The notes under the pieces are model-generated. The model was not told the DNA's origin. It ran no database searches and saw nothing but the letters and a program-made list of their open reading frames with translations. The position numbers were made by a program, and so were the translations under genes. Source: Cenococcum geophilum 1.58 (Eukaryota; Ascomycota; Dothideomycetes; Gloniales; Gloniaceae). Taken from it: 64,000 nt of DNA. Below, in pieces: positions 1 to 64,000 of the stretch. The DNA lies in the NCBI GenBank assembly GCA_001692895.1, contig KV748211.1, forward strand, positions 1 to 64,000. Reading direction: 5' to 3'. How positions within the stretch are numbered: position 1 is the first letter of the stretch; each line of letters begins with the position of its first letter.

Positions 1-152
1 AATATACATAACATTATAAACGCCCTAGCAAAACCTAATCCGATACTATAACTTACTAATATAATCTAACCCCACCAAAAATTCTCTTTTTTTCGCCCCT
101 ATACTATAAAAACTAACTCTACTTCTACTCCACTTACTTAACACTTAGTAGA

Positions 153-640
153 ATGCCTCCTTATACTTCCCATATTAGAAAACCTCAATATTTAACCTGT
201 CGTAAGTCTTGGAATACTAGAAGAGACCCTATAAACCTCTATAACCTTGCAAAATCAATACCTGCTAATATATGGAAACAATCTCTTACAGTTTAAGAAG
301 AGCCCCTTGCTGCTAGCCTTCTACCTTCTGAAATCCATTATCTAGTTTCTGTAAAGGAGAAGAACGGAAGACCTTTAGTTTTATTAGCTAATGACCTTAT
401 AGATATCTTTAAGACTTGCACACTTAATAAGGAGAATTGTAAGAAATAGTAATATTACGTTGCTGTAGAGGAAGCCTTTAAACCTTGTAGAAGAATAATA
501 AAGACCTAACTTTAAGCACGAAACTTTTTATACTGTAATTAGTACTAGAGTTAGAGTCAATTTAATGCTAGAATTGATCGTTTCTTAATACCGTTATATT
601 TTTTGCCTAAAGCATTAGTGTCCGATTACTTTTTGCCGCC
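153..640 (+). pseudogene. RIP-degraded unknown gene, 5' part
   Basis: From an ATG at 153 a plus-strand frame can be followed for about 160 codons; its stops are TAA or TAG at places where Gln (or Trp) would be expected. The product begins MPPYTSHIRKPQYLTCRKSW and is rich in Lys, Arg and Leu. I see no recognisable domain. The frame ends where a fold-back element begins (641), so the gene was probably interrupted by that insertion before or during RIP. The same frame is present in copy B. Function is unknown; a DNA-binding role would only be a guess from the basic N-terminus. Confidence 0.45.
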
Positions 641-791
641 ACCCCTTCCCCTACTAATGTCCTATAACACTTAGACTATGCGCGAACACCAGAATTAAAA
701 TTATCTATATAGCTATGGAGCCTTAATCCCATTAATTCTATTACCTAGCTCTTATTAATAATACTAGGACGAAATCCACTAGGGGAAGGGG
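641..791. mobile_element. fold-back MITE, family 1
   Basis: A 151-bp element bounded by inverted repeats ACCCCTTCCCCTACT (641-655) and ACTAGGGGAAGGGGT (777-791). Its interior, read on the minus strand, matches the element at 19,502-19,650, which establishes it as a family. It is non-coding and sits at the end of the reading frame that starts at 153. The short size and terminal inverted repeats fit a non-autonomous DNA transposon. Confidence 0.7.
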
Positions 792-879
792 TACTATAAG
801 GGGCCATTTTTCGGAAGCCTTTCTAGAAATCCTCTACTTATAACCTTCTCTTCTGTAATAACCCCTTTATTACACTATA

Positions 880-1428
880 GAATCTACTATCCTATAATTC
901 CATCTTATATAGAGTATGCTACCTACCCTATTTCTACCTCTTATCAAAATCTACCACTAGTTGCCTTTAATCTTTGTTAATGCTTCCTAAATACCCTTGC
1001 TAATACTAATAGCTTCCTCCGAGTCTTTATTAGCTAGTAATGTCTGTACTCCTTTACTAATTGCTAATAACAGATCTAATTGCTGACCTCCTATACCCTT
1101 ATAGTATTGGTTCTTCTTACTTATCTATTATAATTTAGCACTTATAAATCTGATTTACTGGAACTTAATATAAACCCTAATATATACTTCTTGTCCTATA
1201 TGCCATAGGACGTTAAACGGAGTTTTGTACATCCCTATTAAGATCCTATATTACTTAGTACACTACTATTATATTGTAACCCTATACTAATAACGGAATT
1301 ACCCGCTTCTGCAGCTCCTCAACTTCGCTAACCTATGCTTTATCTTTGGCGAGTTCCTCCAGTATCCGGCTCTTAGCTTTAAGAAGTACTCTATTAACTA
1401 TAAATCGATTTATAATACTCTTTGTCAT
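880..1428 (-). pseudogene. RIP-degraded unknown gene with charged helical start
   Basis: From ATG at 1,428 on the minus strand the frame reads MTKSIINRFIVNRVLLKAKS and continues through a Glu/Lys/Leu-rich stretch (EELAKDKA, EVEELQKRV) that looks like a coiled coil of about 40 residues. It then runs on for about 180 codons with only TAA and TAG stops. No domain is recognised. In copy B the start codon has become ATA. The downstream part is stop-rich and an intron or frameshift may be hidden there, so the 3' boundary is approximate. Confidence 0.3.
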
Positions 1429-1559
1429 CGGTACTAGCGATTCGGGCATCTATATATATTAGTATATATTGGAACCATATAATATAGCTATCTTATACCT
1501 AAAAGCATTCATTTTTGTCTTAAAGGTATAAGCAACATAGTTAAGCGCTATTGGTAAGA

Positions 1560-1851
1560 TTAAGGTCGAAGTATTTATAGCTTTCTACGCTGACAAATGT
1601 GCACTAGTTAGGAATACGATCGACCTAGAACGCTTTAAATGCTATTATTAAGCATGCCATGCATATATTAGCGTTTGGCTTTGCCTTTAAGATTGCATCA
1701 TTACGTCGTTGTTTAAGGATGTTAAGGAATGCCGGGTCGGGCCTTTGAGCGAGTAGGGCTGAGAGCAGTATCTATGGCATCCCGAAATTGAAATTAATAA
1801 AGGATGCTTAGAATAGAGTTAAATTTAATATTTGGGTTCTATTCCGTGACA
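1560..1851 (-). mobile_element. possible LTR terminus
   Basis: The complement of 1,844-1,851 is TGTCACGG, followed by AATAGAACC, a start typical of fungal LTR retrotransposon repeats. The stretch leftwards to about 1,560 shows no reading frame. I could not identify the matching CA end, a target-site duplication or an internal region, so this is at most a solo or truncated LTR. A poly-A run and AT-rich sequence follow at its right. Confidence 0.3.
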
Positions 1852-1859
1852 AGCTTTTA

Positions 1860-2389
1860 GAAGTTTAGGATTTTGATTAAAAAAAAAAAATTTTATATAC
1901 TTTAGATTATATAAGCGATCCATTACATAATTTAAATCTAATTATTATCCTTTAAAACTACCTTACTGCTAATAATACTATATCGCTATATTTTATATTA
2001 CACTTCTCTAAACTATATCCCCTTTTTTAAAATCCCTAAATAAAAATATATATATTATAGAACTTATCCATAATACCTCTTTTTCTACTACTTTATACCT
2101 ATTAATCTATTTTCTACTATTTTCTAAACTATATTGTACTAACCTACTATTANAACTTACCTATTACATATTTTAAATATAATTACCCTTTTTAGAATAC
2201 TTTGGTCCAATATATACTATATTTTATTTCCTAGTATACTACCTATAGACATTTTTAGGAAGCCTTTCTAAAAACTCCCTTTAATCTATGTTATATAATA
2301 TATTAATCCATTATAATATACTACCATTTATTTCCACTTTATAGAGACATCTTTATTATAATANNATATATCNAATTACTCTATAAACC
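1860..2389. other. AT-rich RIPed spacer with undetermined bases
   Basis: Very AT-rich, stop-rich in all frames, with scattered single N bases around 2,150 and 2,363-2,410. It contains one copy of the recurrent quasi-palindrome (2,251-2,274). The minus-strand gene at 2,390-3,212 may extend some way into it, but the Ns prevent a decision. Nothing else is recognised. Confidence 0.6.
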
Positions 2390-3212
2390 NNATNACCAAT
2401 TTTNAATTNATATTGGATATCTCTAATACCTAACTTAAGAAGTCCTCTATATACAATTTGAAACCATTAACCCTATATCTAAAGAAGTAAACTTAGAGTT
2501 ACTCTAACTTAAACCTATCTACCGCAGCCTCCAGCTCTGCACTAGCCGCTTTATACTGTTTAGACTTATGCCTAGAAAGTAATGTCCTAACCCCTTCTAT
2601 AAGTGCAACTATTAGCGCCGCTTTATTAACTGCTGTAGTATTAGGGTAACTATCGCCAAACTCCTTATAGATATCCTAATAAATATTAGTTTACTAAGCC
2701 AGTATAGCTTAGGATTAATAACCGACCATAGTAGCATTTATATAAGGTTTGGTCTCAGCTTTATTATTAATAAAGGACGTAGCGCTAGAGTGCAACATAA
2801 TTTGAGAACCGGGTCCATATTTTTTAATAGACATACTATATTAGTTATTATAATGTTAGGGTTATAATATATGGTGGACTTACGTTCGCATTAGAGCTAG
2901 TGCTAGTTCTTTAGTCTTATAGCGCCACTCATTATTAGCCCATAGTTTAGGGTGTATATTGGCTCTAGCTAAGGGTAGCTTCCTATTAATAAGTAATCTG
3001 CCTATTACGGCCTTTACGGTATTGGCATGCTTTTTAGGGACCTATTTATTATAAGTTAGAGTAGTAAAGTGTATATTAGTATAAACTTACTTAATAGTAG
3101 TTGTTGTCTAGAATAAAGCAATTGATGTATTGTCGATAGGGATAGTTGGGGTCAGTAAAGAAACGGACTTAATCCTTATGTATAAAGTTGCACCATATAG
3201 GATTAAGGCCAT
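2390..3212 (-). pseudogene. RIP-degraded unknown gene with one canonical intron
   Basis: From ATG at 3,212 (MALILYGATLYIRIKSVSLL) the minus frame runs to a 48-bp intron at 2,836-2,883. Removing the intron restores the frame, which then continues (MSIKKYGPGSQIMLHSSATS) for about 150 codons with stops only at Gln-like positions. The C-terminal part is a charged helical stretch (HKSKQYKAASAELEAA). No family is recognised. In copy B the same gene has lost its 5' 10-15 codons through the 300-bp indel. The 3' end is uncertain because of N bases near 2,390. Confidence 0.5.
2836..2883 (-). other. spliceosomal intron, splice sites intact
   Basis: On the minus strand the segment starts GTAAGT and ends with a branch-like ACTAAT followed by ATAG. 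It is 48 bp long, typical for ascomycete introns, and its removal joins two otherwise out-of-frame coding stretches. The same segment is kept in copy B at 31,604-31,651. Confidence 0.6.
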
Positions 3213-4105
3213 ATACAACCTTTTCCAGTGCACGAATTGTGCAGCCTAGACATAGATTAGAATTAGGCTTAGTATAATTAATAGTATAGACGCGTACATG
3301 TGCAAGTGTTAGATCACAATTCTATAGGTAGTTCATTTTCGCAAGATTTTCAATAGCTGGTAGATAGAAATTTAGAAGGTAGAATTTGGAAAATGGAAAT
3401 TAAATTAAGTTGTTAAGGGAATAGAAGTTTAGCTTTAAATCTAGAAAAANAAATATTAATATAGTATGATTATATAAGCTCTGACTAACTATTTTTTATA
3501 ATTTTTATAATTTAAATTTTATATCTATTCTTCTAAGTCNATTTTACTTTAGGAAAGAATAAATTATTTTTACTAATAAAGGATCTAACTAAGTAAGGCA
3601 TATAGTTAATCATTAGTTTATAAAACAATAGTATAGGTAAGAAAGGTATGGCCTATAACTAAGGTACTAAAAACACTTCTAGAACCTTTAGATAAATATC
3701 TAAGTAGTAGCTATAGTAAAATAAAAGAAAGACGAACTACATATAATATAGGTATAATACTTAATTTTATAGATAGCTAGGTATAAGTAGTAAAGGATAA
3801 GTTAAGGAAGAAAGAGGTAGTTAGAGTAGTAATTAGGTTTGATAATATAAGATAATATTTAGGGAGAGATCCTTTAATAGATATTAAATTTAAAATATGC
3901 AATAGGTAAGTTCTAATAGTAGGAGGTAGAATATAGTTAAAATAGAAAATAGATAGAAAGTAGTGGAAATAGGTATTATAGGTAAGTTCTACAATATAGA
4001 TATTTTTAGAAAGGCTTCCTAAAAAGTATATATAGTAAAGGGAACTTTAGAAAGGTTAACAGTATTACGTAGCTAATAAAATTCTAGTAAGGATCTAAAT
4101 ATAGA
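3213..4105. other. AT-rich RIPed spacer containing a copy-specific 300-bp segment
   Basis: No coding frame is supported. About 3,180-3,485 is present only in copy A. The rest (3,486-4,105) matches copy B from 31,952 onward. A quasi-palindrome occurs at 4,011-4,036 and single N bases at 3,450 and 3,540. Confidence 0.6.
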
Positions 4106-4129
4106 GTAACTATAATATATTAATATATT

Positions 4130-5485
4130 TAGTGTCAATAATAGCACGTAGGCTGTTAGCATTAACGTTCCTTATTATAATAATGCAGTGACCTTTAGGG
4201 ATAATAGCTGTGCGGTCTATAATTAGCTGACCTAAAGTGGCGTTATATAGGCTAATATGTAGTAGGTTTCTAAAGACCTTACTAGGCGTATAAAGTTAAA
4301 GGAAGCTACTTTACTGCGTACCGTCGTCGAGGGTATCCAGGCTTTACTTATACAGCGCTAGTCTAGTAAGGCCTATACTACCCGCGAGAAGCTTAAGGAC
4401 GTAATTGTTAACGCTTAAATGAATAAATATGTATAGCCCTAAACAAGTCCTTCTAAGACAAGAACAGTGGCTGGGATGTGGAAGATAGTAATGGTCGAGT
4501 GTAATAGTAACAAATGGTCGTGGTCCTAGATACTGTAATGTTTGTAGGCTTTACTCTAGGTAATAGGCCAGATTAGTACAGCATATGCTTATACATCTCT
4601 CTATACCCGGTAGTACAGCTAAATGGTTAACATCTGCTTGGATAGCATTGCCGCGATAACGCTAGGGAGCTTTTTAGAAAGCCTTCCAGAATATGCCTAT
4701 AAGCGTCAGTTATAAAGTAACGGATATATACTGTAGATACCGACATAGTATAGAAGTACGTAAGTATAATGGCTAGTTAACGTAAGCTGCTAATAACAGA
4801 CAAATGTTTTTTATAGTATATTAAGTGCATAAGACGAAATAGGTATTACTTACACAGTTATTAATTAAGGTAGAAGTCTTCGTATTGCTAACTACCTCTT
4901 CTGCATAGGGGGGCTAGTAGTAGTGATAACTAAAGTCTAAGTAGGGATATACGCTAGTGAATAAGTGCTAGAGCACGGATTAGTTGGTGCTTTATTAGGA
5001 GCCTTTCGCAAAAGGATCTTAGCCAACGCTACTAGGAGTAAATAGGTCTGTTAGTTAACCGAGCAATTTTGAGGTCCTAGAGGTATTAGCACTAGATGCC
5101 GGAGTAAGAAAGTAGAAAAGCAAGAAAGTAAGATAGGGAAGTGAAAAAGGAAATATTTAGACGGTGCACCGTCAAAAGGGAATATAAAAGGATGGCCGTT
5201 AGAACGACACCTAAGAGATCCAACCGGAGTAAGAAAGAAATGCAAGAAGCCTTTCTAAAAAGCTGACTAGAGGCTGTTACGGTTATCTATAAGGAGGCAA
5301 TAAGACTAAAAATCCGGCGCGCCAATGCTAGCGGTTAGTGTAAGAGCGAAGCCAAGAGTGGGCCAACGGGAAATCAGCGTCTAAGTGGGAAGATAGTAAT
5401 ACCAACCCTATTAAAGAAAGATGCTTAGTGGAAACCTAATCCAGGCAGGGATTCCAGTGGTAGAGAATATAGGAAATTGTAAAGA
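4130..5485 (+). pseudogene. RIP-degraded unknown gene of about 450 codons
   Basis: A plus-strand frame starting around 4,130 can be followed to about 5,145 with stops that are TAA or TAG, then shifts frame (intron or indel) and continues from about 5,140 to 5,485. Readable stretches include KEATLLRTVVEGIQALLIQ, TTREKLKDVIVNA and RSLRIANYLFCIGGLVVVI. The second part is strongly basic (KKEIFRRCTVKREYKR, TTPKRSNRSKKEM), as in a nuclear or nucleic-acid-binding protein. No family is recognised. Copy B holds the same frame at 32,596-33,951. The start codon is not certain. Confidence 0.45.
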
Positions 5486-5568
5486 CTTATAAAAATACCA
5501 ATATGGACTTATCTAGGAAGCCTTCCAATAAAAGTCTAACCGGTAATTGCGGTATTGGGCAAGTAGGA

Positions 5569-8500
5569 CTATACGTACTTATTATTAGGGGCGGTCATTC
5601 TACTAATGTTTAGGTCGACCTTGGCGCGCTTCCGTAGGTTTTTGCTAGAGGATACCGTAGTAGTAGCAGAAGCAGCGGGCCCGGTGTTTTGCTGCTTGGC
5701 CCGTAATGTTTTTAGTTTATTAGCTTTAGTCTTAATAACAGGCGCCTTCTTAGCTCGCACCTTAGGGCCGGCAGCCTTAATAGGTTTTTTGCCTGCTACG
5801 CGCGAGCGTGTCTTCCGTGTAGCTGTTACAGGCGCCGCACCGGTATCAGAACCTATATCTTCGTCGTCTTCAACCTTACTAGGCGTAGCCTTACGCTTGC
5901 GTCTTAATGCTCTTAGCTTACGCTTAGGACGTTCATCCTCATCGTCTTCTATTTCCGATTGGACTTCCGGATTAGATTCTACGGTTAGATAGAGGTTTTC
6001 CTAGAAGGCTTTACTAAAACCTCTATATTAGACAGCCCGGCGGCCGCGTTAAGTTATAAAGAATTGGATTAGAACTTCCTTAGGTTTAAGTAAGGGTTTG
6101 TCCAGCAGCTCTTATAGGATGTTAGGATTTAATAAATGCTATAGTTTCCCTTCGTCGTCCAGGTGGAAACCTTTTAGGGATATTAAATTAAGGACGTTCT
6201 CTAGCCCGGGCGTTATATAATCATATACATAGGTTTTAGAAACTTAATCTTTATCAATTATAGCCATTAAACCAGGAAGGGCGCGAAGGATCTAGGTATT
6301 TACTACCTTTTTATTAAACGTCCGCCGTACGTAGTATTTGACAACTATAACCTTACGGGGCTATCCCAATCGATACGTGCGCCCGATTGCTTGCTTCTAC
6401 GCGTTTACGCTAGGCGCCAGGTCAAATAGGTAGACATTATAGCAGCTTTGCTACAAGTTTAGACCGGCACCGTTTGCTATATAGCTAGCAATTAGGACCT
6501 AGCAGACGTCCGGCAAGTTGAAATTTTTGATAAGATTGGATTTCTGGCCCTAAGTGAGGTCGGAGGCCAGCACGCGGGTATTGATGCTAAAAGACATAAA
6601 TATCTCGCGGATAATCAGCTACTCCAGCGGGTATAGCAACCAGACAATTGCCTTTTCCTTATATTTAACAACCTAGTCGGCTATATTAGCGACTAGGGCG
6701 CTTAACTAGGATAAGTGTTATAGGACAGCCCCGATAAGCGGTAGAATATTAGACGCCAGTAGGACGTTATACGGCTATATAGCCGCGGGAAGCTCTGGGG
6801 ACTTCGCTATTTATTTAAGAATGGTATAGATTATATAAGGGTTCTTTAACCAGCCCTTCTTGCTCTTCTTGGGTGGATTTATAGCCGAGTAAAAGAGCGC
6901 CAGTATAGGCTAAGTAGACATCAGCACGAGCGCGTAGTAGCTGTTAGCGTTTATAACAACGCGACTATCCCCCATACAAGTAGTATTCGTCGCTATAAGC
7001 TTTTTAAGGAAGGCTTCCGCGAATGTGTTATAGACAGCTTAAGCCGTCGGCGGATTGTTAAGGTTAAGAACGATGCTTTTATAGCGAGGGAGCGCCTAGC
7101 CGATTATATTTTGGGTGGAACTAATAGAATAGGATGACGTGTACCGCCGACATATAAGATATTGCGACCAAATCTACTCAAGCCTACGGCCCTGCTTAAT
7201 GCTATCCTCTAGGCTAAGGACAAACGCAGCGAATAACGCTAAGGTTAGTCGCAGTATAGCTGCCAAGTGATTGTCCGCCACCTTAAAGGGGTCGTCGTTC
7301 TTCTTAAAGACGGCGCCATTAGAAGTTCTAATTAGGAAGTTAAGCTTTAGTCAAAGCTCGATTAGCGCCGCTAGGCCGAAGTTATCCCTAATACCCGTAA
7401 ATAGCGGGGTAGCGCTATAGAGCACGGTAAAAGGACAATCTATAAACTTAATAGCAATATGCGCTAGGGAATCGTTATTCCTTACGTGATAAGCTTTATT
7501 AAGTAGAATGCTATGCTATTGACCTAAAAGATCCCTGGGCTATTTCCTGTCTAGTGTCTTAAACTAGTTGACGGGCTAATGTACCAACCCCCTCGCCTTA
7601 AACGTCGCCCTATAGGTTTTCTTACGCCACTTCTTAAGTGCGCTCGGGCCGTGACGTGATGCGATAGTGCTATACGTACTGATAACGACAACGCGTGCGT
7701 TAGCGCAATCGCCATTAAACAGTTCGTGCTTCTATATAAGGATTTCGTTTCGACACTAGACATTGGCAGCGGCGGATTTTTGGGTCGACGATTTATTATA
7801 ATACACCTGGATATTAAAGACGGGTAAGAATCGCTGCAGCTCTTCAATCCACTGTTTAATAAGCATAAGCGGGACGACCACTAGGAATGGCTTTACTGGA
7901 CCGATTGCTTTAAGCGTAGCGGCGTTACGTTTTTTAGTGGCGTGGCGGAACGCCTTTTTCTACTCATTAATTATCTAAGAGCCAGTTAGCAAACAAGAAC
8001 AATTTTAGGAAGCCTTCTAGAAAGTCTCCTTTAGTATAGGTAGTAGTAGCGACTTATATGCAATATGTAGCCAACAAGCTAAAAAGTCTTGCCTAGACCG
8101 ACAATATCCGCTAGTATTATTCCCCATATCTTCCCGTACTCGCGTGCGTCTATGATAGCATTTATCCCAATAAGCTGCCACTAGCAGAGTGGTATTAATA
8201 ATGACTGGCGAAGGAGACAGGGTTTGCGTCGATCTTTAATCTAAAGGTTTCGCATAGACTCTTTAATATTGTCCCATTAGTATTTAGCGTTATTTATTAG
8301 CTTACTTAGCTCGGCCAGGTTTTTAAGATCCTTTACCGTAGGCTGGCCCATACAAACTATATCGTCGGCCCTATTAAGGTCTTTATTGTCGTTGTCTTCC
8401 TTAGTGGCGTCGTCCTCTACAACCTATGCCCAGCCGTCTACTATACCCAACCCATCCATCCTTGCGGCCGCGGCGTTGTCAAGTCCTGACTGCATCCGCT

Positions 8501-9704
8501 TAGTAATAGCTATTACTTTGTAATACGTCTTCGTAAGCTGGCATATATAGGCATATTACTAGTATCGGTATTTATAGTTTACTATTTAGCGAAACTTAGG
8601 GGGTAGCTTAAGCTTTATTAACCCGCGGACGTAGTCATCATTATTATCGCCTATATTGAATATTGCCGGACTAACGGCTATATCCTTAATTATCAATTAC
8701 GGGTCTACCATGTCCAGTTCTTCTTTATTATAGTTATCGTTACTGTCCGCCAGCAAGGCATTACTAAAGGTACCGCTTAGGTTTTTGTTGGAAGGCTTCC
8801 TAGAAGTCTTCTTCCCGGCGCGCGATCGCCTCTTACCTAGGGTATTGTTTTCTAAACCCTTAAGCTTGCGCTTATTTGCTTTATGCTTGCGTTTTACAAC
8901 CCTAGAAGGAGCATTATATATATTGGCGCGCTTAAGAATTAACCAGATGCGCTAGTTGGCCATATCCTCGGTTAGGCCTTTACCAAAGAGAAATCCTCCT
9001 TTCCTAAAGTAGAAGGTTTGTCTTATTTTGTATAGAAAATTGGCGTAGTAGTCGATAGAGCTCTATTTGTCCTATTCTCTTAACTAGGGATTGGAGAACT
9101 TCTAGTTGCCGTGACACTCTCCTATAGACAGTGTATGGACGACCGTTTTTAGGTCAAATATACGGGGCCGAGGTTTCTGCGTGCGTATAGATACCTTATA
9201 AGCTAGCTAGAAGACGGCTTTGTCGATAGCCTTAAATATAGACATAAATGGTTTGTTCTCCATAATATAGCTTAGTTCTTAGGCGGAGAGATCGCAGAAG
9301 TTAGCCAGTTTGGGTAAGCTTCTAGCGATATTAGCGTCCTTACCCTCTTTAGTGTCTAGTGCTTTTACTACGGTTTTAATATCCTTTGGGTTAAAATCCC
9401 AAAGGGAGTCTGCGCTGTCCGCATCCAAATCAGTAGGGTTAGTAGCCGCCGCGTCACCGCCTACAGTGATTGCTCTAGCAGCATCTATTGTTGAATTGTT
9501 GATGCCGCCGAGTGCCTTGTTAAAATCCCGCTGTAGGTCTGACGGCGGCGCGAAAAGAGAGCGTGCTAGTAATAGTAATGACGTTGCGGTTTTAGGTAGA
9601 GGACTATTTGCGGAAGGTTTTTGTAAATGTTCCTCTGGCGGTAACGTGCTTAACGCTATTAAGGGAGCCACCAGGCTTACGTATTTATTCTTGGTAGTAG
9701 GCAT
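5569..9704 (-). pseudogene. SNF2-family ATPase/helicase, RIP-inactivated
   Basis: SNF2 proteins are ATP-driven DNA translocases of chromatin remodelling and repair. From ATG at 9,704 (MPTTKNKYVSLVAPLIALST) the minus strand keeps about 1,350 codons. Walker A reads GIILADIVGLGKTF (8,085-8,125). Motif Ia lies in PVKPFLVVVPLMLIKQW (about 7,870). The motif II region reads LLNKAYHVRN (about 7,475-7,505), where DEAH has become NKAY by RIP. Motifs V and VI read NGAGLNLQQS and QAIGRTYRLG (6,365-6,480). The N-terminal third is acidic and of unknown function. The C-terminal 130 residues are Lys/Arg-rich, suggesting DNA binding. One 83-bp intron (7,975-8,057) must be removed to keep the frame. Several TAA/TAG stops and the lost Walker B motif make it a pseudogene. 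The exact subfamily is not resolved. Confidence 0.85.
7975..8057 (-). other. 83-bp intron in the SNF2 gene, containing the quasi-palindrome
   Basis: Read on the minus strand, the segment begins ATAAGT and ends TTTGCTAACTGGCTCTTAG, a textbook branch site and acceptor. The donor ATAAGT is explained by RIP of GTAAGT after a T. Skipping it joins GYILH to IINEQKKAFRHATKKRN in frame. The middle of the intron is the recurrent quasi-palindrome (8,002-8,024). Confidence 0.65.
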
Positions 9705-9719
9705 AGCCGTATTGGGATT

Positions 9720-10329
9720 ACGGGGCGAGTTAACACCGTCCGCTAAGTTATTGTCTATCTTAATTAATTAAGTATAATTTAACTAACTTTACGGCTTAAT
9801 CTGTCCACGGTTAGTATTGCGCGCAGCCTTAATAATAAAAAAAAAGGCAAGGGTTTAGTGAGACTTATAAGAGGAAATCTGGAAAGGCTTCTAAAAAAGA
9901 CCAAAGTGGCTAGAGCAGATGCGGCACAAAGCTGCCTAGACGCGTATTAGGCTAAAAGTATAGTATTAGCAGTATAAACGGTTACTTAAATAATAGAATC
10001 TAAAATCTAAAATCTAAAATCCAAAATGCTGGGTTGGGAATAGCTAAATTGGTTAACTTAAAGAATGCGAATTTAAGTTGAAAGTGGTTAAAGATTTAGA
10101 AGTTTAGGTTTGTGGACCTCTTAAGATTCTAATTTAGACTAGCGAGCTTATATAATCGCCAAGCCTTTAACTTTTTTATTTATTTAAGTTGTAAATTTTT
10201 ACAAATATACCGTGTAAATTAGGCGTGGGATTGCGATGTTTATATATAAATGTTGCGCTATACGCTCATAAAGTAGTTTAGCGAAAATCCTGGGGTTACG
10301 CGCTAGCCTATTCGCGTAACACGCAACAC
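9720..10329. other. non-coding RIPed spacer upstream of the SNF2 gene
   Basis: No coding frame is supported. It holds a quasi-palindrome-like site near 9,880 and a short tandem of TCTAAAA units near 10,003-10,025. It presumably contained the promoter of the divergent-facing SNF2 gene, but no element can be pointed to. Confidence 0.5.
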
Positions 10330-11304
10330 TTAGGCCTGCGCGCCTTATAGACTTTTAGGAACTTCACTTTATATACGCCTTTATTGGATGACGTTATATA
10401 CTAGGACTATTTCTTAGAAGGCTTTCTAAATATTNCCTTATATATTGCTACCTAGTAAGTGCTTAGTTAAGGTTTATAAAAGCATCCGTATTTTCTATAA
10501 GTTGTACTATAGTAAGGAATAGTAGAACGGATTCCTCTTAAGCATTACCACCGCCTAGATCTCCTATTGGTTGCTGCTTGGCTGGGCTATAATAGCGTAC
10601 GTGGCCGAAGCTTATAATAGCCGAGCAATTTCCCCACACTCTAACCCCTAAAATCCTTAGACCGCATAATGTTAAACACCCCTAGTGCTAAACCCCCTAG
10701 TGCTAAACACTAGCCAAAACGTATAATTCTCAGACTTCGAGTAAACGAATTTACCGGTCGGGACTATTCCGAGTACATCGATGCTATTAAGGCATATCTC
10801 GCCTTTACAGGACGTTTAACCAATAATTTAGAATTCTGGAAACACCACACCTATATTAAGCCGTTTTAAGCCCTAGATATAAACTAGATCTCATTCCATA
10901 TTACTATAAATATGGAAAAAGACACGCCTAACCCCCTAACTATCTAGGAGCTACTACATAAGATATATCGCGTCCGTCGTAATAAGGAGGGAAAGTTATA
11001 AGGCCAGTATTCCCTCTTCTATAAATTAGCTAACTTAGTATATAGCCAAGTAAAACGAATTCAGAACGTTATTAAGGAAATGAATTACCTAACTCGGATA
11101 CGCAAGTATAGTGATGTTTTATACCCTTAGGCAAAGCAACCATATTAAAGGTTAAATTCGGATTTTAGACCAGTTTTGGCCTTATTCTAGAACCTATCTA
11201 AACCACTTATATTATTAGGGCAAAGTAATAGATTAATATTGTACTACGGTTGGGCCGCTAGCTAGGGGGACTTTTAGAAAGGCTTCTAAAAAACTGCCTT
11301 AATT
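10330..11304 (+). repeat. nested repeat unit (R-unit), shortened copy 1
   Basis: First of several copies of a unit that recurs at 14,403, 15,330 and 19,257 and again in copy B. It starts with GACTTTTAGGAACTTCACTT and ends with the quasi-palindrome at 11,270-11,300. Compared with the full unit at 15,330 it lacks about 850 internal bases. A plus-strand coding trace can be followed from about 10,745 to 11,200 (AIKAYLAFTGRLTNNLEFW, KLANLVYSQVKRIQNVIKE) with stops at Gln-like codons. The family is unknown; a transposon structural protein would be compatible but is not shown. Confidence 0.6.
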
Positions 11305-12837
11305 TGCTATCTACTCTCTATATTACTGTTTACCTTTACCATCTATAATACCATTTCAGACCTTTATTAAGGTAGCAATCCCTCAGCTTAGCTAACGCCT
11401 TAATGGCTAGCCTATGTTTTTTTAAAATAAGTAGTACTTCCTTACCCCTAATGCCATATGGTCCAGTGTCGTATAATGCTACTAAGGTAGCGCCTTATCG
11501 GGCAGCAGTGATACAAACTGTTTATATAGTGCGGCCTTAGTCCTTATAAGCACCCTACTAAGGCCATACTATCCTTCTTAATGCCGCCTAAATCTCACTC
11601 TAATTTGTTCTCTTTAAAATGTATAAGCAACGTTGCTATTATTACTAGGATTATGGTTATCTCTATCCCTATTATTACATTAGATGTTTAGTGGCTCTCA
11701 CACGCCCTAACTAAGAAGTTTGTGTGCCTGTAAGTGGATTATATATTAACCTTCTTATTATATGCTTAATTAATTAAGCGTTATGCTAAATTCTTTACTA
11801 AATAATAAGACTTTTGATTAGTTTATTCATTCCCACCTACACTACCTCTAAATACTTGCCCTTTAATGGTGTCTAGGGGAAGTAGATATAGCATATATAT
11901 CAAACCTATATCTAATGTCATTAAAGATTAACTTTTATCTAACGTCTATTTGCATATTTTACCTTAGGGTGGAAATTTTATAAGCCAACACGTGTTTTTT
12001 AGGGAAAGGGCTGTTTTAGTCATTGTAAACTTCCTTATTTAGTAGTCCTACGGAGTGTTTATAAACGCCTCTATATCTTAAAAATAATTTATAAAATTGT
12101 TTAAGAAAGATTTACCCAGTCCTAAAAATCATATGTGAGTTCCTCTTTGTTAATCATTTTTAGGCCCTTATAAGTCTGTCCAAATAAAAGGCCCTTCTCT
12201 GTATAATCCCACTAATAATGCCGTAGATGTCCTGGCCCGGCACCCGCGCAATAGGCGCCCGCCCCCCTATACTAAGACTAATCCTTACCAATCTTTAAAT
12301 TAGTTAAAGGACCTATCTACTCTTTATCCATTAGCCCATCATCCTTTTAGGCTAACTTATCAATAATAGGTAACGATGGATCTTGCGTGGGAGCTTCTAG
12401 CTCCCCATCTATGTCCAATTTCCTACATTTGGATTTTGTATTGTTCTTTTTATATTTTCCCTTTCTCTTATCAGCATTATATTCTGACTCCGCCTTATAT
12501 AGACGTGCCTTTAGCATAAGTCTGTTATCCTCTACTTAAAATCTGTATCGGGGTTCTATTCTAATTCCGTGTTTAATGACATTATTAGGGATTATCTGCA
12601 CGCCTAGGGCAGTACAAGAATCGCGAATAAGATCTAGATATTACGATACCTTAGGAAGATTGTTGGCAATGTATATAAATGCCAGAAAGAGAAATTCTTA
12701 AATATCTTAAGCTGTCTCCAATATTAATTAAAAAAATAGTAGTAGTATTATAGGTCCTAAAGTATAAGAAGGCAATAATTAATATACCTCCTATATTATA
12801 ATACCTTAGGAAATAGGCTTAAAAGGTAAAATAATAT
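11305..12837 (+). repeat. R-unit middle module and degraded possible retroelement trace
   Basis: Bases 11,440-11,700 and 12,740-12,837 match the middle of the full R-unit (15,663-15,900 and 16,200-16,270). Between them lie about 1,000 bases unique to this unit and its copy B counterpart. Near 12,180-12,260 a plus frame reads NPTNNAVDVLARHPRNRRPP, which faintly resembles the NxAADALSRRP end of a Ty3/gypsy RNase H domain. I cannot see the catalytic Asp/Glu of RNase H, so this is only a hint. Confidence 0.4.
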
Positions 12838-13171
12838 ACATAATAGTGCATCAAAGCTATCTTGTTACTCTAATGAAATACACTGTAATTTGATTTAATA
12901 CTCTACCAGTCAGAATCCTATATATTCACATTTTTATTTGATTGATATCGTATGTTTTCTATTGGGGAAATAATTCTCTTCTCACGTATTTATTAAGCAA
13001 ATGCTCCTAAATCTTGTGATTGTTTAAATTTGGGCGATGATTCAGTCGAGGTTAATCATTTTTTTTTTGATACATATGTTATTGGCGTATCGGTTCTTCG
13101 TCATCTATATTTATCACGTTTTGATAATATTTAGTGTGTTTCGTGTGTACTCAGTATAGTGGTCCTGAATT

Positions 13172-13650
13172 TTATTTGTTTGTGCTTCGTAGATGTTTGG
13201 AGGATTTTTCGAGATCAGTGTTTTCTTGATATTTTATCTGTACGCCCGCGTGCGGTAATATCTTCGGCATGGTGTTCGGAGCACATGGGGGTGCCTTAGT
13301 TTTGTCGTGAATAATCATCTTCGGTTATTTTTCATCTGCAATTATTTTGTGTCATGAGCCCGGTGGAATCATCTTAATTTCGTGAAAACTCGTTTTAACT
13401 CCTGATGAATTTTCGAACTTTTTCCCGCAAAATTTTTCAGAAATGCTCTTTGGGACGTATCCTCTAGTATAACTCTTATTTTTATCATCTAAAATATCGT
13501 GAACGTTTACTTTGGCTTTAGCTATTAGTCCCGGCTGTTGTCCACTAGATCTTATCTAGAAAATTATTTCTATCAATGAGTTCTTTTTCTTCATTTTCGA
13601 GTGTATTTCTCCTCCAAAAATTGGCGCAATGCCCTTTTTTGGACCTCAAT
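13172..13650 (-). pseudogene. possible degraded coding fragment inside the island
   Basis: On the minus strand one frame stays open from 13,555 to 13,172 except for two stops, and about 30 further codons lie upstream of a TAG. The reading is Lys-rich and protein-like: AKAKVNVHDILDDKNKS, YTRGYVPKSISEKFCGKKF, HDKTKAPPCAPNTMPKILPH. At this AT content many more stops would be expected by chance. No family is recognised. A 90-residue hydrophobic plus-strand frame overlaps it at 13,601-13,873, which I consider less likely. Confidence 0.25.
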
Positions 13651-13985
13651 CACCGCTCCCTCTTCTGTAACTTACTATTCATTTCTCTGCACTGTAGTTG
13701 TGCATATAATCCTATCTCGGAAGATTTATTTCATAATTTTATTCTTGTTATTTAAAATATTTATGGATATATATAATTTTCATATAGTCACTTTCTCCAA
13801 TATATCTCTATTATTTTTATTGAGTGTGCAGATTGTGTTATGTCTTGACATTATTTTATTTCGATTTATTTAATTTTATGCTTTAATTATATTTTATATA
13901 TATAGTTGAAATATGAATAGGTCTGATTCATTATTTTGCCGACAAAATTATTTATCAAAAAACAAAACATTTATCAATATATGAT

Positions 13986-14010
13986 NNNNNNNNNNNNNNN
14001 NNNNNNNNNN
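13986..14010. other. assembly gap, 25 N
   Basis: A run of exactly 25 undetermined bases. Fixed-length N runs of this kind usually mark scaffold joins of unknown size, so the order and distance of the flanking pieces are not assured. Confidence 0.95.
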
Positions 14011-14402
14011 TAATATAGATTAATAACCTGATGTAGTATCTAAATAGTTTTAGTTTTATTTAATACTGTAAAAAAGAGGATATAATAAGTATAGAATCAT
14101 GCGCGGGTATGTATTTGATGTTGTGGTATATAAATATCTATAGTTTAATCTGATTAGTCTCTGACTAGACAAAGACTAATCTTAGGTATACCACCCTAAT
14201 GAGTACCATCCTATTAACTTGCTATGTAGCCCTTTAGCCTCTAGATAGAATTAGTTCAACTATTTCGTATTATTACATGATAGCCTAACGCCTTTTTTAA
14301 TACGGTCTAAGTAAGTATTTCCCTTTCTATATCTTCTAATAAACTACATTATATAATATCCATAAAGTTCGTATAATAAGGACCTATGAGTTTCGAGACA
14401 GC

Positions 14403-15082
14403 AAAACTAATCTTATTACCACCTATATCTCCTATTAATTGCTATTTAGCTCAACTATAATAATATACATAAGATAACTAACGCTCTTAACGGCTAAGTA
14501 ATTTCCCTATACTCTCTAGCCCTGCTAAACGACTAGGCCCAAAACGTATAATTCTTAAACTTAGTCTAAAAGCTAGTAAAGGATATTTACTGGCTTACTG
14601 CCGAGCCACTTCTAAGCACACACTAACGCTATTACAGACGCAAAATATACGCTTTTATAGGAAGGACGTTTAACCAATAGTTTAGAATTTAGGAAACACT
14701 ACGCCTATATTAAGCCGTTTTAAGCCATAGAGCTAAATTAGATCTTATTTTATATCACTATAGATATAAAGAAAGACTTACCTAATCCCCTAGCTATCTA
14801 GGAGCTACCATATAATATATATCGCGTCCGTTATAATAAGGAGGTATAGCCAAGTAAAACGAACTGAGAATGTTAAGGAAAAGAATTACCTAACTCGGAT
14901 ACGTAAGTATAGTAATATTCTATACCTTTAGGCAAAGCAACCATATTAAAGGTTTAATTTAGATTTTAGACTTTAGAATTGATCTAAACCGCTTGCATTA
15001 CTGGGGCAAAGTAATATTAATATTATACTACGATTGGGCCGTCGGCTAGGGGAACTTTTAGGAAGGCTTCTAAAAAACTGCC
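14403..15082 (+). repeat. R-unit, 3' half, copy 2
   Basis: Matches the right half of the full unit (16,400-17,172): the same plus-strand coding trace (KPFQAIELN, IQELPYNIYRVRYNK) and the same terminal quasi-palindrome at 15,054-15,080. It has lost about 90 bases in the middle of the coding trace relative to its relatives. Its left edge is the right boundary of the unRIPed island. Confidence 0.65.
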
Positions 15083-15329
15083 TTAACTATTACTACCTTA
15101 ACCATCTAAACTAACGTAGTGGCAAATATTGTTATTTCAAATACCGTTTAAAAAAAACTTTGTTAAGGTAGTGAATCCTTCGGCTAATTTATACAGACCT
15201 ATTATGCAGGACCTACCCAGCGTTGCTTAATTATTTTGGTAAACTAAATTAACTTAAGTAATAATCTGAGAACCTCTAATTGATCGGCGTTCGCTTTTAC
15301 TGCCCGCTTGGTCCTACGCCCTCGTAGAC
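15083..15329. other. short non-coding link between R-units
   Basis: No coding frame is supported. It includes a stretch shared with 21,520-21,600 (CTTAAGYRATAATCT), so it belongs to the repeat zone. Confidence 0.4.
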
Positions 15330-17172
15330 TTTTAGGAACTTCACTTTATATATACCCTTCTATCGGTCGTAGGCATTACGTCGTATACGAAGACTATTTC
15401 TTAGAAGGGTCTATTAATGAAGATCCAAAGTTAAGGAAAAGGAAAGGAGAGGACAAGTAGTACCGCTTAAAGATTTATACAATCTTCGAGTCACGTAACC
15501 GCAACCTACGGCAATCTGCCATAATCTACTACAATTTGCCAATACCGTAACACCTAGAGGTTGCGCTATAGTAGAAATTAGTAGAACGAGTTTCTCTTAA
15601 GTACTAAATATCGCCTTTATCACCTCTATTATGTACATTTTTTTTAAGCGAGTAGTACTCCCCTACCCCCAATGCTATGTGGCCCAGTGTCGTACAATAC
15701 TACTAAGGTAGCGCCTTATCGGGTAGTAACGATGCCTAACTCTATAACCCCTTTATATAGTGCGGCGTCAGTCCTTATAAACACCTTACTATTCTTTTCA
15801 ATACCCCCTAAATCTCACCCTAATTTATTTTCTTTAAAATGTACAAGCAACGTTGCCATTATTATTAAGGGTGTGACCATCTAAATGCCTATAATTACGT
15901 TAGATATTCAGTGGCTCTTACACGCCCTAACCGAACCCTTTGTATGCCTATAAGTGGATTTATTTAAGATCTTCTACAAGCCCTTAATATACAAGACCAA
16001 GACTTAGCTAGTTTATATCCACCTTATTCCGGCCTAACTCCTCTAAGCTCTTAGGGTTCGCAGTAATCATATCTAAATACGTACTTAGTAATAGGTATAA
16101 CTAAGGATTGGGTGTAACGTATATAACTTTAGCGCTAAGGACTTAATAGATAGCTGGCCCGGTTCGGGTAAGGGTTACAATAGTGGCAGTATTATGGGTT
16201 TATGAGGCCCGGAGTATACGATTGTAATAATTAATACACCTCCTACCTTATAACACCTTAGGAGATGGGCTTAAAGGGTAAAGTAGGATGCGATAATTGC
16301 TGGGGAACTATCTAAGAAGAATCGTTACTTGCACTTATACAGACACCCTATTATTAATTTATAATAGGTGTCTATTAGTCCTATAAGTAAACTAATCCTA
16401 CCACTACCTGAGTCTCCTATTAGTTGCTATTCGGCTGGGCCATTATAGAGTGTACGTGCGTAAGGTGGCCGAAGCTTCTAATAGCCAAGCAATTTCCCTA
16501 CGCTTAAAATCCCAAACAACTAGAGGCCAACCCCCAATCCATACACCACACAATGTTAAACCCCCCTAGTGCTAAACACTAGCCAAAATGTGTAATTCTC
16601 AGACTTTAAGTAAATGAATTTACTGGTTGGGACCCTTCCGAGTACACCGACGCCATTAAGGCATATCTCGCCTTTACAGGACGTTTAACCGATAATTTAG
16701 AATTTAGGAAATACTACTCCTATATTAAGCCGTTTTAAGCCCCAAAGGTAAACCAAACCTCATTTTATATTACTATGGATATGGAGACAGACTTAGCCAA
16801 CTCCCTAAATATCTAGGAGCTACCATATAAGATATATCGCGTCCGTCGTAATAAGGAGGGGAAGTTATAAGGCTAGTACTCCCTCTTTTATAAATTAGCT
16901 AACTTAGTATATAGCTAAGTAAAGCGAATTCAGAACGTTATTAAGGAAAATAATTACTTAACTCGGATACGCAAGTACACTAATGTTTTATTACCTTGGG
17001 CAAAGTAGTGATATTAAAGGTTCGATTCGAATTCTGGACTGGTTTTGGCCTTATTTTTATAACCAATCTAAACCGCTTATATTACTGGGGCAAAGTAATA
17101 TATTAATATTGTACTACGGTTGGGCCGTTAGCTAGGGGAACTTTTAGGAAGGCTTCTAAAAAACTACCTTAA
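15330..17172 (+). repeat. full-length R-unit (1.84 kb)
   Basis: The most complete copy of the nested unit. Two coding traces are visible. The first is at 15,660-16,050, whose plus frame reads MLCGPVSYNTTKVAPYRVVT and is 70 codons intact; the minus strand is almost equally open there, so its orientation is undecided. The second is at 16,566-17,187 on the plus strand (DAIKAYLAFTGRLTDNLEFR, QELPYKIYRVRRNKEGKLQG, LANLVYSQVKRIQNVIKE), about 200 codons with stops only at Gln-like positions. Neither is a family I recognise. No terminal repeats or target duplications were found. At 15,561-15,575 it carries the empty site of the fold-back element inserted at 19,502. Confidence 0.65.
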
Positions 17173-17269
17173 CTATCTAAAGTGACGTAGTAGCGAATAT
17201 TGTTGTTGTTTGCGGTCCGTAATACTATTTGCTAGCCTGTTCTTATAACACTTAACGCTTAAGCCCCCA

Positions 17270-17400
17270 CGTCTTATAGACTTTTGGGGAACTTCACTTT
17301 ATAGGTCGTATACCAGGACCATTTCTTGGAAGGCTTTTCAAATATTGCTTTGTATATTGCCACCTAGCGAGTGCTCGGCATGGTCTATATAATGCGTATA
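17270..17400 (+). repeat. R-unit 5' end, isolated fragment
   Basis: GACTTTTGGGGAACTTCACTTTAT-type start followed by a quasi-palindrome (about 17,325-17,345) and TATTGCCACCTAG. The same order is seen at 10,330-10,460. The unit breaks off after about 130 bases, where sequence leading to the next unknown gene begins. Confidence 0.5.
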
Positions 17401-17519
17401 TAAGTAGGTTTTAAGGTAAGTTAGCAGCACCCCCGATCTGTAAGATATGTAAATAAATACGCCGGAATTAGGGAGATGGTTAAAAAGATCCGTAAGTAGG
17501 GATAAAAGACAATGTAGTA

Positions 17520-17690
17520 TGGCTGGGGGGGGAGAGAAGAGAGGTTATATATAAATGGATTTATATCGCGTTCTTAAAGCGTCTTACGATGCCTTCTATA
17601 TTGCAATTTTATTCTTTTCTATTTTTTTTTCCTTTTCGTTCCCTATTTTAGGGGGCTAGAGTATATAAGCTAGAGAGAAGAGAGAGGCTA
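17520..17690 (+). other. two purine-rich tracts
   Basis: A run of nine G followed by AGAGAAGAGAGG at 17,524-17,545 and a second AGAGAGAAGAGAGAGGC tract near 17,668-17,685. Such tracts can be polypurine primers of LTR elements or pyrimidine-rich tracts on the other strand. I see no LTR start next to either. They lie just beyond the 3' end of the minus-strand gene at 17,700-19,240. Confidence 0.35.
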
Positions 17691-17699
17691 AGAGTTAGT

Positions 17700-19240
17700 G
17701 CGTTAGGTTATGGCCGAAATTAGACATTCGGCGCTGCTAAATTCCGGCATATTAATACTTTTGGCAGAAAGGCGATATTCCTCTAACCGCCCGGCTAGAT
17801 GCCCGGTAGGATGAATTTAAGGGTAAAAATATTTTTAGTATATTCCTAGGCCAACCTTATATAAATGATTTGTAAATTCTAGCATTCCAAATCCTCCGAA
17901 GTAAGAATAGTAGTTCTCCAATAACTTAAATTTTGCTAGAATTATACAGTATGTGTTAAGACGTTATCGCTTAATTTCGCTGCGCAGCTATCTACAAACA
18001 AAGGGGAGAAGATCCGCTTTAATTTAAGCATTATATAAGATGCACGAATGTCCCACTAGGCGGTCCTCTTTGTCCTCCGCCACGAGACCGCGAATATATC
18101 CTTTAAGAAGACGACGACAGCATTAACTATCCCGAATGCCGAGGGGAGACGCCACCTGAAACTCCCTAGGAGTATATAACTTCTAGCTTAGGGCAACGGT
18201 AAGAATTATAGAGACACGGATAAACACGTCCTGTGTTAACATTAGATATCAACGCACTTTATAGTGTTTACGTTAATAGAGTTAAGAGCTGTTCCAATCT
18301 CCCTTACTGCTAGCTACTTATCTGTTTATGCCCGAGAACTTTTAAGCTTATCTTCGTTATTATAATGTATCAAGTTTTAGTTTCGCCACTAATTCTTACT
18401 CCTGTCTCCCTCCCTAATAGAAAGTATAGCAGTACGCTTTTGCTTTCTCAATATAACGTTCTCGAGGGATAAACAGCCTGTTGTGATATATTAGCCCATT
18501 ATAGATGAATGTAATGACCGGTTAATATACCATTGGTTTTCTTGCTAAGACACTAAGTATACTGCATATAGAAGAGAAAGCACTTCGTCTCTGCTTAGGC
18601 GGCTTTGAACGTTAAGGTCTAAAACGAACCACTTCTATATAGGTTTATCCGTGTCAAAATACGGAGGTATATATATGTAGTTGTAAGCTAAAAGCTGCGG
18701 TTTATAACAGTATTACCGGTTAAGGAATTGACGATAGAATATGTCTGCAAGAGTATTATAACGGTTTTAAGGGTATTTGGGCAGGTCCGTTATACAAATC
18801 TAAAGTATTACCCAAGCTAGATTAGTGCTAAAGTCATCCATTTATATCTTATTAAAGAGTAGTTGCGTAAGAGGAGACATCTCAATACAGTATATACGAC
18901 AGAATAGTGTAACTTAAACGGGAAAGTAACTAAAATTTAAGGAAGTTGATTTTGTTGCATTCTATCGCGGCAGTTGGCCTATGCGAGGATATTAGTAGGG
19001 TAAAACTGCGCCGACCAAGGTCTAAAAACCTAGTTATCCGCGCCGACGCTATAAAGGTGATTTTAATAGCAGTGCACACATAAAGGGCCTTTTCTCCTAT
19101 ACTCGCCATATGGCGGTATAGAATCGCCGGCATATTGTATTAATCCTGACTAATTCTAGACACCTTATTTAACCAATTCAGCCTCTTTACGCAATACTTT
19201 TCTCGTTACCGACCTCCTTACTTTAGCTACGCGCGCTACG
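17700..19240 (-). pseudogene. RIP-degraded unknown gene of about 480 codons
   Basis: On the minus strand a single frame can be followed from about 19,150 to 17,725 without any shift; every stop is TAA or TAG. Readable pieces are RRFYTAIWRVQEKRPFMCAL, NTLADIFYRQFLNRQYCYKP, IQKWFVLDLNVQSRLSRDEV and IMGQYITTGCLSLENVILRK, and in the C-terminal half IVNAVVVFLKDIFAVSWRRT and QEYTKNIFTLKFILPGIQPG. It is basic with several aromatic clusters, has no obvious membrane segment, and shows no catalytic motif known to me. It lies between R-units in both copies. The start codon is not identified. Confidence 0.5.
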
Positions 19241-19256
19241 CTGCTACTAATATAAG

Positions 19257-21438
19257 GACTTTTAGGAAGGCTTCTAAAAAACTACCTTAATTTGCTATCT
19301 ACTATCTAGGTAACAATCCCTCGGCTTAGCTAGCGCCTTAGTAACTAGCCTATATATTTCTTTATATCTTTCCTTCTCCTTAGCTTAGTATTTTCGTAAT
19401 ACAGCATTCGTTTAAGCTTCGATTTAGAAGCATTTATTCGAGCTATAACACTTAGTAAAGGTTTATAAAAGTATTTATATTTCTCGCCCTAGAGGTTACG
19501 CTATCCCTTCCGCTGGTATATCCCGTCCTACTATTATCAATAAGAGCTGGCTAATAGAATCAATACGATCGAGACCCCGCGACTATACGTGTACTTTTAA
19601 TTCTATTGTTCGCGTATAGTCCGCCTCTCATAAGACCAGCGGAAGGGATAGTAGAGATTAGTGAAACGAATTTCTCTTCAGTACTAAATATCGCCTTTAT
19701 CACCCCCGTTATGTGCATTTTTTTATATAAGTAGTACTCCCCCACCCCTAATGCCATGTGGCCTAGTATCGTACAATGCTACTAAGGTAGCGCCTCGTCG
19801 GGTAGCAGTGATGCCTAACTCTGCAAACCTTTTATATAGTGCGGAGTCAGTCCTTATAAATACCCTACTAAGGCCACACTATCCTTCTTAACGCCGCCTA
19901 GATCTCACTCTAATTTGTTCTCTTTAAAATGTGCGAGTAATATTGCCATCATTACCAGGATTATGGCCATCTCTATCCCTATTATTACGTCAGATATTCG
20001 GTAGCTCTTACACGCCCTAACTAAGAAATTTATATGCCTATAAGTGGATCTATATAAGATCTTCCACGAGCCCTTAATATATAAGACCAAGACTTAGCTG
20101 GTTTATGTCTACCTTATTATAGCCTATCTCCTCTAAGCTCTAAGCATTTGCAGTAATTATGTCTGGATACGTACTTAGCAATAGGTATAACTAAGGATTA
20201 GGTGCAACGTATAAAACTTTAGCGCTAAGGACTTAATAAATAGGTAGCCCGGTTCGGGTTCGGGTTAAAATAATAGTAGTGTTATAGGTCTACAAGGCCT
20301 AGGGTATAAGGAGGCAATAATTAATATACTTCCTACCTTATAATACCTTAAGAGATAGGCTTAAAGGGCGAAGTAAGATGCGATATTTGCTAAAAAACCG
20401 TCTAAGAAGAATTGTTACTCTATAAGTGTAATAATAGTCGTGCCATATTCTATATTGTTCCTCTATTATAATCCGTTAGCTTACTTCGCTAAGTCCTAAC
20501 GACCTTAACTAGAGTCGCGGACTACTTCTATAATAGTACTAATAAATAGGTCACGTGACCCGTGCTAACGGTTAGTTTATTTACACTTATATAGATACCC
20601 TATTATTAATTCGTGATAAGTATCTATTAGTCCCGTAGGTAAACTAATCCTACCACCACCTAGGTCTCCTATTAGTTGCTGTTCCGCTAGGCCGTAATAA
20701 CATACACAAGGCGGCTGCGTGTATATAGTAGCCGACGCTTCTAGTAGCCGAGCAATTTCCCTACACTTTTAACCACCTAAAAATCCTAAACAACTAAAGG
20801 CCAACACCCCTTATCTATATATTACAATGTTAAACCCCTCTAGTGCTAAATACTAGCCGAAACATGTAATTCTTAGACTTTAAGTAAACGAATTTACCAG
20901 TCGGGACCCTTCTGAGTACACCGACGCCATTAAGGCATATCTCGCTTTTATAGGACGTTTAACCAATAGTTTAGAATTTAGGAAACACTACGCCTATATT
21001 AAGCCGTTTCAAGCCTTAAAGCTAAACCAAATCTCATTCCATATTACTATGGACATGGAAAAAGACTTAGCTAACCCCCTAACTATCTAGAAGCTACCGC
21101 ATAAGATATATCGCGTCCGTCGTAATAAGGAGGGAAAGTTATAAGGCTAGTATTCCCTCCTTTATAAATTAGCTAACTTAGTATATAGCCAAGTAAAACA
21201 AATTCAGAACGTTATTAAGGAAAAGAATTACCTAACTTGGATACGCAAGCATAGTAATATTTTATACCCTTAGGCAAAGCAGCCATATTAAAGTTTCGAT
21301 TCAAATTTTGGACTGGTTTTGGCCTTATTTTTAGAACCGATCTATACCACTTACATCACTAGGGCAAATATATTAATATTATACTATAGTTAAGCCGTTG
21401 GCTAAGGTAACTTTTAGGAAGGCTTTTAAAAAACTGCC
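19257..21438 (+). repeat. R-unit with fold-back element insertion
   Basis: Begins and ends with the quasi-palindrome (19,257-19,283 and 21,411-21,436). It contains the middle module (19,740-20,350) and the plus-strand coding trace (20,865-21,400), in the same order as 15,330-17,172. A 149-bp fold-back element is inserted at 19,502. A 170-base stretch at 20,390-20,560 links it to copy B 41,310-41,486. Confidence 0.6.
19502..19650. mobile_element. fold-back MITE, family 1
   Basis: A 149-bp element with perfect 16-bp inverted repeats TATCCCTTCCGCTGGT (19,502-19,517) and its complement (19,635-19,650). TA lies at both ends, as for TA-targeting elements. The related R-unit at 15,561 reads straight through as GCGCTATAGTAG, giving the empty site. 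The interior matches 641-791 on the opposite strand. Confidence 0.75.
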
Positions 21439-21548
21439 TTAATTACCATCTACTATCTATATTACTATTTACCTCTACCGTCTATAATACTATTTAAGAC
21501 CCTTATTAAGGTAGCAATCCCTCAACTTAGCGTTGCTTCACTACTTAG

Positions 21549-24500
21549 GTTAACCACACTAACTTAAGCGATAATCTAAGAACCTCTAATCGATTAGCGT
21601 CTACTTTTACCAATAAGAACGCTGCTATGCTTTCTATGTCCTTAGAGTTAGTACTATATCGCCGTAAGCGCTTTACCTAGGCCTATTTAACATCCCCTAT
21701 AGCCGCTGTTATGCCTAAAATGACGCTTAACACGAGCTCGCTATATTAGCACTGGTCAACTCCACTCCGTTTCTAGCCCTAGGTAGGATCCTTTGTCCAC
21801 CAGTTGTATAGCTCTTAAGGCACTATATAGTGATAACACCCGCTAAACTTGGCAAAGCGTAACATTAATTATAACCTCCTAGCGGCATCCCGAACGGTGC
21901 CCGCTAAGGGCGTAGTATAGGTGCGTATATTATATAAGGCTTCGCTAGCCTGGGCTATGCATATTAGGCAGTATGTCGTCTACCAGATAAGATAGTATCT
22001 TAGCTGCTCTAGCATAAGCTGTTCCGCCCTTACCGAGGCGGTTACTTTCAATTACTAAACGCTTATCCGCGCTTCCTGTATCGCAAACTCGGCCTTATCA
22101 GCGTTTAAAAAAACAGGCACGTCCAACTCTTAACCGTCCAGCCGTTCGGCAGCGCAGACGTCATATAGCTCCTCACCATCAGTGCAACCGTTCCAGACCG
22201 GTATCCCGTCTATTTTCCCGTCTAGGTATTTATTAAGTACCACCCTACGGCAGGTTTTAACGTCTGCTTCTCTTTGGAGATAGTCTAGCAGAGCTGCCCT
22301 GCGGCCTTAATCGCTATCCATAGGCGTATCAAGCCTATTACCAAGAAAAATAACAGCCTAGCTTACCCTTCCATCGCGGCCTACTCTTTCGCTCTCTTAG
22401 GCGTAGTCTTCGACCGACCTTAAAGCTCCTAGGTGCAGCACTACATCTATACCAGGTACGTCAACGCCTAAACCTAGCGAGCTCGTGGCGATAACGGTCC
22501 CGTTATTACTAGAAATAAAGCGCTTAAGCATATCCTCTTAGTTAATTAATTCGGAATGGTAGGCTGTATAGTAGAGGCTTTTACTAAGACTATCGGTTAT
22601 CTATCTCGCGTAGTAGTATATAATTGCTTTCCCCCACGGCTCTAGTAGACCTATAATGTAGCGGCCGATAACTTAAGCGGCTTGGTCAATGGCGGCTATA
22701 GTCAGGCTCCATACCGGCTCCTTATCTATATTAATAATAGCATAGCGTATATTACGTCTGGTGGTAGGCGCCCTAATTAACTTAACACTCTTAGCGGTAA
22801 AGTACATCTTACGCTAAAGCCGCTGCTCTTCTGTCGGGGGAAGAGTAGCTATTAGGAGCACCATCTATGTTCATATAGCTACTAGACGACCCAGGCGTTA
22901 TAAAGGCGCGCGGAACTTACTACTCCTATCTAGTACGGTGTGGTATTTATCGATTATAATTTATGCTAGGCGGCCTGTAACTTACATTCTATTTATAAAT
23001 ATCTGAAAGCTGTCTGCTTTAACCGCCTTAGGCGTTACAAATACTATTGATACTGCGTTAATAGGGCTACGCCCATTTTATGCTACGGCCTATAGCCTAG
23101 CCAACTCGCATCTTTATAGAAGATCCTATCGGAGAGAGAGCAGCGGAATAATAATAATGGTAAGGCCTGCATTGTTATAAGCGGCCGGCAATATAAATAT
23201 CAGACTCTTGCCACCGCCTATTAGTATAATAATAACCACCAGACTTTCCCCACGTAAGATTGCGTAGATACCGATCTGTTGCGCACCCTAAAATTTAGCT
23301 TACTCTCCACATATAGCTTTTAACTGTATTATGGCGTTAACGGTTCTTAGGCCGCGCCATCTTATCCGCTTAGCGTTGCCGGTTGGATTTATAGGTATAA
23401 CGTGCTTTTAGGATTCAGAGGAAGTGTTTATAGCGCCACGTGGGAGAAAGGCTAGGAAGGCGTACCACTTGGTACTTAATCTTTAGAATTGTTACCTTTT
23501 GCTTATAGTAGTTCTAACTAACTCTCCTATAAGACGCGCATATACGGTCTCGCCTATTTAGGCTATATGGCCTGCCTGCTCTTTATATATTATATTAAAA
23601 GATCCTAGCTTATCCTTTTTTGAGCCACTATTATTACCACTCTTAATAAAGGCAGACTAAGTCTTTAGGTACTTTTAACCGATGGCAATCGCAACCTGGC
23701 GGTATGTTTAGATATTAAGCCTACATCCTAGGCCAGCCTCCGTTTCTTACTAAAGGGTATAGGTAAAGCGGCCGGAGTTCTATTTAGTGCCTTACGCGTT
23801 AGGCGGCCACATTTTATACAATATAGTATTCTCCGGCTAGAGCATCTGCTCTAGCGCGCGCTGAAATGGTAATATAAGCCAGAGGTATAGAACAACTAAT
23901 CTCCTAACCTCGCTAGGTATAAATCGGTAAATGACCTTGGACCGTCCGGCATGGNAAGAGCCCTTAGAGTATTAAGGTACAAATGCGACTATACCGTAGA
24001 TAATGAAAATGTTTTAATATTTACCTGCAACGGTGTTGCTATAGCGTATACTTAATATCTCGGTGCCTCTCGCGGGCTGGCCCCCTATAACGTGTATAAG
24101 CACTAGAAGCTTATATAAAAGCGCTTTAACTTAGTTAAGGTAGGTTTTAATACCGGACTTATTCGGTCTACCTTTTAGGCCTTAGAGTTTAAACATAACC
24201 TAGCGCTATTTATCTAGCACAATATAGTTTATAAGCCAGTCCTAGGTATAGAAAATATGCTTATTGCGGGGGTTTTAAAGAAAGTTCTAGCCAGGAACGG
24301 AGTTACTGGGGTTGTCCTAAAGGGCTTTAATCCGCACGGTTGGGGTACTGGTACGTTATTTGTTAAATAGCAGGTCTTAGTAGACTAAACGTTCCATATC
24401 TTTAATAAGGCTATGGACAAAACTGCGAAACTCGGGCATTGTAAAACGAATGGTTTTGTAGAGTAGCTTGTCGTTAACCCATTCTACCTCGCCCTCGATT

Positions 24501-26000
24501 ATTGCTTTGAAGTGCACCTTTAGGCTGTAGGTTTGAAGGTCTAGCATCCACTGCATTGGTCCCTTAGTCCCTCGCACTATGAACTTGTTTATTATCTTAG
24601 TTAACGACTTTAGGCATCTTCCCTCCGGTATATCTTAGTGGGCATTGCTACGGACGGCGTCTGCGTCGGCAATTAGGGCAGCTTGCACGACTATAAACTG
24701 ACTAAGCTTTATTATAGCTGATAGTGTCTTAATATATACGCCGCACTCCTTCTACCCTGCTGCTGTTATACCCTATAGGGCTAATGCACATACCAAGGGA
24801 CTCTTGTACTCGGTACTGCGTACTCTCTAGTCTAGAAGTGAAAGACAAAACACTAGGCAAGCCTTAGCTAAGGGGCTGAGTATATTGCCCTTATATAACC
24901 CGGTAGGGGTATTAGTACTACGCTTTGCGGTACGTAGTAGCGCTGACTAGGTACGCTTTTGTTGGTTGTTAAGTGTGTATCTAGGGCTAACTCTATCTAC
25001 TACGGGCCATGTCCGTCTAAAGAATATAAGCACTATCTGCTACGGTCTGTAGTAGTCGTTAGGGGGCTTCTTGCCTTGGTACGATTGGAGGGGTCGGTAT
25101 TGGTCCTAGTGTACCTGGTCCCGGATAGCTTCGGTCCGTAGAAAGATGCCGGCCTTTAAGGCTATGGTTTCGTTGTAGGTCTAGTAGAGCTCGGCTATGG
25201 CGTTCTATATCGCAGTAAGGGTTAACTCGTTGTCTAGGTTGGGTTTGTTAATTAAGGCTAGGAGTGATTCCAACTTGGCGGTGTTAAGGTAGTTATACTA
25301 CCCGGTATATTTTACCCAGGGGTCTATCTTAAAGACATTTCGGCAGTCTATATAGGTGTTCGTCACTTATTCCTTCTCGTTACAGGCGACGAGACTGTCG
25401 TGTATAAATGCTAGGAAATTATGGTTGCTGGCTTTAGCAACGTTGTCCGCCTCCATATCGGTTACGGCTATATTAACGGCAAAGAAGCTTAAGCCGTGTC
25501 GGCTTAGGAATAGCCTTTAATAGGCGGTTTGCTTCTAGGGATTAGGTATAGTCCGTTCGGTCAGTTATCTGGTAGTATTAGTTAGGCGGCCCTTACACGC
25601 GTATTTCTTCCACGAGTGTTAATCTCAGCAGTGTGTAGCCATTTTCTTCGTACTTCTATATATATATCGGTAGATTTCCGGTGTAAGCTAGTAGAGGAGC
25701 CCGTTGTAATATATATTTAGGTAAGGGATAGGTTGCTTAAGGGTCCGGAGATTCGGTAATTTGTTAGGTTTATAGACAAGTTAGTTTAGGGCTTAGACAA
25801 GGCGTGCCAGTTCTTAGAGTTCGACTTTATTCAGCCGGTGGTAGATGCCGCTAAAATGTTAGCGGACTTCGGAAGGCCATACCGCATATTAACAATTGGG
25901 AGCGGTGTAGACGATAATTTAGTATTCCGGTAGATGGATTAGATTCTCTATATATTTAATAAATGCTGTTTCCCTATATATAGCTATTTGGTGTACTTAC
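21549..26000 (-). pseudogene. telomere-linked-helicase-type protein: zinc finger, tyrosine-recombinase-like region, RecQ helicase
   Basis: The minus strand encodes about 1,450 residues of the fungal RecQ/telomere-linked helicase class. N-terminal zinc-finger-like modules read ENLIHLPEYQIIVYTAPN and KKMATHC (25,600-25,930). The conserved block GTKGPMQWMLDLQTYSLKV follows (24,377-24,577), then GGQPARGTEILSIRYSNT (about 24,030-24,090), TYRQVAIAIG (about 23,680-23,705) and QAGHIAQIGETVYAR (23,530-23,578). The helicase follows: Walker A IGGGKSLIFILPAAY (about 23,190), a DExH box changed to DKYH (about 22,945), TATLPP-like motif III, and motifs V/VI (GLGVDVPGIDVVLHLGA, SERVGRDGR, 22,380-22,480). 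A C-terminal CRR...GEELYDVC zinc-binding-like tail comes last. It is inactivated by many TAA/TAG stops. It is divergent from the gene at 26,191. The class is often subtelomeric. Confidence 0.85.
23530..24090 (-). other. tyrosine-recombinase-like catalytic region within the RecQ gene
   Basis: Conserved positions in order on the minus strand: Arg in QPARGTE (codon at 24,068-24,070), Lys in YSKGS (23,964-23,966), Arg in TYRQVAI (23,699-23,701), His in AGHIAQ (23,567-23,569) and Tyr in TVYAR (23,540-23,542). Spacings are 35, 88, 44 and 9 residues. In tyrosine recombinases the last His/Trp precedes the nucleophilic Tyr by 9 residues and the Lys lies about 90 before the box II Arg, so the pattern fits, except for a longer Arg-His interval that holds a Ser/Gly/Lys-rich insert. 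This is inference from motifs. Confidence 0.45.
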
Positions 26001-26190
26001 TGTGGATTATAACTTTAGCCAAGGGCATTTTTAGGAAGGCTTCCGGAAATACTCCCTGGTAAGTTTTATATTGCTATTTATAGTGTTCTAGTTTCGGTTC
26101 TTAGGGGGAAGGTATAAAAGCGCGTAGCCGAAGCTTGGCCTTAATGCGATTCCTTGACGCGATTTCCTACTTTAATAATATCCCACCGCT
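26001..26190. promoter_or_regulatory. divergent intergenic region with quasi-palindrome
   Basis: About 190 bases separate the RecQ-type gene (minus) from the unknown 520-codon gene (plus) and should hold both promoters. The quasi-palindrome lies at 26,026-26,050. The minus strand also shows GTATTT ... CACAG (about 26,002-26,056), so the motif may lie inside a 5' intron of the helicase gene rather than in a promoter. Confidence 0.35.
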
Positions 26191-27747
26191 ATGGCTGCAT
26201 CAATTTTAGCCCTAGGCGTGACGCCTTAAGAGACACGGACGTTCCTTCTACGTTCACTTCCGGCATTGTTTATCGGCACCGATATGCCTATAGTATAGGT
26301 GCGCGACAGTACTAACCCTAGCCTCTCGTTCTTCGTTACAAAGTCACCGGAAGATACGTTATAGTAAATCCGCCGGTCCTATAGGCCTAAAGTGCTTTTA
26401 TAACTTAAACCCGAACCAGTTAATGCAGATAACGCCAGTCTAGACTCTCGGCCGTAAAGTAAGGACGACAGCAACTATAGTAGCCCGGTATGGTTTCGGT
26501 CTACAGCTAGTATTATAGACAACGGTCCACGGGACATAAGCGATAAGAGTGCCTGCCGTAGGGGCAAAAGGCTAAGGCTAATATCTAATGCTTCTCTATC
26601 TTAACCGCCTGCTAGGCGTGCTTGGGACCATATAACTACACCGGGCCCGGAGTATATTATAACGGTCGGTAATATAAACAGGCGTAAGGAAAGGGATAGG
26701 CGTAGGAGGTTAGAAAATAAGCTCTCGGAGGTGTTCGTAACTAAGGAAGAGGATAGCATATAGAATGTATATATGCAGGAGAACGGAAGGAAGCTTAGCT
26801 GGTTAGCTAAACAGGCTAACTGTATAGGAATAGGTAGATAAGAGGCGTCGGCGTTAGTCTATAGGGCAAGCGCTATCGGCAGCGGCGAAGCTGTTAAAAA
26901 CATTAAGGCTGTACTTACCTACTGGCGAAAAAATAGCACTATAGATTTGAACTGGCAGACTGGTCCCCAGTCATCCTCGCATCCTCCCCAATCGTCGTCG
27001 TAGTCCTTAGTTGCTTCTACGTCCGGCAGCCAGAATATAAACGCGGCGCTGTCGGGCTTCCGAAAGGCTTTCTTTAACGTTGCTAGTATTAAAGCAACCA
27101 GAATACTTTAGGAGATTCTCTATCGTCATCATCTCGCACACCTCTACAATTGCTATTGAAATGCGGAAGCACTCCTGGATTGTACGCGATTAAGTGCACA
27201 GGGTAGAGGTGTTGGCGACGCGTCTTTGGTTAAGTAGTAGCTCTTTAAGGCACTCTACCCATCCACGGATACGCCTTCTTTATCGCTGGCCAACTCCTCT
27301 GCTCTATCTAATAAGCAATAGCGGTACTTTACAAAGTGTCTTTATAAGGGCTATCGATGGTATTGTATATAGGAGGCACTTGGTTCTAGCATTTTTGCTC
27401 TTATTCCTACATCTAAAATACCTTATTCTTTTATGGAGCGGCTCTTATTAGGTATATTCGACGTATTTCTTAACCTTATCTAGCGGTTTTACCTAGACGC
27501 CGTTAAGTTTGGTCGACTAATAGAAGACTTTATACAAAATGCATTAGCGGGCCGGCAGCCACCTCATGGTTATCTTCCTATTAAAGATATAAGTGATAAT
27601 CAACTGTAGGAAATGGATCTTTCCGACGTACTCTAGCTATTTAACCGTTATCCTGCGCTAGCTATTGAGGATATTTCTTTCTCACCTATTCCTTAAGTTG
27701 GTGGGATTAATTTCTTTCATTATAGTAGTATTATTGGGTATATATAG
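26191..27747 (+). pseudogene. RIP-degraded unknown gene of about 520 codons, divergent from the RecQ gene
   Basis: From ATG at 26,191 (MAASILALGVTP) one plus-strand frame runs about 519 codons to a terminal TAG/TAA at 27,745-27,750. All internal stops are TAA or TAG and there is no frameshift. The N-terminal half is Arg- and Ser-rich (RRKERDRRRRLENKLSEVFV; TGPQSSSHPPQSSS). The C-terminal half looks globular and helical (GSSIFALIPTSKIPYSFMER, NLIQRFYLDAVKFGRLIEDF, NALAGRQPPHGYLPIKDISD, SPIPQVGGINFFHYSSIIGY, with Gln where stops now stand). I do not recognise the family. Its fixed head-to-head position beside the helicase in both copies suggests a partner function, perhaps a nucleic-acid-binding protein. 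That is inference. Confidence 0.6.
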
Positions 27748-27750
27748 TAA

Positions 27751-28192
27751 ATATAGACATTTTATAAAAGCCTTTCTAAAAATCTGCAGATTAAGGCTTG
27801 GTACGTAGCTTGAATTAGGCGGTCGGCGCTATTTAACGCACTTAGGGCGTACGGCGAATCGCAGCCTTATCTCTTATCGGCACTACAATTTTAGCGCACG
27901 CGAGTTAGATCGGTGTAACCGTCCCCTAATCCCCCCTTTATCTAAACCAAATCGACTACTCCACTATATCGCGACCGTATATGCATATTGGTGGGATTTT
28001 GGAATTTTTAGATGGGTAGGATCGTAGCCAAGGTATAGCTATAGGCCCTACTAAAATTGCATCCGGATTGGAGCTCGTTTAGGGTACAGTTCCCTTATAG
28101 TTTTGTAAATAGTTCCACCCTACCTTTAGTTAGAAACCTTAGCCGGTAAAAATTAGTTCTACCCATAGTACGGTACCGAAAAGGCTTATAAT
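27751..28192. other. non-coding right end of the duplicated block
   Basis: No reading frame is supported. A quasi-palindrome (27,757-27,783) lies immediately 3' of the plus-strand gene and could act as a hairpin near its transcript end. Homology to copy B ends at 28,192. Confidence 0.5.
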
Positions 28193-28194
28193 AG

Positions 28195-28322
28195 TTACCT
28201 ATCCTAATTACCCCGTTCTAATTACCCCGTCCTAATTACCTTATCCTAGTTACCCTGTTTTAGTTACCTTGTTCTAGTTACCCCGTTCTAGTTACCCTAT
28301 CCTAGTTACCCCGTCCTAGTTA
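28195..28322. repeat. 14-bp minisatellite at the copy A boundary
   Basis: Nine head-to-tail units of 14 bp (the first is 13), consensus TTACCCCGTCCTAG. Units differ from one another only by transitions, as expected if RIP acted on an originally homogeneous array. It begins three bases after homology to copy B ends and is absent at the corresponding right end of copy B. Confidence 0.85.
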
Positions 28323-28769
28323 ATATTATTTTACTTACTATTACTATTTAAATTATTACTAAATACTACTATCCTATAAATATATACCTATAATGCCTAT
28401 TTTTCGGAAGCCTTTTAAAAATATCCCCTATTATCCTATAGCCGTTTCCTTATAACTGCTAATATATATAATATAATTATTAACCTAACTTATATTATTA
28501 ACCTACTTAACTTACTTACTAACTCCCTATTATATACTCCTCTTTCTCCTTTCCCTAACTAATACCTATATATATATATTCTCTTTTCTTTATAACTTCT
28601 CCTTTTCTAACCTACTTTTTATAATTAATAGTAATCTTAATAAACTTATAAAACTTCTATATCTATAGAAAATATAATTATTAAATATTAAAAATATTAA
28701 GAAACTCTATCTTAACCAAATATACCTAAGCCTAAATTTAAAATATATTATAATATAATATATATAACT
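28323..28769. other. AT-rich sequence between the two copies
   Basis: Extremely AT-rich, without coding potential. It contains one quasi-palindrome (28,392-28,418). It may be the left end of the repeat block, whose copy A counterpart would lie outside the window. Confidence 0.6.
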
Positions 28770-28921
28770 AATATATATAACATTATAAACGCCCTAGTAA
28801 AACCTAATCTAATACTATAACTTACTAATATAATCTAACTCTACCAAAAATTCTCTTTTTTTTGCCCCTATACTATAAAAACTAACTCTACTTCTACTCT
28901 ACTTACTTAATACTTAGTAGA

Positions 28922-29409
28922 ATGCCTCCTTATACTTCCTATATTAGAAAACCTTAATATTTAACCTGTTATAAGTTTTGGAATACTAGAAAAGACCCTA
29001 TAAACCTCTATAACCTTATAAAATCAATACCTGCTAATATATGGAAATAATCTCTTATAGTTTAAGAAGAGCCCCTTACTACTAGCCTTCTACCTTCTAA
29101 AATCTATTATTTAGTTTTTGTAAAGGAGAAGAACGGAAGACCTTTAGTTTTATTAGCTAATAACCTTATAGATATCTTTAAGACTTATACACTTAATAAG
29201 GAGAATTATAAGAAATAGTAATATTATGTCACTATAGAGGAAGCTTTTAAACCTTATAGAAGAATAATAAAGACCTAACTTTAAGTACGAAACTTTTTAT
29301 ACTGTAATTAGTACTAGAGTTAGAGTTAATTTAATACTAGAATTGATTATTTCTTAATGCCGTTATATTTTTTGCCTAAAGCATTAGTATCCGATTACTT
29401 TTTACCACC
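28922..29409 (+). pseudogene. copy B of the unknown gene at 153
   Basis: Same frame as 153-640, starting with ATG at 28,922 (MPPYTSYIRKP). It has additional stops and His-to-Tyr and Arg-to-stop changes typical of RIP, and is again terminated by a fold-back element. The product is not recognised. Confidence 0.4.
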
Positions 29410-29560
29410 GCCCCTTTTCCTACTAATATCCTATAACACTTAGACTATACGTAAACACCAGAATTAAAATTATCTATATAGCTATAGAGTTTTAATCCCA
29501 TTAATTCTATTGCCTAGCTTTTATTAATAATACTAAAACAAAATCTATTAGGGGAAGGGG
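29410..29560. mobile_element. fold-back MITE, copy B
   Basis: Counterpart of 641-791. The right inverted repeat (TTAGGGGAAGGGG) is kept; the left one has one C-to-T change (CCCCTTTTCC). It was inherited with the segmental duplication, not an independent insertion. Confidence 0.65.
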
Positions 29561-29648
29561 TACTATAAGGGGGGATTTTTCGGAAGCCTTTCTAGAAATC
29601 CTCTACTTATAACCTTCTCTTTTATAATAACCCCTTTATTATACTATA

Positions 29649-30197
29649 GAATCTATTATCCTATAATTCTATCTTATATAGAGTATGCTACCTACCCTAT
29701 TTCTACCTCTTATTAAAATCTACCACTAGTTGCCTTTAATCTTCGTTAATACTTCCTAAATACCCTTACTAATACTAATAGCTTCCTTTAAGTCTTTATT
29801 AGCTAGTAATATTTATACTCCTTTACTAATTGCTAATAATAGATCTAATTACTAACCTCCTATACCCTTATAGTGTTAGTTCTTTTTACTTATCTATTAT
29901 AATTTAGCACTTATAAATCTGATTTACTAGAACTTAATATAAACCCTAATATATACTTCTTGTCCTATATACCGTAGGACGTTAAACGGAGTTTTATACA
30001 TCCCTATTAAGATCCTATATTACTTAGTATACTGCTATTATATTGTAACCCTATACTAATAACGGAATTACCCGCTTTTACAGCTCCTTAACTTTACTAA
30101 CCTATACTTTATCTTTGGCGAGTTCCTCTAGTATCTAGCTCTTAGCTTTAAGAAGTACTCTATTAACTATAAATCGACTTATAATACTCTTTATTAT
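29649..30197 (-). pseudogene. copy B of the charged helical unknown gene
   Basis: Counterpart of 880-1,428. The start ATG has become ATA (codon at 30,195-30,197) and the frame has more stops. No additional information on function. Confidence 0.3.
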
Positions 30198-31157
30198 CGG
30201 TACTAGCGATTTAAGCATCTATATATATTAGTATATATTGGAACCATATAATATAGCTATCTTATACCTAAAAGCATTTATTTTTATCTTAAAGGCATAA
30301 GCAATATGGTTAAGCGCTATTGGTAAAATTAAGGTTAAAGTATTTATAGCTTTCTATGCTAATAAATATGTACTAGTTAGGAACACAATCGACCTAAAAC
30401 GCTTTAAATGCCGTTATTAAGCATACTATGCACATATTAGCGTTTGGCTTTACCTTTAAGATTATATTATTATATTATTATTTAAGGATATTAAGGAATG
30501 CTGGGTCGGGCCTTTAAGCAAGTAGGGTTAAGAGTAGTATCTATGGCATCCTAAAATTAAAATTAATAAAGGATGCTTAGAATAGAGTTAAATTTAATAT
30601 TTAGGTTCTATTCCGTGATAAGCTTTTAAAAGTTTAGGATTTTAATTAGAAAAAAAAAATTTATATACTTTAGATTATGTAAGCGATCTATTATATAATT
30701 TAAATCCAATTATTATCCTTTAAAACTACCTTACTGCTAATAATACTATATCACTATATTTTATATTATACTTCTCTAAACTGTATACCCTTTTTTAAAA
30801 TCCCTAAATAAAAATATATATATTATAGAACTTATCTATAATACCTCTTTTTCTACTACTTTATATCTATTAATCTATTTTCTACTATTTTCTAAACTAT
30901 ATTGTACTAACCTACTATTAAAACTTACCTATTATATATTTTAAATATAATTACCCTTTTTAGAATACTTTGGTCCAATATATACTATATTTTATTTCCT
31001 AGTATACTACCTATAGACATTTTTAGGAAGCCTTTCTAAAAACTCCCTTTAATCTATGTTATATAATATATTAATCTATTATAATATACTACTATTTATT
31101 TCCACTTTATAGAGATATTTTTATTATAATACGATATATTTAATTACTCTATAAACC

Positions 31158-31951
31158 CGATCACTAATTTTAAATTAATATTAGATATCTCTAATACCCA
31201 ACTTAAGAAGTCCTCTATATATAATTTAAAACCATTAGCCCTATATCTAAAGAAGTAAACTTAAAGTTACTCTAACTTAAACCTATCTACCGCAGCCTCT
31301 AGCTCTGTACTAGCCGCTTTATACTATTTAGACTTATGCCTAAAAAGTAATGTCCTAACCCCTTCCGCAAGTACAACTATTAGCGCCGCTTTATTAACTG
31401 CTATAGTATTAGGGTAACTATTGCCAAACTCCTTATAGATATCCTAATAAATATTAGTTTACTAAGCTAGTATAGCTTAGGATTAATAACCGACTATAGT
31501 AGCATTTATATAAGGTTTGGTTTTAGCTTTATTATTAATAAAGGACGTAGCGCTAGAGTGCAACATAATTTAAGAACTGGGTCCATATTTTTCAATAGAT
31601 ATACTATATTAGTTATTATAATGTTAGGGTTATAATATATAGTGGACTTACGTTCGCATTAGAGCTAGTGCTAGTTCTTTAGTCTTATAGCGCTACTTGT
31701 TATTAGCCTATAGTCTAGGGTATATATTAACTCTAGCTAAGGGTGGCTTCCCATTAATAAGTAATCTGCCTATTATGGCCTTTATAGTATTAGCATGCTT
31801 TTTAAGGACCTATTTATTATAAGTTAGAGTAGTAAAGTGTATATTAGTATAAACTTACTTAATAGCAGTTGTTGTCTAGAATAAAGCAATTAATGCATTA
31901 TTAATAGGGATAGTTAGGGTTAGTAAAGAAACGGACTTAATCCTTATATAC
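31158..31951 (-). pseudogene. copy B of the intron-containing unknown gene, 5' truncated
   Basis: Counterpart of 2,390-3,181. The frame is readable (NTVKAVIGRLLINRKP region) and the 48-bp intron (31,604-31,651) keeps GTAAGT and the acceptor, although His and Ala codons around it are changed. The 5' end is missing because the 300 bases matching 3,180-3,485 are absent; the sequence jumps at about 31,951. Confidence 0.45.
31604..31651 (-). other. intron, copy B
   Basis: Same 48-bp intron as at 2,836-2,883. On the minus strand the donor is GTAAGT and the branch/acceptor ACTAATATA..., with only a G-to-A change inside. Confidence 0.5.
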
Positions 31952-32595
31952 ATATTTTTTATAATTTTTATAATTTAAATTTTATATCTATTTTTCTAAG
32001 TCCATTTTACTTTAGGAAAGAATAAATTATTTTTACTAATAAAGGATCTAACTAAGTAAGGCATATAGTTAATNATTAGTTTATAAAACAATAGTATAGG
32101 TAAGAAAGGTATNGCCTATAACTAAGGTACTAANAACACTTNTAGAAAGCCTTTAGATAAATATCTAAGTAGTAGCTATAGTAAAATAAAAGAAAGACNA
32201 ACTANATATAATATAGGTATAATACTTAATTTTATANATNGCTNGGTATAAGTAGTAAAGGATAAGTTAAGGAAGGAAGAGGTAGTTAGAGTAGTAATTA
32301 GGTTTAATAATATAAGATAATATTTAGGGAGAGATCCTTTAATAGATATTAAATTTAAAATATACAATAGGTAAGTTCTAATAGTAGGGAGGTAGAATAT
32401 AGTTAAAATAGAAAATAGATAGAAAGTAGTGGAAATAGGTATTATAGGTAAGTTCTATAATATAGATATTTTTAGAAAGGCTTCCTAAAAAGTATATATA
32501 GTAAAGGGAACTTTAGAAAGGTTAATAGTATTATATAGCTAATAAAATTCTAGTAAGGACCTAAATATAGAGTAACTATAATATATTAATATACT
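31952..32595. other. AT-rich spacer with N bases
   Basis: Matches 3,486-4,129. There are numerous single Ns at 32,074-32,244. It contains a quasi-palindrome at 32,467-32,492. The short open frame at 32,176-32,367 has low complexity and is not a gene. Confidence 0.6.
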
Positions 32596-33951
32596 TAGTA
32601 TCAACAATAGCACGTAGGCTGTTAGTATTGACGTTCCTTATTATAATAATGCAGCGACCTTTAGGGATAATAGCTATGCGGTCTATAATTAGCTAACCTA
32701 AAGTGGTGTTATATAGGCTAATATATAGCAGGTTTCTAAAGACCTTACTAGGCGTATAAAGTTAAAGGAAGCTACTTTACTATATACTATCGTTAAGGGT
32801 ATCTAGGCTTTACTTATATAGCGCTGGTCTAGTAAGGCCTATACTGCCCGCGAGAAGCTTAAAGACGTAATTATTAACGCTTAAATAAATAAATATGTAT
32901 AGCCCTAAATAAGTCCTTCTAAGACGAGAACAGTGGTTAGGATACGGAAGATAGTAATAGTCGAGTATAATGGTAATAAATGGTCGTAATCCTAGATACT
33001 ATAATATTTGTAGGCTTTACTCTAGGTAATAGGCCAGATTAGTACAGTATATACTTATATATCTCTCCATACCCAGTAGTATAGCTAAATGGTTAATATC
33101 TGCTTAAATAGCATTACCGCAATAACGCCAAAGAGCTTTTTAGAAAGCCTTCTAGAATATACCTATAAGCGTTAGTTATAAAGCAACGGATATATACTAT
33201 AGATACTAATATAGTATAGAAGTATATAAGTATAATGGCTAGTTAACGCAAGCTACTAATAACGGATAAATGTTTTTTATAGTATATTAAGTGTATAAAA
33301 CAAAATGGGTATTACTTATATAGTTATTAATTAAGGTAGAAGTCTTCGTATTGCTAACTACCTCTTCTATATAGGGGGGCTGGTGGTAGTAATAACTAAA
33401 GTCTAAGTAGGGATATACGCTAGTAAATAAGTACTAGAGCACGGATTAGTTGGTGCTTTATTAGGAGCCTTTTATAAAAGGATTTTAGCCAACGCCACTA
33501 GGAGTAAATAGGTCTGTTAGTTAACTAAGCAATTTTAAGGTCCTAAAGGTATTAGCACTAAATACTAAAGTAAGAAAGTAGAAAAGCAAGAAAGTAAGAT
33601 AGGGAAGTAAAAAAGAAAATATTTAGACGGTATACCGTTAAAAGGGAATATAAAAGGATGGCCGTTAAAATAACGCCTAAAAGATTTAACTAGAGTAAGA
33701 AAGAAATATAGAAAGCCTTTTTAAAAAGCTAACTGGAGGCTGTTATGGTTATTTATAAGGAGGTAATAAGACCAAAAATCTGGCGCGCTAATGCTAGTGG
33801 TTAGTATAAGAGCGAAGCTAAGAGTAGGCTAATAGGAAATCAGCGTCTAAGTGGGAAGATAGTAATACTAACCCTATTAAAGAAAGATGCTTAGTAGAAA
33901 CCTAATCTAGGTAAAAATTCCAGTAGTAAAGAATGTAGGAAATTGTAAAGA
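32596..33951 (+). pseudogene. copy B of the unknown gene at 4,130
   Basis: Counterpart of 4,130-5,485 with the same frame and the same shift into a basic C-terminal part. There are additional stops and His/Cys/Arg losses. Not recognised. Confidence 0.4.
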
Positions 33952-34034
33952 CTTATAAAAATACTAATATGGACTTATCTAGGAAGCCTTCCAATAAAAG
34001 TCTAACTGGTAATTGCGGTATTGGGTAAGTAGGA

Positions 34035-37000
34035 CTATATATACTTATTATTAGGGGCGGTTATTCTACTAATGTTTAGGTCGACCTTAGCGCGCTTCTA
34101 TAGGTTTTTGCTAAAGGATACTATAGTAGTAGTAGAAGTAGCGGGCCTGGTGTTTTACTGCTTAGCCCGTAATATTTTTAGTTTACTAGCTTTAGTCTTA
34201 ATAATAGGCGCCTTTTTAGCTCGCACCTTAGGGCTAGCAGCCTTAATAGGTTTTTTACCTGCTATACGCGAGCGTATTTTCCGTGTAGCTATTACAGGCG
34301 CTATACCGGTATTAGAACCTACATCTTCATTATCTTTAACCTTACTAGGCGTAGCCTTACGCTTATATCTTAATGCTCTTAGCTTACGCTTAGGACCTTT
34401 ATCCTTATTGTCTTCTATTTCCAATTAGACTTCTAAATTAAATTCTACGGTTAGATAGAGGTTTTTCTGGAAGGCTTTACTAAAACCTCTATATTAGACA
34501 GCCCGGCGGCCGCGTTAAGTTATAAAAAACTAGATTAGAACTTCTTTGGGTTTAAGTAGGGGTTTGTCTAGCAGCTCTTATAGGATGTTAGGATTTAATA
34601 AATGCTATAGTTTTCCTTTATCGTCTAGGTGGAAACCTTTTAGGGACGTTAAATTAAAGACGTTCTCTAGCCCGAGCGTTATATAATCATATATATAGGT
34701 TTTAGAAACTTAATCTTTATTAATTATAGCTATTAGATTAGGAAGGGCGCGAAGGATCTAGGTATTTACTACCTTTTTATTAAATATCTACCGCACGTAG
34801 TATTTAATAACTATAACCTTATAGGGCTGTCCTAATTAATATATACGCCTAATTGCTTGCTTTTACGCGTTTACGCTAGGCGCCGGGTTAAATAGGTGGA
34901 TATTATAGCAGCTTTACTGCAAGTTTAGACCGGCACTATTTACTATATAGTTGGCGATTAGGACCTAGCAGACGTTTAATAAGTTAAAATTTTTAATAAG
35001 ATTAGATTTCTGGCCCTAAGTAAGGTCGGAGGCTAGTACGCGGGTATTAATGCTAAAAGATATAAATATCTCGCGGATAATTAGCTGCTTTAGCGGGTAT
35101 AGTAACTAGATAATTACTTTTTTCTTACGTTTAACAACCTAGTCGGCTATATTAGTGACTAGGGCGCTTAACCGGGATAAGTATTATAGGACAGCCCTAA
35201 TAAGCAGTAGAATATTAGACGCCGGCGGGATGTTATACGGCTATATAGCCGCGGGAAGCTCTAGGGACTTTACTATTTGTTTAAGAATGGTATAGATTAT
35301 ATAAGGGTTCTTTAACTAGCCCTTCTTACTCTTCTTAGGTGGATTTATAGCTAAGTAAGAGAGCGCTAGTATAGGCTAAGTAGATATTAGCACGAGCGCG
35401 TAGTAGCTATTAGTGTTTATAATAACGCGACTGTCCTCTATACGAGTAGTATCCGTCGCTATAAGCTTTTTAAGGAAGGCTTCCGCGAATATATTATAGA
35501 TAGCTTAAGCTATCGGCGGATTGTTAAGGTTAAGAACGATACTTTTATAGCGAGGGAGCGCCTAGCCGATTATATTTTAGGTGGAACTAATAGGACAGGA
35601 CGATGTGTACCGCTAATATATAAGATATTACAACCAAATCTGCTTAAGCCTACGGCCCTACTTAACGCTATCCTCTAGGCTAAGGACGAACGCAGTAAAT
35701 AACGCCGAGGTTAGTCGTAGTATAGCCGCTGGGTAATTGTCTGCCACCTTAAAGGGGTCATCGTTCTTCTTAAAGACGGCGCTATTAGGAGTTCTAATTG
35801 GGAAGTTAAGCTTTAGTTAAGGCTTAATTAGCGCCGCTAGGCTAAAGTTGTCCCTAATACCTATAAATAGCGGGGTGGCGCTGCAGAGTATGGTAAAAGG
35901 ACAATCTATAAACTTAATGGCAATGTGCGCTAGGGAATTGTTATTCCTTATATAATAAGCTTTATTAAGCAGAATACTATACTATTAACCTAAAAAATCC
36001 CTAGGCTATTTCCTGTCTAGTATCTTAAACTAGTTAATAGGCTAATATACTAACCCCCTCGCCTTAAACGTTATTCTATAGGTTTTCTTACGCCACTTCT
36101 TAAGTGCGCTCGGGCTGTAACGCGATACGATAGTGCCGTACGTACTGATAATAACAACGCGTGCGTTAGCGCGATTACCGTTAAATAGTTTATGCTTCTG
36201 CGTAAGGATTTTATTTTAACGCTAAACATCAGCAGCGGCGGATTTTTAGGTTAATAATTTATTATAGTATACCTAGATATTAAAGACGGGTAAGAATTGC
36301 TGTAGCTCTTTAATCTACTGTTTAATAAGTATAAGCGGGATAACTACTAGGAATGGCTTTGCTAGACCAATTACTTTAAGCGCAGCGGCGTTATATTTTT
36401 TAGTAGTGTGGCGGAACGCCTTTTCCTACTTATTAATTATTTAAGAGCTAGTTAGTAAATAAGAACAATTTTAGGAAGCCTTCTGGAAAGTCTCCTTTAG
36501 TATAGGTGGTAGTAGCGACTTATATATAATATATAGCCGGCGAGCTAAAAAGTCTTACCTAGACCGATAATATCCGCTAGTATTATTCCCCGCATCTTCC
36601 CGTGCTTACGTACGTCTATAATAGCATTTATCCTAATAAGCTGCCACCAGCGGAGCGGCGTCAATAACGACTGGTAAAGGAGATGGGGTTTACGTTAATT
36701 TTTAATCCAAAGGTTTTACATGGACTCTTTAATATTGTCCTATTAGTATTTAGCATTATTTATTAGCTTACTTAGCTTAGCCAGGTTTTTAAAATCCTTT
36801 ACTATAAGCTAGCCTATATAAACTATATTGTTAGCCCTATTAAGGTCTTTATTATCATTATCTTTCTTAGTAGTATTATCCTCTATAACCTATGCCTAGC
36901 CGTCTACTATACCTAACCCATCTATCCTTGCGGCTGCGGCGTTATTAAGTCCTAACTGCATCCGCTTAGTAACGGCTATTGCTTTATAATATGTCTTTAT

Positions 37001-38170
37001 AAGCTAGCGCATATAGGCATATTATTAGTATTAGTATTTATAGTTTGCTACTTAATAAAACTTAGGGGGTAGCTTAAGCTTCATTAACCCGTGGACGTGG
37101 TTATCGTCATTATCGCCTATATTAAATATTGCCGGACTAACGGCTATATTCTTAATTATTAATTACGGGTCTACTATATCTAGTTCTTCTTTATTATAGT
37201 TATCGTTGCTATCCGCCGGTAAGGTATCACTAAAGGTACCGCTTAGGTTTTTATTAGAAGGCTTCCTAAAAGTCTTCTTTCTGGCACATAATTACCTCTT
37301 ACTTAGGGTATTATTTTCTAAACCCTTAAGCTTACGCTTATTTACTTTATACTTACGTTTTACGACCCTAAAAGGAGCATTATATATATTGGCGCGCTTA
37401 AGAATCAACTAGATGCGCTAGTTAGCTATATTTTTAGTTAGGCCTTTACTAAAGAGAAATCCTTTTTTCCTAAAGTAGAAGGTTTGTCTTATTTTATATA
37501 GAAAATTGGCGTAGTAGTTAATAGAGCTCCATCTGTCCTGTTCTCCTAACTAGGGATTAAAGAACTTCTAGTTACCGTAATACTCTCCTATAGATAGTGT
37601 GTAGACGACCATTTTTAGGTCAAATATACGGGGCTGAGGTTTTTGCGTATATATAGATACCTTATAAGCTGGCTAAAAGACGGCTTTATTAATAGCCTTA
37701 AATATAGATATAAATGGTTCGTTCTCTATAATATAGCTTAATTCTTAGGTGGAGAGATTACAGAAGTTAGCTAGTTTAGGTAAGCTTCTGGCGATATTAG
37801 CGTCCTTACCCTCTTTAGTGTCTAGTACTTCTACTACGGTTTTAATATCCTTTAGGTTAAAATCCTAAAGGAAGTCTGCGCTATCCGCATCTAAATCGGC
37901 AGGGTTAGTAGCTACTGCATTACCGCCTATAGTAATTGCTCCAGCAGCATCCGTTATTAAATTATCGATACCGCTAAGTACCTTATTAAAATCCTATTAT
38001 AGGTCTAACGGCGGCGCAAAAAGAGAGCGTGCTGGTAATAGTAATGACGTTACAGTTTTAGGTGGAGGACTATTTATAGAAGGCTTTTGTAAATATTTCT
38101 CTGGTAGTAACGTGCTTAACACTATTAAGGGAGCCACTAGGCTTACGTGTTTATTCTTAGTAGTAGGTAT
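34035..38170 (-). pseudogene. SNF2-family ATPase, copy B, RIP-inactivated
   Basis: Counterpart of 5,569-9,704. The start ATG has become ATA (38,168-38,170). Walker A is still readable, the motif II region again reads LLNKAY, now followed by Tyr-Ile, and the RTYRLG-type motif VI is further degraded. The RIPed donor ATAAGT of the intron is shared with copy A, so that change may predate the duplication. The Lys/Arg-rich C-terminal tail survives at 34,155-34,424. Confidence 0.8.
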
Positions 38171-38805
38171 AGCCGTATTAGGATTGCGGGGCAAGTTAAT
38201 ACTATCCGCTGGGTTATTATCTATCTTAATTAACTAAGTATAATTTAACTAACTTTACGGCTTAATCTGTCCATAGTTAGTATTACGCGCAGCCTTAATA
38301 ATAAAAAAAAAGGTAAGGGTCTAGTAAGACTTATAAGAGGAAATCTGGAAAGGCTTTTAAAAAAGACTAAAGTAGCTAGAGTAGATACGGCATAAAGCCG
38401 CCTAGACGTGTGTTAGGCTAAAAGTATAGTATTAGTAGTATAAACGGTTGCTTAAATAATAGAATTTAAAATCCAAAATCTAAAATTTAAAATACTAGGT
38501 TGGGAATGGCTAAATTAGTTAACTTAAAGAATACGAATTTAAGTTAAAAGTAGTTAAAGATTTAGAAGTTTAGGTTTATAAACCTCTTAAGATTTTAATT
38601 TAGACTAGCGAGCTTATATAATNGCTAAGCCTTTAACTTTTTTATTTATTTAAGTTGCAAATTTCTATAAATATACCGTATAAATTGGGTATAGGATTAC
38701 GATATTTATATATAAATATTGCGCTATACGCTTATAAAGTAGTTTAGCGAAAATCCTAGGGTTACGCGCTAGCCTATTTATATAATACGTAACGCTTAGG
38801 CCTAC
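38171..38805. other. non-coding spacer, copy B
   Basis: Matches 9,705-10,339; the TAAAATC-type short tandem near 38,465-38,490 is retained. One N at 38,623. No gene is visible. Confidence 0.5.
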
Positions 38806-39770
38806 GCGCTTTATAGACTTTTAGGAACTTCACTTTATATACGCCTTTATCGGATAACGTTATATACTAGGACTATTTTTTAAAAGGCTTTCTAAATATT
38901 GCCTTATATATTACCACCTAGTAAATACTTAGTTAAGGTTTATAAAAGCATCCGTATTTTCTATAAGTTGCGCTATAGTAAGGAATAGTAGAACGGATTC
39001 CTTTTAAGTATTACCACCGCCCAGATCTCCTATTGGTTGCTGCTTAGCTGGGCTATAGTAGCATATATAGCCGAAGCTTATAATAGCTAAGCAATTTCCC
39101 TATACTCTAACCCCTAAAATCCTTAGACCGTATAATATTAAACGCCCCTAGTGCTAAACCCCCTAGTGCTAAACGCTAGCCAAAACGTATAATTTTTAGA
39201 CTTTAAGTAAACGAATTTACTAATTGGGACTATTCTAAGTATATCGATGCCATTAAGGCATATCTTGCCTTTGCAGGACGTTTAACTAATGATTTAGAAT
39301 TCTGGAAACACCACGCCTATATTAAGCCGTTTTAAGCCTTAGATATAAACCAGATCTTATTCCATATTACTATAGATATAGAAAAAGATATGCCTAACCC
39401 CCTAACTATCTAGGAGCTACTATATAAGATATATCGCGTCCGTTATAATAAGGAGGGAAAGTTATAAGGCTAGTATTCCCTCTTTTATAAATTAGCTAAC
39501 TTAGTATATAGCTAAGTAAAACAAATTCAGAACGTTATTAAGGAAATAAATTACCTAACTCGGATACGTAAGTATAGTAATATTTTATACCCTTAGGCAA
39601 AGCAGCTATATTAAAGGTTGGATTCGGATTTTAGACCAGTTTTAGCCTTATTTTAGAACCTATTTAAACCACTTATATTACTGGGGCAAAGTAATAAATT
39701 AATGTTGTATTATAGTTAGGCCGCTAGCTAGGGGGACTTTTAGAAAGGCTTCTAAAAAACTGCCTTAATT
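38806..39770 (+). repeat. R-unit, shortened copy 1 of copy B
   Basis: Counterpart of 10,330-11,304 with the same plus-strand coding trace (LTNDLEFWKHHAYIKPF) and terminal quasi-palindrome (39,735-39,763). Confidence 0.6.
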
Positions 39771-41310
39771 TGCTATCTACTCTCTATATTACTGTTTACC
39801 TTTACCGTCTATAATACCATTTTAGACCTTTATTAAGGTAGCAATCCCTTAGCTTAGCTAACGCCTTAGTAGCTGGCCTATGTTTTTTTAAAATAAGTAG
39901 TACTTCTCTACCCCTAATGCTATATAGTCCAGTGTCATATAATACTACTAAGGTAGCGCCTTATTAGGCAGTAGTGATATAAACTGTTTATATAGTGCGG
40001 CCTTAGTCCTTATAAGCACCCTACTAAGGCCATACTATCCTTTTTAACGCCGCCTAGATCTTACTCTAATTTGTTCTCTTTAAAATATATAAGCAACGTT
40101 GCCATTATTACTAGGATTATAGTTATCTCTATCCCTATTATTATATTAGATATTTAGTGGCTCTTATATGCCCTAACTAAGAAGTTTATATGCCTATAAG
40201 TGGATTATATATTAACCTTCTTATTATACGCTTAATTAATTAAGCGTTATGCTAAATTCTTCACTAAATAATAAGATTTTTAATTAGTTTATTTATTCCC
40301 ACCTATACCACCTCTAAATACTTGCCCTTTAATGGTGTTTAGGGGAAGTAGATATAGTATGTATATTAAACCTATATCTAATGTCATTAAAGATTAACTT
40401 TTATCTAACGTCTATTTGCATATTTTGCCTTAGGGTGGAAATTTTATAAGCCAATATATGTTTTTTGGGGAAAGGGCTGTTTTAGTTATTGCGAACTTCC
40501 TTATTTAGTAGTCCTATAGAGTGTTTATAAACGCCTCTATATCTTAAAAATAATTTATAAAATTGTTTAAGAAAGATTCACCCAGTCCTAAAAATTATAT
40601 GTGAGTTCCTCTTTATTAATCATTTTTAGGCCCTTATAAGTCTGTCTAAATAAAAGGCCCTTCTTTATATAATCCCACTAATAATGCTGTAGATGTCCTG
40701 GCCCGGCACCCGCGTAATAGGCGCCCGCCCTCCTATACTAAGACTAATTTTTACTAATCTCTAAATTAGTTAAAGGACCCATCTACTCTTTATCTATTAG
40801 CCTATTATCCTTTTGGGCCAACTTATTAATAATAGGTAATGACGGATCTTACGTAGGAGCTTCTAGCTTCCTATCTATATCTAATTTCCTATGTTTAGAT
40901 TTTGTATTGTTCTTTTCGTGTTTTCCCTTTCTCTTATTAGTATTATATTCTGACTCCGCCTTATATAGACGTGCCTTTGGTATAAGTCTATTATCCTCTA
41001 CTTAAAATCTGTGTCGGGGTTTTATTCTAATTCCGTGTTTAACGATATTATTAGGGATTATCTGTACGCCTAGGGCAGTATAAGAATCGCGAATAAGATC
41101 TAGATATTGCGATACCTTAGGAAGATTGTTGGCAATATATATAAATACCAGGAAGAGAAATTCTTAAATATCTTAAGCTGTCTCCAATATTAATTAAAAA
41201 AATAGTAGTAGTATTATAGGTCCTAAAGTATAAGAAGGTAATAATTAATATACCTCCTATATTATAATACCTTAGGAAATAGGCTTAAAAGGTAAAATAA
41301 TATATAATAT
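39771..41310 (+). repeat. R-unit middle module, copy B
   Basis: Counterpart of 11,305-12,837, including the possible DALSR-like trace around 40,680-40,730. No new coding information. Confidence 0.4.
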
Positions 41311-41486
41311 TTACAAAAAAAAAACTATTTAAAAAGATTTATTACTTAGTTTATAAGTATAAAAGTAAATATACTATATTTTATATTAATTTTCTATTTT
41401 AATTTATTAGCTTATTTTATTAAGTTNTAATAACCTTAACTAGAGTTATAAATAACTTTTATAATAGCACTAAATATATAAAATAT
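41311..41486. repeat. R-unit segment related to 20,390-20,560
   Basis: Heavily RIPed but alignable to 20,390-20,560 (shared CCTTAACTAGAG and CTTTTATAATAG). It shows that the copy B arrangement here is the ancestral R-unit order, and that copy A has lost or replaced it. Confidence 0.5.
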
Positions 41487-42225
41487 TAGGTATTTTATAT
41501 AAACTTTAATCTAAGTTTAAAAGCTTTAACTTAGAGCCTTATATATAAAGTTTAATTAATATATTAATATATATATATAAGGTTTTTTAAAAAGAAACCC
41601 TTAAACCCCTCTTTTTATAGGAGAAGTGGTGTTTTACTTTATTTATTATTAAGGTAATGATTATTTTTATTAAAAAGATCTATTATAGGTAACTAACAGT
41701 ACCGCGCTATTTAAGTTAGGTGTCTTAATTAAAGTATGATATGAAAGTGTCAGATGGTAATATGTATTATGGCGTGGTATGTATGAGAAGGCTTTCTAAA
41801 AAAGACTTTTTAAACCCTTTATAAAGCTTTTAAAGTAATAATAAAGCTAAAGTGCCTTAATTACTACTAGAAGAGTATTAATTTTATGTGAAAATATACT
41901 TTTATTATTCATGTAACTGAGAAGAGCTATTTGTAAGTAAAGGGGTGAAGGCCTTTAGGTAAAGGCTTATATATAGAGCTCGTTAATAGAGCGCTTATTA
42001 TAGAGCTTCTAATAGGAGCTTTATTAAAGCTTAAAAATATAAGCATTTATTAACCAGTATAGACGGTACTGTATACTTTATAATATTGCTTTAGTAATAT
42101 TGATTATATAGATTCTGCTATAACTTAGCATATATATATAAGTTTTTTTTGAACTAATTAAAAGCTAACTTAGTAGGGTTTAAATTCTAGTATCTAAATA
42201 TATAGATTATTTATACCTTAAATTA
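41487..42225. mobile_element. copy-B-specific insertion of about 740 bp
   Basis: Interrupts the R-unit between sequence matching 20,560 and sequence matching about 20,560-20,580. It is AT-rich with no coding frame. It contains a quasi-palindrome at about 41,785-41,805 and a short patch (41,733-41,790) that retains many TG dinucleotides, unlike its surroundings. The ends share only weak inverted similarity, so the element type is not established. Confidence 0.45.
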
Positions 42226-43044
42226 ATAAAGGGGCGGTTATATAACCTATGCTAATAGTTAGTTTATTTAAACTTATAGTAGAATTCTATTATTAGTTTA
42301 TAATAAAGTATCTATTAGGTTTATAGGCAAACTAATCTTATTACCACCTATATCTTCTATTAATTGCTATTTAGCTTAGCTATAATAATATATATAAGAT
42401 AGCTAACGCTTTTAACAGCTAAGCAATTTCCCTATACTTCTAACTACTTAAAATCCTAAATAACTAGAGGCCAGTACCTCCTAATCTATATATTATATAA
42501 TATTAAATCTCCTTAGTNCTAAACGCTAGCCAAAACGTATAATTCTTAGACTTTAAGTAAATGATTTTACTNNTTNGGACCCTTNNAAGCACACTAACGC
42601 TATTAAGGNATATATCGCTTTTACAGGACGTTTAACCAATAGTTTAGAATTTAGGAAACACTACGCCTATATTAAGCCGTTTTAAGCTATAGAGCTAAAT
42701 TAGATCTTATTTTATATTACTATAGATATAAAGAAAGACTTACTTAATTCCCTAGCTATCTAGGAGCTACCATATAATATATATCGCGTCCGTCGTAATA
42801 AGGAGGTATAGCTAAGTAAAACGAACTAAAAACGTTAAGGAAAAGAATTACCTAACTCGGATACGTAAGTATAGTGATATTTTATACCTTTAGGCAAAGC
42901 AACCATATTAAAGGTTTAATTTAGATTTTAGACTTTAGAATTAATTTAAACCGCTTGCATTACTGGGGCAAAGTAATATTAATATTATACTATGATTGGG
43001 CCGTCGGCTAGGGGAACTTTTAAGAAGGCTTCTAAAAAACTGCC
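42226..43044 (+). repeat. R-unit 3' half, copy B
   Basis: Counterpart of 14,403-15,082, extended to the left by sequence matching 20,580-20,660. Several Ns at 42,518-42,609. The same shortened coding trace and terminal quasi-palindrome are present. Confidence 0.6.
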
Positions 43045-43282
43045 TTAACTATTACTACCTTAACCATTTAAACTAATGTAGTGGCAAATATTGTTGTTTC
43101 AAATACCGTTTAAAAAAAACTTTATTAAGGTAGTGAATCCTTTAGCTAATCTATATAGACCTATTATATAAGACCTACCTAGCGTTGCTTAATTATTTTG
43201 GTAAACTAAATTAACTTAAGTAATAATCTGAGAACCTTTAATTAATTGGCGTTCGCTTTTACTGCCCACTTAGTCCTACGCC

Positions 43283-45130
43283 CTTATAGACTTTTAGGAA
43301 CTTTACTTTATATACACCCTTTTATTAGTTGTAGGCATTACGTTATATATAAAGACTATTTCTTAGAAGGGTCTATTAACAAAGATCCGAAGTTAAGGAA
43401 AAGGAAAGGAGAGGACAAGCAGCACCGCTTAAAGATTTATACAATCTTTAAGTTATATAACCGCAACCTACGGTAATCTGCCGTAATTTACCGCAATTTA
43501 CTAATACCGTAACACCTAGAGGTTGCGCTATAGTAGAAATTAATAGAACGAGTTTCTCTTAAGTACTAAATATCGCCTTTATTACCTCCATTATGTACAT
43601 TTTTTTTAAGCGAGTAGTACTCCCCTACCCCCAATGCTATATAGCCTAGTGTTGTACAATACTACTAAGATAGCGCCTTGTTGGGCAGTAATGATGCCTA
43701 ACTCTATAACCCCTTTATATAGTGCGGCGTTAGTCCTTATAAATACCTTACTATTCTTCTTAATACCCCCTAAATCTTACCCTAATTTATTCTCTTTAAA
43801 ATATGCGAGCAACGTTGCTATTATTATTAAGGGTGTGACTATCTGAATGCCTATAATTACGTTAAATGTTCGGTGGCTCTTATACGCCCTAACCGAACCC
43901 TTTATATGCCTGTAAGTGGATCTATTTAAGATCTTCTATAAGCCCTTAATATATAAGACTAAGACTTGGCCGGTTTATGTCTACTTTGTTCTAGCCTGAC
44001 TCCTCTAAGCTCTTAGGGTTTGCAGTAATTATATCTAAATACGTACTTAGTAATAGGTATAACTAAAAATTAGGTGTAACGTATATAACTTTAGCGCTAA
44101 GGACTTAATAGATAGCTAGCCCGGTTTGGGTAAGGGTTATAATAGTAGCAGTATTATGGGTTTATAAGGCCTGGAGTATATAATTATAATAATTAATGTA
44201 CCTCCTACCTTATAATACCTTAGAAGATGGGCTTAAAGGGTAAAGTAGGATGCGATAATTGCTGGGGAACTGTCTAAGAAGAATCGTTACTTGCACTTAT
44301 GCAGATACTCTATTATTAATTTGTAATAGGTGTCTATTAGTCCTATAAGTAAACTAATCCTACTACCGCCTAAGTCTTCTATTAGTTACTATTTGGCTAG
44401 GCCATTATAGAGTGTATATATATAAGGTGGCCGAAGCTTCTAATAGCTAAGCAATTTCCCTACGCTTAAAATCCTAAACAATTAGAGGCTAACCCCTAAT
44501 CTATACACTATATAATATTAAACCCCCCTAGTGCTAAACACCAGCTAAAATGTGTAATTCTTAGATTTTAAGTAAATGAATTTACTGGTCGGGACCCTTC
44601 CGAGTATACCGACGCTATTAAGGTATATCTCGCCTTTATAGGACGTTTAACCGATAATTTAGAATTTAGGAAATACCACTCCTATATTAAGCCGTTTTAA
44701 GCCCTAGAGGTAAACCAAACCTNATTTTATATTACTATAGATATAGAGANAGACTCGGCCAACTCCCTAAATATCTAGGAGCTACCGTATAAGATATATC
44801 GCGTCCGTCGTGATAAGGAGGGGAAGTTGTAAGGCTAGTACTCCCTCTTCTATAAATTAGCTAACTTAGTATATAGCTAAGTAAAGCAAATTTAGAACGT
44901 TATTAAGGAAAATAATTACTTAACTCGGATACGTAAGTATACTAATATTTTATTACTTTAGGCAAAGTAGTAATATTAAAGGTTTAATTCGAATTCTGGA
45001 CTGGTTTTNGCCTTATTTTTATAACTAATCTAAACCGCTTATATTACTGGGGCAAAGTAATATATTAATATTATATTACGGTTAGGCCGTTAGCTAAGGG
45101 AACTTTTAGAAAGGCTTTTAAAAAACTGCC
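43283..45130 (+). repeat. full-length R-unit, copy B
   Basis: Counterpart of 15,330-17,172. The 70-codon open stretch at 43,634-43,846 (MLYSLVLYNTTKIAP) is retained with RIP substitutions, and the second coding trace spans about 44,530-45,140. Confidence 0.65.
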
Positions 45131-45230
45131 TTAACCATCTAAAGTGACGTAGTGGCGAATATTATTGTTATTTGCGGTCCGTAATACTATTTGCTAGCCT
45201 ATTCTTATAATACTTAACGCTTAAGCCCCC

Positions 45231-45361
45231 ACGTCTTATAGACTTTTAGGGAACTTTACTTTATAGGTTGTATACTAGGACTATTTCTTAGAAGGCTTTC
45301 TAAATATTGCTTTATATATTGCCACCTAGTAAGTACTTGGTATAGTCTATATAATACGTAC
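45231..45361 (+). repeat. R-unit 5' fragment, copy B
   Basis: Counterpart of 17,270-17,400. Confidence 0.45.
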
Positions 45362-45661
45362 GCAGGTGGGTTCTAAGGTAAGTTAGTGGCACCCCCAATC
45401 TGTAAGATATATAGATAAGTACGCTAAAATTAGGGAGATAGTTAAAAAGATCCGTAAGTAGGGATAAAAGACAATGTAGTATGGCTGGGGGGGGAGAGGA
45501 GAGAGGTTATATATAAATGGATTTATATCGCGTTTTTAAAGCGTCTTATAATGCCTTCTATATTGCAATTTTATTCTTCTCTATTCTTTTTTCCTTTTTG
45601 TTTTCTATCTTAGGGGGCTAGAGCATATAAGCTAGAGAGAAGAGAGAGGCTAAGAGTTAGT

Positions 45662-47202
45662 GCGTTAGGTTGTGGCCAAAATTAGATATTCAGCGCTGCT
45701 AAATTCCGGCGTATTAATACTTTTGGCAGAAAGGCAATGTTCCTCTAACCGCCCGGCTAAATACCCGGTAGGATAGATTTAAGGGTGGAAATGTTTTTAG
45801 TATATTCCTAGGCCAACCTTATATAAATAATTTGTAAATTCTAGCATTTTAAATCCTCTAAAGTAAGAATAGTAGTTCTCTGATAACTTAAATTTTGCTA
45901 GAATTATATAGTATATATTAAGATATTATTGCTTAATTTCGCTATACAGCCATCCATAAATAAAGGGGAGAAGATTTGCTTTAATTTAAGTATTATATAA
46001 GATGTACGAATGTCCTACCAGGCGGTCCTTTTTATTCTCTACCACAAGACCGCAAATATGTCCTTTAAGAAGACGACGACAGTATTAACTGTCCTAAATG
46101 CTAAGGGAAGACACCACCTAAAACTCCCTAGGAGTATATAACTTCTAGCTTAGGGTAACGGCAAGAATTATAGAGATACGGATAAACATATCCTATGTTA
46201 ATATTAGATATTAATACACTTTATAGTGTTTATATTAATAGAGTTAAGAGCTGTTTTAATCTCCCTTACTGCTAGCTGCTTATTTATTTGTGCCTAAGAA
46301 CTTTTAAGCTTATCTTTGTTGTTATAATGCATTAAGTTTTAGTTTTGCCACTAATTCTTGCTCCTATCTCCCTCCCTAATAAAAAGTACAGTAGTACGCT
46401 TTTGCTTTCTTAATGTAACGTTCTTAAGGGATAAACAGCCTATTGCGATATATTAGCCCGTTATAGATAAATATAATAACCGGTTAATATACTATTAGTT
46501 TTCTTGCTAAGACACTAAGTATACTATATATGGAAGAGAAAGCACTTTGTCTTTGCTTAGGCGGCTTTAAACGTTAAGGTTTAAAATAAACTACTTCCGT
46601 ATAGGTTTGTCCGTGTTAAAATACGGAGGTATATATATATAGTTGTAAGCTAGAAGCTATAGTTTATAATAGTATTGCTAGTTAAGGAATTAACGACAGA
46701 ATATGTCTATAAGAGTATTGTGATGGTTTTAAGGGTATCCGGGCAGGTCCGTTATATAGATCTAAAGTATTACCCAAGCTAAATTAGTGCTAAAGTTATC
46801 CATTTATATCTTATTAAAGAGTAGTTACGTAAAAGGAGATATTTTAATATAGTATATGTGATAGAATAGTGCAACTTAAACGGGAAAGTAACTAAAATTT
46901 AAGGAAGTTAATTTTATTATATTCTATTATAGTAGTTGGCCTATACGAGGATATTAGCGGGGTAAGACTGCGCTAACTAAGGTCTAAAAACCTAGTTATC
47001 CGCGCTAACGCTATAAAAGTGATTTTAATAGCAGTATATATATAAAGGGCCTTTTCTCCTATACTCGCCATATGGCGGTATAGAATCGCTAGTATATTAT
47101 ATTAATCCTGACTAATTCTGGACACCTTATTTAACTAATTTGGCTTTTTTACGCAATACTTTTCTTATTACCGACCTCCTTACTTTAGCTACGCGTGTTA
47201 CG
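45662..47202 (-). pseudogene. copy B of the 480-codon unknown gene
   Basis: Counterpart of 17,700-19,240. The frame is still continuous but more stops and His-to-Tyr changes are present. Not recognised. Confidence 0.45.
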
Positions 47203-47217
47203 CTGCTACTAATATAA

Positions 47218-49400
47218 GGACTTTTAGGAAGGCTTCTAAAAAACTACCTTAATTTGCCATCTACTATCTAGGTAATAATCCCTCGGCTTAGCTAGCGCCT
47301 TAGTAACTAGCCTATATATTTCTTTATATCTTTCCTTCTCCTTAGCTTAGTATTTTTATAATATAGCATTTATTTAAGCTTTAATTTAGAAGCATTTATT
47401 TAAGCTATAATACTTAGTAAAGGTTTATAAAAGCATTTATATTTCTTACCCTAGAGGTTACACTATCCCTTCTGCTAATATATCCCGTCTTACTGTTATT
47501 AATAAGAGCTAGCTAATAGAATTAATACGATTAAGACCCTGCGACTATACGTATACTTTTGATTCTATTATTTGCGTATAGTCCACCTCTCATAGAACCA
47601 GCGGAAGGGATAGTAGAGATTAGTAAAATGAATTTCTCTTCAGCACTAAATATTGCCTTTATTACCCCCGTTATGTGCATTTTTTTATATAAGTAGTACT
47701 TCCCCACCCCTAATGCTATGTGGCCCAGTATTATATAATGCTACTAAGGTAGCGCCTTATTAGGTAGTAGTGATGCCTAACTCTATAAACCTTTTATATA
47801 GTACGGAGTTAGTCCTTATAAATACCCTATTAAGGCCATACTATTCTTTTTAACGCCGCCTAGATCTTACTCTAATTTGTTCTCTTTAAAATATATAAGT
47901 AATATTGCCATTATTACTAGGATTATAGCCATCTCTATCCCTATTATTACGTTAGATATTTAGTGGCTCTTATACGCCCTAACTAAGAAATTTATATGCC
48001 TATAAGTGGATCTATATAAGATCTTTTATAAGCCCTTAATATATAAGACTAAGACTTAGCTAGTTTATATCCACCTTATTATAGCCTGTCTCCTCTAAGC
48101 TCTAAGTATTTATAGTAATTATGTCTAGATATATACTTAGCAATAGGTATAACTAAGGATTAGGTATAATGTATAAAACTTTAGCGCTAAGGACTTAATA
48201 AATAGGTAGCCCGGTTTGGGTTTAGGTTAAAATAGTAGTAGTATTATAGGTCTACAAGGCCTAGGGTATAAGGAGGCAATAATTAATATACTTCCTACCT
48301 TATAATACTTTAGGAGATGGGCTTAAAGGGTGAAGTAAAATACAATATTTGCTAAAAAACCGTTTAAGAAGAATTATTACTCTATAAGCGTAATAGTAGT
48401 TATACTATATTCTATATTGTTCCTCTATTATAATCTATTAGCTTACCTTACTAAGTCCTAATGACCTTAACTAGAGTCGCGGACTACTTCTACAATAGTA
48501 CTAATAAATAGGTTACGTAACCCGTGCCAACGGTTAGTTTATTTACACTTATGCAGATACCCTATTATTAATTTATAATAAGTATCTATTAGTCCCGTAG
48601 GTAAACTAATCCTACCACTACCTAGGTCTTTTATTAGTTGCTATTCCGCTAGGCCGTAATAACGTATATAAGGTGGCTGCGTATATATAGTGGCTAACGC
48701 TTCTAGTAGCTAAGTAATTTCCCTATACTTCTAACTACCTAAAAATCCTAAACAACTAAAGGCCAACACCCCTTATCTATATATTATAATATTAAACCCC
48801 TCTAGTGCTAAACACTAGCTAAAACGTGTAATTTTTAGACTTTAAGTAAATGAATTTACCGGTTAGGATCCTTCTAAGTATACCGACGCCATTAAGGCAT
48901 ATTTCGCTTTTGCAGGACGTTTAACTAATAGTTTAAAATTTAGGAAATACTATACCTATATTAAGCCGTTTTAAGCCCTAGAGCTAAACTAAATCTTATT
49001 CTATATTACTATAGATATGGAAAAAGACTTAGCTAACCCCCTAACTATTTAGGAGCTACTATATAAGATATATCACGTCTATTATAATAAGGAGGGAAAG
49101 TTATAAGGCTAGTATTCCCTCCTCTATAAATTAGCTAACTTAGTATATAGCTAAGTAAAACAAATTTAGAACGTTATTAAGGAAAAGAATTACCTAACTT
49201 AGATACGTAAGCATAGTAATATTTTATACCCTTAGGCAAAGTAGCCATATTAAAGGTTCGATTTAAATTTTAGACTAGTTTTAGCCTTATTTTTAGAACC
49301 GATTTATACTACTTATATTACTGGGGCAAATATATTAATATTGTACTATAGTTAGGCTATTAGCTAGGGTAACTTTTAGGAAGGCTTCTAAAAAACTGCC
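47218..49400 (+). repeat. R-unit with fold-back insertion, copy B
   Basis: Counterpart of 19,257-21,438 including the inserted fold-back element. The order of modules and terminal quasi-palindromes is conserved. Confidence 0.6.
47464..47612. mobile_element. fold-back MITE, copy B
   Basis: Counterpart of 19,502-19,650. The right repeat ACCAGCGGAAGGGATA is intact; the left has become TATCCCTTCTGCTAAT by transitions. Confidence 0.7.
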
Positions 49401-49510
49401 TTAATTACTATCTACTATCTATATTACTATTTACCTCTGCCGTCTATAATACTATTTAAGACCCTTATTAAGGTAGCAATCCCTTAACTTAGCGTTGCTT
49501 TACTACTTNG

Positions 49511-52500
49511 GTTAACTATACTAACTTAAGCAATAATCTAAGAACCTCTAATTAATTNGCGTCCACTTTTGCTAATAAGAACGCTGCTATACTCTCTATA
49601 TTCTTAGAGTTAGTACTATATTACCGTAAGCGCTCTACCTAGGCCTATTTAATATCCCCTATAGCCGCTGTTATACCTAAAATAACGCTTAATATAAGCT
49701 TGCTGTATTAGTACTGGTTAACTCCACTTTGTTTTTAGCCCTAGGTGGGATCCTTTATCTACTAGTTATATAGCTCTTAAGGTACTATATAGTAATAACA
49801 CCCGCTAAACTTAGTAAAGCGTAATATTAATTATAACCTTCTAGCGGTATCCTAAATAGTACCCACTAAGGGCGTAATACAGGTGCGTATATTATATAAG
49901 GCTTCGCTGGCCTAGGCCATATATATTAGGCAGTGTGTCGTCTACTAGATAAGATAGTATCTTAGCTACTCTAGCGTAAGCTGTTCCGCCCTTACTAAGG
50001 CAGTTACTTTTAATTACTAAACGCTTATCCGCGCTTCCTGTATTGTAAACTCGGCCTTGTTAGCGTCTAAAAGAATAGGTATATCTAACTCTTAACCGTC
50101 CAGTCGTTTGGCAGCGTAAATATTATATAGCTTCTTACCGTTAGTATAACCGTTCCAGACCGGTATTCTATCTATTTTCCTATCTAGGTATTTATTAAGT
50201 ACCACCCTATAGTAGGTTTTAACGTCTGCTTCCCTTTAGAGATAGTCTAGCAGAGCTGCCCTATGGCCTTAATTGCTGTCCGTAGGCGCATTAAGCCTAT
50301 TACTAAGAAAAATAACAGCCTGGCTTACCCTTTTATTACGGCCTACTCTCCTACTCTTTTGGGCGTAGTCTTTAACTAACCTTAAAGCTCCTAGGTGTAG
50401 CACTGCGTCTATACTAGGTATATTAACGCCTAAACCTAGCGAGCTTATGGTAATAATGGTCCTATTATTACTAGAAATAAAGCGCTTAAGCATATCCTTT
50501 TAGTTAATTAATTCGGAATAGTAGGCTATATAGTAGAGGCTTTTACTAAAACTGTTGGTTATTTATCTCGCGTAGCAGTATATAATCGCTTTCCCCTACG
50601 GCTCTAGTAGACCCGTAATATAGCGGCCGATAACTTAAGCGGCTTAGTCAATAGCGGCTATAGTTAGGCTCCGTACCAGCTCCTTATCTATATTAATAAT
50701 AGCATAGCGTATATTACGTCTGGTGGTGGGCGCCCTAATTAACTTAATACTCTTAGTAGTAAAGTGCATCTTATACTAAAGCCGCTGCTCTTCTATTAGG
50801 GGGAGAGTAGCTATTAGGAGCACTATTTATATTTATATAGCTGCTAGATAACTTAGGCGTTGCAGAGGCGCACGGAACTTACTACTTCCGTCCAGTACGG
50901 TATAGCATTTATTGATCACAATTCGTGCTAGGCGGCCTATAACTTATATTCTATTTATAAATGTCTAAAAGCTATCTGCTTTAACCGCCTTAGGCATTAT
51001 AAATACTATTAATACTACGTTAGTAGGGCTGCGCCCATTCTATGCCACGGCCTATAGCCTAGCTAACTTATATCTTTATAGAAGATCCTATTAGAGAGAG
51101 AGCAGCGGAATAATAATAATGGTAAGGCCTGTATTATTATAAGCGGCTAGCAATATAAACATTAGACTCTTACTACCGCCTATTAGCATAATAATAACTA
51201 CTAAACTTTCCCCACGCAAGATTACGTAGATACCGATCTGTTACACACCCTAAAATTTAGCTTACTCTCCGTATATAGCTTTTAACTATATTATAGCATT
51301 AACAGTTCTTAGGCTGCGCCATCTTATCTGCTTAGCGTTACCGGTTAGATCTATAGGTATAATGTGCTTTTAGGATTTAGAGGAAGTGTTTATAGCGCTA
51401 TATAAGAGAAAGGCTAGGAAGGCGTACCACTTAGTACTTAATCTTTAGAATTATTGCCTTTTGCTTATAGTAGTTCTAACCAACTCTCCCATAAGACGCG
51501 TATATACAGTCTCGCCTATTTAGGCTATATAGCCTACCTGCTTTTTATATATTATATTAAAAGATCCTAGCTTATCCTTTTCTAAGCCACTATTGTTACT
51601 ACTCTTAATAAAGGCAGACTAAGTCTTTAGGTACTTTTAACTAATAGCAATCACAACCTAGCGGTATATTTGGATATTAAGCCTGCATCCTAAGCCAGTC
51701 TCCATTTCTTACTAAAGGGTATAGGTAAAGCGGCCGAAGTTCTATTTAGTGCCTTACGCGTTAGGCGGCCATATTTTATACAATATAATATTCTCCAGCT
51801 AGAGCATCTACTCTAGCGCGCGCTAAAATAGTAATATAAGCCAGAGGTATAAAATAACTAATCTCCTAACCTTACTAGGTATAAATCGGTAAATAACCTT
51901 AGACTGTCCGGTATGGTGGGAGCCCTTAGAGTATTAAGGTATGAATGTAACCATACCATAGATAATAAAAATGTTTTAATGTTTGCCTGTAATAGTGTTG
52001 CTATAGCGTATACTTAATATCTTAGTGCCTCTTATAGGCTGGCCCCCTATAATGTATATAAGCACTAAAAGCTTATGCAAAAGCGCTTTGACTTAATTAA
52101 GGTAGGTTTTAATACTAAACTTATTTGGTCTACCTTCTAGGCCTTAGAGTTTAAATATAGCCTAGCGCTGTTTATTTAGCGTAATATAGTTTATAAGCTA
52201 GTCCTAAGTATAAAAAATATACTTATTATAAGGGTCTTAAAGAAAGTTCTAGCTAGGAATGGAGTTACTGGGGTTGTCCTAAAGGGCTTTAATTTACATA
52301 GTTAGGGTACTGGTACGTCGTTTGTTAAATAGTAGGTCTTAGTAAACTAAACGTTTTACGTCTTTAATAAGGCTATAGATAAAACTGTAAAACTCGGGCA
52401 TTATAAAACGAATAATTTTATAGAGTAGCTTGTTATTAACCCATTCTACCTCGCCCTTAATTATTGCTTTAAAGTGCACCTTTAGGCCGTAGGTTTAAAG

Positions 52501-53962
52501 GTCTAGTATTTACTATATTAGTCCCTTAGTCCCTTACACTATAAACTTATCTATTATCTTAGTTAACGACTCTAGGCATCTTCCCTTCGGTATATCTTAG
52601 TGGGCATTGCTATAAACAGCGTCTGCGTTAGTAATTAGGGTAGCTTATATAACTATAAACTAACTAAGCTTTATTATAGCCGATAGTGTCTTAGTATATA
52701 CGCCGCACTCCTTTTACTTTACTGCTATTATACCCTATAGGGCTAATATATATACTAAGGGACTCTTATACTTAGTACTGTGTACTCTCTAGTCTAGAAG
52801 TAAAAGATAAAATACTAGGTAAGCCTTAGCTAAGGGGCTAAGTATATCACCCTCGCATAACCTAGTAGGGGTATTAGTACTATACTCTGCGGTACGCAGT
52901 AGTGCTAACTAGGCACGCTTTTGTTAGTTATTAAGTATATATCTAGGGCTAACTCTATCTATTATAGGCTATATCTGTTTAAAGAACATAAGCACCATCT
53001 GCTATAGTCTATAGTAGTTATTAGGGGGCTTCTTACCTTAGTATAATTAAAGGGGTCGGTATTAGTCCTAGTGTACCTAGTCCCAGATAGCTTTGGTCTA
53101 TAAAAAGATACCGGCCTTTAAGGCTATAGTTTTGTTATAAGTCTGGTAGAGCTCAGCTATGGCGTTCTATATCGCAGTAAGGGTTAACTTATTGTCCGGG
53201 TTAGGTTTGTTAATTAAGGCTAGAAGTAATTCCAACTCGGCGGTATTAAGGTAGTTATGCTACCCGGTACATTCTACCTAGGGGTCTATCTTAAAGATAT
53301 TTCGGCAGTTTATATAGGTATTTATTACTTATTCCTTCTCATTACAGGCAACAAGACTACCGTGCATAAATGCTAGGAAATTATAGTTGCTAGCTTTAGT
53401 AATATTATCCACCTCTATATTAGTTATGGCTATATTAACGGCAAAGAAGCTTAAGCCATATTGGCTTAGGAATAGCCTTTAACAGGCGGTTTACTTCTAG
53501 GGATTAGGTATAGTCCGTTCGGTCAGTCATCTAGTAGTATTGGTTAGGCGGCCCTTATACGCGTATTTCTTCTATAAGTATTAATCTCGGCAGTATATAG
53601 CCATTTTCTTTATACTTCTGCATATATATTAGCAGATTTCCGGTATAAGCTAGTAGAGGAGCCTGTTGTAATATATATTTAGGTAAGGGATAGGTTGCTT
53701 AAGGGTCCGGAGATTTAATAACTTATTAGGTTTGCGGATAAGTTAGTTTAGGGCTTAAATAAGGCGTACTAGTTCTTAGAGTTTGACTTTATCTAGCCGG
53801 TGGTAGATACCACTAAAATATTAGCGGACTTCGGAAGGCTATACCGTATGTTAATAATTGGGAGCGGTATAGACAATAATTTGGTATTCCGGTAGATAGA
53901 TTAGATTCTCTATATATTTAATAAATGCTATTTCCCTATATATAGCTATTTGGTATACTTAT
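49511..53962 (-). pseudogene. RecQ/telomere-linked-helicase-type protein, copy B
   Basis: Counterpart of 21,549-26,000. The best preserved part is the motif V/VI segment (50,269-50,493): ISSLGLGVNIPSIDAVLHLG followed by DYAQKSRRVGRNKR. In the recombinase-like region the His is now Tyr (QVGYIAQIGETVY, about 51,505-51,530). The start, Walker A and DExH box are further degraded than in copy A. Confidence 0.8.
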
Positions 53963-54152
53963 TGTAGATTATAACTTTAGCTAAGGGCATTTTTAGGAAG
54001 GCTTCCGGAAATACTCCCTAGTAAGTTTTATATTACTATTTATAGTGTTCTAGTTTTAGTTCTTAGGGGGAAGGTATAAAAGTATATAGCTAAAGCTTAG
54101 CCTTAATACGATTCCTTAATATAATTTCCTACTTTAATAATATCCCACCGCT

Positions 54153-55710
54153 ATAGCTGTATTAATTCTAGCCCCAGGTGTAACGCCTTAAGAGACGCGG
54201 ATATTCCTTTTACGTTTACTTCCGGTATTGTTTATTAGCACTAATATGCCTATAGTGTGGGTGCGCGATAGTACTAACCCTAGCCTCTTATTCTTTATTA
54301 TAAAGTTACCGGAAGATATATTATAGTGGATCCGCCGGTCCTGTAGGCCTAAAGTGCTTCTATAACTTAAACCCAAACTAGTTAATGCAGATAACGCCGG
54401 TCTAAACTCTTAGCCGTAAAGTAAGGATAATAGCAACTACGGTAGCCCGGTACGGTTTCGGTTTATAGCTAGTATTATAAATAATAGTCCATGGGATATA
54501 AGCAACGAGAGTGCCCACCATAGGGGTAAAAGGCCAAGGCTAATGTTTAATGCTTCTCTATCTTAACCGCCTGCTAGGCGTACTTAGGACTATATAACTA
54601 TACTAGGCCCGGAGTATATTATAATAGTTAGTAATATAAACAGGCGTAAAGAAAGGGATAGGCGTAGGAGGTTAGAAAATAAGCTTTTAGAGGTGTTCGT
54701 AACTAAGGAAGAGGATAGTATATAGGATATATATATGCGGGAGAACGGAAGGAAGCTTGGCTGGTTAGCCAAATAGGCTAACTATATAGGAATAGGTAGA
54801 TAAGAGGTGTTGGCGTTAGTCTATAGGGCAAGCGCTATTAGTAGCGGCGAAGCTATTAAAAACGTTAAGGCTATACTTACCTACTGGCGAAAAAATAGTA
54901 CTATAGATTTAAACTAGCAGACTGGTCCCTAGTTATCCTTATATCCTCCCTAATTATTATTATAGTCTTTGGTTACTTCTACGTCTAGCAGCTAGAATAT
55001 AAACGCAGTATTATTAGGCTTCTAAAAGGCTTTTTTTAATGTTGCTAGTATTAAAGTAACCGGAATACTTTAGGAGATTCTCTATCGTCATTATTTTATA
55101 CACCTCTACAATTGTTATCGAAATGCGGAAGCACTTTTGGATTGTACGCGATTAAGTACATAGGGTAAAGGTATTAGCGACGCGTCTTTAGTTAAGCAGT
55201 AGCTCTTTAAGGCACTCTACCCATCTATGGATACGCCTTCTTTATTACTAGCCAACTCCTCTGCTCTATCTAATAAGCAATAGTAGTACTTTATAAAGTG
55301 TCTTTATAAGGGCCATTGATGGTATTATATATAGGAGGTACTTAGTTCTGGCATTTTTACTCTTATTCCTATATCTAAAATACCTTATTCTTTTATAGAG
55401 CGGCTTTTATTAGGTATATTTAACGTATTTCTTAACCTTATCTAACAGTTTTACCCGGACGCCATTAAGTTTAGTTAACTAATAGAAGACTTTATATAAA
55501 ATATATTGGCGGGCTAGCAGCTACCTCATAGTTATCTTCCTATTGAAGATATAAGTGATAATTAACTGTAGGAAATGGATCTTTCCGATATGCTCTAGCT
55601 GTTTAACTGTTATCCTGCGCTAGCTATTAAGGATATTTTTTTCTTACCTATTCCTTAAGTTGGTGGGATTAATTTCTTTTATTATAGTAGTATTATTAGG
55701 TATATATTAG
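54153..55710 (+). pseudogene. copy B of the 520-codon unknown gene
   Basis: Counterpart of 26,191-27,747. The start ATG has become ATA (54,153-54,155). The frame is otherwise unshifted to about 55,700, with more TAA/TAG stops. The conserved C-terminal segment (HGYLPIEDIS region, 55,500-55,690) is still readable. Confidence 0.55.
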
Positions 55711-56167
55711 TAAATATAGATATTTTATAAAAGCCTTTCTAAAAATCTGCTAATTAAGGCTTAGTACATTAAGTCGTGGCTTAAATTGGGCGGTCGGCGC
55801 TATTTAACGCACTGGTTAGGGCGTATAGTAAATCGCAGCCTTATCTCTTATTGGCACTGTAATTTTAGCACACGCGAGTTGGATCGGTGTAACCGTCCCT
55901 TAATTCCCCCTTTTATCCAAACCTAAATTAACTACTCTACTATATCGCGACCGTACATGCATATTAGTGGGATTTTGGAATTTTAGATAGGTAGGATTGC
56001 AGCTAAGGTATAGCCACAGGCCCTACTAAAATTGCATCCGGATTGGAGCTCGTTTAGGGTACGATTCCCTTATAGTTTTGTAAATAGTTTCACCCTACCT
56101 TTGGTTAGAAACCTTGGCCGGCAAAAATTAGTTCCACCCATAGTATAATACTAAAAAGGCTTATAAT

Positions 56168-56530
56168 AATTGGAATTAATAATAGTATATAATAATATCT
56201 AGGTAAGGGCTTAAGGGTATTATTCTAGGGCATGATAGCTGTAAGGACGTTAAATTGGGCGTTAAGCAATCAATTAAAGGATAGGGTGGAGACGAGGGTA
56301 TAAGTCTTCTGATAATCTGCCGACTACGTAATCTGGTTTAAAATATTATAATAGGGCAAGTTGCTTTACGCCTTAGATATACTTTACGCCTTAAATAACG
56401 CGTATTAGCTCTTAAAGTTTAACTATATCTAATTATTTCGTATATATACCTATTTAGTGTACTTACTATAGATTATAATTTAAGTAATAGGCATTTTTAG
56501 GAAGGCTTTGGAAAATACTCCCTACGTAAG
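56168..56530 (-). pseudogene. remnant of another RecQ-type gene 5' end
   Basis: Bases about 56,330-56,530 resemble the 5' end of the RecQ-type gene and its leader (53,740-54,020): TTAGAGTTTGACTTT-like sequence, then TAGTGTACTTACTATAGATT, then the quasi-palindrome (56,492-56,516) and ACTCCCTA. The intervening N-terminal domain is mostly deleted. It directly abuts the right end of copy B. Confidence 0.5.
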
Positions 56531-56601
56531 CTAGGAAGTATGCATTGCTATTTATATACCCTATCGCTAATTGCATCTAGCCCTATATATAACTCTTCTA
56601 G

Positions 56602-59250
56602 TTACTAAATTTCCCTCTTCTCTCTATAGGACGTGGTACGCCTTTGCCTTTTAGCCGCCTTGCCGGCCTAGGCTTCGCTATTATTAACTAACTTGGATAC
56701 TGGCCGCTTTCTTGCCGCCAAGTAGACCTAAAACTTAAGAAAGTTATACTACTTGCGACTAATCACTTAATACTCCGCCCTCCTTGCCTTAACCGCGCCT
56801 AGAGCCTCCTCTAGCCCTTATGCGTAAATTATGCTAGCAATCTATAATATATAGCTTACCTAGTTATTTACGCTAGTATTATCTATCCCGTAGTCGCGCT
56901 TAAAGCTACTACACTTTAGGTAAGCGCGGGATATTGTAATCGCGGCATACCGGTAAAAGGTAATATTTATATACGTTTTTAAATGCTTCTCCGCCTCGCG
57001 TTTAAGTACTATAGTTAGCTAGGGACTATCCTAGCCCTCCTCGCCTTTAGCCTAAAGAAACGGCGATGGGCAATCCTTCTTGTCGAATATAAGCAACTCT
57101 AGCTTCTGCTAGAACGGGAGAATCAACTATAGGTGGTAAACGACTAGCTCGCCTACCTCCCTTAGTAGATAGTAGTAGATAATCTTAGTGTTGCCGACAA
57201 TGCTATAACCCTTATAGTAAGCCGTTACCATATTAACCAGCCCATCCTTAATAAAAATGCTCCGGTGGTGCCTATATATGGTATTAAAATGCCATAAGCT
57301 TAGGATTTTTATACCGCGAGTAGGTTGGCCCAAAGTAAGATAGATAAGCAGGAGGAGTTATTTAAGAAAGTTATTAATCTAGGATGCGTACTCCTTTATC
57401 GCCGCTAGCTTTTATATTACTTTCGCGTCCTTCTTCCGCACCTCTAGGAACTCTACCTACAGCCAATCCGTCTTAAGTATGCGATTAAGCATCTACCGTT
57501 TACTGTTAGGTAAACTGGCTTTATTCCAAGTATCCTTAAGAAAACTCCACCCCTTAGCATTTTAAGTTGGATTATCCTTTAAGTCGCGTAGCTAAAAAGT
57601 CGGTATTATATCCTTCCGCTTTTTATTATTATATAAAAAAAAAAGTCGTTCTAGTTCTGACTGCGCTAGTTCTACCTACGTGTAAACAAAGTTCTTAAAG
57701 TCGGTTATAGTTATTTTGAGCGTCTTATATATTAGCTTCTCGTAGTTATCCAACTAATAGATATAGCCTAGGCTTGTGGTTGTGTTCCGGATTTTTTTAC
57801 CATATGCTTATAGTCGTAGCACCTAGTTAAAGGGCGATCTACTCCCGTGGATTATAAATCACTCTCTTATTTTATCTAAAATATCCGCTAGATGGTTAAT
57901 ATCCCCTTCTTTTGCTATAATTACGGCCCGTTATATAACAAGCATCTACGCTATTTTAATAAACGCTAATAGGTAACTTGTGTACAAATACGCGCCCCTA
58001 AAAATCTTCTTCTCTAGGTTTATACCTAATACGGCTAAAAACCCAACTACGGCGCTCTCAAAAAGATCGCCTTTTAAAGTATAGTCTAGCAGCAAGATGT
58101 AAAATAAGAGGTAGGTACAGTCTAGCTGGGACTCGATGTCCCTAAGGAGTATATTATATCGGTTTCGATCCTTCTTTACCTATTACTTCTCCTCCGCTTT
58201 TACGGCTAACAGCTCCTCTCTATGCCCTATTATTTAGTCTAGATAAGTAAGCTATGCGGCGGTTAACTAGTGTAATAACACGATACGCTAGTCTGGCTGG
58301 ATGGTGCGAAATACAAAGCATATTAGTTACTAGAAAACTAGCTTATACCCTCTAAATGTTGCCTTCTTAAGCTTAATTATTAGCGGACGGTTCTAAGCTC
58401 TTCTACCCTAGATAAAGCTGTTAATTTATGCCTGGTTGAATACATTTACTTTATCGGCGTATATAGAGTGGTGCAATTCCTTAATAATCTGCTTAAGGCT
58501 TTGGGAAAACTCCGTAAGTAAAGGCTCCGTTATAGGGTTAGCTAGAGAGGCTAAGGGAGTAACTTCCTCAAAGCTATAACCCTAGAGGTATTAAGGCTAA
58601 CGAGTTATCTTAAGCTACGGAGACGTCTCCGTCTAGGCGGCGTTGTCCGAAATAATATCCTCTGATATATCAATCTCCTATAGACCATCCTTTAGCAACT
58701 TATTAACCTAACTCTTTATAAAGTCCGCCTCGGGTAAAGCTTACACCATCTCCCGGCGTTGCCGCGTGCCTTCCTCTTCCTCCAGCTAAGCTGGCGAAAT
58801 AATAGTGAAGAAGTGACTCCCTACGCCGCTAATAAAAAGACGTTGGCATATTACCTTCTTCTAACGTGGCGGTGCTGGCGCGAGAGACTTGGGCGGGCGG
58901 CCTTTACGGCCTTTGCTCGAAATATGCTCCTCTTAGCAATAGTTAGCTATCTTCTTTTCCGCTCGCATAATATACGGACACTATAGGCAAGCAAGGCCAT
59001 TATAGATTGGAAGAAAAGGTATAGCATATAGGGCTACGGTAGGGGTTAATATGCGGGTAGTTTGGGGATCGGATAGCGGCTTCTGTGTAAGCTCTGCGAT
59101 TACAAGCTGCACTTTCTCCTTATAACTAAGGTTTGGGTAATTAGAGTGGCGAGTCATTAGGTGGGCTTTATAGTGGTTCGGCTTAACAGCAAACCCGCAG
59201 GGATCGTATACCCATACTTAGTAATGCTCTAGATATTAAAAGAGATCCAT
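56602..59250 (-). pseudogene. zinc-finger protein with tyrosine-recombinase-like domain, no helicase
   Basis: From ATG at 59,250 (MDLFQYLEHYQVWVYDPCGF) the minus strand reads about 880 codons. Two zinc-finger-like modules are visible: CGFAVKPNHYKAHLMTRH at about 59,150-59,220, and YNGLACLQCPYIMRAEKKIA at about 58,940-59,010, with Gln where a stop stands. A charged linker and long helical region follow. Then come QPTRGIKILSLWHFNT and TAYYKGY (57,127-57,333), LPREVGELVVY-like sequence, FYRYAAITISRAYL (about 56,920-56,960) and SYILQIASIIYAQGLEEA (56,800-56,857). It ends in a basic tail (AARKRPVSK, AKRQRRTTSYREKRE) and TAG TAA. It matches the N-terminal part of the RecQ-type gene but has no helicase. 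RIP damage is moderate. Confidence 0.7.
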
Positions 59251-59718
59251 TTATATAAACGGTAAAGCTATAAATGGCGAAAAGGTCTTAAAAATAAGTA
59301 GATAAGGGCTAAGGAAATTAAAAAGGGCGATATAGGATTAATAGAGGTTTACGTCCATAATAAGTAAATACGTAAAATACGCGAAATTAATAGTGGTTTC
59401 GCTAATGTGGTAAAAGGCTTATGGATTTAATTTCCTCGAGTTAGTGGCTTAAAAGGATTATCCAGAAAATAAAATTGCAGGGCCTAAGGGGCACGTTTAT
59501 TTTACATTCCTATTAGAGCTTTAGATTTATCCCTATTACGGAGTAGGTATAAGTGGATACAATATACTAAACGGAGTAGTAATTAGGAAGACTTCGTATA
59601 TATTTAAATAAAGAAGAAGACTTTATGTACTAGGTGTACATAAATAGGGGTTATAAGGGGACGGGACAAAACGTAAGTATGGGTGAGGAACGTTAAAAAC
59701 GGGTAAGTCCCGTGACAA
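59251..59718 (-). mobile_element. LTR (3' LTR of a minus-strand retrotransposon), left end undetermined
   Basis: The complement of the right end is TGTCACGGGACTTACCCG (59,701-59,718), a typical fungal LTR start, immediately preceded on the minus strand by a poly-G polypurine tract. The left boundary was not found. No internal region follows to the right, so this is a remnant. Confidence 0.45.
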
Positions 59719-59720
59719 AT

Positions 59721-59733
59721 CCCCCCCCCCCCC
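59721..59733. repeat. 13-base C homopolymer, probable polypurine tract on the minus strand
   Basis: Thirteen C followed by TCC. On the minus strand this gives GGAGGGGGGGGGGGGG directly before the TGTCACGG LTR start, the position of a retrotransposon polypurine tract. A quasi-palindrome follows at 59,749-59,773. Confidence 0.6.
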
Positions 59734-59773
59734 TCCTTTTTACTTGGTTGTTTTTCGGAAGGCTTCTAAAATA

Positions 59774-60008
59774 TCCTCTTACGCGTATAGAGCGCGTCGC
59801 CTTTAGTATTGGTCTTAGTGTAAATCCGGTCGATTTAATTATTAAAGTAGTTAGTTAATAAAGTCGTTAACACAGATCGATTTGGATCGGTAGGTCGGTA
59901 GTAGAGAGGTACTGATGTACCGATACCCCATTAAAACAAGCGAGCGAATAAGAGGGGGAGAAAAGGTATGGAGGGCAGGATGGAATTAACGATAGGGTAT
60001 AGGCAAAA
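59774..60008. other. non-coding spacer
   Basis: Less RIPed sequence with short internal GGTAGGTCGGTAGTAG-type repetition. No gene is visible. It marks the truncated left end of the chromovirus pol. Confidence 0.4.
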
Positions 60009-61597
60009 CTAAATATAAACCCTTTAGACGCTAAGATATATCCTATTAACTCTATAGAACTTAACCTTATTAATAAACTATTATAGGCAAACTATACAGC
60101 CCCTTCTTTATAGGAGTACCGTAAAAAGATAAAGGACGCTATAAGCCTATAGTCCCTTAGAAACGGCCTTCTTAAATACTATAAATAGTTAGTGGTAGTA
60201 GAGGAATAGAACTTATAGACTTAGATTATCACTAAAGCATATACTTAAGTCTCTACGGCCCACTTAGGAAAAAATAAGACTTATAAGATTATTGGCGACC
60301 GTTACTACTAGCCTAGAATAGTTATAAATATTAACCGCTATATACGGAACTATAATAACTACTATAGGTCTATAATTCTATAAGATAAAACCCTAGGACT
60401 ATTAAAACCACTCCTAATACTAGAACGCCCCTAGTAGTATATCTTTATAGATTTTTATAAGCTACCTATAGACCGTAACGGATATAATATAGTTATAATT
60501 CTAGTTAACCGCTTTAGTAAGCGCCCGTTTTTAATTCCCTATTATAAAAATATTAATGCTAAAGAGGCGGCCTAACTATATATCTACTATATCTACCAAA
60601 TTTACGGACTACTAGATACTATTATATCCGACTATAGGCTATAGTTTATATCGGCCTTCTAGAACGAGTTTACCTAGATCCTAGGTATTAGGCTAAAGCT
60701 CTCTATAGTATATTACCCCTAAATAAATAGTTAAACAGAGATTATAAATCAATACTTAGACTAAAGACTTTAGCCCTTTATTAATTACTTTTAGAATAAC
60801 TAGAGCGAACTACTACTTATAATAGACTACGCCCAGGCTACCTTACCCTATAACTTTATAGGATTTGCACCTATCTAGCTAGAAATAGGGTATTTACCCT
60901 ATATAAGCTTTGACTGGGAAAAACTAGAAGGGCTATAGACTATATACAAAAAACTATCTTATAAGGAAGCACGGCATTACGCTAAATACTTAAAAGAGGC
61001 CTAAAAAGTAGCCTATATAAACCTAAAAAAGGCCTAGAAATTAATAAAATAGTAGGCAAATAAGTATAGGCGTAAGCCTAACTTTACTATAGGCGATAAG
61101 GTCTAGGTTATAATAAAGAACTAAAAGATAGAACGGCCTAGCTATAAGCTAGACTATTAAATAGCAAGACTATATAAGGTCCTTAAGAAGAGAGGTAACT
61201 CCTATAAAGTAAAGCTCCCGGATTTAATTAAGGTTTACCCTATTTTCTTACTAAATAAGCTATAGAAAGCTGTAAACGACCTACTACCTAGATAAAAAAA
61301 TGAACCGCCCTTACTAATTTAAGTTAATAGCGACAATAAATAGGAAATTAAAGAAATACTAGCCTATAAACTTATAAGGGGAACGCTAAAGTATTATATT
61401 AGTTAAAAAGGATATAACCTAGACCTTACTTAGTACCCTATATAGAACTTTATAGGTAGCCCCTATAAGCTTTAGGACTTTTATAGCTATTACCCTAATA
61501 AACTTAAACCGCTAAAATACCTAGATAAATGGATAGAATATTAGTATAATAAAGACAATAAGCTACTAGAAGAGCATAAAGATAAAAACGCCTTATA
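60009..61597 (+). pseudogene. Ty3/gypsy chromovirus pol fragment: integrase and chromodomain
   Basis: A single plus-strand frame of about 530 codons, with stops only at Gln/Trp-like positions. The N-terminal zinc-binding region keeps AHLGKNKT, but its two Cys now read as Tyr (RNYNNYYRS). The integrase core keeps its acidic residues: FIDFYKLP (about 60,445), IISDYRLQFIS (about 60,630) and QTEIINQYL (about 60,735). A chromodomain-like end follows (KYYISQKGYNLDLTQYPIQN, about 61,390-61,450) and the frame closes with AGFFEGGGNIT across the polypurine tract. Reverse transcriptase, RNase H and gag are absent, so the element is 5' truncated. It would have inserted retrotransposon DNA, with the chromodomain targeting heterochromatin. 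Confidence 0.85.
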
Positions 61598-61647
61598 AGT
61601 ATAATACGGACTATAAAGCCTAAGGGCAGGCTTTTTTGAAGGGGGGG

Positions 61648-61950
61648 GTAATATTACAGCGCTAGTGGAAAACGGTAGATTATAGTAGACGTTATAGTAG
61701 ACGTAGAGTTACGTAAGCTTACGTAACCTAAGGATTGTATAAGACTTTAAGTAACGCTACCCTTCTTCTCCTTTCCTTTCTCTAGCTTTGGATCCTTATT
61801 TATAAACAATCTAATTATATAGGCTTACGCGACCCTCTTACCGTGCTTGTGCCTTAATTAACTAAGTCGCTAATACTATTTACTAATAGCAAAGATACTA
61901 TTCTATTTTTATTAACCAAACCCTATAAATATACGATTTGAAAATACAAT
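61648..61950 (+). mobile_element. 3' LTR of the chromovirus
   Basis: Begins after the polypurine tract GAAGGGGGGGG with TAATATTACAGCGCTAG, resembling the TGTAATATTACAG start of fungal gypsy LTRs with the first TG lost or mutated. The 3' end is tentatively at AAAATACA near 61,949. It contains a short duplication TTATAGTAGACG (about 61,680-61,703). No 5' LTR is in the window. Confidence 0.5.
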
Positions 61951-62085
61951 ATACTACTATAAATTTATTAGTATATTTCTATTAAGAAAGTGGCTTATAG
62001 ATTAGTAATATATATAATACCTATAAGTTAAAACAAAGTGACCGGAATAGGAAGATATACTATATAAAAGAGGGGTAAGATAACG
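61951..62085. other. AT-rich non-coding sequence
   Basis: No feature is recognised. Confidence 0.4.
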
Positions 62086-62226
62086 TAGTTAACGGGGTTT
62101 TGACTACTCCCCTAGTTATAACCATTTAGAACTTTTATTAGTTATTTTCCACTAAATTAATATTTTAGCTTACTTTAATTTTCTAAATAGTTATAACTAG
62201 GGGAGCGGTTAAAACCCTATTAGCTA
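62086..62226. mobile_element. fold-back MITE, family 2
   Basis: A 141-bp element with about 46-bp inverted repeats: 62,086-62,131 starts TAGTTAACGGGGTTTTGAC, and the complement of 62,181-62,226 starts TAGCTAATAGGGTTTTAAC. Both share CTCCCCTAGTTATAAC. The arms differ only by transitions, so they were identical before RIP. It is unrelated in sequence to the family at 641 and 19,502. Confidence 0.75.
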
Positions 62227-62604
62227 TATTAGCCTATATATTTTCTAGAATATTTTAAGTCCTTTATATCTTTATAAACCTACTAAACTAGTCTAGGTAT
62301 TTAGGTATTTTTAAACAATTTTTAAGTTTTGCGAAGCTATTGCGATTACTTAAAAATTATAAGATAACTATATTAGTATAATAAGAGAACTTATATTTTA
62401 AAGCTATTAAGAGTAAAGAACTATTTTATTAAAGGCCTCTTATTTTTAACTTTTATTTACTAATAAAATACGCTAATACCTAGACTTAGTTTAGTAGGCC
62501 TATTAGTTTTTATATAAGTTAGCAAGAGATAAAGATCTAAGAAAGTATATAATACTTTAAAAGCTATAATAAGCGTAGTTGTTATTAAATTAAAGCAACT
62601 ATTA
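62227..62604. other. AT-rich non-coding sequence
   Basis: No supported coding frame or repeat. It may include the upstream region of the following gene. Confidence 0.4.
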
Positions 62605-64000
62605 ATGGTACCGCTTATTACTTATCCGTATAGGTCCCTTAAATACTTTAAGTATATAAATCGAATAATAGGGGCCTTTTAACTCGTTAGTGTTAACGCT
62701 TTTATTAACCCTCCTCTCTTTATACCGCCGTTAATTAAAATATATAAATATCCTATAATTATCTAGGGCAGAAATATAGCGTACCGAAGTCTGCTAAACG
62801 GCCTTAACGGGAATAGGTATATATAATATATCGCCATCTCCTATATCTAGGACTACGCCGATAAGGTCGATAATAAAATAAATATTATACCTATGCTAGA
62901 CAAGTTCTATGTTAATATTAATCCTAATAAAAATAGGAATGATAAGAAGCCGCTAAGCTAGAAGGGCCTTATATAGGTGGCTTATATAGTGAAACTCTGG
63001 GGAGTAGACTACTTCTAGCTAGACTTTTTATGCCTTGACTAGAAGGAGAAGACGCAGCTGGGCAATAGGAAGGATAAGGAGAAAAAGCTTCTAATCTGTA
63101 TAATGAGCGACATCTACAAGCTCGCATGGAATGTCGTGGTCATGATGCACGGCATGGGCCTTGTCTACGATCTCGACACGCCCTCGGCTTAGATGGATCG
63201 CGCCTAGACCTTATAGGAGACCGTCGTTAACTGGAAGTGGACCTTTATCTACGTCCGGTGCCCAAATACCTAGAGGAGGACGGTGACGGACCCGTCGGAC
63301 CTAATAAAGAGGTACGTGTTTTAAAAGGTGACGAGGGTGGATCCGGGCCAGCCCGGCACTAGCCTGTTCCTAGTTAGTATAGCTGATCTCCTAGACCTAG
63401 TCGATATAAGGCTGAAGCCGCCGGGTATAAAGTCGTCCAGGGTAGCGGTTCTTAACGGTATAGTTGGTGCGATAAAGACGCCCTACCGGCCTAGCGACTC
63501 GCCGCGGCGGGCGCTGCGGGCGGCTATCGCGGCCAACCTATATATTAAGTACACAGGAGTATGGCGGAGTATGTTTATGCGCGTATCGTCGCAGCTGGTA
63601 GACGTAGTGTATAGTATTATGGGTATCTTCGGGCTGTAGATTGACCCGTACCGTAAGAGCCGCGAGCTGAAGTTCGTGTTTAACGACCTGGCCCGTAAGA
63701 CTGCCGCGGTATCCGGCATCGGCCCCGGGTGGCTGGCCATCGGTGGCGTCGCTAGGAGCGACATCCCGCGTAACTCGGCATTGGGAATTGTGTTCCGCTT
63801 CCCGTATAACGAGGACGCAGGCGAGAAAGGCGACAACAAGCCGCCTAAGATGAGATTTACGAACAGCCGCCATAAAGAGTGGGTGGGCTACTACGTAGAC
63901 GACTTGCAGTACTTCCTCTACCGTTTCGACATCAAGTTCCTGACCCAGTTGCACCCGCATATTATTAATGCTACTATGCTGTCCGTCACGAACCTGAATA
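62605..64000 (+). pseudogene. unknown gene, RIPed at its 5' end and nearly intact at the 3' side, runs off the window
   Basis: From ATG at 62,605 (MVPLITYPYRSLKYFKYINR) one plus-strand frame runs 465 codons to the window edge. The first 150 codons hold about eight TAA/TAG stops and TA-rich codons. From about 63,090 the base composition becomes GC-rich and stops become rare; the last (TAG) is near 63,637, after which about 120 codons are open. The C-terminal reading includes RESELKFVF-like and KEWVGYYVDDLQYFLYRFDI segments. There is no TGA stop in the whole frame. The family is not recognised. Two open minus-strand frames overlap (63,483-63,960), but only the plus frame continues through the RIPed part. 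Confidence 0.55.

Follow-up and report, generated by a model that had tools for sequence, protein, structure and literature searches.

Genes and repeats in the window

The window (the whole stretch of 64,000 nucleotides analysed here) corresponds to bases 1-64000 of contig C36 and is AT-rich, with a GC content of 0.36; the relatives of its genes mark it as fungal. Self-BLAST revealed two related stretches of about 28 kb that lie in tandem within it. Each carries on the minus strand the remains of a gene that joins OrsD zinc fingers, a tyrosine-recombinase region and a RecQ-type helicase, the latter recognised in copy a by the Pfam profiles DEAD and Helicase_C. A gene without the helicase lies next to the second stretch (Table 1). 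The left part of element copy b appears to be interrupted by copy a, as judged from the one junction between them. Repeats of about 300-890 bp recur within each of the two units (window 10546-21531 and 39012-49493), and the insertion site of another element copy, on contig C75, is a version of this repeat.

Table 1. Features annotated in the window, with the evidence for each.
Feature	Position	Strand	Evidence and remarks
OrsD zinc-finger, tyrosine-recombinase and RecQ gene, copy a	21530..25948	-	RIP pseudogene; tblastn with P0001 (25642-21530) and P0003 (from 25948); 70 in-frame stops
Tyrosine-recombinase catalytic region, copy a (about P0001 residues 500-720)	23483..24145	-	catalytic codons, conservation, fold predicted for homologues
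RecQ-type helicase domains, copy a	22370..23284	-	Pfam DEAD 3.9e-9 and Helicase_C 5.6e-10 on the read-through
Right terminus (type 1) of element copy a, GGCTTATAATA	28183..28193	+	end common to 17/18 copies; 17 full termini genome-wide
Element copy a, left part off the contig (window base 1 is contig base 1)	1..28193	.	self-BLAST against copy b
Element copy b, from the copy-a junction to its own type-1 terminus	28194..56168	.	self-BLAST, flank and terminus comparisons
OrsD, tyrosine-recombinase and RecQ gene, copy b	49492..53910	-	RIP pseudogene; tblastn
Tyrosine-recombinase catalytic region, copy b	51445..52107	-	codons R, K (Glu place), K, R, Y (His place), Y; locus L009
Type-1 right terminus of copy b, GGCTTATAATA	56158..56168	+	terminus comparison and genome search
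OrsD and tyrosine-recombinase gene without helicase	56731..59247	-	RIP pseudogene; tblastn with P0028 (59241-58792 and 58131-56731); OrsD profile 58924-59247; motifs
Outer (type-2) terminus of the composite, here ATAGGGTATA	59992..60001	+	end in 6/6 copies, with six different flanks

The recombinase signature and its conservation

The original prediction held that the catalytic residues of a tyrosine recombinase can be read between the zinc fingers and the helicase of copy a. The motifs are indeed found in one minus-strand frame at 24.1-23.5 kb, namely QPARGTEILSIR, YSKGS (followed directly by a codon that contains an N), TYRQVAIAIG and AGHIA*IGETVYAR. The last of these is present in frame, but the Q that had been read within it is a TAA stop. 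The spacings were given exactly (Arg-Lys 35, Lys-Arg 88, Arg-His 44, His-Tyr 9), and the codons on the minus strand are R 24070-24068, K 23965-23963, R 23701-23699, H 23569-23567 and Y 23542-23540. Copy a is a pseudogene with 2 TGA, 32 TAG and 36 TAA internal stops, and no ORF of 150 aa exists there.

We do not accept the match in spacing alone as evidence. When the read-through protein was shuffled 2000 times, 1351 of the products contained the five residues at tolerant spacings (R-K 20-45, K-R 65-100, R-H/W 15-50, H/W-Y 9), and the match is thus worth little. The signature stands above chance because it is conserved across homologues.

A search with the read-through gene yielded 47 proteins, 38 of which belong to the OrsD-RecQ family as judged by their domains. 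Among 37 aligned members (alignment A1, from which P0006, a near-duplicate of P0005, and the ordinary RecQ proteins P0039-P0047 were excluded), R525, K560, R648 and Y701 in P0001 numbering are identical in all 37, while H692 varies, with His in 30 members, Arg in six and Tyr in one. A second search, with five helicase-less proteins as queries, gave 221 proteins, 120 of them listed. The resulting alignment has 140 members, again without P0039-P0047, and alignment A4 consists of 81 of these sequences. Counting only sequences that have a letter in the column and excluding those with a gap, conservation is 139/139 for the first Arg, 138/138 for Lys, 130/131 for the second Arg, 122/131 for His and 128/130 for Tyr. 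When the 1371 columns are ranked by conservation over the 140 homologues, these residues take places 26, 23, 40, 198 and 68, respectively. K560 is the sole fully conserved Lys in residues 500-720 and Y701 the best-conserved Tyr there. Box-I Arg, Lys, box-II Arg and Tyr are conserved in the order that tyrosine recombinases have. At position 645, where the His of the box-II HxxR motif would be expected, the 140 homologues have mainly Ala (66) or Gln (44), with no His among the residues listed for 137 of them.

A third search led to a diverged clade (clade 2; 778 proteins, 120 listed). Ninety-five of its members, taken from the matches listed and counted without the ordinary RecQ proteins P0238-P0267, share the first Arg (85/86), the Lys (85/85), the second Arg (81/82) and the Tyr (79/79). 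The last His, nine residues before the Tyr, is replaced by Arg in 76 of 80, and the box-II position holds Leu in 53 and His in 17 of 82. For the helicase part of the clade-2 profile, the best PDB matches are BLM, RecQ5 and RecQ1.

In three Fusarium proteins (P0235-P0237), Pfam recognises OrsD zinc fingers but no helicase. The whole catalytic signature is present in P0237; in P0235 a Gln replaces the box-II Arg, and P0236 does not extend as far as the Tyr.

Predicted fold and profile searches

Structure prediction, proposed with the original prediction as a check, was carried out on homologues and gave the fold of the tyrosine-recombinase catalytic domain, predicted with low confidence near the Tyr. 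In both models, pLDDT is below 50 for the stretch that spans the last His and the Tyr (P0028 residues 843-863, P0116 578-597) and again directly after the Lys (P0028 714-719, P0116 448-450). None of the Foldseek E-values passed 0.001, the best being 0.019, or 0.0034 in the viral library. The best viral match, by model m278fd6877d5c over 446 columns, is BFVD B5LWN9, an uncharacterised protein of a Feldmannia species virus.

In the members scanned, no recombinase match was obtained from Pfam, PHROGs, NCBIfam or PDB sequences. PF11917 (DUF3435) matched neither the read-through gene (E up to 1) nor ten homologues (E up to 10), a negative to be read in the light of the HMMER filters, which discard most weak matches. 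A search of the genome with PF00589 was also without a match; this says little, since that profile misses the present domain as well.

Known tyrosine recombinases have their last His or Trp nine residues before the Tyr. The present domain shares the predicted fold and the R-K-R-(H)-Y order with Xer and Cre, and also this spacing where the last His is kept, as in most of the 140 homologues but few members of clade 2. It differs from them in that the box-II His, which varies within the superfamily, is mostly absent, in a path from box II to the last His that is longer by about 20 residues, and in being joined to zinc fingers and a helicase. We consider a recombinase domain almost certainly present in the OrsD-RecQ protein, judged by conservation and the predicted fold as a whole. 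The proposed fusion of a recombinase and a helicase is supported accordingly on its recombinase side, and on its helicase side by the Pfam and PDB matches.

The type-1 terminus and the extent of the element

The genome searched (177 Mb, 162 contigs) has 22 places of the subfamily to which the window gene belongs (subfamily 1), all of which carry stops. A second RecQ subfamily, at 31-38% identity, is largely found on small contigs. Upstream of the subfamily-1 gene, the copies have 2551-2567 bp in common, counted from the equivalent of the P0001 start, after which most pairs diverge; from the start of the OrsD region to the type-1 terminus the distance is about 2.2 kb. The gene lies just inside the terminus and points inward. 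Among the 18 copies examined for this end, only C76b is without the terminus. Four further subfamily-1 places are outside this set (C75:286901, C75:279182, C76:421100 and C71:216243). A genome search with 200 bp of the terminus returned the same 17 copies, a partial one on C75 and a diverged one on C103. The latter (G000:C103:5190-5376) is a 75% copy on a contig without a listed RecQ match.

The flanks of the 17 termini are varied. Six copies (C36b, C137, C76a, C128a, C72 and C71) have one flank in common. The termini of C36a and C100a both fall in one GTTACC-repeat region of another copy, at points separated by about 20 bp, those of C93 and C130 are in similar simple repeats, and the remaining seven flanks differ. 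Uninterrupted target sequence matching the right flank was found for C36a, C100a and C75. The flank common to six copies was considered as an empty target and rejected; none of the copies scored was free of the element end, and the flank is part of a larger unit (see below).

Inward from the terminus, homology reaches 108.8 kb in C52, 106.2 kb in C75, 98.8 kb in C114 and 95.9 kb in C72. These values are the farthest points tested, obtained by coordinate subtraction from sampled points and not from a full alignment. Four copies are homologous out to the outermost base fetched. Between C41 and C75, homology holds over 9.9 kb and at six further points that were sampled, and C41:1-1000 is mostly dispersed repeat. 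Walking the sampled copies did not reveal the far (left) terminus, target duplications or flanking direct repeats. Window position 28197, where copies a of C36 and C100 abut, was rejected as the left end of the element; ten other copies stay homologous further out.

The helicase-less gene and the outer terminus

The six copies with the common flank continue to window position 59995, which no other contig among 40 candidates scored does, and all six end at 60001. The helicase-less gene lies about 0.75 kb inside this type-2 terminus and again points inward. In C36b, the outer flank opens with a repeat of 1.9 kb (window 59998-61888) that abuts the terminus. This repeat is dispersed, with about 40 further genome places listed for it at 82-89% identity. 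Window 61885-63999 matches only itself, apart from a repeat of about 150-200 bp; at 62080-62230 this dispersed, partly self-complementary repeat of about 150 bp is set in otherwise single-copy DNA.

The same pair of genes occurs in the second subfamily on C155, with the helicase-less gene upstream on the same strand. On C148, C152 and C156, paired OrsD matches at a distance of 3.5 kb suggest further two-gene pairs. The helicase-less genes of the window and of C155 are 58.1% identical over 186 residues and only 37-42% identical to the RecQ-fused ones of this genome. As they are closer to each other than to the fused genes, the sequences suggest that the two kinds are an old pair. Both helicase-less genes keep R, K, R and Y, and both have a Tyr at the place of the His, which may be due to RIP.

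RIP decay and age of the copies

Compared with C137 over about 4100 sites, five gene copies differ at 427, 650, 454, 545 and 595 positions. Every one of these differences is a transition, and C>T in CpA and CpG makes up most of them. The 2.55-kb upstream part of 13 copies shows 0-6 transversions and 0-17 gap columns, and three comparisons of the flank common to six copies are free of transversions in 1900 sites. The copies were thus nearly identical at the time of RIP, which points to a recent burst.

The codon table comprises 30 loci; three of its entries, L026, L027 and L029, belong as second pieces to L020, L018 and L019, respectively. In the 22 subfamily-1 loci the Lys and Tyr codons are always intact. 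His or Glu has been lost by RIP-type changes in 19 of them, and all six checked codons are kept in three, among them copy a of the window.

A putative mobility gene of a giant element

We consider it likely (a probability of roughly 0.7) that the OrsD-recombinase-RecQ protein is the mobility gene of a giant element of at least about 100 kb. This reading is supported by the conservation of the domain, its predicted fold, the sharp terminus, the inward orientation and the near-identity of multiple copies before RIP. That the recombinase domain itself mobilises the element is probable to the same degree, given its position, the inward direction, the sharp ends, the nested and varied insertion sites and the recent multiplication. 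The original prediction had proposed a mobility gene and not a passenger; the position inside a sharp, recurrent terminus and the helicase-less gene at a second terminus agree with this at the sequence level.

Catalysis, the division of labour and the role of the helicase we infer as follows. A single protein would have OrsD zinc fingers at its N-terminus and a RecQ helicase at its C-terminus, with the core-binding and catalytic parts of a tyrosine recombinase between them. Zinc fingers and core-binding part would bind the element ends, and the recombinase would cut and rejoin DNA via a 3'-phosphotyrosine, by which the element is excised and inserted. The RecQ motor might, as a guess, unwind or branch-migrate joined intermediates or help to copy the element. 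The OrsD-recombinase gene without helicase would be an old partner that can head a larger unit.

The alternatives to which we assign a likelihood are not mutually exclusive. A gene with a real recombinase domain might be a passenger of units moved by another enzyme, such as a DUF3435 captain in the unseen left part. Only one element end has been mapped, and Starships are described as captained by DUF3435 (PMC12134995). However, a sharp terminus stands just outside each of two different OrsD-recombinase genes, and both genes point inward. This is the place of a captain, and we regard a passenger as unlikely. Still less probable are subtelomeric segmental duplications by homologous recombination, similar to the yeast Y' elements, with the fold serving telomere upkeep. 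Telomere-linked RecQ genes are described at the chromosome ends of several fungi (PMC10532341, PMC4522978, PMC12857005), and on six small contigs (C142, C148, C151, C152, C155 and C156) the second-subfamily match stops 148-733 bp from the contig end. This explanation does not account for termini at the same base with unrelated flanks, nor for insertions at different places within other copies. In addition, several copies are more than 90 kb away from a contig end, and the window has no telomere array (only two matches with 3 mismatches).

It is comparably improbable that the domain is a recombinase-derived DNA-binding domain which has lost strand transfer. The mostly missing box-II His and the Arg that replaces the last His in clade 2 would be in line with such a loss, but binding alone does not require a Tyr, both Arg and a Lys that are near-invariant over two clades. 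A chance motif match in a helicase, as the shuffles might suggest, is hardly credible in view of the conservation, the fold and the presence of the signature in the helicase-less P0237.

Relation to Starships, Cryptons and telomere-linked helicases

Like the present element, Starships are giant, have a tyrosine recombinase gene at one end that points inward, and insert into other repeats (PMC12134995). Here, the captain-like genes lie 2.2-2.6 kb and about 0.75 kb from the two termini. The Starship captain is a DUF3435 protein, whereas none of the proteins scanned matched the DUF3435 profile; the recombinase is here joined to OrsD zinc fingers and a RecQ helicase, and some copies have a second, helicase-less recombinase gene. 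Because DUF3435 is absent where tested, the element is not filed as a Starship, though its gene would work like a captain. Cryptons are small elements. They are likewise eukaryotic tyrosine-recombinase elements found in fungi, while the unit described here extends over at least 96-109 kb by sampling and has the RecQ fusion. They are described as transposons first found in fungi (PMC12134995).

The telomere-linked RecQ helicases (UTASa, tlh1 and the TLH of M. oryzae), compared here by their published descriptions, are also RecQ helicase repeats in fungi. They have been reported since at least 1998, with an OrsD domain noted for the UTASb repeats of U. maydis (PMC10532341), and their function is described as unclear (PMC11893274). 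At four of the six contig ends named above, the outermost 60 bases hold no telomere array. The available parts of these descriptions do not mention the recombinase domain that is present here, and titles and abstract beginnings in the literature gave no report of one in this family. It is rather likely, if less so than the mobility role itself, that OrsD-RecQ proteins filed as telomere-linked helicases are transposases. They would form a lineage of their own among the eukaryotic tyrosine recombinases, carrying a RecQ motor and working alongside a helicase-less sister, and would mobilise elements of at least 100 kb independently of Starships, some of them settling at chromosome ends.

If this is true, the repetition, the spread and possibly the telomere linkage of these helicases gain a testable cause. 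Alongside Starships, fungi would then have another kind of giant element driven by a recombinase, which DUF3435-based screens would miss. It also raises the mechanistic question of what a RecQ motor does when joined to a tyrosine recombinase in one protein.

Relatives of the protein include records from Parastagonospora, Pyrenophora, Alternaria, Aureobasidium and Elsinoe among the matches listed. P0008, labelled as RecQ helicase L2 of the plant Tanacetum cinerariifolium, also falls in the fungal OrsD-RecQ family and is probably a fungal contamination of the plant assembly.
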